The translations under genes and the position numbers were made by a program. Below are positions 1 to 64,000 of a stretch of DNA of 64,000 nt, piece after piece (positions within the stretch are counted from its first letter, which is position 1; each line of letters starts with the position of its first letter). The notes beneath the pieces are model-generated. The model worked only from the letters and a program-made list of their open reading frames with translations. It was not told where the DNA came from and did no database searches. Source of the stretch: Nereocystis luetkeana (lineage: Eukaryota; Sar; Phaeophyceae; Laminariales; Laminariaceae); assembly GCA_031213475.1 (NCBI GenBank), contig JARUPZ010000018.1, positions 4,625,680-4,689,679 on the forward strand. The letters are read 5' to 3'.

Positions 1-30
1 GTAAAAGTGATGAAAACAAAAAAAAAAAAA
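1..30 (+). repeat. SINE-1 3' tail remnant
   Basis: GTAAAAGTGATGA followed by an A-run is the last part of the SINE-1 repeat (compare about 3400-3417). The rest lies outside the window. Confidence 0.4.
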
Positions 31-1012
31 TGAACAGAAGCACCTGGGTATTCATCTCCTGCGACCACGGACAGCATTGTATTTTGCGTTAATGGGAGAA
101 CAACAACAACAATAGGAACAACGTGTTATGGTATACCATACATATGTTTCGTCCTTTTCTTGTTCATACGAGTATTACCTCTCGACTGATCACTTTTGTA
201 AACAGAACGGCAGCATGGTCGACAGAGGAAGCCCGTCCGGACACGCTTGCCGACGTTTGGGCGCGAACATATAATATGATACCTGGTACCTGGTACCTTG
301 GACAGGAAGGAGTACTCGTACTCGCAGTATGTATCTCCCGCTACATGTGTCACGTTGTTGAAGTATTATTATTACAGAACAAATACTGCTGCTGCTGAAG
401 AAAAATGCTAGGCGAAAGGCGGTAAATAATTGCTTTGAAAGCTCGCTACAAACACTGCTCCTATGCATAGGCATATGCATGCACAGCCTGGCGTCATGCT
501 CAAGGAGACGCCACGCGGAGCAGCTGCTACCGCGGTATCATCGTAGCCAGGTACACACGGCACAGAGAGCGGTGCGAAGCACGAGGGGTACGTAATAATA
601 GTATAATAGTATCTACGACGACGGTGAATCCTTACATTGAATCGACCGCGAAAGTTGGGGTGTGTTCGTCCCTCTGGTACCAAACTATGGGTTTTCCATT
701 CCGGCTACAGAAGACAACTCTACCACAGATGAACACACCAATACGCACCTGAGGCGGTGAGAGGCTCGACGACTGTTGCCATCTTGCTGCGCATCAATTT
801 GAACCAACGCCAACGATTGACGATAGGATGGTGTTCCGAGAGTATTTTAGGTGCTCATTTGCTTCGAAGGCGTTTATATTTTTTCTGAAACCTCTAACAT
901 CCCCCTCCTGTGATCCGTTATTTTGTTCGACGAAAATTTACCACGTTGCAGTTTTTTCGAGAGGCTTGCCGTGCATAGGCAATCGGAAGCTTCTACGAGC
1001 CGTCGCCCAACT
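31..1012. other. Region upstream of LOG exon 1
   Basis: No gene, repeat family or clear core promoter element recognised apart from a TACCTGGTA doublet near 280-296. It should contain the LOG promoter and 5' UTR. Confidence 0.4.
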
Positions 1013-1067
1013 ATGGCGAAATCTAAAGAAGGAACGCACACGTTTTGCGTCTACGGCTCCAGCTCGG
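1013..1067 (+). CDS. LOG: LOG exon 1
   Basis: Codes for the N-terminus [18 protein letters not shown] plus the first base of a split codon (phase 1). The donor is GTGAGA at 1068. It resembles plant LOG N-termini (KSK..RICVFCGSS). Intron 1 is 309 bp. Confidence 0.72.
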
Positions 1068-1535
1068 GTGAGACTGGCAGAGCTACGTATGAGCACCGGC
1101 ACTTGTTGCAAAATATCGCCACTTTCGACTTGCCGACCCGACGCAAAACTGCGCAACAACACCCAACAAGTCGATGCTCCGAACGGCCGTGTGTAGTTGG
1201 TAGGTAGCACAGATGAGCGCGTGCGGATAGGGCGCCCTACGCCCTGTGTCTGAACATGACACCTCACATCTGGCCATCCCACTGCTCTGCTCATATCCCT
1301 AGACATCCCTGGTCCGCTCGCGTCCCTCCTCCCCTCTCCCTCTGTCCTGGAATTTTGTTGCTCCAACACCGACCAGCTAACACGCCCCAATCTTACTTGG
1401 ATGTTTCACGCAAGCTGGGGAATCTTTTGGCAGATGGTGGCCACTTGACAGTCAACGGAGCGGGGCGGGTGAGTACTTGAGAGTCCATCGGCGTGTGTGT
1501 TTCAGCTTTGCTTTTGTGAGTTCGGCTTACCGCAG

Positions 1536-1578
<43 letters not shown>

Positions 1579-4500
1579 TGTGTTTAGTATCGTGAACCCG
1601 TTTGCGTCGTACACCCAGCGAGCAGTATGTTTCAGGCGCTCTTGCTCTGTCCACGTACGACCAGTGGCAAGTACGAGTGCAAGCACAGGTACTTTATTCC
1701 CTACCCCACCCTGCCTGGTAGTGTGTGTACCTGGCACACACAAAACTATAGGTAGGTGCATATTTACCAAAATTAGTCTGCGGCTAATATGATACGACGT
1801 ACAGCAACAGGTGTCCCGCGCCCTTGCCACCCGGAGAAAATTACAGGTAGTGTCGCTGCTGCAGCTGTCCTTGCGTCTTTGCCCGCAGAAGGTTGTGGGG
1901 CATACTTATGCAAGCATCAGATCTCCTCCTATATATAGTTGCAGCCAGCCCTGCTTGCTCTGCGTGCTGGTACGTAGGTGCGTAACGTCCTTGTACTCGT
2001 ACTCGTACTCGTCATGCACAGCAATGATTTCGTGATATCGTCGTATGTATCTCACGCCTTGTCCTACATCGGTCCGAGTAGTCGCGACTGACGTTTTTGG
2101 CCGGGCGGGCAGGCCAGGGCAGGCATACGTGTATACGGATATCAGGTACGAGATCATACTCGTATCATGCGCGTATACACCATCTACCAAGTATACACCA
2201 GGTACAATACGTTGACTTTGACTCTACATTACTATTATTAATAATAATGCCTGGTATTCTAAACAGCAAAATCTTGACGAGGAGTGTTTTTCAGTTTTTT
2301 TCAGTATTTTCCCGAAATTTAGGTATTTTCCTATAGGAAAAAACCGACAAATACCGAAATTTCGTGAAAATACTGAAATAAACCTAAAAAACAGCCCTCG
2401 TTAAGATCGACCCGACTGTAAGTTGTACTCTGTATTTCTGTCCCTGAATATAACGACAGCAGTAGTTTGGATCAAATATTGATGAACAAACAGTCCTCAT
2501 ATTTATCAGCATATTTATCAGGTACGTACAGAGTAGAATCTTGCATAAAACAGCCGAGAGAATACCGCCTACATCAGATATCTGGTACCTGGTACGTACG
2601 TGACGTACGTAGTGTGGTGTGTGTGCGATGTGTGATTGATGTGTGCGTGTGTTTTCTGGTCAGAAATCACGAAGTCTGCACCAGGTCATCATGAAGAAAG
2701 CATGCCCCGTCTCTCCCCAGTGCATTTTCTTCGTCACCTGCCCTGCTGTTGCTGCTGCTGCCGCTGTTGCTGATGCTGCTGATGCTGCTTGCGAATCTTG
2801 TTTTTTTTTTTCTTTCTTTCCTTTTGTTGTTTTCGCCCTTCTTTTTTTTTTTTATCTCCCTGCTACAACTAACTGCTGTATAATACCAGGTATGTATTCA
2901 GAATCGTAAACATGTAGATCAGATCCGGGGTCACATACTGGTGGCAAGCTCTCGTCCCCGCCCCCCCCCCCACTACGGTTTTGTGTTTAATTTTATCGCG
3001 AGAAGGCTTCGGCCGCTTCTTCCCTCGTCCACTCGTGTCTAATTGCGCGCTATTCATACCGTCATTACTATTTGTTCCGTTTACCATCTGACAATGGCGT
3101 CCCCGGTGGCTTGGTAGGTGGTCCGCGTGCCCATCAAGATTAATTTTGTTGGTTCAAGTCTCACCGAGTGCATGCTCGTAGGGGCTTTTTCTTGCATAAA
3201 AAAAAATGATCAGCGGAAAGCGCGAGAGCGCGAGTTAGTTACTTTCGATGAAAATCGACGAGCAGTGGGAATGCTGAACCCTATGCGCGACAAAAAGTAA
3301 AGGCACGTACCGGGGGGGAGAAGGGTAGAAGGGTAGACACCTGTGACCACGGCTTGTCCAGAAGATCGCCGAGGGTAAAACCTCCCACGAGTTAGGCTGG
3401 AAAGTAAAAGTGATGATTTAAACGAACACAAGAAAAATACTTGAGTTAGCTACATTCGATGAAAATAGACGAGCGGTGGGAATGCTGAACCCTATGCGCA
3501 ACAAAAAGTAAAGGGACGTACCGGGGGGGAGAAGGGACGACACCTGTGACCACGGCTTGTCCAAAAGATCACTGAGGGTAAAACCTCCTACGAGTTGGGC
3601 TGGAAAGTAAAAGTGATCGACTAAAAAAAAAAAAAAACGTGTAGCGCTTGTTTCGATGATAGCCATCCACATATAAAAGTGAACCTGGTGTATATTATTA
3701 TTAATAATCATATAATCCCTGTCGCCCCGGTGGTTCAAGTGGTTAACCTCGAATTCTACTTGTGTTTGATGTCCTGGGTTCGAGACCCAGGTGGGTCGGA
3801 CATTTGACTTTATTTGCAAAAATAAAAATAAAAAGGATTCAATTGTTGAGAGCGCCTTGCAGCGTGGGTAGGCACAATTCGACGCGAGTCGACGAGGGAA
3901 GAAAAGGCTGAAATATTTTCGCGATAAAAATGAAGGCACGTACCGTAGCGGGAAGGGGGTAGAAGAGCCTGCTATGTGACCCCGGATCTGAGTTACGAGT
4001 TGGAAGGAGAGAGAGAAAAAGATGTGCGAAGATAATGAATGGGATGAGCAAAAATAAAATAAAAAAATGACTTTTTAATTATTCTTGGCATCCGACAAAA
4101 TGTTCACCTGGTACCTGGTACGTATGTATAATATTAATATTACGGGGGGCCATAGTTAACAGGACCAAATATTGTTAGTAAAAATGGTTAAACATATAGG
4201 TTTTTATGTGTACCATAGGTCCTGTTAACTATGGTCCCCCGTAATAGCATAAGCTTCACAATGTTCAAAGATGATACCAGGTAACTCGTAAACACACAAT
4301 AGAGAAGAAAACCACGGGCACAGAAAGAGCTCTCTGAATAAAGTCTACCGGTAACTCCCTTCTGTAGCTACTTCCGGATTGAGCTCTAATAGACGACTCC
4401 GTTTTGACTGCCATTTTGCTTTCCTTACACCTCTCTTTCCATAGCGTACTCTTGTTTTCTACGTATATACGTACCAGGTATTATATTGTTGTTGTGACGT

Positions 4501-7500
4501 GTCAGTACGTCATTTGTTCTCTCCGTCTTTTTTTTTTTTTTTTTTTCCATCCCATTCGTTATCTTCGCACGTCTTCTTCTCTCTCTCCTTCCAACTCGTA
4601 ACTCAGATCCGGGGTCACATAGCAGGCTCTTCTCCCCCCTTCCCGCTACGGTACGTGCCTTCATTTTTTATCGCGAGAAGATTTCAGCCTTTTCTTCCCT
4701 CGTCGACTCGCATCGAATTGTGCCTACCCACGCTGCAAGGCGCTCTCAACAATTGAATCCCTTTTTTTATTTTTGCAAATAAAGTCAAAAGTCCGACCCT
4801 CCTGGGGCTCGAACCCAGGACTCAAACAAGTAGAACCACTTGAACCATGGCATGCCACGATTGATACTAAAAGATGTACCTGTTGTTATCACATCGGTAG
4901 AGGAAGTGCCCGCGCTCCTTCCTCTACCTCCTGATATATACCGTGCCACTCCGTACCTAAATATAAAGACCGTTCTAACATAAATATTGAGTGAAAAACG
5001 TTCCTCATGTTTAGGGACTTGGTGGGAATCTCTATTACGGGGGACCATAGTTAATAGGACCAAATATGGTTGGTAAAATTTATTAAATATAAAGGTTTTT
5101 ATGTACACCACAGGTCCTATTAAACATGGTCCCCCGTAATAATACTCCGTCCGTCCGCCGCGAAACCGAAACCCCAGTCCAAGTACGTACGTAGCCGCAT
5201 TTCCCTGGTTTTCATATTACCCTTGTACGAACCTTCGAACTCAATTGACACGCATTCATATCTAGGAGATCAACCCCCTTAGTACCGCAGTCCCGATTCG
5301 GGGACAAACCACTTTAATTATTCCACGTGATTTTTTCCCCCCCAAAACGGGACTGGGGTCCTGAAGGCGCCGCTCAACCCCCCTCAAACAAACACGCAAA
5401 CAGCAGTGGGAACGAACCAAGAAACAGAACGGAACGTTCTCTTGCCAGATAAATTGAATGATTGCTTCTGATTGTCGTACGATGGCGCACATTGTAGATT
5501 CCATGCAGCCCCCCGTGTGAGCGTGTGAGCGTGTGAGCGTGTGAGCGTGTGAACGTGTGGACCAGTGATTCTTGGAAGAGGATGAAAATGGGTTGACCCG
5601 CTTGTTACCTGTCGGATAACGGCCAAAATAGGCCGTGCTTGCGTATAGTTATTACGTACGTACGCGCACACTTTTTGACGAAAACTCGGCCTCCTTTCGG
5701 GTGTTTACGGCCAAAACAAGGGAACGTTCACGAGGGTGCTTCCTGGCTATGAAGAATCGAGAGGCACCTCCAAAGCCAAACGTGGGCAATAAAAATGTTT
5801 TTGTTTTTGAACGCAACCTACATGACTTGAAGGGTCCACGCCAATGGTTGTAAACGCCCAATTGGCTGGCGGGGACATCGATGAAGGGGCCGAATCTCTC
5901 GTGCACATCAGAGTGCCCCCTGCGCTTGCTCCCCGGGCAAGGCCAACGTACCCGTGCATACCTGGTACCGCATTTGCTTTTGTTTTTGCTTGCGCTTAGA
6001 CTTCTCGGCCTCCCGAGCCACCGTCGCCATTGCCGCAGCAAGTCGCAGGGCCACAGCGCACAGCGCAAGCTCAAGGTCCGAAAGCGGCAGCCTTGCCCGC
6101 CGGGGGAGAAAATGCAGGCGTTGCCATTGTCATTGTTTATCACTTTAGCTTTCCAGCTTAACTCGTACGAAGATTTGTGCTGAGCGATCTTCTGGACAAG
6201 CCGTCGCCACAACTGTCGTCCCCTCTCTCACCCGGTGCCTTCCTTGTAATCGCGCATAGGGTTCAGCATTCCCGCTGCTCGTCGATTTTCATCGAAAGTA
6301 GCTAACTCACGCTCTCGCGCTTCTCGCTATCCAATTTTCAAGCAAGAAACAGCCCCTACGAGTATGCACTCGGTGGGGCTCGAACCCACGAAATTGATTC
6401 TAGTAGGCACGCGGACCACATAACAAGTGACCGGGGACGCCGCCTTAGAAACTCATGATTTTTGCTAGTAGGGGACATGGGGCGTGGCGTATTTACCGCA
6501 GCCAAGACTCATCTATTACCGCTAAAACGCTAAAACAGCTTTCGCCGTAAGGCTAATTATTTCGCCGTCGGATTGGAAGGATCGGAGAGAGATCGGTTCC
6601 CGACCCACTCTAAGTTCGACCGGGTGTGTCTGGATGCCTTCCTTCCCTGTCGTCCGTCGGATCGAGTTTGCGGTCTTCGTGCTTTTTGAGAGTATTGCAG
6701 GCGGAAGTATGCTGAAAACTGCTTCGTGTCCTGCTCGCGGGTTCTAGGAGGTGCCGCAGCACAGCTCGGTGCCGTGGTTACATGGTGTCACACCCAAGCT
6801 ATGCCACCGATGGGGGGCGAGAGTACGGACTCTGGGGGGGGGGGGGAACCGATGCCATAGAACGCTTTTACCTCATCAGCATGGCAATCGTCATATATAC
6901 AGGTATACAGGATAGACAACCCAATGACAAGAAGCGGTGAAAAGCCAGGAACACCGGGGTGGCCGAAGCTCAGTACGTACGCCACCCCTGAATACGAAGA
7001 GGCGAGATACACGCCACGCACGATGACGGCCCGCGCTAAAATTGCATCCTTTTTTTGTGAAGTAGGCGGTAATACTGCGGTATCTTTACCCCCCCCCCCC
7101 CCCCTCCCTCCCTTGGTCATACGACTACGGCCATGCATGAGATCGAGTACATCTCTCCTATCGAGTACACCCCACCCCACCCCCTCCCCTCCCCTCGCGT
7201 TAGACCATTTGTGCGAGGTAAAAAACCTTTACTCCGCACAGGTGGGAATGATCGTATCACGCAGCGTTCAAGGTAAGGCACCTAAGAGGCAGTTACATAG
7301 TACTTCCGTTGCTGTCTCTGGAATTGCCTACACACCGGAAGTTGAATGAACTCATTGAAGCTGCCATCCATATGCAAGTCCGCCTCACAAGCGGTTATTA
7401 GTAGGATGCAGCTCACCCTTCATGCGACTCGACGGACACCCCACGGCACTTCGCGCTTGGTGCAAGCAATGTTTGCCTGGTCGGTGAAAACCCGACGTGC

Positions 7501-10500
7501 TCCGTCCCGGCATTGTAGGGATGCGAGGGTCTATGGTCATACGACTACGGCCATGCATGAAATCGAGTGCATCTCTCCTATCGAGTACACCCCCCCCCCC
7601 TCCCTCCCTCCCTCCCTCCCTTGGTTCGAGCTGTCATCCATATGCAAGCGTGTCCGCCTCAAAAGCGGCTTATGGTAGGATGCAGCTCACCCTTCATGCG
7701 ACTCGCCGAACACATCACGGCGCTTCGCGCTTGGTGCAAGGACCTATGGCACACGACTATGACCATACATGGCATGAGTACACGTCCTTTCTTCCCGTCC
7801 CGGTGTTGCCAGTTCCGGTATCGACGGCAGTTTTTTTTTTTTTTTCTCCGTTGGTTGGTTCCCTCCTTCTTCGTGCGTGCACCGGGTTGCCTTGCCGTTC
7901 CGCTCCTCTCCGTGGCATGCCAACTTAACACGATGGCCAACTTCACGATGGTGTCCACCCTATATAGCGTCGACACGCCCGCGCTACCTGCATACGTGCC
8001 CGCAGTGGCACCTCCCTTCTGTGCCGCGCTGCTTCCGGCTGCCCTTTGGCCTTTGCCTGTCGAGCCCCTTCAAACTCTTCGTGGGCTGCTTCTTTTTCAG
8101 CACATCGTCGGTGTTCGCTCTTCTTCTTGTCATTCCTGTGTACGGGGGGGGGTATAGCGCTCGTACCGCCGACAAGCTCTTCGCGCAACACCTCTCTTCG
8201 GCGGGCGCCCCCCCCGCACATTCGTGCGATGCCCCCCCCCCCGAGTAACCGTTGTCCGAAAATCAGCCAGTGCTGTCGCAGCCTGTCAAAGGCGAGCGCG
8301 TCGGCGGAGGGAAGGGTGTGTGAAGGAGAGGTATGACCAAAACTGCTCCAAGTCTGGCTTGCCGCGTGACTGCCTTGTCTTCGGGACTTGCTTCCGACTA
8401 TTATTTGGATACGGCCCTACTCGTCGAGCGAAGACTACCAGCACGAGCCTCCCTCCCTCCTTGACACAACCCCCCCCCCCCCCCCCCCAAGTCCGCCTCA
8501 AAAGCGGTTATTAGTAGGATGCAGCTCACCCTTCAAGCGACTCGCCAGACACCTCACGGCGGCTTCGCGCTTGGTGGAAGCAATGTCAATGTCTGCCTGG
8601 TCGGTGAAAACCCGACGTGCTCCGTCCCGGCATTGTAGGGATGCGAGGGTCTATGGTCATACGACTACGGCCACCCCCCCCCGCGCTCTCCGAAGCGTCA
8701 ATGGTATATGTATTATTGTTTGTTATTAATTGAAGGACCAGAACTGCCTGCTGAGCTGCGTGTTGATGGTCATCGTGTGACCACCGCTGTAGCACGCCCA
8801 GCAAGCTGCCGGGGCATGCTGGTTACCCGACACTACTACCCAATGGCCTACTGAAGTCGCGTGACTCAAGTGCTGTAGTGCAGTGGGTAGTGCTCCATAT
8901 CCGACGAAATACATGTTGTCGTGCTTGTTGAATCTCGCCGACTTCGTACATGACCTTAAAAAAACATCTCGGGGGCTCTCCCCTCGCATCGTGTTAATAA
9001 ATACTACCAGTACATACCCTGGTATTGCAGTGTCCAGTAGGAGCACAATACTTTAACCGTTAATTGTGCCTCCAGCGCACACGCTCGACAAAAACAAATA
9101 TCAAGTCTGCGAAATTCGAACGCGCGACAGATTCTTTGTGGTTGCCTGGCGCTGCCCACTTGCCTACAGAATCAAGTGACCGAATAGGCCAGTTGGCAGT
9201 GCTACACAACCAACAAATGGTGGCCAGTGTTGGGTTCGAATCTCGCCTTGCTTCTTACGTTCCAGGTAGCTGTTATTTCCGAGCGTGCGCGCTGGAGATA
9301 CAGCCGTTAGTGAATGCTTGTGATGGTGTGCCCCTGGATACACTAGTAATACTACGTGGAGAGAGGGCGCCGGAGATCAATGCAGCAAGGTGGGATGGTG
9401 GGATTTATCGAGTCCGAAAGTATATATCTGTTTGGTTTTGTTTCGCTACCCACTGACGTACTTACGCTACTATGATGAACAGTAGGGGTGTTTGCGAAAA
9501 CAATGGTTGGGAGTAGCAATCCCAACCCACGAAAAATATTTGCTGAGGGAAAAAATGGCCCGCAGACGACGTTTCTGACGTGCATACATTCATGGGTTGG
9601 ATAACTCTGTGGGTTGGTTGGCAAACGGAGCAACATTGACTCGATGAGCTCTCTCCCCTTCTCCGTCGGTTTCATATCGTTTTATGTCCCAACCATATTG
9701 GATCATCGCAAAACACCCTACTATTTATAAGTAGTACGGCGGTGAGTATATCGTAGTTCCATGTAACCTATAGGGCAGGGATCAACGCTACCTACGCCCG
9801 ATGCTATCAATAGAACGCGCTCAGGGCGTGTCTTAACTCCCGCCAAAGAGCATGGGAACGAGCGGAACGGAACGAGTCCGTTCGTGGTCATTCGTTCTGT
9901 TCCTACCTAAAAAAACTTGTTCCCAAGGGGTCCATGCAGAATCCTGGGCCTCGCCAGCCGAATCGGCACGGACGGTATCTTTTGCACGTGCCACGGCAAA
10001 TTGGTGTCCAGATCCATCTTCATCTACATCAAATAATCTGCTATTTGTTCCCGTTCGGTCGGGCCGTCCGGTCCTCCCAAACAAGAAAAAGGGGTGCAAC
10101 ACTTCTTGTTCCTCTTCCTAGATATACTGTTTTTCTCGGGCTGCACTGAGTCTATTCGTTTCCCACAACCAATTAACACCAATTCATGCGGCAAATAATA
10201 CTTCATTCGGTTCGTTCCAATGCTCTCTGGGGGGGGGGTTAAGACACACCCTCACAGCCGCTGACACTCTACCCCTTCAGGACTGCAGTCCCGTTTTGGG
10301 GACGAACCCGTCAAATTCTAACTCTGAATAGTTTATCCCCTAAACGGGACTGACTGCGGTCCTAAAAGGGTTAACAGAAACCCTTTTTTACGGGGGACCA
10401 CAGTTAATAGGACCTATGGTATACATAAAAACCTATATATTTGACCATTTTTACCTACTATATTTGGTCCTATGAACTACGGTCCCCCGTAATAGCGCGA

Positions 10501-12156
10501 AAAGCGCGCCCGTTTGACGTTACCATCACCACTACCAACTGCTTGCAGCATCGCCAGTGATAACAGCATCTAGGGAGTCGATCATCCCCTCTGTCTGGTG
10601 GAACACATGCTGGTGTTGTTGTTGAGATCCGTCATGGGCCATCAGGCGAACCACCAACCGTACCGCTTGCGTGTTGGCGTTCCTGCGTCAGCCTACAGCA
10701 GCAGCAGTCAGCAGCGGTCAGCAGTGATGACGCGGACCAAAATTCCGTTATTTTTCACGAAGAAAGTACCGTATCACACTATTACGGGGGGCCGTAGTTA
10801 ACAGGACCAAATATTGTTAGTAAAAATGGTTAAACATACAGGTTTTTGTGTGTACCATAGGTCCTGTTAACTATGGTCCCCCGTAATAGGGTGGTAAGTG
10901 AACACACACCCCTGGGACGATTTTCAGACCCGGTTGCCTTCAAAACATTGGGGGGGGGGGGGGGGGCACACGCAACGAAAATGGTGGCTCTGGAGGAAAT
11001 ATTTCGTCGAGAAGTTTGCATATATAGACGCATCGCTCGTCGTATTCGGTACGGTCGTATTCGGTACGCCCTCCCCGTTTTCGAGAAACCCAGCTCCGAA
11101 AAATCGTCCGAGGGGGTGTGTTATCTTATCACCCTATTACGGGGGACCACATTAAATAGGACCTACGGTACACACAAAAACCTACCAGGTATGTATTTTA
11201 CCTATTTTTTACTAACAATATTTGGTCATATTTACTATGGTCCCCCGTAAGAGTGTGATACGGTTCGCAAGTTACGAAGAAACATCGTGAGAGGAGACTG
11301 AGGTTTACACATGCTTGCCTATTGTTGCTCCCGTATATCACGTGTACGCATCGTGGAGACCCTCGGGCGGGTGTTATTGGAGAATTGAGCAATGGGCCGA
11401 ACGCCGTACCGACGACGCCAGGGCGTGATGACCGGAAAAAAAAAAAAAACGCCCGTGGTATAAGATGTGTTGTTAACACGTACCTGGTACGAAAAAATAT
11501 TGGGCGAAATTGAATTATAATAAGTGACAATTCCGACAAGTAAGAAAGCCTTCTTAGCGCACGGGCCAGTAGCCCTAGGGCGCGCTTTGTCGTTCCTCCG
11601 CCCCCGTTTGTACCTCTGTTGTCTTCTCAGGTAGTGTGGGCTATGACAGTGGCAACAAAGGGTCGATGCCGTCCCCCCCGTCGCCAACAGGAAGAAACAC
11701 GTTGTCGTCTACCAGTATACTCGAGACAAGCTCAACCTTATACCTGGTACCAATGTAGTGTATGTCAAAATAGAAACTTCGATTATTAGATATATCGCTG
11801 AAAACATCGGGTGGGTGGGTGGGTGGGTGGGTGGGTTGGTGGGTGGCCACCCAAGAGAGATACCTCTTGTCTGCTGTTTTCCGTGGCGAAGCTTGGCCTC
11901 ATTTGAGTTGTGAAACTTGGTCTGGCCTTCTCCTAGGATTGCCTCCTTATTTTCCTACAGGGGTGCAGCCGGTAGGAGATGTTCGTTACATTCCTTTGCC
12001 CCCCGCGATCCGTAGGATTCGTCCGTATTTTCCGAGCCAGTTCTTTGTGTGAGATATACCTGGTAGTTGCGGAAGAAAACAGTCAGTGGCAACATCTTCC
12101 CGCGGCCGGTGTTCCCACCCTTTCCTTACTCGAGTATATATCCCGCGCTGCTCGCG

Positions 12157-12188
<32 letters not shown>

Positions 12189-15100
12189 GTATATATATTA
12201 TAAGCCCAATCCGACCTGACTTTCGTAAAAATAGAAAAAAAACTCCTTGTGCGTCGCACGCACTCGTGTGTCACGGCGTGCACCCGAAAGCCTTCAACGA
12301 GCGGCTTTGCTGCTCGCTCATCCCTGTTTTGGACTACAGCAGTGCCGTTGTTCTGCCGCGCGTACTGGACGAAGCAGAGCGGCACATCTACCTCGCCGTA
12401 CGGTATGGTAAAAAATGTGACCCGCCCCCGTCTCGCCGTGTCTGGCCCCACTGCGGAATGAGCCCGCTGTGCTTTTGGAGGGCGCAACATGCGCTGAGTC
12501 AGAGGGGTAAGGTAGTACACGTAACAAAAAAAAAAATCCCCCGACAGGCCCGACTATTAATGGCCATTTTCGAGAGACCCAGACAGGGAGCGGGTACACT
12601 GAAACCAAGTACAAAAAAAAACCGAATGTATATACGAGTATATGTATACATATCTTTTTGAAATTTCGTCCAGAAATCCCGCTGACGTATTAGTACACTG
12701 TTTTTTTTTTCATTTTGATATTTTTAGGAGTGGTGTCGTTTATATATTTTTTTTTGTCTGACCCCCCCCGCACGGGGTGGACGGAGCGGGAGACCCCCCC
12801 CCTCCTTTTTTGGTATGCCCCCTACTACAAAGTTGGGAAGAATACAGGCGTTCTACGCAACCAACCTTTTTGGACGTGAAAGGAGTCACACGAGCATCCA
12901 CAAAACGTACGCCTACGTAGGGCGGCCAGGCCAATTCAGTTACGGCAGGACCTTTTGAATTTAGCGACTCTCTTGGACGTAAAAATCGGACACAGAAGTC
13001 CCACAGAACGTACGTCGTACACAGCTATAGTCGAACACAAACCCGCAAGCCCTGGCAGGATGTTTTTTGCGCTCCGAAAGGTGCAGATGATTGAACGCCC
13101 GTGTCCGGCCAACCATCTTCTACTATCACGGGGGACCATAGTTAATAGGACCTATAGTATCCACGAAAACCTATATATTTACCTATTTTCACTCACAATA
13201 TTTGGTCATATTTAGTATGGTCCCACGTAGTAATGCTTCTTGAAAAGGGGAGTTCCCGTCTACCCGTGCTCTCCTCATGTCATCGTGCTGAAGGTCGATG
13301 CCCCTGGTCAACGTGGCCCCTTCTACTTATATACCACGGGCGTCGTAACTGTTGTGGGAGCTTTGTTTGCCGCGTTGGCCCTCGGATCGTACGATGCTGT
13401 CAGTAAAGGTGGCTGCCAGTACGCGACAACGGTCGAGCTTGCTGGACTTGACTACAGCCGATCCCCGGCATTGTTGCCTACTCTCTAGGTCGTGAATGTC
13501 TCGTATACGCTGGTCCACGCGGTCGCTACGTACGTACTGGGTCTCACCTGTCCGGAGAGAAATGCCTCCATTTTTTCGTGGTGCCTAGGGGTCACCGGGA
13601 TGGAACGCTACGGACGTGTTGCGTCATGACACCGGCCGACACTTGCCGCCACCTGCTTGTCGCGTAGCGTAGAAGCTGCTGGTCTCTCGCGCTCGTACCG
13701 TGCTCGCGCCTCTGTGAAGGGCGTTCCTCTTCTGTGAGGCGTTTTCTGTTCACCTGAAATCATAACCGCCACGCACGAGAACAGCGATTCCGCCATTTCT
13801 GCCTGCCCGACGACGGACGGACATCGCGAGCGTAGTACTACTCCTCTGCACACACCACATAGAGGGGTGGCGCTCGGTCTCGCGGCTCTAGTTGCTGTTG
13901 CGGCTTGCGGGCAAAAAACCTTCCGGGACCTCAGATCGTTCTTAACCCCCTTGGAACCGCAGTCCCGTTTTGGGGACAAACTACTTGAAATTTGAGTGCT
14001 TTGTCCCCAAAGCGGGACTGCGGTCATAAAAGGGTGAAACTGGCTTGCGTTTCGTGTTCTTTCCGGTTCGTTCAAAGCACCGACCTCGAGCCACACAGCT
14101 CTTGTTGGCTATTGATGGCAGGTGGGGTGACACTCCCGTGCGTCGCATGCAGCACAAAACTCCGTGCTGACCCTGATTACACCTTGATGGAGGCCAATTG
14201 TAAAAGCGACAGGGAGGTGTACCCACAGTAGGTACGATCGGGACCTGGGCCAATCAGAGGGAGGACTGAGGATCACAGAGCCTATTCCCGAATACAATAT
14301 TCAGTGTGCCTAAAAATAGATCTAGACAGATAGGTATACCTACTTTTGGCTTTTTACCTCTGTATACATGTATCGGCATAAAACAAATCATGCACGTATC
14401 TTGTGTGTACGATAGCAGGTTTCGTTTATTTGCATGTGTGTGTTCTTCACAATCAATAAGTAAACCGCTATTTCTACTTCTACCCGTCGACATCCACACA
14501 ACCAGTGTCCGTGCCGATTCTTCAATCCTACGAGCAGAGAGACATAAGTTCCTGTTGCCACAAAACTACGCCACAGCATGTTGTACACCGATGACGCAGG
14601 AATTGTCTCGAAGTCGGCTGAAGGGCTCGCGAAAATGATGACAGTCATCGTGACTGTCTTCGAAGCAGCAGGCCTCACGGTGTCGGAAAAGAAGACAGAG
14701 ACAATGCTCCTACAAACACCAGAGCATACAAACCCTCGCACCACCGCTCGTCATCGAAACAGCAGGACGGAGGTATAAGCAGACGACCCAGTTCTTACAC
14801 CTACGCGGCATTATCCACGAAAACGCTGATCTCTCTCTCGAGATTGACCGACGGATCCGTCTCATGCGAGCATGCCTCAAACGGTTCGGCCCGGAGTTGT
14901 ATGATAGGACGTCCGCCCCCCTAAGCCTGAAAGTCCGAATGCTGAAGGCCGAGGTGATTGAGACCCTGCTGTACGGGTGTGTGACGTGGACCTTCAGAGC
15001 GTAACACTTTGCCAAGCTTCGAACGGCTCACCACCAAGTCCTGTTGCGAGTTGGCTTCCAACACCGACTTCGTACTTTCCATGCCACCCTCTCGTACGCG

Positions 15101-18100
15101 AAGACCCTCAAGATGACACGTTGCGAGAGCATCGAAACGACCATTCGTAAACGGCTTGCTCTTCATTTGCGGGGGGTGTGGCACGGCAAAGCAAGGAGCG
15201 GTTACCCAGTCGGGTAATGTTCGGGACGATGGCTGGTGGGGAGAACCCGAGACCTGGCGAACAGTTTTAAGACTTGGCATAGATCCATAGTCGAAGACCT
15301 TGGGGAGTTCCGAGCCACCGAAGGGTCAACGGAAGTTTCCCCCTTGGTGTTTGGAGTTGAGACCGCGCGGTGGTCCACTGCAGCCAAAAAGGAGGGAAAG
15401 TGGTACCGGGGGATCCTTGAAGCAGCCGAACGGTTCCTGGTGAGGTGACACGAGGCTGAGGCTGAGCTGAGTAGGCGGCGCCGCGCATCCGCCGTGGATG
15501 GTGCCCAAGGGAATGAGGGGGGGAGGGGGGGGGCAACAGTAGGAATGGGAGAAAACCCGACCAAGGGAATGCGGAGAGGGGGGGGGACAGGGGGAGCAGA
15601 AGGGAAATTGCGGTGGACGAAAGTAGGAAGTTGATGGCAGACAGGGTAGCAAGGAACCAGGCCGACTAGGGAGTAGAACATGACTATACTTCTCGTGCCA
15701 CCAACTGGTGAAGCTGGTTCAAACGTGGTCTTCCCTTGTCTTCTCTTCTTTTTGTTTTTTTTCCTGTCTTGCGCTGATCCTCGGTGATTTTCACTTCGTT
15801 TTTCTCTCTTCCTTTCTTCGATTGACAAGCGTTATTGAAGGAGTCGTGTGGCGTGGGTGGATGGCGAACCTGCGTTGCTTGTTTCGTATTGTCTGACGCC
15901 GAGGGGCTGGGCATAGGTGACGAACGTAGGACGGAGCCGGCAGTCAGGGTAGCAAGGTACCAGGCGGACTAGCAGGGAGAACTTGGCTTTACTACGCGCA
16001 CCACAAACTGCTGCCGCTACCTGGAGGGTGCTTTGCCATGTGTTTTGGTTCGCCTGATATTTCCCGTTGGTTCTTACAGTCTTGCTCTGTTTACAGGTAG
16101 TGGTGTTTTTCTTCTTTTTCTTTTTTTTCCAGCTCGTTATTTTCAAGTGTCTGCCACATCCCCTGCGAGGGGGGGCACGACAGTTTGTTCCTTCTATTTT
16201 TTTCTTTTTTCTCTTTCGATTTTCCTTCTTTGTTTTTGTTTTTTCTTTGTTTCCTTTCGTTTCTCTATTTCATAAAATGTGTATGTCGTGCCTGTCGTAT
16301 CCAGTATGATTACATTGCATTTCCCACTGGGTGTCGACGGGTAGAAATAACGGTTTATGTGAAGAACACACACACTCTGCTGTTGTGCTTACTGCATACA
16401 TACGTCGCAACGTACTGCTGTGTAGTATCTCTGAGTGTGTTCTTCACATTAAACCGTTCTTTCTACCCGTCAAAATATCCAGCACAACCAGTGTCCGTGC
16501 CGATTCTTCAATCCTTGAAGAGATACAAGTTCTGTGGTCACAAAGCTACGCCACAGAGATACTACAGTACGTTGCCACGTACCTGGTACCTGGTAAGCAG
16601 TAAGCACAGCAGTCGGCAGTGCAATGCCATGTCATCACAGATCATACTATTACGGGGGACCATAGTTAATAGGACCTACGGTACGCACAAATACCTATAT
16701 TTTTTGCTATTTTTGCCAACAATATTTGGTCCTATTAACTATGGCCCCCCGTGATAGATACCAGGTACCTCGTACGACAGACACGACAGACACATTCTAT
16801 GAAATAGATAAACGAAAGGAAACAATCAAAGAGAAAACAAAAACAAAGAAGACAAATCGAAAGAGAAAAATAAAAAAAACTAATAGAAGAAACTCTCTGT
16901 CGTGCCCCCCTCCCCGCAGGCGAGGTGGCCAACACTTGAAAAGAACGAGCTGGAAAAAAAAAAAAAAAAACTGTGGCGTAGCTTTGTGACCACAGACCTT
17001 GTATATCTTCTAGGATTGAAGAATCGACACAAACACTGGTTGTGCAAGATGTCGACGGGGAAAAATAACGTTTTTCAATGTGAAGAACACACACACACAG
17101 ATGCTACTGCTGCGGCTGCTGTATACCAGGTATCGTTGTTGCAGAGTAAAACAGTGCAATGCCGTGTCGTGCATACCGGATACGGCAGACAGGCGTGGAA
17201 GCGGATAATCTTTGCTCGTCGGATCTTCCGCCACTGCCTCGTCTGCAGTTTCGTTTGCAGACGAGCCCAAAACGAATGTGCCCACTTAACCCATATAGAA
17301 CCGCAGTCCCGTTTTGGGGACAAACTACTTGAAATTTGAGGGGTTTGTCCCCAATACGGGACTGCGGTTCTAAAAGGTCCCCGACCCCGTAAAAAACGAC
17401 CTCAGATTTCAAATTTCTCTGCACTGCTCTTTATTCCCTCTTTGAGGGATCTGGCCCCTTGTCGTGAACGCCGGCTAAGGAATCCCCTTTAGAACCGCAG
17501 TCCCGTTTTGGAGACAAACCACTCAAATTCTAAGCAATTTGTCCCCCAAACGGAACTGCGGCCCTAAGAGGGTTAAGAACTGCAGTCCTGTACTCGTACG
17601 TATTGAGGACAAATCACTCTCTTTTTCGGTCTTCTTTTTTTCATCCTTCTTGGAGATCTGGTAAAAAAGAAAAAGTGTCGCTCTCGATACACTTTCTAGT
17701 TCGTGTGCCGGTTCCAGTCCATCTGTACCACACAGATTCAACACTCCGCCCGCGTGTTTGCATGTCATGGACTCGCCGGCTCTCTCTATTCTAGTTTCTA
17801 GTAGTCGACCCCTTTTAGATTCGACCAAGTGGCTGGGATTGCCACCCTGGAGACGGCAGCTCATTTTCCTCTGTCTTTTATCTGGGTAGTGCGAGATTGG
17901 CCCGCGCCTGATCATTTTTTATTTCTTCCTTTTACTCAGTACTAGTTTGTGTTGTGCCCAACACGGGACCCCAGTCCTCAAGCCCAAAGGGCCACCATAT
18001 CATTGCCTCCCGTTTGAGAACGCCACATGGATCGCTGAAAAACGCGTTGTCGGCTCCCCAACTGCCAGGTGCATGTGCGTACGTACGCGTACAGCAGTAC

Positions 18101-21100
18101 GCAGTGCAATCAAAATCCCTTGCAGTACTACGCGACACAGGATGCAGCTCTTTCGGTTCACCTGCCAGACTTGTTACGGGGGAGCTTTGGTCAAGGGTAG
18201 GCAGCACAGCAGTGCGGTGCAGCAGGACAGCGTCAGCACAGCAGTAGAACAGCAGTACACGTATTTTACAGAAAGAAGCCCGGTACGAGTATGATATACA
18301 AGCTTCTCGTATTATAAATAGATTGTTCGGAAGGCACGGCGGCGATTGTCGACATCGCTGTGTGAGATTGTGGAGGGAGGGAGAAGTGCATTTTTTATTT
18401 TTTTTTATTTTGCTCATCCCATTTATTATCTTCGCACATCTTCTTCTCTCTCTCCTTCCAACTCGTAACTCAGATCCGGGGTCACATAGCAGGCTCTTCT
18501 CCCCTCTTCCCGCTACGGTACGTGCCTCCATTTTTATCGCGAGAAGATTTCAGCCTTTTTTCCCCTCGTCGACTCGCATCGAATTGTGCCTACCCACGTT
18601 GCAAGGCGCTCTCAACAATTGAATCCTTTTTATTTCTATTTTTGCAAATAAAGTCAAAAGTCCGACCCACCTGGGGCTCGAACTCAGGGCTCAAACACAA
18701 GTAGAATTCGAGGTTAACCACTTGCACCACCGGGGCGACCGGCAATGGGCAACGGAAAAGCAAAACAAACATACTATTACGGAGGACCATGTCAAATAGG
18801 GCTTACGGTACACACATAAAACCATATATTTCGCTATTTTTACTCACAATATTTGGCCCTATTTACTGTGGTCCCCCGCAATAAAAGAAAAAATCTTCAG
18901 CCACATGGTCCAATCGGCGCGAACCCCCAGGTGGCGTGTTCTTCTTACTGCTACACCTCTAGCGTTTGCCTGACGATCACAGCACATCATACAACCTACA
19001 ACCAGCGGACAAGCCCACCGCCGACACCGTCCTTTCGTGCCCTTCTCCGCGTGCCGTCTTTTTACCGGCCGTTGTTATTATTTAATACCAGGTATTAATA
19101 GTGAAAATGAAAAACAACAGCTGTGAGATCGAGCACTTGCTCGAAAATCATTTTTTTGCAAGCTGTATGTGATGCTTCGATCGCGCGTAATATTATTAAT
19201 ATTAATAATACGTACTGGTACCAGATAAGGGTTTGTATGGCGTCGTCATGCAGGAAATCAGGAAAAACAGCAGTCCGTTTACGCACGACGAGCAAGACAA
19301 AATCTGAAGCTGCACAATTTGAAGGAGTGGGTGTACTACTAATACTAAAACGGCCACGTCCACTTTAGGGGTATACTTCTCACTTGAGGGGTATACTTCT
19401 GTATAGGTCCCTTATTCGAGGCCATATTTGTCAAGGGACGTCGCTATATAAGGAACCCTGTCGCCCCGAAGCACTTTATTAGTCTCTAGGCGCTGTGGTC
19501 CCTCGACTACTGCTGTCAAAGACGACCACCTGTTGTTGTTGTTGTCTTCACATTAAATCGTCCTTTCTACCCAGCATCATCAGTACACCCAGTGTCTGTC
19601 CTGATTCCTTGTCCTGGAGAGATGCTGATTCTTCTGTGGTCACAGACTGCTGTGAGACAGAGGAAGACCAAAAAGAAACCATCTGCTACGACACTAAATA
19701 CATGCGTGTATCCATACATGCGTGTATCCATACATTCATACGAGTACACATGTTCTTCATATACGGTTTCTTATTATGGGGCTGTCAGCACCGTTCGGTC
19801 AGCACCATTTATCGTTGCTTCAATAAAAAAAATCACGAGACTTTTTTTTTTTTCGAATTGTATTTTGTCGTCTTTTTTTTATTCGCGTTGTGTATGTACT
19901 CCGATTTGTCTCCTTTGTTTTTGTTTTTCTCTTCGATTGTTTCGTTTCGTTTCTCTATTTCACAAAATGTGTATGCCGTTCCTGTCGTATCTAGTATAAT
20001 GACATGGCATTGACTGCTGTGCTTACTGGGTACGTGGCAACGTAGTATCTCTGCTGTGGCGTAGCTTTGTGACCTCAGAACTTGTATCTCTTCTAGGATT
20101 GAAGAATCGGCACGGACACTGGTTGTGCTGGATGTCGACGGGTAGAAAGAACGGTTTAATGTAAAGAACAAACACACACACACTCCTGCTTCTTATATAA
20201 TAAGCGTGCGGTTTTGACAACTTGGATCCACGTCAACTCTTCGTCCCCCCACACCCTAGACACAGGGCTTTCTCCCCAAGCAAGCCGGTGTGCAAGCGAG
20301 GTCGTATATCGTGGGTCGTGGGTACAACAAGCAGACGAGATGAAACGACAGCAGCAGTACTCGCAGAATGCAACTGGGCTCCGAGTGAGTGATCATCTTT
20401 GGGTATAACATGCATACATATATACCAGGTATGTTTGTCGATGATTATTTTACTATTCTATAAATAATCACCCTTGGTAAAATCACATTATACACTGGTT
20501 GTGCTGGATGTCGACGGATAGAAAGAACGGTTTAATCTGAATAACACACACATACCTGGTAATAACTTCGATTCAACCTCCTACGAGTTGGGCTGGAAAG
20601 TAAAAGTGGTGATTGAAAAAAAAAAAAAAGTCGACGAAGGAAGAATTCGCAATGCCATGGCATCATACTGGCTACTGCGAGACCGAGGAATTACTCCCTG
20701 AGGAACAGTGCGGCTTCCACCCCGCACGATCAACAATTGATATGCTGTTCGTCGTGCGCCGGTTGCAAGAGCTCGGACGACAGAGGAAAACCCCCTGTAC
20801 GTGTGCTTCATCGATCTGCAGAAAGCGTACGACTCTGTCGACCGAGAGCTGTTATGGGAGGTACTTACACGCTTTGGCTTACCAACCAAGATGCTGAGAA
20901 TTTTCCGTAATTTCCACGATGGCATGCGGGCTCGCGTGCGTACTGATGACGGCGAGCACCCGGAATGGTTTAATGTCACGCAGCGGCTGCGGCAAGGCTG
21001 TGTACTATCACCGTTACAGTTGTTCAACGTATTCTTCGCTGCTGCGTTACACGTCGTACCATTAATAGTACGCTTCAGCCAAGACGAAACCATCTTAAGG

Positions 21101-24100
21101 GATTTGGTCCAACTCAGTGATGCTGAAGTAGTTCGAACAGAGAAGCAGGGGCCATTGGCGTGCGTGCGAAGGGCTGTATGGGGCCTGTTGTACGCCGATG
21201 ACGCAGGAATTGTCTCGAAGTCGGCTGAAGGGCTCGCGAAAATGACGACAGTCATCGTGACTGTCTTCGAAGCAGCAGGCCTCACGGTGTCGGAAAAGAA
21301 GACAGAGACAATGCTCCTACAAACACCAGACCAGACAACCCTCGCACCACCGCTCGTCATCGAAGCAGCAGGACGGAGGTATAAGCAGACGACCAAGTTC
21401 TTACACCTACGCGGCATTATCCGCGAAAATGCTCACCTCTCGCTCGAAATCGACCGACGGATCCGTCTCATGCGAGCATGCCTCAAACGGTTCGGCCCGG
21501 AGTTGTATGATAGGACGTCCGCCCCCCTTAGCCTGAAAGTCCGAATGCTGAAGGCCGAGGTGATTGAGACCCTGCTGTACGGGTGTGTGACGTGGACCTT
21601 CAGAGCGTAACACTTTGCCAAGCTTCGAACGGCTCACCACCAAGTCCTGTTGCGAGTCATTGGCTTCCAACACCGACTTCGTACTTTCCATGCCACCCTC
21701 TCGTACGCGAAGACCCTCAAGATGACACGTTGCGAGAGCATCGAAACGACCATTCGTAAACGGCTTGCTCTTCATTTGCGGGGGGTGTGGCACGGCAAAG
21801 CAAGGAGCGGTTACCCAGTCGGGTAATATTCGGGACGATGGCTGGTGGGGAGAACCCGAGACCTGGCGAACAGTTTTAAGACTTGGCATAGATGCATAGT
21901 CGAAGACCTTGGGGAGTTCCGAGCCACCGAAGGGTCAACGGAAGTTTCCCGCTTGGTGTTTGGAGTTGAGACCGCGCTGTGGTCGACTGCAGCAAAAAAA
22001 GGCGGGAAGTGGTACTGGAGGATCCTTGAAGCAGCCGAACGATTCATGGTGAGGTGGCACGAGGCTGAGGCTGAGCTGAGTAGGCGGCGCCGCGCATCCG
22101 CCGTGGATGGTGTCCAAGGGAATGGGGGCGGGGGGGGGGGACAGGAGAAGTAGCAGAAAACCCGACCAAGGGAATGCGGAGAGGGGGGGGAACGGGAGGA
22201 GTAGAAAGGAAACTGTGGTGGACGAAAGTAGGAAGGATCCCCGGGGCAGACAGGGTAGCGAGACACCAGGCCGACTAGGGAATAGAACATGACTATACTA
22301 CTCGTGCCACCAACTGGTGCAGCTGGTTCGAACGTGGTCTTCCCTTGTCTTCTCTTTTTTTTTTTTTTTTTTTTTTTTGCGCTGATTCTCCGTGATTTTC
22401 CATTTGTTTCTTTCTTTTCTTTTTTTCGATTGATAAGGTGTATTGGGAGTCGTGTGGCGTGGGTTGATGACGAACCCGCTCTGCTTGTTTCGTTTTGTCT
22501 GACGCCAAGAGGCTGGGCATAGTTGACGAACGCAGGGCGGAGACGATAGTCTGGGTAGCAAGGTACCAGGCGGACTAGCAGGGAGAACCTGGCTATACTA
22601 TACGTACCACAAACTGCTGCCGCTACCTGGAGGGTGCTTTGTGCTTTGGTCCGCTTGTTAGTTTCCCTTTGATATTTTTTCCTCGGTTCTTTGTCTTACT
22701 CTGTTTACAGGTAGTGGTGGTCTTTTTTTTTTCAATTGTCTGCCACCTCGCCTGCGGGGGGGGGGGGGGGGCACGACATATTGTTCTTCTATTTTTTTCT
22801 TTTTTTTCTTTCATTTTTTCTTGTTCTCTTTCGACTTGTCTTCTTTGTTTTTGTTTTCTCTTTGATTGTTTCCTTCCGTCTATCTATTTCATACCTGGTA
22901 GAATGTGTATGTCATGCCTGTCGTATCTAGTATGATGACATGGCAATTCATTGGCCACTGCTGCTGTGCCTACTGCATACGTGGCAACGTACTGTTGTTT
23001 GTACAGCAGTAGTATCTTCTGTGGCGCTTTGTGACCACATATCTTGTATATCTTCTATTAATAGGATTGAAGAATCGGCACTGACACTGGTTATGCTGGG
23101 TGTCGACGGGTAGAAAGAACGGCTTTCGATGTGAAGAACATACACATACGACAGGCACGACATACATATTCTATAAATTAGAGATAATAAACAAAAGGAA
23201 ACATAAAAAAAAACATGAAAAAACAGAAAGCAAAGAAACAAATCAGACAGCAGAGGGACAATGAACGAGAAAAAATAAAAGAAACATCTGTCGTGCCTCC
23301 CTCAGGAGATGAGGCAGACATTTGAAAAGTCCCGCAGTCCCGTTTTGGGGACAAACTACGTAGAATTTGACTGGATTGTCCGCAAAACGGGACTGCAGTT
23401 CTAAAAGGGTTAAAAACAGCTCCACTACGTACTATTAATATAATCAAACAGACTACCAGGTATTAATGAGAACCAAGGCCGGTCGCCCGGGTGGCTCAGG
23501 TGGTTAACCTCGAATTCTACTTGTGTTTGAGTCCTGGGTTCGAGCCCCAGGTGGGTCGGACATTTGACTTTATTTGCAAAAATAAAAATAAAAAAGGATT
23601 CAATTGTTGAGAGCGCCGTGCAGCGTGGGTAGGCACAATTCGATGCGAGTCGACGAGGGAAGAAAAGGCTGAAATCTTCTCGATGTTAAAAATGAAGGCA
23701 CGTACCGTAGCGGGAAGGGGGTAGAAGAGCCTGCTATGTGACCCCGGATCTGAGTCACAAGTTGGAAGGAGAGAGAGAGAAGAAGATGTGCGAAGATAAT
23801 AAATGGGATAAGTGAAGGAAAAAAAAAATGGAAAATAACAGGCAGGCCGAAGAACAATGCACCCACCCTCCCGGTATAGATAGCCGCAGCAGTTTGTGTT
23901 AGTTGTGGCATAGCCAGGTTAACCCTTTTAGAACCGCAGAGTCCCGTTTTGGGGACAAACCTCTCAAATTTCGAGTAGTTTATCCCAATAAACGGGACTG
24001 CGGTTCTAAAGGGCGACTGATACCTTGCTACCCTGTCTACAGTCTCTCCGTCCTGCGTTCGTCAACTATGTCCGTGTGTTCTTCACATTAAACCTTCATT

Positions 24101-25783
24101 ACGTTAATACCCGTTGACGTCCAGCTCATCCGGTGCCCGTGCGGATTCTTCAATTTAATACGTGGTACAGAGGAACAAGCTTTACGTATGGTCACAACGC
24201 TATTTACGCCATACTTTCCTTTCGTTTCTCTATTTCATAGAATGTGTATGTCGTGCCTGTCGTATCCCGTATGATGACATGGCATTGCATCGCCCACTGT
24301 TGTGCTTACTGCATACCAGGTACGTGGCAACGTACTGCCGTACCGCAGTGTGTGTGTGTGTTCTTCACATTAAACCGTTCTTTCTACCCGTCGACATCCA
24401 GCACAACCAGTGTCCGTGCCGATTCTTCCATCCTAGAAGAGATACAAGTTCTGTGGTCACAAAGCTACGCCACAGAGATACTACGTTGCCACGTGTGCAG
24501 TGTGAACTGCAGTGGGCAATGCAAAGCCATGTCATCATACTAGATACGACAGGCACGACATACGCAATCTATGAGATAGTGAAACGAAAAGAAACAATCA
24601 AAGAGAAAACAAAAACAAGGTAGACAAGTCGAAAAAGAAAAAGAAGAAAAATGAAAGCAAAATCTAAGAGAAACAATCTGTCGTGCCCCCCCCCCCGCAG
24701 GCGAGGTGGCCTACACTTGAAAAAGAACGAGCTGGAAAAAAGAAGAAATAACAAAAGACACCACTCCTTGTGAACAGAGTAAGACAAAGACAGTAGATCT
24801 CTGTGGCGTAGCCTTGTGGCGACAGAACTTGTATCTCTTCTAGGATTGAAGAATCGGCACGGACACTGGTTGTGCTGGATGTCGACGGGCAGAAAGAACG
24901 GTTTAATGTGAAGAACAACACTCGCACACAGCAGAAATACTTTGTACAAGTGTTTTTTTTCATGCAACTATAATATTGATAACCCTTTTAGAACTGCAGT
25001 CCCGTTTTGGGGACAAAACACTTGTTAGTCAGACTGGTGTGTCCCCAAATTGGGACTGACCTCAGTACTTTTAAATAGAAGAGTTGAGCAAAGTATTCAT
25101 AGTGTGGAGGGGGGAAATAGCCTACTCAACAACCCCCGATCTGAATCACGTCTCTGACTCGTGGGAGGAGCAAGAAGGGCGGAGGATGGGGGGCGGGGGG
25201 TAGGGGGGGGGGGGGGGGGGGGTACTCGATAGGAGAGATGTACTCGATCTCATGCATGGCCATAGTCGTATGACCGTAGACCCTCGCATCCCTACAATGC
25301 CGGGACGGAGCATGTCGAGTTTTCACCGACCAGGCAGACATTGCTTGCACCAAGCGCGAAGCGCCGTGAGGCGTCTGGCGAGTCGCATGAAGGGTGAGCT
25401 GCATCCTACTAAGAACCGCTTGTGAGGCGGACTTGGAGGGGGGGGGGTGTACTCGCCCTAGTCGTATGGGGGGGGGGGGGGGGTGATCAATGCATATGTA
25501 TACCCATACGTACGTAGCTGGTACCACAGGTGTCTCATACTATTATTGTTTGTACCGAAAACAAGGTACCTCGTACGAGGATATTGTGTAAGTATAATTG
25601 TAAGTGTTATCACCCTACATTAATCAATAAACAAGTACCAGGGTAGTATTTATTTTATCCTAAAAAAGTACCTGGGGAGGATTTTTGGAGAAGTAAAAGT
25701 TAGAAAAAAAAATCGCCAACACTCCAGCATTTATAAAGTCCACTTGGTGTGTTGATGGTTGTATTATTTCGTTGGTCGTGAAT

Positions 25784-25816
<33 letters not shown>

Positions 25817-28800
25817 CTTGAGTGTTAATTGTTGGTTTGTTTGATCGTGACATGAGATTCATGACGGAAATTATCTCATGTTTTGTCGGTCCACGACTTT
25901 GGATTTTACTATTATTAGAGATTCAGAGTTTTCGTAAATATATTATACCTGCGGGTACGAGTATTAATAAAAAGCTGATGCGACAGGCACGCGAAGGAGC
26001 GGGCAGGAGGAGGTACCGAGCAGATCGCCGGGTTGAAGCTCCACTGTGCCGGCTAGCGGGATCTGTTGCAGGCCGTTTTCAACGAGGTGTTCGTCAACGG
26101 AGAATCGGGGGAACCGCGTAGCATTTCCACAAGGTAGCTGCCGGCTAAAGCCGGCGCTCCATTGCTGCGAACCAGGGAAACTTGGACGAGCTGGTGATCA
26201 CGTGAGAGCGATATGCCGTCGTCCCCGGCGTAAAGGCGGTGGTAACTGCCGGCAGGGGCCGAGAAATCGGAGACCAAGGCGACGGCACCAGTTGAGGATT
26301 GGTGAGATAATGTGAGCTCACCGAAAACGCGACTATCGCGTGGGCGCGGGGGCAAGGTGCGGTAAGAGCGCTCGCCGAACCGCATCCAGCTGTAGCGACC
26401 AAGGAGGACATCATACTGCATGGCCTTGGGGGGGACTATATAAGCCCAGAACGCGAGCGATGCAGTAGGTCTGTCGTCGTGCAGAAACTGGACGCTCAGG
26501 CGGACACTGGCGGAAGTCTGCAAGGGGGGGGGACTTTCCGAAACCGCCCCACGAGCGTGGGGGGGCTTGTGTCTCGCATACGGTCGAGGCCGCACCGGAG
26601 TGCACCATGTGCTCCCAAGCTGTCCGGGTGAGGAACGTCTGGGGGGAGCCTTTGTCCAAGAGGGCGACGCATCCAAATGCGGTGGAAGCGTGGCCGCTGT
26701 GGGCCTTGACTTTCGTCGTGAAGGAGGAGTGATCCATGGTGGCCAAACCAGGGACCAAGCAAGGTCCTTGCTCCGCGAGAGTTTGGGCGACCGGAGCAGA
26801 GTCTCCTGCTGTTGATGTGACGGAGAAAACGTCGCCGCCGTGGTCCGATGGTACATTCAGCTCGAGAGTCGAATAGCCAGAGGGAGCGGTGGTCGTGTCG
26901 CAGGTCGAAAGACGCTGCTGGGAGGTGGGGTTCACCTCAAAAATGAAGTCCTGACCTTGCGGGGGCGGGGCGCCGCGCGAGGGGGAGCGAGAGTGACAGC
27001 GGGCCGGCGGCGGCGCGCGGTCGCGTAGGCGCTGGCGCACAAGCTGTAGGGTTTTTCCCAACAGGTTGAGGCCGCGCCATTTGGAGGGGTGTGTGGCGTT
27101 GGCGTGATTCGCTCTATAGCCTATTCCCCAGATGGTATCATAAGGGCTTGCTTCTGCCAGCAGCCGGTTGCCGGTTCCCAGCAGATGCTGTTGCATGGCG
27201 GGCTTTTGGGCGAACTTTGCGTAGGAGCCGATGAGCACAATATTATCGCGCTCGTGTTCCCACACGGCGGCATCAAAATTGAGCACTTCACGTCCCGTAC
27301 TGTTTGTGTAGTTTTGGATCGGACACGCGCATAATTTTTTGAAGCGCGAGGTGATCACTAAATAGGCGGCTTTTTTCTGCAGCGAAGAATTGTTCCGCTC
27401 ACAAATAAGAAGTACCGTCTACTGTAAACCTGGAAGGGGTCCATTGCGAGAAGCAAGAGGGAGGTTGCCAGAAAAACACTATAGTGGGGGTGCAATATTC
27501 CTGGGTGGCGTCAAACGCGGCGGCGGTAGACGCGGCGTGAGCCAGGGGGGGAGTGTTTTCACGCCGCCCAGATAGCGGGGGGGTCGTCATCCATTGGCGA
27601 TACCCCACGGGCTACTTGTCCCTCAGGGGTCCCAATCTGGGGGCCCGAGGTGGATTCGCTTAGTTGGGTCGTCGCTGCCTGTCCCAAATTTTTAGGGGGG
27701 GAGGCTGGGGGCTCCCGACCGAACTTTCTTGACAAGGTCAGCGAGTCTTCCTCCGCCTGTGCGGGGGGCGATTTAAGTGCGTCCACAAAAAAAGGTGTTG
27801 CCATTACTGTCGGGGGGGCGGATGGGGTCTGGTCGTTCAGATGGCCCCGGTCCGTCCCGCCCGGAACAAAGGGGGCGCGGTTATGCGCGGAGGGCGTAGC
27901 TGCGGTTGAACCCTGGGGGGGGAATATTTTCCCTACCGGCTCTCGGACCGCCGGTGATAAACCAGAGGTAGAGGAAGGATCCGTGACCGTGCGCTGTCCC
28001 GGAGGGGCGTCAGGATGAGCAAAATTTCGACGTTCTTCGGTAATGGCGCAAAGTGGTAGGTTCCGACCGGTCTTGCTTGCAGACGTAGGGCGGAGCCCCG
28101 CTATACTCTTACGTCGGTGACTCCGGTTCCCGCACCTCAAGGCGACCGTCGCATCTGGGGAGCAAAACCCGGTTGCGGCAGAAGCTTGCGATGGAGTAGT
28201 AGGAGACGTATGCGAACGGGCAATAGTGTCGTTGTCGCGAGGGGGGGCAGCGTTGTACGCACCCTGACCGTGCGATAAAATCCCTATAGGGGGGGATAGA
28301 GAGGCGTTACGATTTTTATCGTTTTCGCGAAGGGGGGCAGCGTTGGACGCGCCCTGACCCTGCTGTAAAACCCCTATACGGGGGAATAATGAGGCATTAC
28401 GATTTTGTATCGTTGTCGGGAAGGGGGGGCAGCGTCACACGCGCCCGGACCCTGCTTTAAAACACGAGTAGATGAAGGGGGGTGTCGGCCGTTCAAATTT
28501 GTTCGAGGTTTGCCTCCCAAGAGTGTTACAGGCGGAACTGGGAGTTGGGGGGCGCCGCCATTGGGCGGCCATCCCGAACGGAACGTTCCCGGGTGGCGAG
28601 CGTTCGGGTTTTTATTGTCCGAAGTGTGCAAGGCGCCGTAGCGGACACCAGGAGTTCCAGCGGCCGAGGCAGGGGCCGGGGGAGTTCCATGGTTAAGCAG
28701 GCAGCACTGGAAGACGAGGCGACGGCCGAGGCGGCGAAGAACGCAACGGGGAAGCGCAACAAAAACCGGGAGAAGATGGCCGCCATCGAGGCCAAGCAAC

Positions 28801-31800
28801 GGATGCTGCGGCAGCAACTCGAGGAGGCATCCAAGCAACTGACTAAAGCCACGTCGGACACCGAGTCCACCCACCGGGCAGTGGGCGCGGCAGAGAAATC
28901 TGCCCGGTGGGTGGGCTCGGTGTCCGACGTGGCTTTAGTCAGTTGCTTGGATGCCTCCTCGAGTTGCTGCCGCAGCATCCGTTGCTTGGCCTCGATGGCG
29001 GCCATCTTCTCCCGGTTTTCGTTGTGCTTCTCCGTTGCGTTTTTTTCACCGCCTCGGCCGTCGCCTCGTCTTCCAAGTGCTGCCTGCTTGGCGAGGGCGA
29101 TTTCGTCCAGTGAGTGGACGCGTTGTACAGCCAAGGGGGCGGTGGTGATCATGCTCGCCCGAAGGGCCGGCGACAATACCGTCCATTGGGCCGGAGAAAT
29201 GGCCGCCGAGTACACGTCGGGGATGGGCGGGAGGGAGGTGGTGGGCGAAGCCCCCGAGACGCCTGTTGCCGGCGTCACGAGTGGTGTGGATGGTCCGTCC
29301 CCAGGTTCCTCCGGAGCATCGTCTCTTGGCCCCTCGAAGTCTACGAGATCGTCCATAGGGTCGTGAGGGGGTTGGCAGGTAGCCATCTGGGGACAGAGAG
29401 TAGATGAAAGAGTATCCGACAGGCAGGAGCGCGGGAGCGAAGGCGCAGGAGATACCGAAGGGGGGGGGGGCGGGGCGTGGAGGGGCACAACCAGTGATCG
29501 GAGTCGAAGCGGAATCGGCACTATAATCAAGTGAAACAGTGCTGTGTGCTTGGTCCTCACTAATGGCAGGTGGGAGATCGCCGGCGGCTTGGGCCTACAC
29601 TAATTTTAAGTGAAAAGTCATCAGTTGATTGTGTTGATCGCAGTGAAAATGTGGTCAACGCGGAAGGCTCTCGGGTTGCATCCCTGCTGTCGGTATGTGT
29701 AGGGCGACGAGCTCGGGCTCGAGCATCGCGACGAATGCTGCGCAGGTCGCGCTGCGAGAGAGGGAGCGGTGTAGCTACCAAAGGTTGGTTGCTGGTACAT
29801 GAAAACGCTCGTGGGCCGGGGAGAAAAATCTCCGGGGCCGGGGACCCGCCTGTAGGCGAAGGTAGGTTTCCGAGGACGTCACTTCATGAGCGAGGGGTCG
29901 TCAGTTGTCGCCAAAAGTACTGCTGTGCGATCAGAAGGAGTATTCGTACCAGGCACTGCTGTGTGTCCCAGGGGTGCACGTGAGGCAGGTACTGCTGTGG
30001 TGGCCGTGCCCAATAGGCAGGCCACCTGAGCGGGCGAGCGATGCAGCCGCGCTTGAGATACCTCTCGTGGGGTACTCTAGGCGGCCGCAGTCGGGGTCCG
30101 GGGAGGGGGCAGCTGGTCACATGTTTCGGGAAAATTCAGACGATTTTCACGAAAGTGCGAGAGCTGTCCGGTCCTTGTCGGAATGGGGTGGCAAACTGTG
30201 TTCGTCACGGTGGTAGCAGTGGCAACCACAGGCGAGGGTTCGAGAACCGACACCGGTGGGGTGCTGCTGCCGCTCTGGCTCACAGCGATAGCGGCGGCGG
30301 TCAAAACCCTGAGGGCAGAGACGGGCGAGAGGCTATCGAGCGGACTGGAGAGCGGCGCGGGCACACCTTCGAAGTCTTGGTTTCGAGGTGGACGGGCGGG
30401 TGCTTGAGATGAAGTTTCGCGTGTTGGTCGCGGCTGCTCAACTGGCACAATCACGTCATCGATCGCGCGTGGTAACGCAATCGGTGTCGGAAGGGTGGCT
30501 TCCCTGGCGAGTGCTGCAATACCATGCAGATCTGGCTGGGGCGTCGGGGTGACATTCGACAGGTGAGCGGTGGCGGGCTCACTTGTGGAAGGGGTCAGCA
30601 TCTCTAGGGAGCTTACAGCTGCAGCCGAATGCGAAAGAGTATCCGAGGCGGCAGAATCCAGACCGGTACCAGCTGTCTCAGGGCGGGTCAGCATCGACAT
30701 GCTAGATGTTAAGACGAGCTGTGACAGGATACTGTCTAAGGCAGATGCTACTTCGGTACGTGGTGCAGCAGTACGAGAGACAGTGGCTAAGCCAGCGCAC
30801 GAGGCTGGGAGTATATCAGCACACGGGGCTGGGACTAGGGTCTGGCTGGGGTGGAGCGGCGAGGCAGCAGCATGGTCGCTAGAGGGGGAGGTTACGCTGA
30901 AATCGAGGGGGCCGGATTCAGAGGGTGAAAGGCTTTGGAAGCTGGCTACCAGGTGGAAACTTCGAGTGGCATCGTTAATTGCGGTCAGCTGGTGAAGCGA
31001 GTCGGGGAAGCTCGGACCTGCAAGCAGAGGTACTGCTGCAGGTGCAGCACGGCTATCGTCGCTACTGTCGCAGTCAGTGCCTACTGGGGCTGCGACTGTG
31101 TCTACGCAAGGCTCGTTGGGTACGTCTGGTGCTTGCGAGCCAGACGGAGAAGACTCATCAGCAGAGGAGTTCATTGAAAAATCGAAATGAGAAAAAAAAA
31201 CCAGCAAGATACTCGTACGTACGAAAAACGAGAAAAATAAGAGACAGGATTTTTTTTTTGGAAACACCGAGGCTGCTGCTTCTGCCGAGCGTATCAAGGA
31301 TCAGGCTCGCAGAGAGAGCAACCCAGAGCGATCTAGACTCACGTGCCTGCGACGACGCCATATGAGAGGGTATTGCTACTCTAGGATAGATTATGCGGTA
31401 TAGGGCAAAGCCCGACTACCGGAACAGGTTGAGACAAGAAGGCTTTTGGTCACTCACAAAAGTTCGATGTATTATTTTATTATCACGCTGATGCCTTGCT
31501 GAGGAGAAATTCTGAGCGCAGGGGGCATCAAAGCATTATTTGCTCGATGCGTGCTCCAACAGAAACAGTGTTTCAATAGAAACACGCCACCTCAACAATA
31601 GAGGGGAAACGGGGATACCAAGAATACCATGGCATTAGGGTTTGGGTTATAGGGTTAGAGTCAGGGGTTGGGTTGGGTCTTCGCCCGTACCTGAATCCTA
31701 ACAGGAACCAAAACACCTGAACAGCCTACCAACCTAAAGGTCCCTTCTCTCAGACTGTTAAGAGGTCCTCGAAATACAAGAGACGAAGAAGGCGCACGCA

Positions 31801-34800
31801 CACAAGATGAAATCTACGTGCAAACTGAACTAACATGGCCGCGCGTATATCCTCTCAACTATACAACATAGAGTTCCCCCCGTTCCCACGACTAACCAAC
31901 TCGTGGCTGTTGACTACAGCGGCTGCTGTCTGGAGTGCTGCCTGCTCCGTACGAAACGCACGGCAGTCGTGCACACAGAGAGAAACACGCCTGGTGTCTG
32001 GGGTGCTGTCAGAGTGACGACTCGCGGACATGCAGTGAAAAAGGAGCAATCTAACCGAAAGCACAGCTATGATACCACGCCCCTGAAAATTGCGGGGGTG
32101 ATTCCCCATGAAGGGTATGCATGATACCGGGTGTATTCGATCATGTATTTGTTGAAAAGTCTGTTTCCGCGGTATACACAACTATCAACCAACCCGAAAC
32201 GCTTCGAGCACTCGCAATATTGAGTATGGTATAGATGTCGATCCCTGGCAGACATACTGCCAGTCAGTACTCTCAGTACCTCCGGTTCCCCCCCCCCTCG
32301 AAAAAATCGGCCTAAAAATCTGCTCCAGCTCTCGCCACATGTGAACGATGTGATTTTTTTTTTGCGGAAAAATCGAAACGGTGCACACACATGGTCCCAG
32401 GGTAAATACAGTATATTTCATGCTCCGAGTATAGTATGAATAGTGTTGTATAATACTCGGGGGTCTTCGGTGGCGGAAAGTCCTAACGACAAAAACCATA
32501 AAACGATATGCCGGGGGTGTTCACGCCAGTTGACGGTATAAATCCCCTCTTACCGGTAACTCAAGGCGCAACAAACCTTACGATACACCGACTACTATCT
32601 CCCTGCTGGTGTATGGGTTTCTGTCGAATTACCCGTGTATCAAGATAGTACCAGGATCTTGATAACCCCGAAATACTGCAAGCACTCGCAGTATCGAACC
32701 CATGAATGGTGTATACCAGTATTCGCTGTAGCTCCAGTACCCCCCCCCCCCCCCCCCGAGGGTCTATGGTCATAATACGACGGCCATGCATGATATCGAG
32801 TACACCCCCCCCACCCCACCACCCCGCGCGCTTCCTCCGAAAGTTATTTACCCTGACTCCCACTACGGGGAGCACGGGTGATAACTTTGTGATTGTCGGA
32901 GTTGCAGCGACCCTACCCTGGAAGACGCGGGTGAGCAAACTTCCACGAAACTCGAGGAGCTGCTCCTATCTGTTCAAAAACACAACAATACATGACCCTT
33001 TAATGTAAGCATATGATGCCGTACGAGAAGAGGGGAGGGGGAGGAAAACTCGATATCAGACCCCATTTCCATGCTACAACCAGAGAAGAGCGAGGATCGT
33101 GGGCAGTGGCAAGGACAGGATGGAGGGAAAAAAATGTTAGACCGGAAAAAGCGAAAGAACCGAAAAAACTGTTCCGAGTCTGCCTGCCACTGATTGCTGC
33201 GTGTGTACTCCATCAACAAACAGCAGTACAAGCAGCATCCGTCGAATTTTGTCCAGGGGGAGGGGGGGTTACTGCTGCAAAACCCATCCTACTTTAAATT
33301 CAAGTGCTTTGTCCCAAAAAAAGTGGGCGCAGTGCTAAGAACGTGGGCTTATGAAAGAACGTCGTATCGTCCACCACCCCGTCGGCCGTACATAGTTTCT
33401 TCACGAAAGTACGGAGAACGGGGCGGGCAATCACGCCGGGTGCGGCATCATATACACGCCGCCGGCAACAACTACGACGATTAATTGCGGCGATACGGTC
33501 ATTGCCTACAGGTAAAACCAATCCCACTCCAGTGCCATTCGTTTTACGTCATTCTTTTTTTTTTCACTACTCCAAATGTGCGCACTCCGACAGAGTTACG
33601 GTGCTGTTTCTTGTTACTGCAGTACTACGAGGTTTGGTAGTGTACATAGCTACCCTCGGCCCATGAAGCAAACGGTGAACTTGCGGTAGGCACGGGCCCT
33701 ATTGACGATCCTTCGCACTCAGTTCACACTCAGCTCACGCCGTCCCCGGCGTCCTCGCGATTGGACTGTTTGTATATACCAGTACGTAACACCACCCTTC
33801 CCAACGCCGTAGGTTGATAACTGGCATGTACATACGAAGAATAGGGATATTGGTGTGCCGACTAGGTGTACGAAGTACCAGGTACACCTTTATGTACCGC
33901 ATGGCTCCAGTTGATGGAGCCGCCGTGGTCAAGCTTGGCCGCAGCCTGGCGTTGGTTTGTCTCCCACTTTTCTTACCTACAGATGTCGCCCCCACTTATT
34001 CTACCGACGGATCTTCCCCCTATTTTTCTTACCGACGGTTGCGACGAAAAAACACAGTCGGGGTGCATGGGGGCTCTGAACAACGGCGTCACCGAGAGGT
34101 GCGGCAGGGTGCGAGGAGTAATCCACGAGATGTGGATCGTCGACAAGCACGAGCACCCTGCTGTTAAGGACCTCGAGATCGTCGGAGGGGCCGGGTTACA
34201 GGTGCGTCTTACGTGCGGCGGTTGCCTGCCTTGCGGTACTGGACATGGCTGGCTTTTTTATATACGTGTCTCGAGCATTTCTCCGGTCTTGTGCAGCTTG
34301 ATGAGAGATATGTAGAGACGAGATAGACAGAAGGTCCTTCGTGCTTGACGGCATAGTCGGAGGTGCCGGGTTGCTGGTGCATCTTGATCCCGGCTGCTCC
34401 CTGCCTTGCGGTACTGGACATCGCTGGCTTTTTGACGTGTCTGGAGCGTTTCTCCGGCCTTGTGCGGCGTGATGAGAGAGACGTTAAGATGGAAGAGAGA
34501 GAGGGCCCTTCGTGCTTGGCGGCTCATCTGGGAAAAGGTTTCCCCCCCGCCGTATCAGATTACGAAGCGTTTTTTTCATTCTAAACGTTCGGCTGGCACA
34601 AAACAGGAAGTCTGCACGCCGCCTGGGTACGTCTATCCGCAAGGTCCCCGTGGAGCACCTTCGAGTGACCAAGAATGCGTCAGGTACTGCTGTGCACAAC
34701 AGCGACCAAACAACAAAGCTTGTCGTGCAGTAGGGTCGCCACAAACGGGAGGCTGCCCTAAAGCGGTGGGTGCTCAACAGATGAAGCCGCGCCGTCGTGC

Positions 34801-36771
34801 ACTGGTGGGGCGATTGTTTTATACAAACAAGCGCTGGTTTATTTTGCGCCGTCGCTCATGACTCAGGACTTCGGCGCCGGGCTCCCCGGCAGAAACGTTG
34901 CCGTGCCCCCCTCGAACGAGGCGAAACTGGCAGCAGCGCTACTCTGTTGCAGGGAATCTTCTGGGGGAAACGCCGACCAAAGTTGTCACCAAAGTGGCCG
35001 GAACCGCCCGACCGACGCTGTATTCCGCGGAATGTGTGTGTTCGGTTTCTGGCAGCTATTGGTTCGTTGTTGCTGCTGCAGTAGCATCGCAGTATCATCC
35101 CGGGTTTCCCTTATTTTTTTCATTTCGTGTTTAGCAAATATCTTGCCTGGAGGGAGGAAGTTTATGTCGATACAATTCGTTCACCACACTGCCGTGCTGC
35201 CCTGGGTGTTACTTATTGGAAACACAGGAACGGAAGCGGGCTCTAATGCAAAACGCGGAGTGTATAATTACCCTGCCTGGGGGGTTGGGGACGTGGGACG
35301 AGCTCTGGGAGATGGTCTGCCTCAAGGGGATCGGTAAGCGGGAGGAGCAAGAAGCGCTCACGAAACGCACTCGTTCTCGTTTTTTGGACCTGTACGACAA
35401 AAGGTCATTCATTCCCCGGAAAAATTATTTCTGCACACCAGCGCTGTCTAGGGCTTTTCTCGAATCTCCGAGAAGCGCGTTTACATGCGAAGGCCGCACA
35501 CGCGCAGCCAGTGTGGGCTGTGCATCGCGACGTCGTTCAGATGTTGAGTCGTCAGCCACCCTACCTTCCCACCATATTGACGTTTTCTAAGGTGGAGACC
35601 TGTCCTGTCTTGAGGGAGAGCTCTTGTCGAAACTTGGTGTCCATGTCAAGCGATCATTCTTGGCCCGTTCGCCAACGTCGCTGGTCGCGGTGATATGAGT
35701 ACGGCAGGGTCGACGACGACCCTGATGTGCTCCGTACCGGCATGGTAGGGATACCAGGGTCTATGGTCATACGACTACAGCATGCTTGACATGAGTATCC
35801 CCCCCCCCGCGCCCTCGTTTCTCCACGCTGACAATCAGTACGCGTGCAGAGGCTTACCCTGGAGGCGCGCCTTCACTAAAGTTTCAGACCAGTGTTCGAC
35901 CGCGGTTGGCTCTCGGTGTCGCGTGTTATCGGCGAGTAGGCTTTCCTTATCCGACACTCTCGTCGCTCGCTGGAGTTGCCCCGTTGTCAGCCCCGCACCA
36001 GGTAGTAGCGGTCGTCCTTGACATCGGTCTCGTCTCTCGCCTCGCTCGCCGAACAGGTCTATGCAACCTGCCGATATGCGTGATTGACGTGGACGACTTC
36101 TACGCAGGTGAGTTGGCGGATAAGCGAGGACGTCGTGCCACCACATTTTTTGTATCGGCGCCGCCGAAAGCGCCTTGCCTGGTTTACGGCTGTTGGGGCA
36201 GTTTTCGAGGCGGCCCTTCGTTTTGATGTAGCAGGGGTATCTGTCGACTGGATCTACTATCATGGAGGGCGTTGGCCTGCTGACCGAAATGGGGGGGGCA
36301 TCAGCGCTCACTTTTTTCTGCCAACATTGCGGTTCGACCACGAGAACGTTTTCGGCAAAAGCCTTTTGTTTTGTTTTTTTTAGTAGCACTACCCCTAATT
36401 GTCCAGGACCGAAAATGCCGGTGCCCGAGTCAACGCGGTTTTCAGTGTGGCAGTGCGAGGATCGATATTGATGGTGCCGGGCCCGATACATGTTTTCAGT
36501 GTAGCGGTGCGCTGCTGTGTATGGGCTGCCACACGCCGCTGGTTTGGTTTTGCGAAGGCGGGGTGCGATTTGGCAAACATCGCTTGCGCCGAGGTAGAGC
36601 TTAACGCCGCTGTACGTCGTGCTCACGTGCTGTTCGAACTCGTTTCTATGTATCCTCGTCCCAGGTTTCAAGATGCAAATGAAGAGGGCGCAGGCCGACC
36701 GCCTCCTTTACGCAGACATGGACAAGCTCGTTCACTTCACTAGGGATCCTGTGACGGTGAAACAGTCTTGA
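1013..36771 (+). CDS. LOG: LOG-family cytokinin riboside 5'-monophosphate phosphoribohydrolase (six exons, 184 codons plus stop)
   Basis: Family enzymes hydrolyse cytokinin nucleoside 5'-monophosphates to free base plus ribose 5-phosphate in the cytosol. Six exons (55, 92, 144, 106, 51 and 107 nt) total 555 nt, exactly 185 codons with the stop; every intron is GT-AG and all phases match. In order the protein shows an N-terminal beta strand FCVYGSSS (residues 11-18), a Gly-rich nucleotide loop VNGAGRSGCMG (about 44-54), the Arg-Lys motif LQERKRAL (96-103) and the family signature [12 protein letters not shown] (114-125). The length suits the family (usually 180-230). The ATG at 1013 has A at -3 and G at +4; no upstream in-frame ATG was found. 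The middle loop reads NGAG where plant LOGs have YGGG. Exons 3-6 are the best supported; joining exons 1-2 across 32.6 kb rests on phase and homology. Activity on cytokinins is inferred; some relatives act on other nucleotides. Confidence 0.8.
1377..1468 (+). CDS. LOG: LOG exon 2
   Basis: It follows a C/T-rich tract (about 1322-1350) and the acceptor ACCAG. It codes for a helix [16 protein letters not shown] and strand LTVNGAGR, matching the LOG segment between the first strand and the Gly-rich loop. It ends at phase 0 before GTGAGT at 1469, which matches the phase-0 start of exon 3. Confidence 0.72.
1537..1580. repeat. (CTG)n microsatellite
   Basis: About twelve CTG/GCT units, then an interrupted TTGCTG. 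It lies about 70 bases inside LOG intron 2, so it is intronic on the gene model. Confidence 0.9.
1581..3095. other. Intron stretch with no gene
   Basis: Holds a short TACTCG tandem (about 1990-2013), an imperfect inverted T-rich/A-rich hairpin (2280-2390), several TACCWGGTA sites and a T-rich, CTG-interrupted tract (2740-2860). No coding region supported. Confidence 0.5.
3096..3420 (+). repeat. SINE-1 (tRNA-derived), near full length
   Basis: The head has Pol III-type boxes: TGGCTTGGTAGG (A-box-like) and GGTTCAAGTCT (B-box). The body carries the shared core (GGCACGTACCG ... GTGACCACGG) and the end is GGCTGGAAAGTAAAAGTGATGA. Confidence 0.75.
3434..3640 (+). repeat. SINE-1, 3' half only
   Basis: Repeats the 3' portion of the preceding SINE-1 (from GAGTTAGCTACATTCGATG) in the same orientation and ends in an A-run. 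A 5'-truncated insertion or local duplication. Confidence 0.7.
3721..4072 (+). repeat. SINE-2 (tRNA-derived), full length
   Basis: The head GTCGCCCCGGTGGTTCAAG with B-box GGGTTCGAGACCC is tRNA-like. The body reads TTGAGAGCGCCTTGCAGCG, then the core GGCACGTACCGTAGCGGGAA, and an A-rich tail. Same unit as at 4522, 18391, 23479 and 53181. Confidence 0.8.
4138..4246. mobile_element. MITE-T copy 1 (TA-flanked miniature element)
   Basis: About 108 bp with near-perfect inverted ends: TATTACGGGGG at the left, CCCCCGTAATA at the right, inner arms GTTAACAGGACC / GGTCCTGTTAAC. No coding capacity. It is a reference copy for the family. Confidence 0.9.
4522..4851 (-). repeat. SINE-2, minus strand, head truncated
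   Basis: Reverse complement of the SINE-2 unit: T-run at the left (its A-tail), then TCGCACGTCTTC, core and B-box GGCTCGAACCCAGG. The head stops in CACTTGAACCATGG. Confidence 0.8.
5033..5141. mobile_element. MITE-T copy 2
   Basis: Inverted ends TATTACGGGGGACCAT and ATGGTCCCCCGTAATA; inner arms read TTAATAGGACC / GGTCCTATTAA. Confidence 0.88.
5271..5367. mobile_element. MITE-P copy 1 (diverged)
   Basis: AACCCCCTTAGTACCGCAGT at the left and CGGGACTGGGGTCCTGAAGG at the right form inverted ends of the TTAA-flanked family. The outer TTAA is lost here. Confidence 0.75.
5514..5558. repeat. (GTGTGAGC)n octamer tandem
   Basis: About five units of GTGTGAGC, the last mutated to GTGTGAAC. Confidence 0.85.
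5559..6185. other. Intron stretch, somewhat GC-richer, unassigned ORFs
   Basis: Open frames of up to 186 codons exist on the minus strand (5652-6212) and 100 on the plus (5881-6183). They show no recognised motif and overlap each other, so neither is called. A TACCTGGTA site lies near 5962. Confidence 0.35.
6186..6443 (-). repeat. SINE-1, minus strand
   Basis: Reverse complement of SINE-1: TAGGGTTCAGCATTCCCGCT, GTCGATTTTCATCGAAAGT, B-box complement GGGCTCGAACCC and head complement GCACGCGGACCAC. The 3' part is diverged. Confidence 0.72.
6444..7082. other. Intron stretch with no gene
   Basis: Nothing recognised except a G-run near 6835-6846. Open frames on both strands here are short and unconvincing. 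Confidence 0.4.
7083..7345 (+). repeat. C-tail repeat copy 1, tail end only
   Basis: A C-tract (about 7090-7112) is followed directly by the 3' end of the repeat, GGTCATACGACTACGGCC ... ATCGAGTACACCCC, which again ends in C-rich sequence. Strongly 5'-truncated; the flank to 7345 is unassigned. Confidence 0.72.
7372..7622 (+). repeat. C-tail repeat copy 2, longest plus-strand copy
   Basis: Runs from GTCCGCCTCACAAGCGG through GGTCGGTGAAAACCCGACG and GGTCATACGACTACGGCC to ATCGAGTACACCCCCCCC. The small ORF across it is not a gene but resembles the C-terminal coding end of a LINE. Confidence 0.78.
7643..7800 (+). repeat. C-tail repeat copy 3, internally deleted
   Basis: Starts GTCCGCCTCAAAAGCGG and jumps from CGCTTGGTGCAAGGACC to ACACGACTATGACC, ending ATGAGTACACGTCC. 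It is head-to-tail with copy 2 after that copy's C-tract. Confidence 0.72.
8466..8690 (+). repeat. C-tail repeat copy 4
   Basis: A run of about 18 C precedes AAGTCCGCCTCAAAAGCGG. The copy continues to GACTACGGCC and then C8, so it lacks the last 30 or so bases of the unit. Confidence 0.75.
8691..10269. other. Intron stretch with no called gene
   Basis: Contains two tRNA-like heads (9098-9255, listed separately). ORFs at 8726-9046 (minus) and 9064-9456 (plus) are not recognised and not supported as genes. Confidence 0.4.
9098..9255. other. Two tRNA-like Pol III heads in head-to-head orientation
   Basis: Plus strand 9183-9255 has TAGGCCAGTTGGCAGTGC (A-box-like) and GGGTTCGAATCTCGCC (B-box). 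Minus strand 9172-9098 has TAGGCAAGTGGGCAGCGC and GCGTTCGAATTTCGC. Neither folds into a convincing full tRNA by eye; they look like SINE heads or tRNA pseudogenes. Confidence 0.45.
10270..10375. mobile_element. MITE-P copy 2
   Basis: Ends CCCCTTCAGGACTGCAGTCC and GACTGCGGTCCTAAAAGGG, then TTAA at the right. The interior reads GGGGACGAACC ... GTTTATCCCC. Confidence 0.85.
10388..10494. mobile_element. MITE-T copy 3
   Basis: Inverted ends TTACGGGGGACCACAG and CTACGGTCCCCCGTAA. It lies only 13 bp from the preceding MITE-P copy. Confidence 0.88.
10780..10888. mobile_element. MITE-T copy 4
   Basis: Very close to copy 1 (same inner segment CAAATATTGTTAGTAAAAAT), with ends TATTACGGGGGGCC and GGTCCCCCGTAATA. 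Confidence 0.9.
11135..11250. mobile_element. MITE-T copy 5, with internal TA micro-insertion
   Basis: Ends TATTACGGGGGACC and GGTCCCCCGTAA. Its middle reads AACCTA-CCAGGTA-TGTATT where sister copies read AACCTATATATT. Confidence 0.88.
11251..13123. other. Intron stretch with microsatellites, no gene
   Basis: Holds a (GGGT)n tract near 11808-11848 and a (TA)n tract near 12158-12199. The 191-codon frame at 12086-12661 crosses the TA tract and shows no reliable domain. Confidence 0.45.
13124..13232. mobile_element. MITE-T copy 6
   Basis: TATCACGGGGGACCATAG at the left and TAGTATGGTCCCACGTAG at the right; both ends carry point changes. Confidence 0.85.
13233..13942. other. Intron stretch with no gene
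   Basis: Nothing recognised. The 162-codon minus frame (13608-14096) runs into the next MITE-P and is not considered real. Confidence 0.4.
13943..14036. mobile_element. MITE-P copy 3
   Basis: TTAACCCCCTTGGAACCGCA at the left and GGGACTGCGGTCATAAAAGG at the right. Confidence 0.88.
14433..16380 (+). mobile_element. LINE-B reverse transcriptase fragment framed by inverted repeats (copy B1)
   Basis: An inverted-repeat arm (14433-14577, containing CTACCCGTCGACATCC and GTGTCCGTGCCGATTCTTCA and ending GCCACAG) abuts the 3' part of an RT ORF. A long T-rich 3' region follows and an arm in the opposite orientation ends at 16380 (GTGTCGACGGGTAGAAATAA). The 3' region holds two similar blocks containing GGGTAGCAAGGNACCAGGC. 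Confidence 0.65.
14578..15530 (+). pseudogene. LINE-B reverse transcriptase, C-terminal half (copy B1)
   Basis: Fragment of a non-LTR reverse transcriptase. It begins at the catalytic loop [14 protein letters not shown] (YADD in copy B2), followed by the thumb-region segments [32 protein letters not shown] and [13 protein letters not shown]. Frameshifts occur after LLQTPEHT and again after the TAA at 15002-15004 (FRA-stop). The downstream frame resumes with [19 protein letters not shown]. The finger and palm parts upstream of the catalytic loop are absent, so it cannot be active. Nearly identical to copy B2 and sharing its premature stop. Confidence 0.82.
16433..17100. mobile_element. IR-B solitary inverted-repeat element, with MITE-T inside
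   Basis: Left arm 16433-16558 and right arm 16971-17100 are inverted copies of about 125-130 bp (CTACCCGTCAAAATATCC ... GCCACAG / CTGTGGCGTAG ... GAAGAACACACAC). The interior is A-rich without an RT and is interrupted by MITE-T copy 7. Confidence 0.78.
16648..16756. mobile_element. MITE-T copy 7, nested in IR-B
   Basis: TATTACGGGGGACCATAG at the left and CTATGGCCCCCCGTGATA at the right. It splits the IR-B interior at CATCA-TAC, which is continuous at about 24530-24545. Confidence 0.9.
17287..17378. mobile_element. MITE-P copy 4
   Basis: TTAACCCATATAGAACCGCA and GGGACTGCGGTTCTAAAAGG, with the inner arms of the family. Confidence 0.88.
17483..17576. mobile_element. MITE-P copy 5
   Basis: CCCCTTTAGAACCGCAGTCC and GCGGCCCTAAGAGGGTTAA. 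A degenerate half copy (GAACTGCAGTCCTG ... GAGGACAAATCACTC) follows directly at 17577-17620. Confidence 0.88.
17621..18390. other. Intron stretch with no gene
   Basis: Unassigned. Short CAGCAGTA-type motifs near 18077 and 18245. The 199-codon minus frame reaching into SINE-2 is not a gene. Confidence 0.4.
18391..18741 (-). repeat. SINE-2, minus strand
   Basis: Full unit in reverse: T-rich tail complement, TCGCACATCTTCTTC, core, B-box complement GGGGCTCGAACTCAGG and head complement CACCGGGGCGACC. Confidence 0.82.
18775..18883. mobile_element. MITE-T copy 8
   Basis: TATTACGGAGGACCATG and GTGGTCCCCCGCAATA; somewhat diverged inner arms. It lies 34 bp beyond the SINE-2 head. Confidence 0.85.
19542..20184. 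mobile_element. IR-B element, left arm diverged
   Basis: The left arm (CTTCACATTAAATCGTCC, CAGTGTCTGTCCTGATTC) is diverged. The right arm 20051-20184 is typical (CTGTGGCGTAG ... GTGTCGACGGGTAG in its diverse forms). The interior holds CATACATGCGTGTATC tandems and T-rich tracts. Confidence 0.65.
20488..20565 (-). repeat. IR-B arm fragment
   Basis: ACTGGTTGTGCTGGATGTCG and AGAAAGAACGGTTTAAT are the outer part of an IR-B arm, followed by a TACCTGGTA site. Confidence 0.7.
20577..20630 (+). repeat. SINE-1 3' tail fragment
   Basis: CTCCTACGAGTTGGGCTGG, AAAGTAAAAGTGGTGATTG and an A-run, immediately upstream of LINE-B copy B2. Confidence 0.7.
20640..22180 (+). pseudogene. LINE-B reverse transcriptase (copy B2), longest RT copy
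   Basis: Non-LTR retrotransposon RT. Visible blocks in order: [19 protein letters not shown] (finger), then after a frameshift [20 protein letters not shown] (motif A, catalytic Asp), [10 protein letters not shown] (motif B region) and [16 protein letters not shown] (motif C, YADD intact). Thumb-region segments follow to [13 protein letters not shown]. The frame closes at TAA 21608-21610 and the C-terminal part resumes in other frames ([38 protein letters not shown]). The endonuclease and ORF1 regions are not present. The upstream boundary carries CAATGCCATGGCATCATACT, close to IR-B interior sequence. Confidence 0.85.
22181..22690 (+). other. LINE-B 3' untranslated region, internally duplicated
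   Basis: Two similar blocks (about 22250-22420 and 22550-22700) each contain GGTAGC...ACCAGGCNGACTAG, a CACCAACTG or CACAAACTG segment and a T-rich tract. The same pair occurs in copy B1. Confidence 0.65.
22691..23155 (-). repeat. IR-B right half, downstream of LINE-B copy B2
   Basis: Runs from CTGTTTACAGGTAGTGGTGG, through a G-tract and T-rich tract and GTATGTCATGCCTGTCGTAT, to the arm GTGTCGACGGGTAGAAAGAA. Carries a TACCTGGTA insertion (22890) and a 20-bp TA insertion (about 22995-23015). Confidence 0.72.
23327..23412. mobile_element. MITE-P copy 6
   Basis: CCCGCAGTCCCGTTTTGGGG and CGGGACTGCAGTTCTAAAAG, then GGGTTAA at the right; the left end is shortened. Confidence 0.8.
23479..23830 (+). 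repeat. SINE-2, plus strand
   Basis: Head GGTCGCCCGGGTGGCTCAGG, B-box GGGTTCGAGCCCC, core GGCACGTACCGTAGCGGGAA and an A-rich tail. Confidence 0.83.
23919..24012. mobile_element. MITE-P copy 7
   Basis: TTAACCCTTTTAGAACCGCA and GGGACTGCGGTTCTAAAGGG; the interior is typical. Confidence 0.88.
24060..24347. repeat. IR-B fragments, rearranged
   Basis: A diverged arm (GTGTTCTTCACATTAAACC, CCGGTGCCCGTGCGGATTCT) is followed by interior sequence in the reverse sense (CTCTATTTCATAGAATGTG ... CTTACTGCATA-CCAGGTA-CGTGG). Confidence 0.6.
24348..24930. mobile_element. IR-B solitary element, cleanest copy
   Basis: Left arm 24348-24478 and right arm 24800-24930 are inverted copies of about 130 bp; the interior is about 320 bp, A-rich, with no coding region. 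A C-run and GCAGGCGAGGTGGCC sit mid-element. Confidence 0.82.
24978..25074. mobile_element. MITE-P copy 8
   Basis: TAACCCTTTTAGAACTGCAG at the left and TGGGACTGACCTCAGTACTT at the right; the right end is decayed. Confidence 0.8.
25200..25485 (-). repeat. C-tail repeat copy 5, minus strand
   Basis: A G-tract of about 18 (its C-tail), then GTACTCGATAGGAGAGATGT ... TTTTCACCGACCAGGCAGAC ... CTTGTGAGGCGGACTTGGAG, then another G-tract with a scrap of a further copy (TGTACTCGCCCTAGTCGTAT). Confidence 0.8.
25486..26052. other. AT-rich stretch with (TTGA)n microsatellite
   Basis: TTGATTGATTGA tandem at about 25784-25816. No gene recognised; this is the downstream flank of the antisense NADAR retroelement. 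Confidence 0.5.
26053..26760 (-). pseudogene. Retropepsin-like aspartic protease of the NADAR retroelement
   Basis: The active-site loop reads [12 protein letters not shown] in one frame, where a family member should have D-T/S-G; Thr is replaced by Lys. After a frameshift in the G9 run near 26522-26531 the second half continues with FWAYIVPP and the conserved [13 protein letters not shown] (LLGRDSW in many retrotransposon proteases). A C-terminal stretch of about 110 residues ends at 26053. The frameshift and the DKG change suggest it is dead. Similar loops occur in Ty3/gypsy-like and other retroelement proteases; the exact clade is not decided. Confidence 0.72.
27020..27479 (-). pseudogene. 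NADAR (YbiA/DUF1768-like) domain inside the retroelement polyprotein
   Basis: NADAR proteins cleave N-glycosidic bonds; known ones act on riboflavin intermediates or remove ADP-ribose from guanine. About 153 codons are recognisable: [13 protein letters not shown] (N-terminal strand), [13 protein letters not shown] (matching the SSEHYFQAQKF block with catalytic Glu), [32 protein letters not shown] and [15 protein letters not shown]. These are the family blocks in the right order and spacing. Two lesions are visible: a TGA at 27399-27401 and one extra G near 27300 that shifts the frame. It sits between the Pro-rich region and the protease, so it was probably part of the polyprotein. The domain call is strong; its role in the element is unknown. 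Confidence 0.83.
27559..28140 (-). CDS. Pro/Ser-rich linker region of the retroelement
   Basis: An open frame of up to 193 codons with low-complexity Pro, Ser and Thr content and no domain recognised. It ends 80 bases before the NADAR blocks, which continue in another frame (27608-27399), so it is best read as a broken part of one polyprotein. Upstream, 28230-28400 contains three spaced runs of G-rich sequence with a repeated GGGGGGCAGCGTTGGACGC-type unit. It may be only a remnant. Confidence 0.4.
   Translation of the reverse strand: MRCGNRSHRRKSIAGLRPTSASKTGRNLPLCAITEERRNFAHPDAPPGQRTVTDPSSTSGLSPAVREPVGKIFPPQGSTAATPSAHNRAPFVPGGTDRGHLNDQTPSAPPTVMATPFFVDALKSPPAQAEEDSLTLSRKFGREPPASPPKNLGQAATTQLSESTSGPQIGTPEGQVARGVSPMDDDPPAIWAA
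28526..29386 (-). pseudogene. Gag-like region with coiled coil, rearranged by an inverted duplication
   Basis: From the ATG at 29386 the frame opens with acidic, Pro-rich sequence ([20 protein letters not shown]). It then enters a strongly charged helix ([32 protein letters not shown]), a likely coiled coil as in gag or ORF1-type proteins. At 28901 the frame enters the mirror copy of the same DNA, so the rest (28526-28900) is antisense-derived and not original protein. No CCHC knuckle was seen. The assignment as gag is inference from position ahead of the protease. Confidence 0.5.
28695..29091. repeat. Inverted duplication inside the gag-like region
   Basis: Arms 28695-28880 and 28901-29091 are inverted copies of about 186-191 bp with a 20-bp spacer; arm ends GGCAGCACTGG and CCAAGTGCTGCC, centre CCACCCACCGGGCA / TGCCCGGTGGGTGG. 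Confidence 0.92.
29387..30076. other. Antisense-element stretch between ORFs, no gene called
   Basis: Contains a G-run at about 29460-29470 and several copies of the motif GTACTGCTGTG or close variants (29918, 29955, 29991). No domain recognised on either strand. Confidence 0.4.
30077..31174 (-). CDS. Ser/Pro/Ala-rich ORF, 366 codons, unknown
   Basis: The longest intact frame in the window (406 codons counted from 31297; the ATG at 31174 is chosen because the upstream 41 codons are a Phe-rich read of an intronic A/T tract). Composition is dominated by Ser, Pro, Ala and Thr with no predicted membrane segment or Cys-His motif, so it is probably disordered. It lies antisense in LOG intron 2 and upstream of the gag-like region. 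It may be an accessory or N-terminal gag ORF of the retroelement; a host gene is possible but unsupported. I do not recognise it. Confidence 0.4.
   Translation of the reverse strand: MNSSADESSPSGSQAPDVPNEPCVDTVAAPVGTDCDSSDDSRAAPAAVPLLAGPSFPDSLHQLTAINDATRSFHLVASFQSLSPSESGPLDFSVTSPSSDHAAASPLHPSQTLVPAPCADILPASCAGLATVSRTAAPRTEVASALDSILSQLVLTSSMSMLTRPETAGTGLDSAASDTLSHSAAAVSSLEMLTPSTSEPATAHLSNVTPTPQPDLHGIAALAREATLPTPIALPRAIDDVIVPVEQPRPTRETSSQAPARPPRNQDFEGVPAPLSSPLDSLSPVSALRVLTAAAIAVSQSGSSTPPVSVLEPSPVVATATTVTNTVCHPIPTRTGQLSHFRENRLNFPETCDQLPPPRTPTAAA
31625..31680 (+). repeat. Degenerate telomere-like repeats
   Basis: TTAGGGTTTGGGTTATAGGG followed by TTAGAG and GGGTTGGGTTGGG; variants of TTTAGGG/TTAGGG, about 50 bp. 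Confidence 0.5.
32739..32820 (+). repeat. C-tail repeat copy 6, tail end only
   Basis: About 19 C, then GAGGGTCTATGGTCATAATA and ATATCGAGTACACCCCCC. Confidence 0.75.
34058..34201 (+). CDS. LOG: LOG exon 3
   Basis: 48 codons, phase 0 at both ends, from [11 protein letters not shown] through VRGVIHEMW to EIVGGAGLQ. The acceptor is AACACAG and the donor GTGCGT at 34202. It supplies the rest of the Gly-rich loop and the strand ahead of the Arg-Lys motif. Confidence 0.85.
34202..35227 (+). other. LOG intron 3
   Basis: 1026 bp with two similar segments (34230-34330 and 34400-34500: CTTGCGGTACTGGACAT ... GTCTGGAGCG) forming a diverged direct repeat. No other gene. Confidence 0.6.
35228..35333 (+). 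CDS. LOG: LOG exon 4 with the PGGxGTxxE signature
   Basis: Begins [11 protein letters not shown] and holds [12 protein letters not shown], the signature of the LOG/TIGR00730 Rossmann-fold family. The acceptor is AACACAG, the donor GTAAGC at 35334, phase 1. Intron 3 is 1026 bp. Confidence 0.88.
35700..35812 (+). repeat. C-tail repeat copy 7, in LOG intron 4
   Basis: GTGCTCCGTACCGGCATGG, GGGTCTATGGTCATACGACT and ATGAGTATCCCCCCCCC; diverged and 5'-truncated. Confidence 0.72.
36057..36107 (+). CDS. LOG: LOG exon 5
   Basis: Short exon coding [16 protein letters not shown], the LOG strand that follows the active-site helix (plant form KPVGLLNVDGYY). The acceptor is GAACAG, the donor GTGAGT at 36108. 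Intron 4 is 723 bp. Confidence 0.83.
36665..36771 (+). CDS. LOG: LOG exon 6 and stop
   Basis: Codes for the C-terminal helices ([21 protein letters not shown]) and ends in TGA at 36769-36771. The acceptor is TCCCAG. Intron 5 is 557 bp. Confidence 0.83.
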
Positions 36772-38049
36772 CGATTTCTCCCGCGCGCGGAAGGGGGCGG
36801 CAGGCACGGTCGTGTAGGAGACGCGTGATACGGTAGAGACTCGTATGTACGAGTAGCACTTTTTTGGCCAAAACACTTATTATGACTGAAAAGACTCCTC
36901 CACTGAAAGGGGCTATCAACCAATATCGTTGCTTAGCGTTTCCCTGTATTATTCGCATTGTAAAGATACCTCGGCCATGGGCCTGTTTTGTTCCGGCTGG
37001 TTTGCGCTTTCGTTTTTTTTTCTTTTGCTCAAAAACCGCTGTTGACGCAAACACCGTTTACGTTTTACTGTATTGTGCGCTTTTTATAGATATATAAATG
37101 CCTGTCAGCCATAGGACTGTTTTGTTCGTCTGGTTTGCATTTTTCGGGGGTGGTGGGGGGGTTCTGTGATGAAAAAAAAGTATTGAAGATGAAAAAAGGT
37201 GCACCATTCTGTCCCAAAATATAAGGGCCGTTTTCATATTAGTACTCAACACAACCAGTCCCTACATTTCTGAACATAGTGGTATGGAGCTCCTCGAGTG
37301 GGGAGCCTCAGAAATTTCTCTGAAAAAATATTAGTAGGCGATACCCCTACCGCAGCAGGCGTCAGGTGGACGGTAAAAACGTGGGAGACGTTTCGCTTGT
37401 TTTCTCCGCCTGTGCCGTGCCGGTGACCGGCTCAGGCGAAGCTCAACCCCCCCCCCAATGTTGCCACCTACGTGTGCTATTATATTGGCATGACCGTGTC
37501 GCTATCGCTCACCCGGCTATACGCGCGCCCTTCTCGCGTCTTGGCTTCTGGACCCTTCCAACCCCGACAGGCTGTGGAGTGGTGCGTTGCTCAGCTGAAA
37601 AAGCGAAACGGCACGACAGCGACGGTGAGAAGAGAAAGTGTACGCGCCACGCTCGTTACACCTCGAAAGCGTACGTAGATGCAAGTGAGACGGCGGTTTG
37701 TGCCCGAAGACTGGGGATCGCGGCAAAAAACCTGCTTTGCTTCCCGGGTTGGAGTACGCAGTGACGGTTGGATGAGTGACATGTTTTTTAGGTCTGGTGG
37801 GCCTCAACTTTTTACTTCTTGAATATCGCGGCAGGTAGTTGTAACCCTTGTTCAGCAGATGGGCCCTGGGATCTCACCTCTCGGGAACAAATCGATACTA
37901 TTTTCGTTCGGCCTTCTTTGCGCCTGATGTGTGGACACGGGCGCACAATTGATCGAAGATGAGGGATAGAGATTTTTTATCGTCTGCTATCACCCCGCAC
38001 ACAAAACATCGCGCACACGAATAACGTATATAAAACACACACATAGCAC
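36772..38049. other. Downstream of LOG, no gene called
   Basis: Should include the LOG 3' UTR and poly(A) site, which I cannot place. Plus-strand frames at 37366-37764 and 37472-37678 are not recognised. Confidence 0.4.
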
Positions 38050-38976
38050 TCAACAGCACATGCGACGATAGACCTTCCATCTCGACGTCTGTAGCTCACA
38101 CATTACCGGCGTCCTCCGATGGCAGGGGTCCCCACTGGCAAGGCGGCCGGTACCGCGTACCACCTCAACCACGGCCTCCTGGACTGACCGGCTGGCCTGG
38201 GTGGGCAGCGTTATCGCCGTCTCCACGGCCTTATCCCTGGCGTCTGCTAGGCTAAGTCGCTGAACCACGACGGCAACGTGGCTAGGCGACGATGCGGCTA
38301 CGAAACATTCCCCATTGTGGCGACGAAAGACGAAAAATTCTCCGTCGTAGTATGTGCGGCAGCCGACGGCGAGGGGAGAAACGCCTTGTTTTGGACGCGT
38401 TCGTTTGATATGCATGCCTTGACCGGCCGGCCGGTCGCTTGACGCAAGATCATTGCGGCTGTCAAGTGAGTGTAACGTTCCACTTGGGGTAGACACTCCC
38501 CTTCCGGGTGCGTCCCAACCCCCGGTTTCATATCAGTATTGTTACTTGTGAACCATGGCTGGTACCTTGCCGCCGTTACACCGTCGCCTGCGCATGTTTA
38601 CGCCTCGTTGTTGGTTTTGATCGCCGTCGCTACACTGGGTTTTGGTGCTTTGCTGTGCTTCGTTGTTGGGTGTTTGGGTTTTCATAGACTACAAGGCCAG
38701 GCGGCCTGTTTTCCAGAGCTTGGTGGCAGGTCTATTTTTCAGACCGCGCTGGGCCGCTTCATTTAGCACGATACGTTTTGCGTCTTCGGGCTGAAGTAGC
38801 TTATGTACAACGTGCCCCCATTGCTCCCTGCACCTCCCGTGGAGAGGTTGTAGCACATTCCACGGGAGGGTGTCGGTTTGTAGCACTTTCCAGATTTCTG
38901 GACGTGCATTGATTGCCACAATGCTGTTTAGACAAGCCAGCAGCGCTACGTCGGCGTTATATCCAGTCCTCCGCAA
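38050..38976 (-). other. Possible minus-strand coding segments, unknown
   Basis: Three overlapping minus frames (38976-38689, 38531-38298, 38496-38050) have mixed, non-repetitive composition that looks more protein-like than their surroundings, e.g. CREQWGHVVHKLLQPEDAKR and YDGEFFVFRRHNGECFVAAS. They could be exons of one gene or parts of a dead element. No family recognised and no splice model could be fixed. Confidence 0.25.
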
Positions 38977-41869
38977 GACACCGGGCGTGGCATGGAGTGA
39001 TCATAAATGATCCGACCTATAAGGCTTGTTTTGTCTAACAGTAGGTTGAGAGTAAGAAGTGGCCATTCTCGCGTAGCCATGGAGCTCAAACGTTGATAGG
39101 CACCCACCAGAACTTTAGAGCCGATTTTGGCTTGCTGTTACCTCTCGATTTTGCATCAGCTTCGGGGACTTACTCGTACGCAGCGAGTCAGTATATATAG
39201 TATGTGTGTTTCGTTCTTCGCATGTTTGTTCTGTTTTTGTGCTTCACTTCGAGTCAAGATCTATTTTGGTTTTGTACAGCAGCAGTACTGCGACAACTTG
39301 AAATTGAATACATCAGCTATGGAAGCGCACTTGTTCGAGAGGTTAATTGGAGGGAAAGGTCAACCGTAGCGGAGAGTATAGCCATCGGCCGTGGCTGCGC
39401 CCCAACAGCACATGATGGTGGCAGGGTCGACATGTCGAGAGCAGGGTATTTTTTCGCGTTCATGGCCATCCTGCTGCGGGGCCGATTGATACCCATGCCC
39501 GCCACACTGTACGCGCCCTTCTGCAGAACGTTCCCGGTTGGCTAAACAACTGTGTATTTGGCGTGACTTCCTTCTTCCTGGACCGCAGTGTGCGGCTCTC
39601 GACAAAGACTATGATGCTGTTTCTGCTGTTATCGTCGGCGTATCATATCCATCCTTCAAAAAAACATTGTATTTGGTCTACATACTTTAGCGCTGCCTTT
39701 CCTGTAGGCGAACGGTAAACAAGTCTTGCTCACATGCATTGTACGCCGACACCTATAGTTGATGCTATTTTTCCCAGTGCAGTACGTACTGAATGCAGTG
39801 CGAGCAGCGAGTTACATATTATAGTACTGCTGTGCCTGGTATTAAATCTATTAATTATATATAGACAGCGTGATGCTCAATTTATAACTTCATAGTATTG
39901 CCTCTTATACCAACGTGTTTAAAAAATATATACCTCACGTACTCACAACTTTTTCAAGCTCCCCTCGTGCAACAACGTAAAAAAAATGTATCTCTCACAT
40001 TCTCCGAAGTCACCTTTTGCAGGCTGCTTTCGTGCAACGTTCCAAGATCTTGTCCTTTGCGACGTCATCTTCGAAACACGCATGTGTTCCTGCCCTCCTG
40101 CGCTTTGAACATCCGGTCCTCGTCATCTACCGCCGCTTCACCCGAGTTCTATCGAAATAAAAGTCTTTCGAGCTACCGAGGGGTTCACGCAATCCTCTCT
40201 TGTCTTTTGTACACTACATACGCCGCGATGTGGACTTCTGCAGACAACAAAGCAGTACCTTCCTCCATAAGCTCTGCAACAACACCCAATTTCCAAATCA
40301 TCCTCCCTATCTCCTTCTACCGCAGCACACTGCTGTACACACACAATCATGCACGCTTGACTCGAGAAGGTATCTGTTTGTCCCGCCGCGTTGTTGGTCT
40401 AGATCGCACTTTGCCGTTACGTATCGAAAACCCGCCGCATTTTTTGTTATTTAACCAACCGACTTCACCTCCCGTATATAGAGAGGATGAGGAGCGACGC
40501 TCGCTACACCGCGTTGTTGGTGGCCCGTGGCGATGATGGCTTTCGACACGAAGACCTTGCCCCGAGCAAAGACAACTCAACTACATACAGCAGCGGAAGG
40601 AAGAAACCTGCCTGCAGCACCTGTGGTGAGACAACACAAACCGCCTACATGGTGCGGAAGACGTTGGCTCTCCTAGCAGGAGCGGATGCATGACGCGTAT
40701 GCGCGGTTCGTTTATCATCCTCCGCAGCAGCATCAAGCAATTTATCTCCGATACTCGTTACTTTACTCCAAGGTACTCGGAGCATCTATCTGCACCTTCC
40801 CATATTGATATCTTAGGAGCATCGTCTGGCCTTTGCTCAGGACGACCCAATCCGGCACACTCTTCTGTCGATGAAACCATAATTACAGCCGTTGTTTGTG
40901 CAGATACACCTCGTACGGCATTTACATTTTGCGTTACCACTGCTGCTGCCGTCTCCATCATCCTCGTGTTTGTGATTAAGTAAGTTCGACATTGTTTTTA
41001 TTTAATTATCCTACCAGCACGGTCGTCTAATCTCTGCTCTGACACCTCCTCATCCTCTCGATTAAAGTAATAATATTGACGACCGTTCATTCGGATATTT
41101 CGGCGTCCGATCCTGCGGGCACTCCTTGCACCCGTGGCATTTGGATATTTAGTACTACTCCCACTCACACTCACTCGCAACATTCAGGCAGTATTTCGAG
41201 CAGGGTTTGAAGTTGAGTACTGCTCACACTCCCAGTCACTCGCAATGTTGAGGCCGCAAGCACCCTAATAGTCTCAGCATTCAGAGTACGAAATTTGCTC
41301 GATACGGAAACAGCCGATACTCCGAGTGTGGTCCCTCTGCTGTGCGCTTATCGTATTACCCGCAGATTGTCTTTCATCGTACTGCTGCAACCAACGGCTA
41401 ATAAAGTTGCAGTGTAAGATTCCAGAGAGGGAGCAAGCACATCAAATAAATATTGCACAAAATTCATAATTTTGACGCTTATTGAGGTCCTACATAAAGT
41501 GACTTTCAAAGTGGTTTTGATTAATTTAAAGCACGGGGCCACAATTAATGTCCATCTTATGTCCGTATTGGCTCCCCTATTATAGCTCCTATATTATCTA
41601 CAGGAATCTGGCCCGATCGCCGTGGGGGCGGGAGGGCCTTTTATTCCCTAGTTATATATATAATGTACTTCTAGAGGTCGGCTGTGAGCAAGCGAAGGAT
41701 GTGTTGAAGCACGTATAAAAGCCATTTTCGATCTAGCTCTCGATGAGGTTCACCAACCGGTGCGCTACTTCCTTCTCGTGCGTCGCCTTGCTCGCTCCTG
41801 CCGATCCTGCCGGGGGCGGCGGCCTCGGCCGTGCTCGCATCGTGTTCCAGGGGAGTGTGATGCAGTACC
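38977..41869. other. Unassigned intergenic stretch
   Basis: No repeat family or gene recognised. The 212-codon plus frame at 39898-40536 and the 97-codon frame at 40690-40983 have no motif and C/T-biased composition, so they are not called. Confidence 0.4.
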
Positions 41870-43425
41870 ATATCTATGGGTAGATCTATCCCCTCATTTC
41901 TGTGTTGAATAGCCGCATCTTTGATCTCTCTTCCCGATTTTTTGGGATGATATGGTCATCATCTTTTATCGTCGTGTGATCTGCATCTACGACTATTCAG
42001 GGTGGGCTAATGTGATGGAGTAGCATATCTATCTTATAGGAACGTACATTTACCCGTTTGCGAATCTTATACGGATCAAGCGTAGCGTTTTGGGAACATA
42101 CCCGTTTGCGAAGCTTATACGGTTTCGCGTAGCGTTTTGGGAACATACCCGTATGCGGTTCTTGTATGACTACACATACGTAGCGCTTTGGGAATCTTCT
42201 GTATGGGAATACTCGTATCTGCATACCAGGCTGGTTTGGTTGGCATCTGGGCTGAGCCGTGTTCCTGGCGAAGCCCCCCCTACCGCTCACTCGAGTTCTC
42301 CCCCTGTCTCTCAACTCACTACAGGAGCAATAATAACAAGCTCGTGAACTACAAGCAGCGTGCTCTACCCAGCACCGACATCCCTGTGCCCCTTACCAGC
42401 TATATATCCGGCACCCTCTTCACAGGAGGGTGCTGTTTTCGTTCTTTTTTTCGCAAAACAAAATTGATTCGATGTCGAGTGTCCACTCGTACATACCTGG
42501 TAGTATAAGAGCATCTGTCCTTGGCACACGATATATGATGCCGGGTGATTCAATGCGCAGCACGACAATTCCCCCCCTCCTTTTTGTTGACACCATGCAT
42601 CTGCTATGTTTCTGCTGGTTGTTGTTGACAACAACGTTATTTTATCACGCTGTATTATATCGTACTGGTATCATACAAGCAGGTATGCTGTAGGTGGACG
42701 GACGTACAAGTTATCCTATCAATGGTAGTAGTTGTGCTGTTGCTGCTGCTGTTGTACGAACAAGTGCAACGGCACCTTGAATTACGAACTAAGTAGATTA
42801 GAGCGATACTTGATGGTAATACTCAGAGCGTTTGAGTCGGCTGTTCCCGAACTTCGTGGCCAAGTGTGAAGGAAGTGCAGAGATGTACCTGGTAAGCTGG
42901 TGAGAGACACAAGGATGTCGATGCTGGATGGAGCACGCGCTGCTTGTAGCTCACGATCTTCTTATTACTGCTCCTCAAGTGAGTTGGGGGGGAGGGAGAG
43001 AGCTCGAGTGGGCGAGGGTAGGCTTCGCCGGGAACACATTTCAGCCCAGACGTTGACCTAAACTAACCTGCAAGCAGGTACGGGTCTACCGGGACGTTCC
43101 CTTGAAGATTATCAAAGCGTTACGTGTAGCCATACAAGATTCGCACACGGGCATATTTCCAAAGCGCTACATGCCCCCATATAAGATTCGTATACGGGCA
43201 TATTCCCATCGCGCTACATGTAACTATATAAGGTTCGCATACGAGTATACACGTTCCTATACGGTGGATATGTTACTCCATCACATTAGCCCACCCTGAA
43301 TATATAGTCGTAGCTGCAGATCGCACGACGATAACAGAGGCTGAGCATATCTTCCCAAAATCGGGGCGAGAGATTGAAGATGCGGCTATTCACAAAAGAA
43401 ATGAGGTAACATTTCTATATCCCAC
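41870..43425. mobile_element. Foldback-type element with long inverted arms
   Basis: Left arm about 41870-42345 and right arm about 42955-43425 are inverted copies of roughly 460 bp (CCTCATTTCTGTGTTGAATAG / TATTCACAAAAGAAATGAGG; GGGTGGGCTAATGTGATGGA / CCATCACATTAGCCCACCC). Each arm contains about three tandem units of about 47-53 bp built on ACCCGTTTGCGAAGCTTATA. The 600-bp centre has no transposase. Confidence 0.78.
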
Positions 43426-46019
43426 ACCTAGTAGTGAGGCTTCGACGCCTCACTTGAGAAGTAAGTCACTATCCGAAAGGAGAACAAACAAAACGCGAGA
43501 AACCAGACAAGGCGCAAGGGCTCGAAGGAAAACGAAGGCGAAATGCGATACGTTCGCGGGAAGTACGCCGCAAAGCTTGAAAGAGAAATAAAACGGGGGT
43601 CCACAACGTGGGGTCTCGAGGCTGACGCGAACGTGGAGCCAACGGACCAAGACGTGGGACTCAGGACGAGCAGCTGGTAAACACATTGGCACTATTAATA
43701 GCTGGAAAGCAGCGGGGTCTTTCTCAGGTGCTACTCCGCCACGCAATTATGTGTGAAATATACATGGTATTTATTATCCTTGATTTTTACAGATTGTGGC
43801 AGGTGGCAAAACGTGTGCGGGATGGCAACATTACTCGATGCTAGTTCATATTGAATATGATTCCAGTGTTTTATTTCTGGTGTCTCAAACACGAATTATA
43901 CCAGGTATTTAATGTACCCGTTGGCAGTACTGTCGCATTTACGGCCTTGATTAGACTATCATACATCCTCGGTCTGCACGCGCATGCATTCGTAGATCGA
44001 AGTCGGGCGTCAGCCCGCCACGGCGAAGCTTCCCTTGTACTGGTATATGTTGATACATGTGATGGCCGAGACCTAGAATCCTAGCTTTTGTTATTTTTTG
44101 TAGCTCAACTGCTCAACCCCTGTATCTGTGCTATTTCCTGGTGCTTCACGAGCACCTTCCTTTATTTTTCTTTCGGCATTTGTATATGCTGCAAAAAAGC
44201 AGCCATAGCAACATATGTATGTGTTGTACGTACAGTAACAATCCTTGTTTAAGGCACGTTGAAGGCGAAGATGGGCATGTGTAGATAGGCATTTCGGAGA
44301 CGATTGTTCTTAAATATTTTGGGGCACGGCTCAGGCGCACGTTCCGCAGACTGTGTGGAACAACGGGAATGCAGGTGGCAGTCTTTGCAATGAACTGAAA
44401 CAGTTTGAGCATGTGAACGAGCGCCAGACGGCCTATGACCCTGTTTGTTCTGAGAACGAAGTAATACATGATGTTTTAGAGTGAGTATATCTGAGCAGCC
44501 TTTCAAAGAGCAGAAGGTATATCGGCCGGAGAGCCCGACGATACTACGCCATGATGCATGGTATGCGCACTGCTCGATTCTGTGACATGGTGTCCAATCC
44601 GAGAGTCGAACTCGGGTTTCCACAGCACGCCGAATGTCATTGCCTAAAGTGTCGAAGTAGACTACTTCCCATGGCGTGGGGGTGGAATGTAGATTCGGAG
44701 TAGGAAGCGTGGCGTATAGATACATAGTAGGTAAAATATCTCGGTAAATGGTGAGGGTGCAAGTGAGTACAGGCAGGGAAGGAGAATTGATTCGATGAAG
44801 ATAGCAGTATTCGATGAATTATGTCAGCTTCTTCATTTTGAATGAATAACGCCCTGCACATTGTCAGAAGGCAAATAATAAAAAAAATACCTTTGATGGG
44901 CCTTTTGGAGCTCCCCAACGCATATCCCATACTAGTGGCATATCCCGCCGCCGACGCCAGATGAAAAGAAATCAGGGTTGTAGCACCAGAATATGGCGCG
45001 GCGGTATGGAACGGGTCCGAGTACTGCTATTGTTCAGGTTGTCTCCGAGTACTCACTCACACGCAACGGGTACTATTAAAATACCGGTAGTTTTCATCTT
45101 GCCCTGGTGTTTTCCGACAGAAGGGGCGAGTGACTCATCTTTGAGAGAGCCAGTGGTAACGCCTTCCTAACATTTAGAACTGATACGGGGATGCTGTTGA
45201 GGTTGCTTGGGACACACAAATACCACCTTCCAGGTTTATTCTTGTTAACTCCTTTGGGACCGCGAGATACCGACCAAAACGATGATAACTTCAGTTTTTA
45301 CCAACCGTCTACGAGCCACGTGAGGGCCCCGAAGTTCGGGTAGGATCATACCACCCCCGTGCCGTACGATTTATCGTTGCGCTGTAACTCGAACGCCAAT
45401 TTCCATTACAACCCAATCCCGCAGTGGCCGTCGCTGTAGTCGTCACTTTGAATCGTCAATTTTCCCCTCTGAAGCCCCGAAAGGGCTCGCGTTGTTGCTA
45501 GCGCGTGCTGTGTGCCGTGCTGACATGTACAACAGTAGTAGATATGGTTTAATGGGCTTTGTTGTAATATACCATACCTGGTACCAGGTATCATCGCACT
45601 TGGTTGTATAGGGCTCCGACAAAAGATCGAAGAGAGGTGACCAGGCTCTTTCCTCTCTTGTCTGAACCCCCCTATTCCCTACACGAATACGAGCCTTTCA
45701 ATTAATGCGCCATCGTTTGCCGCATTCCTAAATGCTGAACCTTTGTACAGGCCTTCAGGTACGATATCGTAAATCTAGCCCGCCCTGATGAGCCGTAAAG
45801 TATTTACCCAGAAGTATTGATGAATCGATAAACCACCGGATCCACGAACTAGAACACGCATGAAAGATGCGGCTGATCAAAACCCATACATCTACCCTGC
45901 GAAGCTACGAAGCCTCCTGAAGGAACGCCAAAAGGGGCAAAGGAAGGAAAAATTGCCCGTAAGGGGCTCGAAAACCGTCGAACACCGAAGTTACCGCCAC
46001 TTCCCCCGCGGGGGGAGGG
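43426..46019. other. Unassigned stretch with a Cys/His-rich minus ORF
   Basis: The minus frame 44725-44249 (158 codons) holds clustered Cys and His (RYTFCSLKGCSDILTLKHHV; HCKDCHLHSRC), suggestive of zinc binding. It has no recognised family and no neighbours to support it. The rest is featureless. Confidence 0.3.
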
Positions 46020-46290
46020 GGTAATCGATATCATGGGGGGGGTGTACTCATATCATGGGGGGCGGGGTGTACTCTATAGAGGAGATGTACTCGATCTCAT
46101 GCATGGCCGTAGTCGTATGACCGTAGACCCTCGCATCCCTACGATGCCGAGGGACGGAGTATGTCGGGTTTTCACCGACCAGGCAGACACTGCTTGCACC
46201 AAGCGCGAAGCGTCGTGAGGTGTTGGGCGAACCGCAAGAAGGGCGAGCTGCATCCTACTAAGGGCCGCTTTAGAGGCGGATTTTCTCGCT
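46020..46290 (-). repeat. C-tail repeat copy 8, minus strand, tandem tails
   Basis: Two successive tail scraps (GGGGGGGGTGTACTCATATC, GGGGCGGGGTGTACTCTATA) precede a longer copy running to CCGCTTTAGAGGCGGATTTT. Confidence 0.78.
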
Positions 46291-46804
46291 TATGGATGAT
46301 AGCGTCAATTAGTCGATTTATTCTCCGGTGTGGCCACTTCCAGAGACAGCAATGTGCTTGGGCTGCCTTGTGGGTGCTTTACCTAACCCTTTACCCTATA
46401 CATGCACACTACGGAATGCGACCTTTCCCTTTGTTGTGCGGAGACAAGGTTCTCCCCGCACTCAAAATGACCTAACTCGACCGCAAGCCGTGGTGACGGC
46501 CAAAAAATAAAATAAAATAAATGGTAACCTGGTTGTCTAGCTCACGCAGTGAGAGGTGTGTTTACAGCATCGTCGTCAACCGACGCTAACCCAACCTATA
46601 TACGAAGTATATATATAGTACCAGGTAAATAATATAAGGGGGGGTACTCATTTGTTGCTTGCCTCAGTCATTTGACCATTGACCACGCATCCCTTTCGAG
46701 ACAGAGCACCACGCCTACTCCTAATAGAGACCTCCAACAGTTGGGCGCTCATTACTCTGTTTCTGTATATTATTTAGAAACGTTCTGCTAATCTTATCCC
46801 CTCC

Positions 46805-48720
46805 CTATTTTGCCGCATGTGGCCACCATCTATCTCCTAGGATAGCGATCGTTTTCTCGCTGCTATCTAGTGTACTGAACTCGTCCATGTCACATTCGTG
46901 TATTTCGTTCGTCTCCTCTCCTAATACATCCCGTTCCTCCTTGTACATTTCACACTCTCCTACTACGTGAGTTCTACTCTCTGATGCTTTGCCACACGGG
47001 TACACTTGTGCATCTACTTCCTCCTCCTCCAGGCTACTGGTATACCTCTTTCTTCCTTCTGGTAGGTCCAGGTCACCTACACGAAATCGCAATTCCAGCG
47101 TTCTCGCGAAGTCCATCGGGCCGCACAAATACGTTTTCATTTCCTATCCCTGCACTTAATCCCCCGTATATCTCCGAGTGTTCCTCCGATTTCATATTGT
47201 TTCTTAGCGCTAGCCTTCCCCTTCTTTCTATCCTTTATTATATGTCTGGTTTATACCTGCCGAACTTCTCTACGAACTTGACCTCTGCTTGGCTTCCGCT
47301 TACATCCTTCCATACTTCCTTCGCTACGGTATCCCACCTCATTCCAGCTCGCCCTTTCGTTATTTTCTCCCATACAGCTATCAACTATATGGATGGCAAC
47401 ATTTGTTTTGGTTTCTTCCTTACTTTATACTGCCATTTTAACTTTGTCACGTATATCAGTCTTGATTGGGTTCATTCCCGGTTCTGCTTTTGATACCTTA
47501 TTACTCGCCGTGCTTGCGCATCCTAGCATTGTTTTCGCTGCTGTCATCTGTATTGTAACTGTTACACGAACTTCGCGTTCCCTTCTCATACTTCTCCTGC
47601 GTATCCTAGCTTTGGTACTATCACATCTATCGGGATACACCTCTCAATCTTGGTGTCAAGGTGCGGGTCTGTTAGGGTCGCATCCATCTTGCCTGCGTGT
47701 GCTTTGTGCTCTCTTTTTACTTTTGCTATGAGTGTGTATCAAGAGCAGTATTTTGAGATCTCTGCGCCAAGGTAGTATACGTCGTACTGGTCTACGATCA
47801 GCAATTCGCGTCCTCCCCACTTCCAACTGAAATTTACCGGGTTTACCTTATCTTCGTTACATACAACGACTGCGCACTTCTTTACATTCCCCGTCATCGT
47901 CCGTTGCCGAGTGCATTCGTTGTGCCTTCTCTATTTGTTTCTGCAATCGCTCGGGTGTTTATGATACCCCCACGAAGCCATCCGCAAACATCAATTCCGA
48001 CGCCGTATCTTCTCCCTCCGTGACTCCCTGCTTTGCCGCTTCGACTGCTACGATCAGGTCGTTGATACATACCTTGAATATATTAGGTGATAGCGTACAC
48101 CCTTGTGCAACTCCTTGAAAATATATCAACCTACTTCGATATTTCCCCGTCAAGCATCATAGCACTTCTCGCACATTCCGTCACATTCTGTGTCGTAGGC
48201 CTTCTGTACATCTAGAAAGAAACGGTACGTTGTTAGCCCCGCGTATTTCAGCCGTTGATTATCTCACCTAATGTGTACACATGGTCTACGCAGCTATGGG
48301 TTGGCCTAAACCCCGCTTGCCCCTCGCTTATTTTGTCTTCCTTCTTCATCATTGTTCCCATTCTATCGTTCAAAACCTTACCAAATGTTACGCCTACCGT
48401 GCTCAATTATCCCTCTATAGTTCCCCGGGTTGGCCTTATCTCCCTTCTTAAATCAGTTCACTACCACTCTTTCTCTGCACCTCCTAGGGGCGTACTCGTT
48501 TTTCCATAATATCCAGTTATACAACATAACCAACATGGTAGGGATTCCTTCTCCCCCGTACTTGGGAAAAAAAATATCCACTTTTTGGGATGCCCCTGCT
48601 GCCTTTCTATTTTTGAGTTTAGCTACGTGCACTTACTTCTTTCCTTGTGAACTCTCCATGCAACCCGTCTGAACCACTGTCTGCCCTTTCTGTGATGCAT
48701 CTACGTTCACCTCTACCCAC
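46805..48720 (-). pseudogene. LINE-A reverse transcriptase, multiple frameshifts
   Basis: Segments recognisable on the minus strand in order: KLKNRKAAGA (about 48610), FKKGDKANPGNYRGI (about 48440), EGQAGFRPTHSCVDHVY (about 48320), GVAQGCTLSPNIFKVCINDL (48120, motif B), ELMFADGFVGVS (47965, motif C, FADD changed to FADG), QMTAAKTMLGCASTASN (about 47550) and a C-terminal domain with CGKASESRTHVVGECEMYKEE (47000; Cys-Cys-His-Cys-like pattern) ending LGDRWWPHAAK. This order is that of LINE RTs. The changed catalytic Asp and the frameshifts make it non-functional. Clade is not resolved by eye. Confidence 0.8.
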
Positions 48721-48845
48721 GCGCTGATTTCCTTTTCGAATTATGCGCATAACTTTTCGTTGGCTGTGGGAGTTCCTAGCTAACGGTAATACTCTACTAC
48801 CGTAGTACCTGGTACTTCCCTTTTCCCCTTCGAACTACTAAGGGT

Positions 48846-49557
48846 CATTTCTAACGACCGAATGACTTAGCAAAAAACTTGCATTTTTTGGCAAGACATA
48901 TGTTCCATAAAGTTGCTAAAACCTTCTATCGTAAAACGCTGCATATGTGGCAATATTTCAATGTTTGGCAAATGTTCGCATCATAACGCCCTCAGATTTG
49001 TTGTCAAACCCCTTGCAGCAGCAGCAGCAGCAGGTAGCCTACGGCACGCCGACGCGCTGTATGGAGTAAATGCTGCCGCAGAAAGGACTCCAGGCGCAGC
49101 CCACGTACCTCAGAGGTCGGCAGTCCTTCCAGCCCGGCCAAAATCTCCTGGGAAAAGCTGTGACGGCTGCTGTTTGTGATTCTGTTTTAGCCCCCGCACA
49201 AAACGACACCCATGTCCCATCCACCCGGGGCTCACGGCCAGTGTCGCCAGCCCTATCGTCGCTATGATCAATGCCACCGGGTATCCTTCGTATCTCCCTC
49301 CATTTCACTAGCTAGAGCGAGTCTGGCGTGGGGCATCGTGGGATGGTCTGGTTCGTACAACCTTGCGTTGGCGTTATTGGGCTAAAATACCAAATAAGAT
49401 ACCTGGTAGCAAATATCACTTTCCATAAACTTGCCAACGAAGCAGAGCGGAAATATAAAACAAAAAACTTTGGCATTTTTTTTTTTCCTATTTTGGCAAG
49501 TCCACATTTCCTTGCTATTCTGGCAAATAATTTGCCCAATATGTGTCGTTAGAAATG
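48846..49557. mobile_element. TIR element nested in LINE-A
   Basis: Perfect 13-bp outer inverted repeat CATTTCTAACGAC / GTCGTTAGAAATG, then further similar subterminal sequence (AAAAACTTGC ... TTGGCAAG / CTTGCC ... GCAAATAATTTGC). 712 bp. The LINE-A reading (NGKMV | LSSSKGKRE) continues across it. Interior with a short CAG run; no transposase. Confidence 0.72.
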
Positions 49558-49739
49558 CCCCTAACCATTTTACCGTTCTGTGCTCTTAAGGTGGCTATTC
49601 CCGTGTCTGCCTCTCCTGCGTGTTTGCCCAGTGCCCCATCTATCCATACCCACATCTGCTTCATCGCGCCTTCAAAGTCTCCATTCGCTTTATTTCCTGT
49701 TATACGACTGTATGTCTTTCGGTGGGGGCGGGGGGGGGG

Positions 49740-50935
49740 GGTGGCATCCATAAACACGGAATAACACAAACTACCACTACATCTCCAGCGATGGAGGCTG
49801 ATGGGGGCGGGGGGCGGAAATGCATCCTCTCAAAAGGTTCTCAATACAAACACAACGGTAGTTTGAGCCTGTGTACGAGCAGTCACATTATTACCCTAAA
49901 CACCGCCGGCGACGAGCGGCGGCGGGGGGAGAGGGGCTCGTCTGGACACGTACGTGCCGTCCAACGCCACATACAAGTGTTAGGAGGTTGCTTGAGACAC
50001 ACACGCATCCCATGCCAGGTTTTCTTGTCCATAAGGTCCCGCGCGACCACTCACGTCTTGTGCCGTGTGCTGGGCGCGAAGAGCTTCGTTACAGTATCCA
50101 GCTATGCACCAGGGTAAGGCCCCAATGAAAGGCTTGAAGAAGAGGGGGCTCGGCTCTTGCCTCGCCCTGTGAGCCCCCGTGCCCACCGCAATAGGCCTGC
50201 CAAGTAATACGCCATACTTTCCCGTATCCCTACTCGCTGTCATGGAGCTTTACAGGCCTTCCAGGTGCCAGGGCGAAGCAATAGCACCTACTTCGTACAC
50301 ATGCAATATGTCGCTGAGCAGAGGGGCACTACTGGATCCTCCACTTGCAAGCTCCAAGAGTATGTAGACTCTCCTTATATTAACCACGGATCTTGCGTAG
50401 AAGTGTATTTCATGGCTTCGACGGGACTGGGCTTTTATTGTCATAACCATAACAAGAAAAATATAGTACCAGGGCAACGCCGACACCATTGTCTTCAGGA
50501 GGGCTGCTAACTACGGCTGCTGCTGATGTTCTTCTCCGTTGTGTGGTTGTTTTTGTTGGTGTTGTTGTTGTTGTTGGTGGTGGTGGTAGTGGTGGTGGTC
50601 ATGGTCGCGATGCTGCTGTGATACTGTTTGTAGTGTTGATGTGCTCGTTGTTATTCTTGTTCCTGTTATTATTGTTCTTTTTGTGACTGTTCGTCTCGTT
50701 GCTACTAATGTTTTCCCATCCGACATTGTTGCAGCGCTGCAGCGTAGGCGACTGTTGTGGGACCACACAGCAGTCGTTGTGGCATAGCCTGGCGACCGGT
50801 CGAAACAGCGCCGAGCGCTCACATGAACAGCCGCGGAAAGAAGAAAGAAAAAAGGCAACGAAACCAAATGTGGAATGAAGCACGTTCTTGTAGCATACCT
50901 AAAGTCTCTGTGGCCCTGTTCTCCACCCGCTTTTC
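49740..50935. other. Unassigned stretch
   Basis: A (GTTGTT/GTGGTG)-rich tract at about 50555-50600. No gene or repeat family recognised. Confidence 0.4.
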
Positions 50936-51060
50936 ACCCTTTTAGAACCACAGTCCCGTTTTGGGGACAAACCGCTCAAATCGCAAGCGCTTTGCACACC
51001 GCTCAAATCGCAAGTAAGTGCTTTGTCCCCAAAACGGGACTCAAGTACTGAAAGGATTGA
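50936..51060. mobile_element. MITE-P copy 9, with internal duplication
   Basis: ACCCTTTTAGAACCACAGTC and CGGGACTCAAGTACTGAAAG. The middle segment CACCGCTCAAATCGCAAG is partly repeated, making this copy about 30 bp longer than its sisters. Confidence 0.82.
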
Positions 51061-51555
51061 GTAGAAATAGCAGTACCGGTAGCGGCTTAAGCTCAACCTA
51101 TGTGTTTAGGTTCGTTTGCCATCCGATCAAGTGCGGAATCCAACTCTTTTCGAGGCAATGTGATGCGCGATGCCTCCCGGCACAGGTTGTGAGCACTAAA
51201 CAAAGTGCTGTCATAGTTCTTCACGAACGGGATTTCCAGGCAATGTACATACCACAAGTACGTACGCTCTCAGCTATCATAGCAAGGTACTGTTGTACAC
51301 GTATACTTTCGAGGAGGCTGCGTCGGTCGTTGGGGGAAGGGGTGTGGACGATGTATGTATGGCGAGGCCAGGGGGGGGAGTACGTAGCGAGAAGGAGCGC
51401 AATGAAGCGGGTAGATGCAAATTGTCTTGCTGATGACCAGGTCACCATTTCGCGGTGGGTGTCCCGCTCCCGCTCCCAACAATCGCGGGATCGCGAAGAA
51501 GCCAGCGGTGCGACCGGGGGGGGGGGGGGGGGGGGTAGCAGACGCACACCGGGGA

Positions 51556-51770
51556 GGGGGGAGGGGCGTACTCGTTTGTTGTTTGTCTGAGTCATTTGGC
51601 CATTGACTACGCATCCCTTCCGAGACGGGGCACCGTTCCTACTCCTAATAATAGAGACACCTCCAACAATTGGGCGCTCATTACGTTGTTCCGATATATT
51701 ACTTAAAAACTTTTTGCTAATCTTATGTCCTTCCTATTTGGCCGCCTGTGGCCACCATCTACCACCGGCG
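51556..51770 (-). repeat. LINE-A 3' end, 5'-truncated copy
   Basis: GTACTCGTTTGTTGTTTGTC ... CATTTGGCCATTGACTACGC ... GGCCGCCTGTGGCCACCATC matches 46636-46835 closely. Confidence 0.82.
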
Positions 51771-51910
51771 GGGGGGGGGGGGGGGGGTGACAGACCCTCA
51801 CTGGAGGGGGGTGTGTGGTAGACCCCCACCAGGGGGAGAGGGGGGTATGACAGACGTACATCGGGGTCGAGGGGGTGACACAACCCCACCAGAGGCGGGG
51901 GTGGGGGAGG
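51771..51910. repeat. G-rich minisatellite of about 35-40 bp units
   Basis: Repeated GGGGGTGACAGAC-CCCACC-AGGGGG type units (51787, 51822, 51856, 51880), probably an expansion of the LINE-C C-terminal coding end. Confidence 0.6.
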
Positions 51911-51985
51911 GATAACAGGCATGCACCCGCCCATCGCTTGAAGATGGAGCCTACATGCGCCTTAGGAATCGAAGATTGTAGGGCA

Positions 51986-53180
51986 CACGAGCATGACATA
52001 TGTTTATTATTTACATCAGAAGAAGAGGTGTTGAAGCAAGGAAAACAGGTGGAGTAGGTTGGTGTTATCCCGGAACCACGTAGCTCACGGAAGGAGTTAT
52101 ACGTGTGTATGGTGCGTTATTCTTCGTTTTTTTCTGTTTTCTCTTTTTTTGGTCTTCTGCTTATATCTACGGTGTTTATGGCGAGTGATCTAGTCTGGAA
52201 ATTATTGCCGGATGGCAAACAAATATGACGATATCAATGATCAAGCTGTTTAAGGGTTTGCTCTTCTTTTTCATACCAACACCGTGACTGCAGTTTTAAT
52301 CTTGGGTGGTGATACCGCCGCTACTGTTGGTACGGTTGACCGTGAAAATAATGCAACAGCAGACATGCTGTGCCCGCAGTTTTCTGATTGGTCATTTTTT
52401 ATAGAGCATATTTTCTTATTCAGGTTGGTGGTAGTCTGGTGCTGGTGCGGTTCGAACGAACGTCGTTGCCAGTTGTCAGCCCTACATCCTCCACCTTGCA
52501 TGCATTGAATGAGTGAACACAGGACGGGCTTTTTCAGGGTCCGTTCGTATCCGTTTGTCTCTCCTTTACGCACTCGTAAATTGTCTTCCGCCCCCAATTG
52601 AACTGGCACTTTACAATGCACTGCTGTACAGCAGTATCTCTGTGTCGCAGTTTTGAGGTGGCAGAGCTTATAACTCTCTACTACTAATAGGAAGAATAGA
52701 GGGCGTGCTGCATGTCGACGGGTCGAAATAACGCCTATACTACTTTCACTCACATTTTTCAACCCGTTGACATGCAATACATATCATAAAAAGTACAACA
52801 ACAACAAAAATCTCAGCGTCAAATCTTAAACTGTCATCATGTATTTCTTATCGAAGACAAAACGAAGGACGAACACCGTAGATAGGCTAGAAGGAGGAGG
52901 TGCGAGTACTCGTATGTAGTGTATACCGATGCGCACGAGTACCAGGTCGTACGAATAGTGCGTACCTCACAGCAGCGTTCGTTGTAATCATCGTTTTTCG
53001 TTATTTGTCGTATTTCTTACTGTATTTTGTCCGTAGTGTTTTCGTCAAAAAAAAAATTATCTACGCGTCAACGTATCATCACAGACTTGAACTAGAAGTT
53101 GCGATACGTACGAGCATAGGCTACTCGCAATTCGTATACCTGGTACTCGTACGTACTTTAGCGTGATATTTCACAACGTG
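51986..53180. other. Unassigned stretch with an IR-B arm fragment
   Basis: 52615-52745 is a diverged IR-B arm (CTGTACAGCAGTATCTCTGTG ... CTGCATGTCGACGGGTCG, cited in pieces). The rest is unassigned. Confidence 0.5.
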
Positions 53181-53528
53181 ATTTTTTATTTATTTATTTT
53201 GCTCATCCCATTTATTATCTTCGCACATCTTCTTCTCTCTCTCCTTCCAACTTGTAACTCAGATCCGGGGTCACATAGCAGGCTCTTCTACCCCCTTCCC
53301 GCTACGGTACGTGCCTTCATTTTTATCGCGAGAAGATTTCAGCTTTTTCCCTCGTCGACTCGCATCGAATTGTGCCCACCCACGCTGCAAGGCGCTCTCC
53401 ACAATTGAATCCTTTTTATTTTTATTTTTGCAAATAAAGTCAAATGTCCGACCCACCTGGGGCTCGAACCCAGAACTCAAACACAAGTAGAATTCGAGGT
53501 TAACCACTTAGACCACCGGGGCGACCGG
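53181..53528 (-). repeat. SINE-2, minus strand
   Basis: TTTGCTCATCCCATTTATTA, core complement, GGGGCTCGAACCCAGAAC and head complement CCACCGGGGCGACCGGC. Confidence 0.83.
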
Positions 53529-53964
53529 CATGTATGTGTATATATATCGAGTGTCGAGTACCTGTGGGCTGTGGGTGCGCTCGCAGGAAAACACATGGGT
53601 CACACAATCACACAATGCACATGTCATTCCCGTCTGCTGTGGATCAAGTCTGATCATGATGCCACCGTGTTGTTGTGTCGTCCCAACAATCGTTTTGCGT
53701 CTCAAGGAAAAATACGCACCCGCCCAAGGATGAGTTATAAATTATCGAAGATCCCTCTTTCGGTTCTTGCGCATACTGGTTCTCACGTAATAATGAAAAC
53801 AAACAGAGCAGCTACATACTACGTGCTCGTACACAGGGCATAGGGTATACGTACGTATAAGGAGATGCAGCAGGACGCCTGCCTGTCCTGTCCGCTGTAT
53901 ATGCTACCTGGTACATAAGAAAATGGGCAATGAGAGAAATTAAGGCAGGCTGAACAAATGTGCT

Positions 53965-54325
53965 GTCGTCCGTAGTGGCTTGGTAGGTGGTCCGCGTGCC
54001 TATCAAAATCAATTTCGTGGGTTCGAGTCTCACCGAGAACTCGTACGAGTACATACTCGTAGGGACTTTTTCTTGCTTGAAAAATTGACCAGCGAAAAGC
54101 GCGAGAGCGTGAGATAGCTACATTCGATGCAAAGCGACGAGCAGAGGGAACGCTGAACGCTATGCGCGACAAAAAAGGGCACGTTCCGGGGGGGAGAAGA
54201 GACGGCACCAGTGTACACGGCTTGCCCAGAAGTTCGCTGAGGGTAAAATAAAGTTCCTACCAGGGTACGAGTTAGGCTGGAATAAAGTAAAGTGACGATT
54301 AAAAAAAAGAAAAGAGAAGAAAAAA
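53965..54325 (+). repeat. SINE-1, full length
   Basis: GTGGCTTGGTAGGTGGTCCG, B-box GGGTTCGAGTCTCACC and the core; ends in an A-rich tail. Carries a TA-CCAGGG-TA insertion at about 54258. Confidence 0.78.
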
Positions 54326-54436
54326 GCACAACAAGCTGAGATTTACAAAGAAGGCAAATTCGAGAGTCACTCACACGGAGTACAGCGTACACGGCGTCCC
54401 CGTCGACTGTGTCTACTATCAATATCTCTCCAGATC

Positions 54437-54860
54437 AATTTCATCGTTGGTCCGAGTCTCATTGAGCAGTGAGTGGATACGTGCATATACTCGCACTCGT
54501 AGGGAGTTTTTGGGTGCTCGAAAAAATGATTGTATTGTCACTATTAAAAGCGGAAATGGCGCGAGAGAGTGAGTTTTAGCAGCATTCATTCGATGTAAAT
54601 CGACGAGCAGTGGAAAAATTATGCTGAACCCTATGCGCGATAAAAACGAAGTCACGCACCGGGGGGGGAGAAGGGACCACACCTGAGACCATTACGGCTT
54701 AACCCCTTTAGAACCGCAGTCCCGTTTTGGTGAGGAAGTACTTGAAATTTGATTGGCTTGTCCCCACAACGGGACTGCGGTTCTAAAAGGCTTAAGCCAG
54801 AAGATCGCTGAGGGTAAACACCTCCTACAAGTTGAGGTGGAAAGTAAAAAAATCATGATG
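54437..54860 (+). repeat. SINE-1, 5'-truncated, interrupted by MITE-P
   Basis: Starts near the B-box (GTTGGTCCGAGTCTCATTG). Its 3' part GACCATTACGGCTTAA / CTTAAGCCAGAAGATCGC is split by MITE-P copy 10. Confidence 0.72.
54699..54795. mobile_element. MITE-P copy 10, nested in SINE-1, with TTAA duplication
   Basis: CTTAA-CCCCTTTAGAACC at the left and GGTTCTAAAAGG-CTTAAG at the right. The host SINE-1 resumes immediately, so the duplicated TTAA (or CTTAA) is the target site. Confidence 0.9.
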
Positions 54861-54880
54861 AAAAATATAAAAATAATAAA

Positions 54881-55505
54881 CGGGGGGAGTGGGGGGAACG
54901 GGGGATGTGAGGGGAGCCGGGGGAGCAGGGGGGGCGACGAGAGAGGGGGTAGCGGGGGGAAGGGATAGTGCAGCACTCTTGTTGGCTGGCCAGGAATGGG
55001 GCAAGGGGGGCAGGGGGCGCGGGGAGGGAGCGGGGAGAAGGGATGACGGAAGGAGCAAGGGGAACGGGGAGAGGGGAGGGGGCGGGGGGAGCCAGGGGAG
55101 CGGGGGGAGCAAGTGGAACAGGGGGGCCAGGGAGAATGGGAGGGGCGGGGGGAGCGGAGGGAGTGGAGGGGGTGGCTGGGGCGCGGGAAACGGCGGGGGA
55201 GATAGGGCGGCACCCCCGCTAGCAAGTCGGGGGAGGGAGAGGGGAACAGGGAGGACGGGAGGGGCAGGAGAAGCGGAGGGAACGGCGGGACAGGGGGGAG
55301 CGGGAGGTGTGCAAGTAGCTCAGATAACAAGGGGAGTGGGGGGGCTGTGGAAAGAGTGGGGAGCAGAGAGAGCAGGGCGGGCTGAGAGATCGGGAGGGAT
55401 GGAGAGGACGGGAGGGGCGGGGACAGGTACAAGGAGCGAAGCTAGCGGAGAGGGGGGGGGGTATAGGGGAGGTAGGGTTGAAGCGGAAACCGGAGGAACG
55501 TGGTG
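54881..55505 (+). repeat. G-rich, purine-biased minisatellite
   Basis: About 620 bp built of irregular GGGGGGAGC / GGGGAACG type units, almost all purine on the plus strand. Open frames across it on both strands are low-complexity artefacts. Confidence 0.85.
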
Positions 55506-55661
55506 GGAGAAAGAGGCGTAGGGAAAGAAATGAGCCAAAGAAGTGGAGAAAAAAGAGCAGATAATGGCAGGGGTCATCAGACATCAAACGGCGAGTCTCC
55601 GTCACGAGAATCTACCAGGTCGCAGGAGAGGAGAACAGGGGACGGGACGCATCCCCGGGCC

Positions 55662-56720
55662 TTCATTGGCGACACCACAGGTGGAGTGGCATGCGGGGTC
55701 TACAGTGTAACACTTCAGCTAGGGCACCGGGCGGTACGTTTTCCATGGGGGCAAGGGCGCCACGTGCTCCATGCTCGTTGTGTGATAGAGGTCCTAGCGA
55801 GAGGCACGCCACCGGCACCACTCCGTTGTCCAGCCGCCGACTGGATCCCGGCATCCCAGACGGGACGCACTGGAGGCAGCGGTCCAAGCTGACCCGAGTC
55901 TTCGCAATCGGGCGGCGCGGAAGGGAGGGGGGGGCATAGGTGACGAGGATCTACGCAGCCCGGGGCTTTGGTACGGATGGGACCAAAGCATCCTGGGCAT
56001 AGGGCCACCACTCGATGCCGTTTCCTTGGAGGACCTGGGGCAACGTTTCGCAACCGGGAAAACAGTACAGCCGCAGCTGGCACGAGCACATGCGCGTCTG
56101 AGCGTTCACACCCTTGGCATCCTCAACCACGCTATGGGAGATCACCGGCCGAACCGGGACTCGGCGATATCGATCTCGCTCCTGCCGGCGATAAAGTTTC
56201 TGTACCTCATGCCAGCCCTGCTCCATTCACAGGACGGCCGGATAAAGAGGTGACAGAGATTCGCGCTGGTGGAGAGCGGGGGCATAGTGCTCCTGCTCCC
56301 ATGGCTGATAGCGTACACAAGGAGAGAGGGCTTGAGACAACGGCATACCGCCCAGGAAGCTTCGGAAGGGGCGAAACTTGAGCGAGCGTCGCCTGCGTGT
56401 CGCCTCGCGGGAACGGTCAAAGTGGCAGAACGCAACCTTCTGGAAAGAACCACGATCAGCGGGGAACGAGGAAACGTGGAATGGCCAAGTTTGCCCCCGA
56501 AGACCATGCCGCCGTGTCCGCGGCGGTGGCGGCCGTAGTGCCAGCGAGCGGCACCAAGGTGGAAAATGAAAACGCCCCCCCGTGGCGTCCTGACGATGAG
56601 TATGTCTCTGAGGTGCTCTTCGACGTCATCAACTCCCGGAGCGCCCTCTCAGGTCCCGGAAACGACGGTCAACGATTTGTGCATCTACAATCCATCATTC
56701 AAACCGGAATCGGCAGAGAT
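55662..56720 (+). pseudogene. LINE-C N-terminal region
   Basis: CGVYSVTLQLGHRAVRF ... FHARC-type spacing (GRHVLHARCVIEVLARG, about 55750-55800) suggests a decayed RING-like or other Cys/His finger, with one Cys of the first pair now Tyr. The reading then moves through several frames (LARAHARLSVHTLGILNHAM; MAKFAPEDHAAVSAAV) to NSRSALSGPGNDGQRFVHLQ at about 56640, which is the segment just before the RT finger. Finger type is an inference from spacing only. Confidence 0.5.
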
Positions 56721-56851
56721 TAGTTCGGAAGTGGTATATCAGCTTTCTGGCGGAGAATCGTCGACGAGCCGGACGCGTTCCCGCCAGAGTTCTGGCAGCT
56801 CTTCCTGCAGTCAAGCGTCACTGCGTTGGGGGAAAAGTCGGGCGGTTTTGC

Positions 56852-57730
56852 GTGGGTATGACATGGAGGAGGCTCATCACCGCAGGGGCTATGCGACAGT
56901 GGCGACCGCGGTTGGAGGAGGTAAACCGAGAGGTGAGGCAGTTTGAGGTCGCCGTACCCGGAGGAGTGGAGCGTGTGGGATGGAGGGCTAGGATATTACA
57001 CGAGACGGGCAACTGGCTTGTTCTCACGGACTGCTCCAACGCCTTCAACACCGTAAAAAGAACGGCGGTGCTAAAAGAGGTGGCAAAATGCGTGCCAGCG
57101 CTCACGCCTTTAGTGGTCAAGTGCTACGGCACAAGACCAGCCGACGTGTTTTTCCAGATGGACTCAGGAGAGACCAGGACGGTTGCTTGCTCCAGTTGTG
57201 TCCAGCAAGGGGATCCCATGGGACCAGCAATTTTTTGCCTGGCGTTACGACCGGGGCTAGAGCGATTCCGGCAGGAAGTCGAGAGAGAAGGAGTGGAAGC
57301 CTTCGCGTACATGGATAATGTCTCTCTCGGCCTTGCAGGAATCACGGCCAACACGATTAGAGCATTTGCCTTCCTCCGACAAGAGCTAGGTGGCATCGGC
57401 ATTGTGATCAGCGCCGCCAAAACAGTGGCACTACCACCAAAAAGGCACGCCCCGACGATGGAGGAGACTTCGCTCCTTGGAAGCATTGAGGTCCGCATCG
57501 CAGACGAAGGAGGGGTGACGGTGGTGGGTGTCTCGATCGGCACGGGAGAGTACGTGCGGGGTCGAGCAATGGAGGTAGTGAGGGATGGGGGCGCGGACCA
57601 CCTTGCACGCTGCCTCGCTAATATGCCCGACAAACAGGCGGCGGCCCTCATCACCGTCGAATCTCTCGGGCAACGGACGAGTTACCTCGAAAGGGCTCTT
57701 GGACCCGGGGCTGTACCTCGAAGCATGTAA
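56852..57730 (+). pseudogene. LINE-C reverse transcriptase domain
   Basis: Open for 292 codons. Blocks in order: RRLITAGAMRQW, WLVLTDCSNAFNTVKR (motif A with catalytic Asp), SCVQQGDPMGPAIFCLALRP (motif B), VEAFAYMDNVSLGL (motif C, expected Y-x-D-D but Asn in the last position), GIVISAAKTVALPP and VVGVSIGTGEYV. The order and spacing are those of a non-LTR RT. The Asp-to-Asn change at motif C would abolish catalysis in known RTs. Frames before and after are shifted. Confidence 0.85.
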
Positions 57731-59180
57731 AAGAGCAGACAACGAAGCGCAGTGGGCGTACGAGAAAATCGTCGAACTACCGAGAGCGGCGGAGGCACAA
57801 CCGTTTTCCAGGAGGGGTGCCCGGATAGTCGGCTGACTCTCACACCTTACCAGCAAGCCCAAGCACGCCTTTCAACGGGAGCGGGAGGGTTAGGGCTGCC
57901 GTCGACAGAAGCGAGGAGAATGTCGGGATCCATCGGGAGCAGCTTGGGGGCCTTGCCGGAGATCCTAGCAGACCTCACAGGCCCGTTAGGCGATAAGTTG
58001 AGGGGGATCCCAGAATCGAGTATCATTGCTCAGCTGGGAGACAGCTGCGGGGGGTTGGGGATACATGGGGGGTGTCACAGGAAGCGATGGCGGGCATCGT
58101 CCCCGAATCTTGGATAGAACGGGGTCTAGGCGCAGAGGGGGACAGGACCTCAAGACCCCCAGAGGCCTACATGCTGGCTGCACACGACGCCATAACCACG
58201 AACTCACGCAACGTCCAACATAAGTTGGGCAAGTTGGTAAACCAACGTCGGCACGCAGCCCACGCTGCCTCGCTGGAGGAACTCCCGGGGACTGCACCCT
58301 CCTCCGGACCGGGCGACCCGATGGGTGGAACCGAAACCAAAGCCTCCGCCAAGGCTTGCTATAGGAGCCTACAGGGTGCAGGAGCTACGGCATGCCTTCG
58401 GGCGAGACCAACGGACTCCCTCCGGGTCATACCCACAGAAGAGTTGGCGGTTCATTGGGATAGAGGAACACGTGGCAGTGAGGCGCCCCTGCTGCGATGC
58501 AATGGGCGTGGACACTCGCCACGCGCGCATCTGTCCCAGAGCAGGGGCGCAGGTAAATCAACACCAACCGCTCGTCCACGCGATGCCTCGTGCGTTGAAG
58601 CGGCTGGGAATTCCACACCAAGTGGAAAGCGGTGAACGGTTCACCGCAGACCGAAATCTGCGAATGGGCGTGGTCGTCAGGAGAGGGATGCTCCTAATAG
58701 TAGGTATAGGGAGAAGTCTATCCTGCTCGACGTCGCCCATGCGGACCCTCAAGCACAGACACACCTGGAAGGAAGCAGTGCCGATCAAGATAGATCAGCT
58801 GCCTCTACCTCCGAGGCGCTCATGCGCCAACACTACGCTCGTCCGGGACATGTATCCTTTGACGAACGGAGTCACAAACTTGCCACTTTAGCAGTGGAAA
58901 GCTTCGGACGTCTTGGGGTAGAGGGCAGTAAGTTTATCGACCAGCTGGCAGCTAGTGTCGTGGGGAGGGGTGGTGGGTCGATGGGAAGGAAAGGATTGGT
59001 GAAGGAACGCCTACTCCAAATCGTCTCGGTGACTACACAGGTCGCCATTTCGAGGAGGGTATCGCGATTTAGGCTCCAGCTTAGGGGTCGTCAGGAATCG
59101 AGAAGGACCAGGGGGGGGCGGGAGATGACAGACCCACATCGATGGCGTGGGGGTGGAGCTTGGATGCGGCTTAGGATTTA
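57585..59180 (+). pseudogene. LINE-C C-terminal region with Cys-His motif and endonuclease-like segment
   Basis: Continues from the RT in shifted frames: LTPYQQAQARLSTGAGGLGL (57840), QHKLGKLVNQRRHAA (58215), then VRRPCCDAMGVDTRHARICP (58480; Cys-Cys ... His ... Cys, the zinc knuckle that precedes the endonuclease in RLE-type LINEs), RLGIPHQVESGERFTADRNL (58600), and a stretch ending VAISRRVSRFRLQLRGRQE. The PD-(D/E)xK residues are hard to fix because of mutation (RMGVVVRRG where an Asp would be expected). The RLE assignment is therefore probable, not certain. Confidence 0.62.
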
Positions 59181-59654
59181 AGAACATACTAGCAAAGACA
59201 ATCGATAAAGTATCGTAGATAAAACATGAAAGGAAGTAGACATACTGTAGTAACTACCACCTGTTGTAGGTACGAATTCACACATCAAGCAGCAGCAGTA
59301 GAAGTACCACAGGTGGCAGTATTTGATGATAGCAGTGAGTAGACCGCACACACGCCCATTCTCTCAGATAAGAAACCCGGCATTGACTACTATATACCCT
59401 GGTAATATTTATTATATACTTACTGCTGCTGCTGTCGTTTTTTGCTCGTGGCTTTCTCCTGTTAAACAGTAACTATAATAGTTGATTATAGAAGTATAGG
59501 TGCCCGGTACTGCTGTGTGCGTATGCAACATGATTGGCAGCCTGCAGAAGAAACAACAAACCGCAGCAGCAGAAGCAGAAGCAGTAGCAGCAGTATATAG
59601 TTACTATCAATAGTGGCAGCAGCAGCGGCAGAAGCAAAAAAAGCAGCAGCAGTG
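59181..59654. other. CAG/CTG-interrupted stretch, no gene
   Basis: Scattered AGCAGCAG and CTGCTGCTG groups (59290, 59425, 59565-59655). No coding region supported. Confidence 0.5.
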
Positions 59655-60000
59655 TGTGTGTCCTGAAGCATTCCTTCTACCCGTCGGCATACATCCAGCA
59701 CAACAACCAGTCAGTGTTCGTGCCGGTTCTTCAAACCCTACGAGAGCTGACGTATGATATATTTTCTTAGTTTACTAGAGAAATACAAGCTCTCTCTCTG
59801 CGGTCACAGAACTACGTCACAGAGACACTACAGAATACGTACGTTCATGCTTTGTCATCGTACTGGATACGACAGGCACGACATAAACGTTCTATAAAAG
59901 AGAGAAGCCGAAACAACTATTAATAAATAAAATAAAAATCGAAAGAAAAAAGAAGAAACAAAAGAAAAGGGGAAGGTGAGAGTCTGTCGTGCAAATAACA
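59655..60000 (+). repeat. IR-B left half, diverged
   Basis: CATTCCTTCTACCCGTCGGC, CAGTGTTCGTGCCGGTTCTT, GGTCACAGAACTACGTCACA and GATACGACAGGCACGACATA; ends at GTCTGTCGTGC. Confidence 0.68.
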
Positions 60001-60799
60001 ATTCCAGATTCATGAGCTAAACAACCCTCCCATATACTCGTAAATACGTCGGGCGGTGGCAGGTACTGCAGATAGATGGAGCTACAGAAACAATACCACC
60101 ACATAATATAAACAGACTCAAATAAGAACCTAGAGAAATAACAAAATAACACACGCAGACCGAAGTACAGCAAAAAAAAAACACCCTCCAGAAAGCCGAA
60201 GCAAAAACTAAAAACTGCTGTTAGTTGTGGTACGGGGTGTATGTAGACATATGATGTCAGCTTCTATCCACCGCTATTTGATTTGGAGAAACGTCACCAG
60301 TTTGACGTCGAGGCTCAATGCCTTATTTGGAGGCACACTCCAGCGTATTCTCAACATATATGTGTTTCTTATTGTATGAGTTTTCTTCAACCACTCCACC
60401 TCTCAAACGGGGCATTTCTTATTTCTACGAGTGAGTGCAGCATCATCATCAGGCAGGAGATTGGGTATATCCGGTTGATAACAAATAAAACGAAGGAAAA
60501 CAGGAGAACCTCCACACACTGCGGGAGGAGTCCATCACAGGGTGTGTATTGGGTGTTGTACAAAGTCCGCGGCGTTTTTCTTATTATATCCGACATTTAT
60601 TTCCGAATAAGACTTCGCATCTTAATCTTTTCTCGTGTGCGCGTTGATGGCTGTGCTGTTTCTCAGGCTGTCATTTCCTATATCTTGTCGGTCAATTTGA
60701 GCTACACAATTTATATCGCCGATTTCCTTACTTATTTATGTAGTACGTTCTTCGTCAAAGGCCGAGAGCCTCAGTTTTTTATACCGACCGATATGTTTC
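60001..60799. other. Unassigned stretch
   Basis: The 233-codon plus frame 60283-60984 runs through the following MITE-P and is not a gene. Nothing else recognised. Confidence 0.4.
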
Positions 60800-60904
60800 T
60801 TAACCCCTTTAGTACCGCGGTCCCGATTTGGGGGCAAACCACGCTAATTCCTAATTCCAAGTGTGAGTTGTCCCCAAAACGGGACTGGGGTCCTAAAAGG
60901 GTTA
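60800..60904. mobile_element. MITE-P copy 11
   Basis: TTAACCCCTTTAGTACCGCG and TGGGGTCCTAAAAGGGTTAA; intact TTAA on both sides. Confidence 0.9.
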
Positions 60905-61497
60905 ACGCCCTGCAGTCGGTCTGGTATACCTTCCTATGCATATACCCTGTCTGCCGTCTCCGAGCTGCTTTTCGTAAACCATGAACCAGACAAAATCGAA
61001 ACAAACAGAAGACGCTCTCTCTCGCCATCCACCTTCAAGAAAAACAAACACAGGACACAGAGGAGGCTCGTCATCTATCATGCTATTGCTACCCACGAGA
61101 AACAAAATATATTACACTTCTATCAGAAAGAAAAGGACGAAGAAAGATAGCAACGAAAAAATAAAAAATAAATAAAAAAAACACGGAGAGAGGATCAAAG
61201 CGCAAAAAGAAAAAGAGTAATTCTAAAAACAAGCTGTTATACGATATACTACTCGTTCGTACGCCTCTGGTGTAGAACAAAGAGCACAGCACATTGATAA
61301 ATATAATACTTGCAGAGTTGGGTTTGTCAACTATTAATATTATTACTATTCATCAATCAGTCAATCAGTCGAACCCACAGCTCCTATTATCATTATAATA
61401 ATGCTACCAGGTATACCAGGTATTATTATTCAATAATTTTATTATATAGTGTCAGCGCGCATTATTACCTGGTATGTACCGGTAATTAATTGTCCTG
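60905..61497. other. AT-rich stretch with TACCWGGTA cluster
   Basis: Contains a doublet TACCAGGTATACCAGGTA near 61403 and TACCTGGTA near 61466. No gene. Confidence 0.5.
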
Positions 61498-61592
61498 TTA
61501 ACCCTTTTAGAACCGCAGTCCCGTTCTGGGGACAAACCAGTCAAATTTTAAGTAGTTTTGTCCCCAAACGGGACTGCGGTTCTAAAGGGGTA
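61498..61592. mobile_element. MITE-P copy 12
   Basis: TTAACCCTTTTAGAACCGCA and GGGACTGCGGTTCTAAAGGG; one of the least diverged copies. Confidence 0.9.
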
Positions 61593-61913
61593 GCATCCAG
61601 GGGCTGAGGGGAGAGGGAGTCACTGCACTGCTGCAGTCTATGTATCCTGGACAAGGAAATACATACCAGGTACAGAATACGCGCGAACGGCTTGGTACGC
61701 GCGAACGGCTTACCATACAATTTGGAACTAACTTCTTCAGTAAAAATGGGATATAGACGAGGCGTATATAATAATATTACGCAGCTTGCAAAGTTGAGTA
61801 TCATCAGCTATCTACCATGATACCAGGTAATAATAATGAGTCGAACTCACAGCTGACCTGACGTATTTCATAATTAATTTTATAAAAACAAATAAATATC
61901 TGTATCACCAAAC

Positions 61914-62021
61914 TATTACGGGGGGCCATAGTTAACAGGACCAAATATTGTGAGTAAAAATGGTTAAACATATAGGTTTTATGTGTACCATAGGTCCTGT
62001 TAACTATGGTCCCCCGTAATA
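61914..62021. mobile_element. MITE-T copy 9
   Basis: TATTACGGGGGGCCATAG and CTATGGTCCCCCGTAATA; the interior nearly matches copies 1 and 4. Confidence 0.9.
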
Positions 62022-62192
62022 CATACATACGACGTACAGCAAAAGCAGTAGTATTAATAGTAGTAGAACACGAACGTGTATCTCCTATTTTTTCTTCGAT
62101 CTTCGATGCTCTCGCAGAGCTTTTTTTGCTGTTGTTTGTTGTTGTGCACCAGGGAGCAACAAAGCTCATCATACAGTATACCTGGTATGTTT

Positions 62193-62292
62193 TTAACCCT
62201 GCTTTTAGAACCGCAGTCCCGTTTTGGGGACAAACCAGCCAAATTTCAAATAGTTTGTCCCCAAAACGGGACTGCGGTTCTAAAGGGGGGTT
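62193..62292. mobile_element. MITE-P copy 13
   Basis: TTAACCCTGCTTTTAGAACC and GGTTCTAAAGGGG. TACCTGGTA lies 8 bp to the left and TACCAGGTA 5 bp to the right. Confidence 0.88.
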
Positions 62293-63576
62293 GTATTACC
62301 AGGTACCAGACGCCTCTCTCTCTAAAAAAAAAGGGTCATCGCGGCGCACGCGTGTGTTGTTGTTGTTCTCACATTATTAACTCACAATACAATGCAGTCC
62401 GTGGTGTGTGTAGGATGCCGTTGGGTAGAAAGAACGGCCCAACTGCACATACTAACCTACCACCCTGGTACGTGATTATAACTATTATTAAAATCAATAA
62501 ACCATACCCCGATACTTTGTATACGCGCACAACACACAACATATACAACGTGCACACGTGCACGCACATACGTACCTCTCGTCTCGCCTCGTTCGTTGTC
62601 GGTCTTCGTCCTCGATACATCATCATCAAAAATGAAACGGCTACGAAACTTCCGAACAGCACAAGCCCTTTGTGTGGAACTCCACGCGGCGCACCGACGC
62701 GGTGGAATCTCCACCCGATCGTTCTCTCATAGCATTCGACGACGGTGGACAGCAGTGGAACCTCGAAGGCCGATGCACACCGCCCCTGGTGGATCCACCA
62801 ACACAACATGGCTCGCAAAAAAAAGAAAGAGCTTGTGAGGGAGCCCAACATCTGTGCTGTGTGATCTCATTGTTCGAAAGTGCGGTGGCAATCCGCCAAT
62901 CGAGACGCGGAGACAGGTCACGACCCAGTATGTTCGAAATTGAAGTTTTGATTTGGCCATCAAAACTCGAGTGAAACAATAGTGAAACATGAGATATTTC
63001 TGACATGTAGATCCCGTGCCGACCACGCTCCTGTGGAGGAGGAGAAGAAGAAGAAGCTCTGTTGTACGCTAGACCCAGCATATTTGGGGACGAGAACTTC
63101 GACACTGGTTGATTTGATTGACTTGACGGGAAGATTCGCCTATGAAGCGCGTATGGGAGGCGCACAATAGAAGGATGTCGTTTGGGACGCATATCTGCAC
63201 CCTCATTAGCTTTTATCTTGCCGACGCATCCGGGTGAGCCCTATACACCGCACAAGACACCCACCACGGAAAGGCAAGCGACTCTCGAGCGACGTCTCCT
63301 CCGCAGCCCCGCAGTACTGCAAGTATTCGCCGCTGTCCTCGAGGTGAGACAAGAGTTAGTGTCGGCGGAGGCGCGTGTGTTACCTTTTTTGTCTGCTGTC
63401 GGTGAGGTTGTTGTTGTATACATACGCTTGCTCTCTCTCCTGTTTTGTTTTATGTACTTTGTATACCTCAGCCATCAAACAACAATATTTTTGCAACTTT
63501 TGTATGGGGGGTGATGAGTGCGAATGAAAAATCGATGGTAACAAGCAGTACAGCAGCGCCAACTCGTTGGTGCTGG

Positions 63577-63615
<39 letters not shown>

Positions 63616-64000
63616 AGGAACAAGAGCAGCGGAGAGGGAGCGAGAAAAAGAAGCTGAAGATACGTGGTTGGCACGAGAGAGCGATCGATACATGTACGCC
63701 ATTCTCTGATCGGCATCGTATAGGGAATGCCGATGATGATGATGATGCTCGAACGCGTGGTTGAATGCTCTGCCCCGCACCGGTGAACTTTTCGACCCCG
63801 GAGGAAGAAACCATATTAATATTTCGTCGTGAAATGATGACAGCCAGAACACACCATTTTATTTTTTTATTGTGCGTGGGTGTTGCGTTGATGTGTGTTG
63901 AAGCACCATCAAAGACAAGATGCTTGCTGCACGTATTACATACTCTCCCGGCGCGCGATGGCTGGATAAGCACGGCGCCCCACAAAGCCTCATCGATGCC
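62293..64000. other. Right end of window, possible but unresolved coding
   Basis: Frames at 62596-62838, 62672-62974 (plus), 62641-63192 (minus) and 63182-63360 (plus, ending at a GTGAGA donor-like site after CTCGAG) have protein-like composition, but no family, start or splice chain could be fixed. They might be exons of a second host gene. An IR-B scrap lies at about 62405-62435. Confidence 0.3.
63575..63620. repeat. (CTG)n microsatellite
   Basis: About twelve GCT/CTG units ending GCAGG; the poly-Leu and poly-Gln frames across it are artefacts. A (GAT)n run lies at 63730-63745. Confidence 0.9.

Follow-up and report, generated by a model that had tools for sequence, protein, structure and literature searches.

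The question raised by this locus, a 64-kb window of the Nereocystis luetkeana genome, is whether a NADAR domain on its minus strand belongs to a retroelement polyprotein, as a first-pass annotation had claimed, and what such a domain would do there. The domain is encoded at 27002-27506 (minus strand), as located with the PF08719 profile and tblastn. The longer open frame (26411-27418) alone matched PF08719 with E=4e-30 and 105.7 bits (cut-off 35.1), and residues 5-172 of the NADAR of a relative elsewhere in the genome, L026, aligned to the window in two frames (E=1e-76); a chance origin of the match is excluded. All five NADAR blocks that had been named were found in order inside 27020-27479 on the minus strand: FFWQPP (27459-27476), AEQFFAAEK (27372-27398), YAKFAQ (27206-27223), a 13-residue block with a conserved Glu (27119-27157; aligned with 8bau), and WRGLNLLGK (27053-27079). 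The E-x6-K pair of NADAR (Glu and Lys) falls in the second of these, and its L026 equivalent aligns with 8bau and YbiA 2b3w. The domain carries one in-frame stop, immediately before AEQFF, and one frameshift near 27295, and the window copy of the element is dead and decayed.

NADAR lies within a relic of a NADAR-bearing LTR retrotransposon, preserved from its 5′ part through the protease (25971-31080, minus strand; limits from the end of the blastn matches and from tblastx to L035). A retropepsin-like protease follows in two frames at 26314-26785 (minus strand), where the protease piece of L026 matched the window with E=1e-47 and 2e-36 (tblastn) and the frame changes within the protease. Its active-site triad reads DKG, versus DTG in L024, L026, and L013, and the relatives carry the motifs LLDTGSPQS and LLGRDSW. 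At E values up to 1, Pfam detected no protease in the window frames, nor did it in L026 at values up to 10, while the L024 protease reached Asp_protease_2 at E=0.033 and 15.3 bits, under the cut-off of 24.3. Since it is barely visible to Pfam even in a relative, the name of the protease rests on motifs, position, and homology; the retropepsin originally described beside NADAR thus stands by tblastn to the L026 protease and is weak by profile. The start of the region connecting protease and reverse transcriptase (RT) overlaps it at 25967-26331 (minus strand; tblastn, 79–81% identity, E=5e-48).

On the other side of NADAR, the Pro-rich N-terminal part of Pol occupies 27580-27800 (minus strand; tblastn E=1e-13). 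The region described earlier as Pro-rich and gag-like is indeed Pro-rich and located 5′ of NADAR, but is gag-like by position only, with no Pfam match to Gag in the window frames, L024, L026, or L035; all three lineages of copies described below (A, B, and C) have a conserved upstream stretch of 64–124 aa. Farther 5′, the element region at 28319-28721 (minus strand) matched L026, L030, L031, and L034 at 73–74% identity (blastn), with the relatives' alignments overlapping in short repeats. Beyond it, on the 5′ side, is a further coding region, a pre-NADAR ORF, at 29105-31080 (minus strand), which gave scattered protein-level matches of 37–62% to L035 by tblastx (best 1.7e-58; 8 of 27 pieces among the matches listed) and no Pfam match in the window frames or in L035. 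These weak 5′ matches extend the relic to about 31080. A near-perfect inverted repeat (145-nt arms, 97%, 18-nt spacing) also lies within the 5′ part of the relic, at 28737-29044.

At the 3′ end, DNA matches to L026, L030, L031, and L034 all stop at 25971 (blastn), beyond which the window sequence is by eye richer in A+T, and the RT, RNase H, and integrase of the family have no match anywhere in the 64-kb window. Because the matches end there and these domains are absent, the element is a truncated relic, and it is very nearly certain that the window sequence is a 3′-truncated, decayed copy of a Ty3/Gypsy-type LTR retrotransposon with NADAR in Pol (type read from Pol order and the LTRs of one copy; the RT tree described below holds family relatives only). 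Elsewhere in the window, RVT_1 fragments at 20741-21607 (E=5e-19) and 56612-57727 (E=2e-12) represent other retroelements, LINE-like by reading, and a Lysine_decarbox match (PF03641, E=1e-9) at 35135-35587 is likely an exon of a host gene. Two repeat families, D1 and D2, of about 67–93 nt around CCGCAGTCCCGTTTTGGGGACAAAC, are palindrome-like and present in 7 to 11 copies among those listed. A viral scan flagged four stretches and confirmed none.

A NADAR profile search of the 465-Mb assembly (1987 contigs) returned at least 150 matches above the cut-off (150 of 150 scored, from 778 candidates), so the segment is not confined to the window. Forty-eight of the 150 scored matches lie in open frames of at least 2000 aa (hand count), one of them with a stop inside the match. 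At the DNA level, relatives of the window copy are 77% identical to it in the leading matches and 78–79% in some shorter ones (40 of 208 candidates were scored, giving 68 matches, the window's own among them). We examined 28 distinct NADAR places, comprising the 8 top-scoring, 16 with frames of at least 2000 aa, and 4 that are close relatives of the window copy; the choice of 16 for long frames biases the sample toward intact copies. A protease was found 3′ of NADAR on the same strand at 26 of the 28; of the other two, L008 has RT and RNase H, and at L006 a protease piece lies on the opposite strand. RT matched in all 20 of the 9.9-kb stretches searched, the match in L010 covering 33 residues only, and the Pol order in the sampled relatives is NADAR, protease, RT, RNase H, integrase.

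Copies of the kind sought, with NADAR beside protease, RT, and integrase in long open frames, are present in the same genome. By Pfam, L024 contains NADAR (163.9 bits), RT, RNase H, and Integrase_H2C2, and L026 contains the same set (NADAR, 154.7 bits) plus rve at E=2.8e-6 and 28.0 bits, under the cut-off of 32.6. A Chromo match in L026 is likewise below its cut-off (E=0.0019, 18.5 bits versus 25.1), and the C-terminal piece of L024 gave no Pfam chromodomain match. The L024 copy, of lineage C (C21:7670454-7684897), spans 14.4 kb and is bounded by 494-bp LTRs (TG..CA) without difference, the sole mismatch in their 497-bp alignment falling just outside TG, and by a 4-bp target-site duplication, ATAT; the undiverged LTRs and the duplication together mark it as a recent insertion. 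The flanks retrieved for the L026 copy showed no LTRs. The family is unevenly distributed: contig C1, 4.7% of the assembly, carries 54 of the 150 scored NADAR matches (hand count; binomial p=5e-33) versus 9 of 150 on the like-sized contig C2. An RVT_1 control placed 6 of 150 matches on C1 (hand count); one other element family seems to dominate that list. Contig C1 could be a sex chromosome or a hotspot for insertion.

Beyond this genome, a first protein search left no hit at E≤0.001 among 1242 candidates. A search with the NADAR-protease piece as query recovered 85 proteins; scoring was confined to the 7999 candidates with the most shared words, and protein lengths are bounded by the query. 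NADAR is present in 75 of these, together with protease in 69, with RT in 28, and with both in 24. Protease or RT accompanies NADAR, with the order kept, in 73 of the 75, the exceptions being P0080 and P0083, which have neither; the latter is a 1554-aa metagenomic protein combining a C5 DNA methylase (PF00145) with a NADAR domain. Across the 69 proteins with both domains, the gap between NADAR and protease is 52–106 residues (median 68). The 10 proteins that lack NADAR mostly start at or shortly before the protease. Among them, 149 residues precede the protease in P0074 and 260 in P0078, and P0084 shows a partial protease match from residue 459 on; neither P0078 nor P0084 contains NADAR by Pfam. 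Seven named proteins come from Ectocarpus sp. CCAP 1310/34, five of them with NADAR; P0060, P0061, and P0065 match the L026 region at 61–63% over 39–43%, and P0061 contains rve (37.7 bits, Pfam). Long-open-frame copies of the NADAR polyprotein thus also exist in other public contigs. A structure model of P0086, whose NADAR is 77% identical to that of L026 over 92%, has a pLDDT of 85.9 and is helix-rich.

In order to place these domains, the requested tree of element NADARs was built from 84 sequences. It includes 20 of 80 bacterial loci, those 80 being the best of 580, and 8 of 80 viral loci, the best of 488, and 17 of an earlier 73 rows were dropped, mostly near-duplicates, along with the long branch P0083 and Ectocarpus P0065 and P0068. 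Three NADAR lineages (A, B, and C) were resolved among the sampled copies, two of them with a myxobacterial sister group. The main element clade is supported at 99/94, the neighbouring clade at 97/92, and the two jointly at 95/94, in a bootstrap that stopped short of full settling. The neighbouring clade consists of Polyangia L124, Myxococcales L125, Nannocystis L126, and four unnamed proteins; other myxobacterial rows (Corallococcus L132 and Minicystis P0187) are placed elsewhere. In free trees, the lineage C NADAR groups with P0044 away from the others, weakly supported and close to phage and viral rows. A single clade for all element NADARs was not rejected (p-AU 0.347 and 0.461), nor was one with P0044 outside the group (p-AU 0.131), in tests whose groups were named after the tree was seen and in which rows nested in the element clade counted as element pieces; a separate origin of the lineage C NADAR is thus not established.

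In a tree of RT plus RNase H, a supported branch separates lineages A, B, and C, together with Ectocarpus and further rows, from the rest. Four of its 31 rows lack NADAR and are scattered, which fits loss or truncation. Compared with L026, RNase H is 78–80% identical in lineage C and 78–81% in lineage B apart from a decayed copy, and RT is 76–78% identical in C and 68–71% in B, where a gap of 11 residues depresses the figure. Lineage B and other lineage A copies have 11 residues that are absent from the RT piece of L026 (5080-5559). NADAR identity to L026 is 45–47% in C versus 53–57% in B, and protease identity is 50–57% versus 57–67%. The lineage C NADAR may therefore have been replaced, or the whole front of its Pol may have diverged faster.

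The predicted active site is well preserved. Among the genome rows, which represent the 28 places, the E of AEQ and the K seven residues further on are present in 32 of 32 and the E of EASP, which we read as the last-strand Glu of NADAR, in 31 of 32; the window copy retains all three. Of 73 polyprotein rows, 54 keep the E of AEQ (18 have a gap and 1 a G), 59 keep the K (14 gaps), and 68 keep the E of EASP (K in 2, gap in 2, A in 1). The spacing of the pair equals that of E88 and K95 in E. coli C7 NADAR, where, in the excerpts available of PMC11543638, K95 is essential and E88Q is inactive, but E88A is only mildly affected in vitro; a conserved Glu is therefore no proof of activity.

Selection was measured with a simple Nei-Gojobori count between the relic and L026. 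The dN/dS ratio is 0.16 for NADAR (171 codons), 0.18 for protease, and 0.14 after the protease; the linker gives 0.30 and the Pro-rich flank (78 codons) 0.69. NADAR differs from the flank (Fisher p=0.0013) but not significantly from the protease (p=0.88) or the linker (p=0.24). For the longer half of NADAR, the relic gave 0.22 with L026, 0.30 with L030, 0.20 with L031, and, with the frameshifted copy L034, 0.55. Purifying selection on NADAR is thus clear across this deep split. Among the close lineage A copies L030, L031, and L033, NADAR dN/dS is 0.70, 0.32, and 0.89 versus 0.24, 0.23, and 0.18 for protease, and NADAR there looks less constrained than protease. Pooled within families A, B, and C, pN/pS is 0.84 (including a frameshifted copy), 0.50, and 0.38 for NADAR, 0.31, 0.51, and 0.99 for protease, and 0.53, 0.75, and 0.33 for RT. 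Young copies carry few changes with decay mixed in, and purifying selection among them is unclear; overall, the element appears to have kept NADAR by selection.

A conserved active site, selection across a deep split, and a particle-type polyprotein together point to a catalytic role close to the nucleic acid of the element itself. The first-pass suggestion that NADAR undoes ADP-ribosylation or counters NAD-dependent host defence is compatible with these conserved residues and with the selection seen across the deep split. Translated within the Pol polyprotein, NADAR would probably be carried into the virus-like particle, where, as an ADP-ribosyl N-glycosidase, it would most likely take ADP-ribose off guanine bases of element RNA or cDNA and so shield reverse transcription from host ADP-ribosyltransferases. 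The reaction documented for NADAR in the available excerpts is removal from guanine; in those of PMC11125620, all NADAR/YbiA proteins tested hydrolysed ADP-ribosyl-guanosine. This most likely role of the element NADAR, hydrolysis of ADP-ribosyl-guanine to protect the element's RNA or cDNA, is a tentative reading from sequence, a little short of even odds, and we put relic identity and this mechanism taken together at a probability of roughly 0.45. The host side counts against the role, as a profile search of the genome gave no DarT match and PARP matched in one exon, in a search in which no control genome matched and intron-bearing genes match exon by exon. The role is further weakened by the NADAR ratios among lineage A copies (0.32–0.89 versus 0.18–0.24 for protease) and by the related P0078 and P0084, which have no NADAR match.

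Other roles would use the same residues differently. Rather than bases of the element's nucleic acid, the target of NADAR might be soluble signals of a host defence that derive from NAD or ADP-ribose, or its RNA-repair by-products, a role proposed for phage NADARs (excerpts of the review PMC9503650) and compatible with the conserved catalytic residues, which would suit a soluble or a nucleic-acid substrate; the same source assigns macromolecular targets to the NADARs embedded in RNA-virus polyproteins, and we regard a soluble substrate as rather unlikely. The domain might instead process the element's RNA intermediate apart from host defence, as suggested in the excerpted text of Dinatale et al. 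(PMC12477816), or be a folded binding domain or spacer, consistent with its fixed site just 5′ of the protease, at the gap given above, and with its weaker constraint among close copies. A spacer is, however, unlikely to keep E, K, and E near-invariant or a protease-like low dN/dS across the deep split, and this pair of options is doubtful. That a host NADAR gene fragment came by chance to lie beside a retroelement relic has in its favour the decay of the window copy only, and is ruled out by the protease on the same strand at 26 of 28 places, with RT and RNase H at L008, and by the common order in 73 of 75 proteins. Its probability is negligible, and the original claim that NADAR is built into a retroelement polyprotein, 5′ of the protease, is upheld.

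A more elaborate history would have a myxobacterium-like NADAR donor, a later swap of NADAR in lineage C, and an active counter-defence enzyme, a combination we consider improbable. If true, brown algae would restrict retroelements via ADP-ribosylation of element nucleic acid, a defence of which we know of no description. The lasting presence of an ADP-ribose-processing domain in the polyprotein makes it testable whether retroelement nucleic acid is tagged with ADP-ribose by eukaryotic hosts and cleared of it by the elements, and the family supplies many natural NADAR sequences for assay.

The first-pass annotation had also supposed that this class of retroelement was undescribed, which is refuted by Dinatale et al. 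2025 (PMC12477816). According to excerpts of that paper, one Ectocarpus Gypsy lineage out of four carries a YbiA-family NADAR as the N-terminal part of Pol; its best hits are bacterial, and RNA processing is the role suggested. No other paper on NADAR in retrotransposons appeared among those listed in searches of the open-licence literature. Likened by description, the Ectocarpus sp. 7 lineage (e.g. Gypsy-12_Ec32) has NADAR at the N-terminus of Pol as here, whereas the window copy is a truncated relic with about 77% DNA identity to its nearest relatives, and the genome here is 465 Mb with three NADAR lineages among sampled copies, versus 200.2 Mb for Ec32. In the same excerpts, ORF1 of the Tx1 LINE of Crassostrea gigas is another case of a retrotransposon recruiting a YbiA-family NADAR, by description in a non-LTR element and a different protein. 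Positive-strand RNA viruses also embed NADAR in a replicative polyprotein, as described in the excerpts of PMC9503650, but use an RNA-dependent RNA polymerase, without reverse transcription. The DarT1-NADAR and YarT-YbiA systems (excerpts of PMC11543638 and PMC11125620) share the E-x6-K pair, with the Glu as in YbiA-type NADARs by alignment, but are bacterial antitoxins adjoining an ADP-ribosyltransferase, whereas the genome here has no DarT match. The myxobacterial NADARs L124, L125, and L126, sister to the main element clade, also lie in bacterial loci. Relative to what the excerpts of the published class contain, the additions here are the myxobacterial sister group, the measures of constraint, and the lineages of this genome. 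What is, judging by its size, a second genome shows, across wide divergence, that a retrotransposon polyprotein can stably include a domain that processes ADP-ribose.
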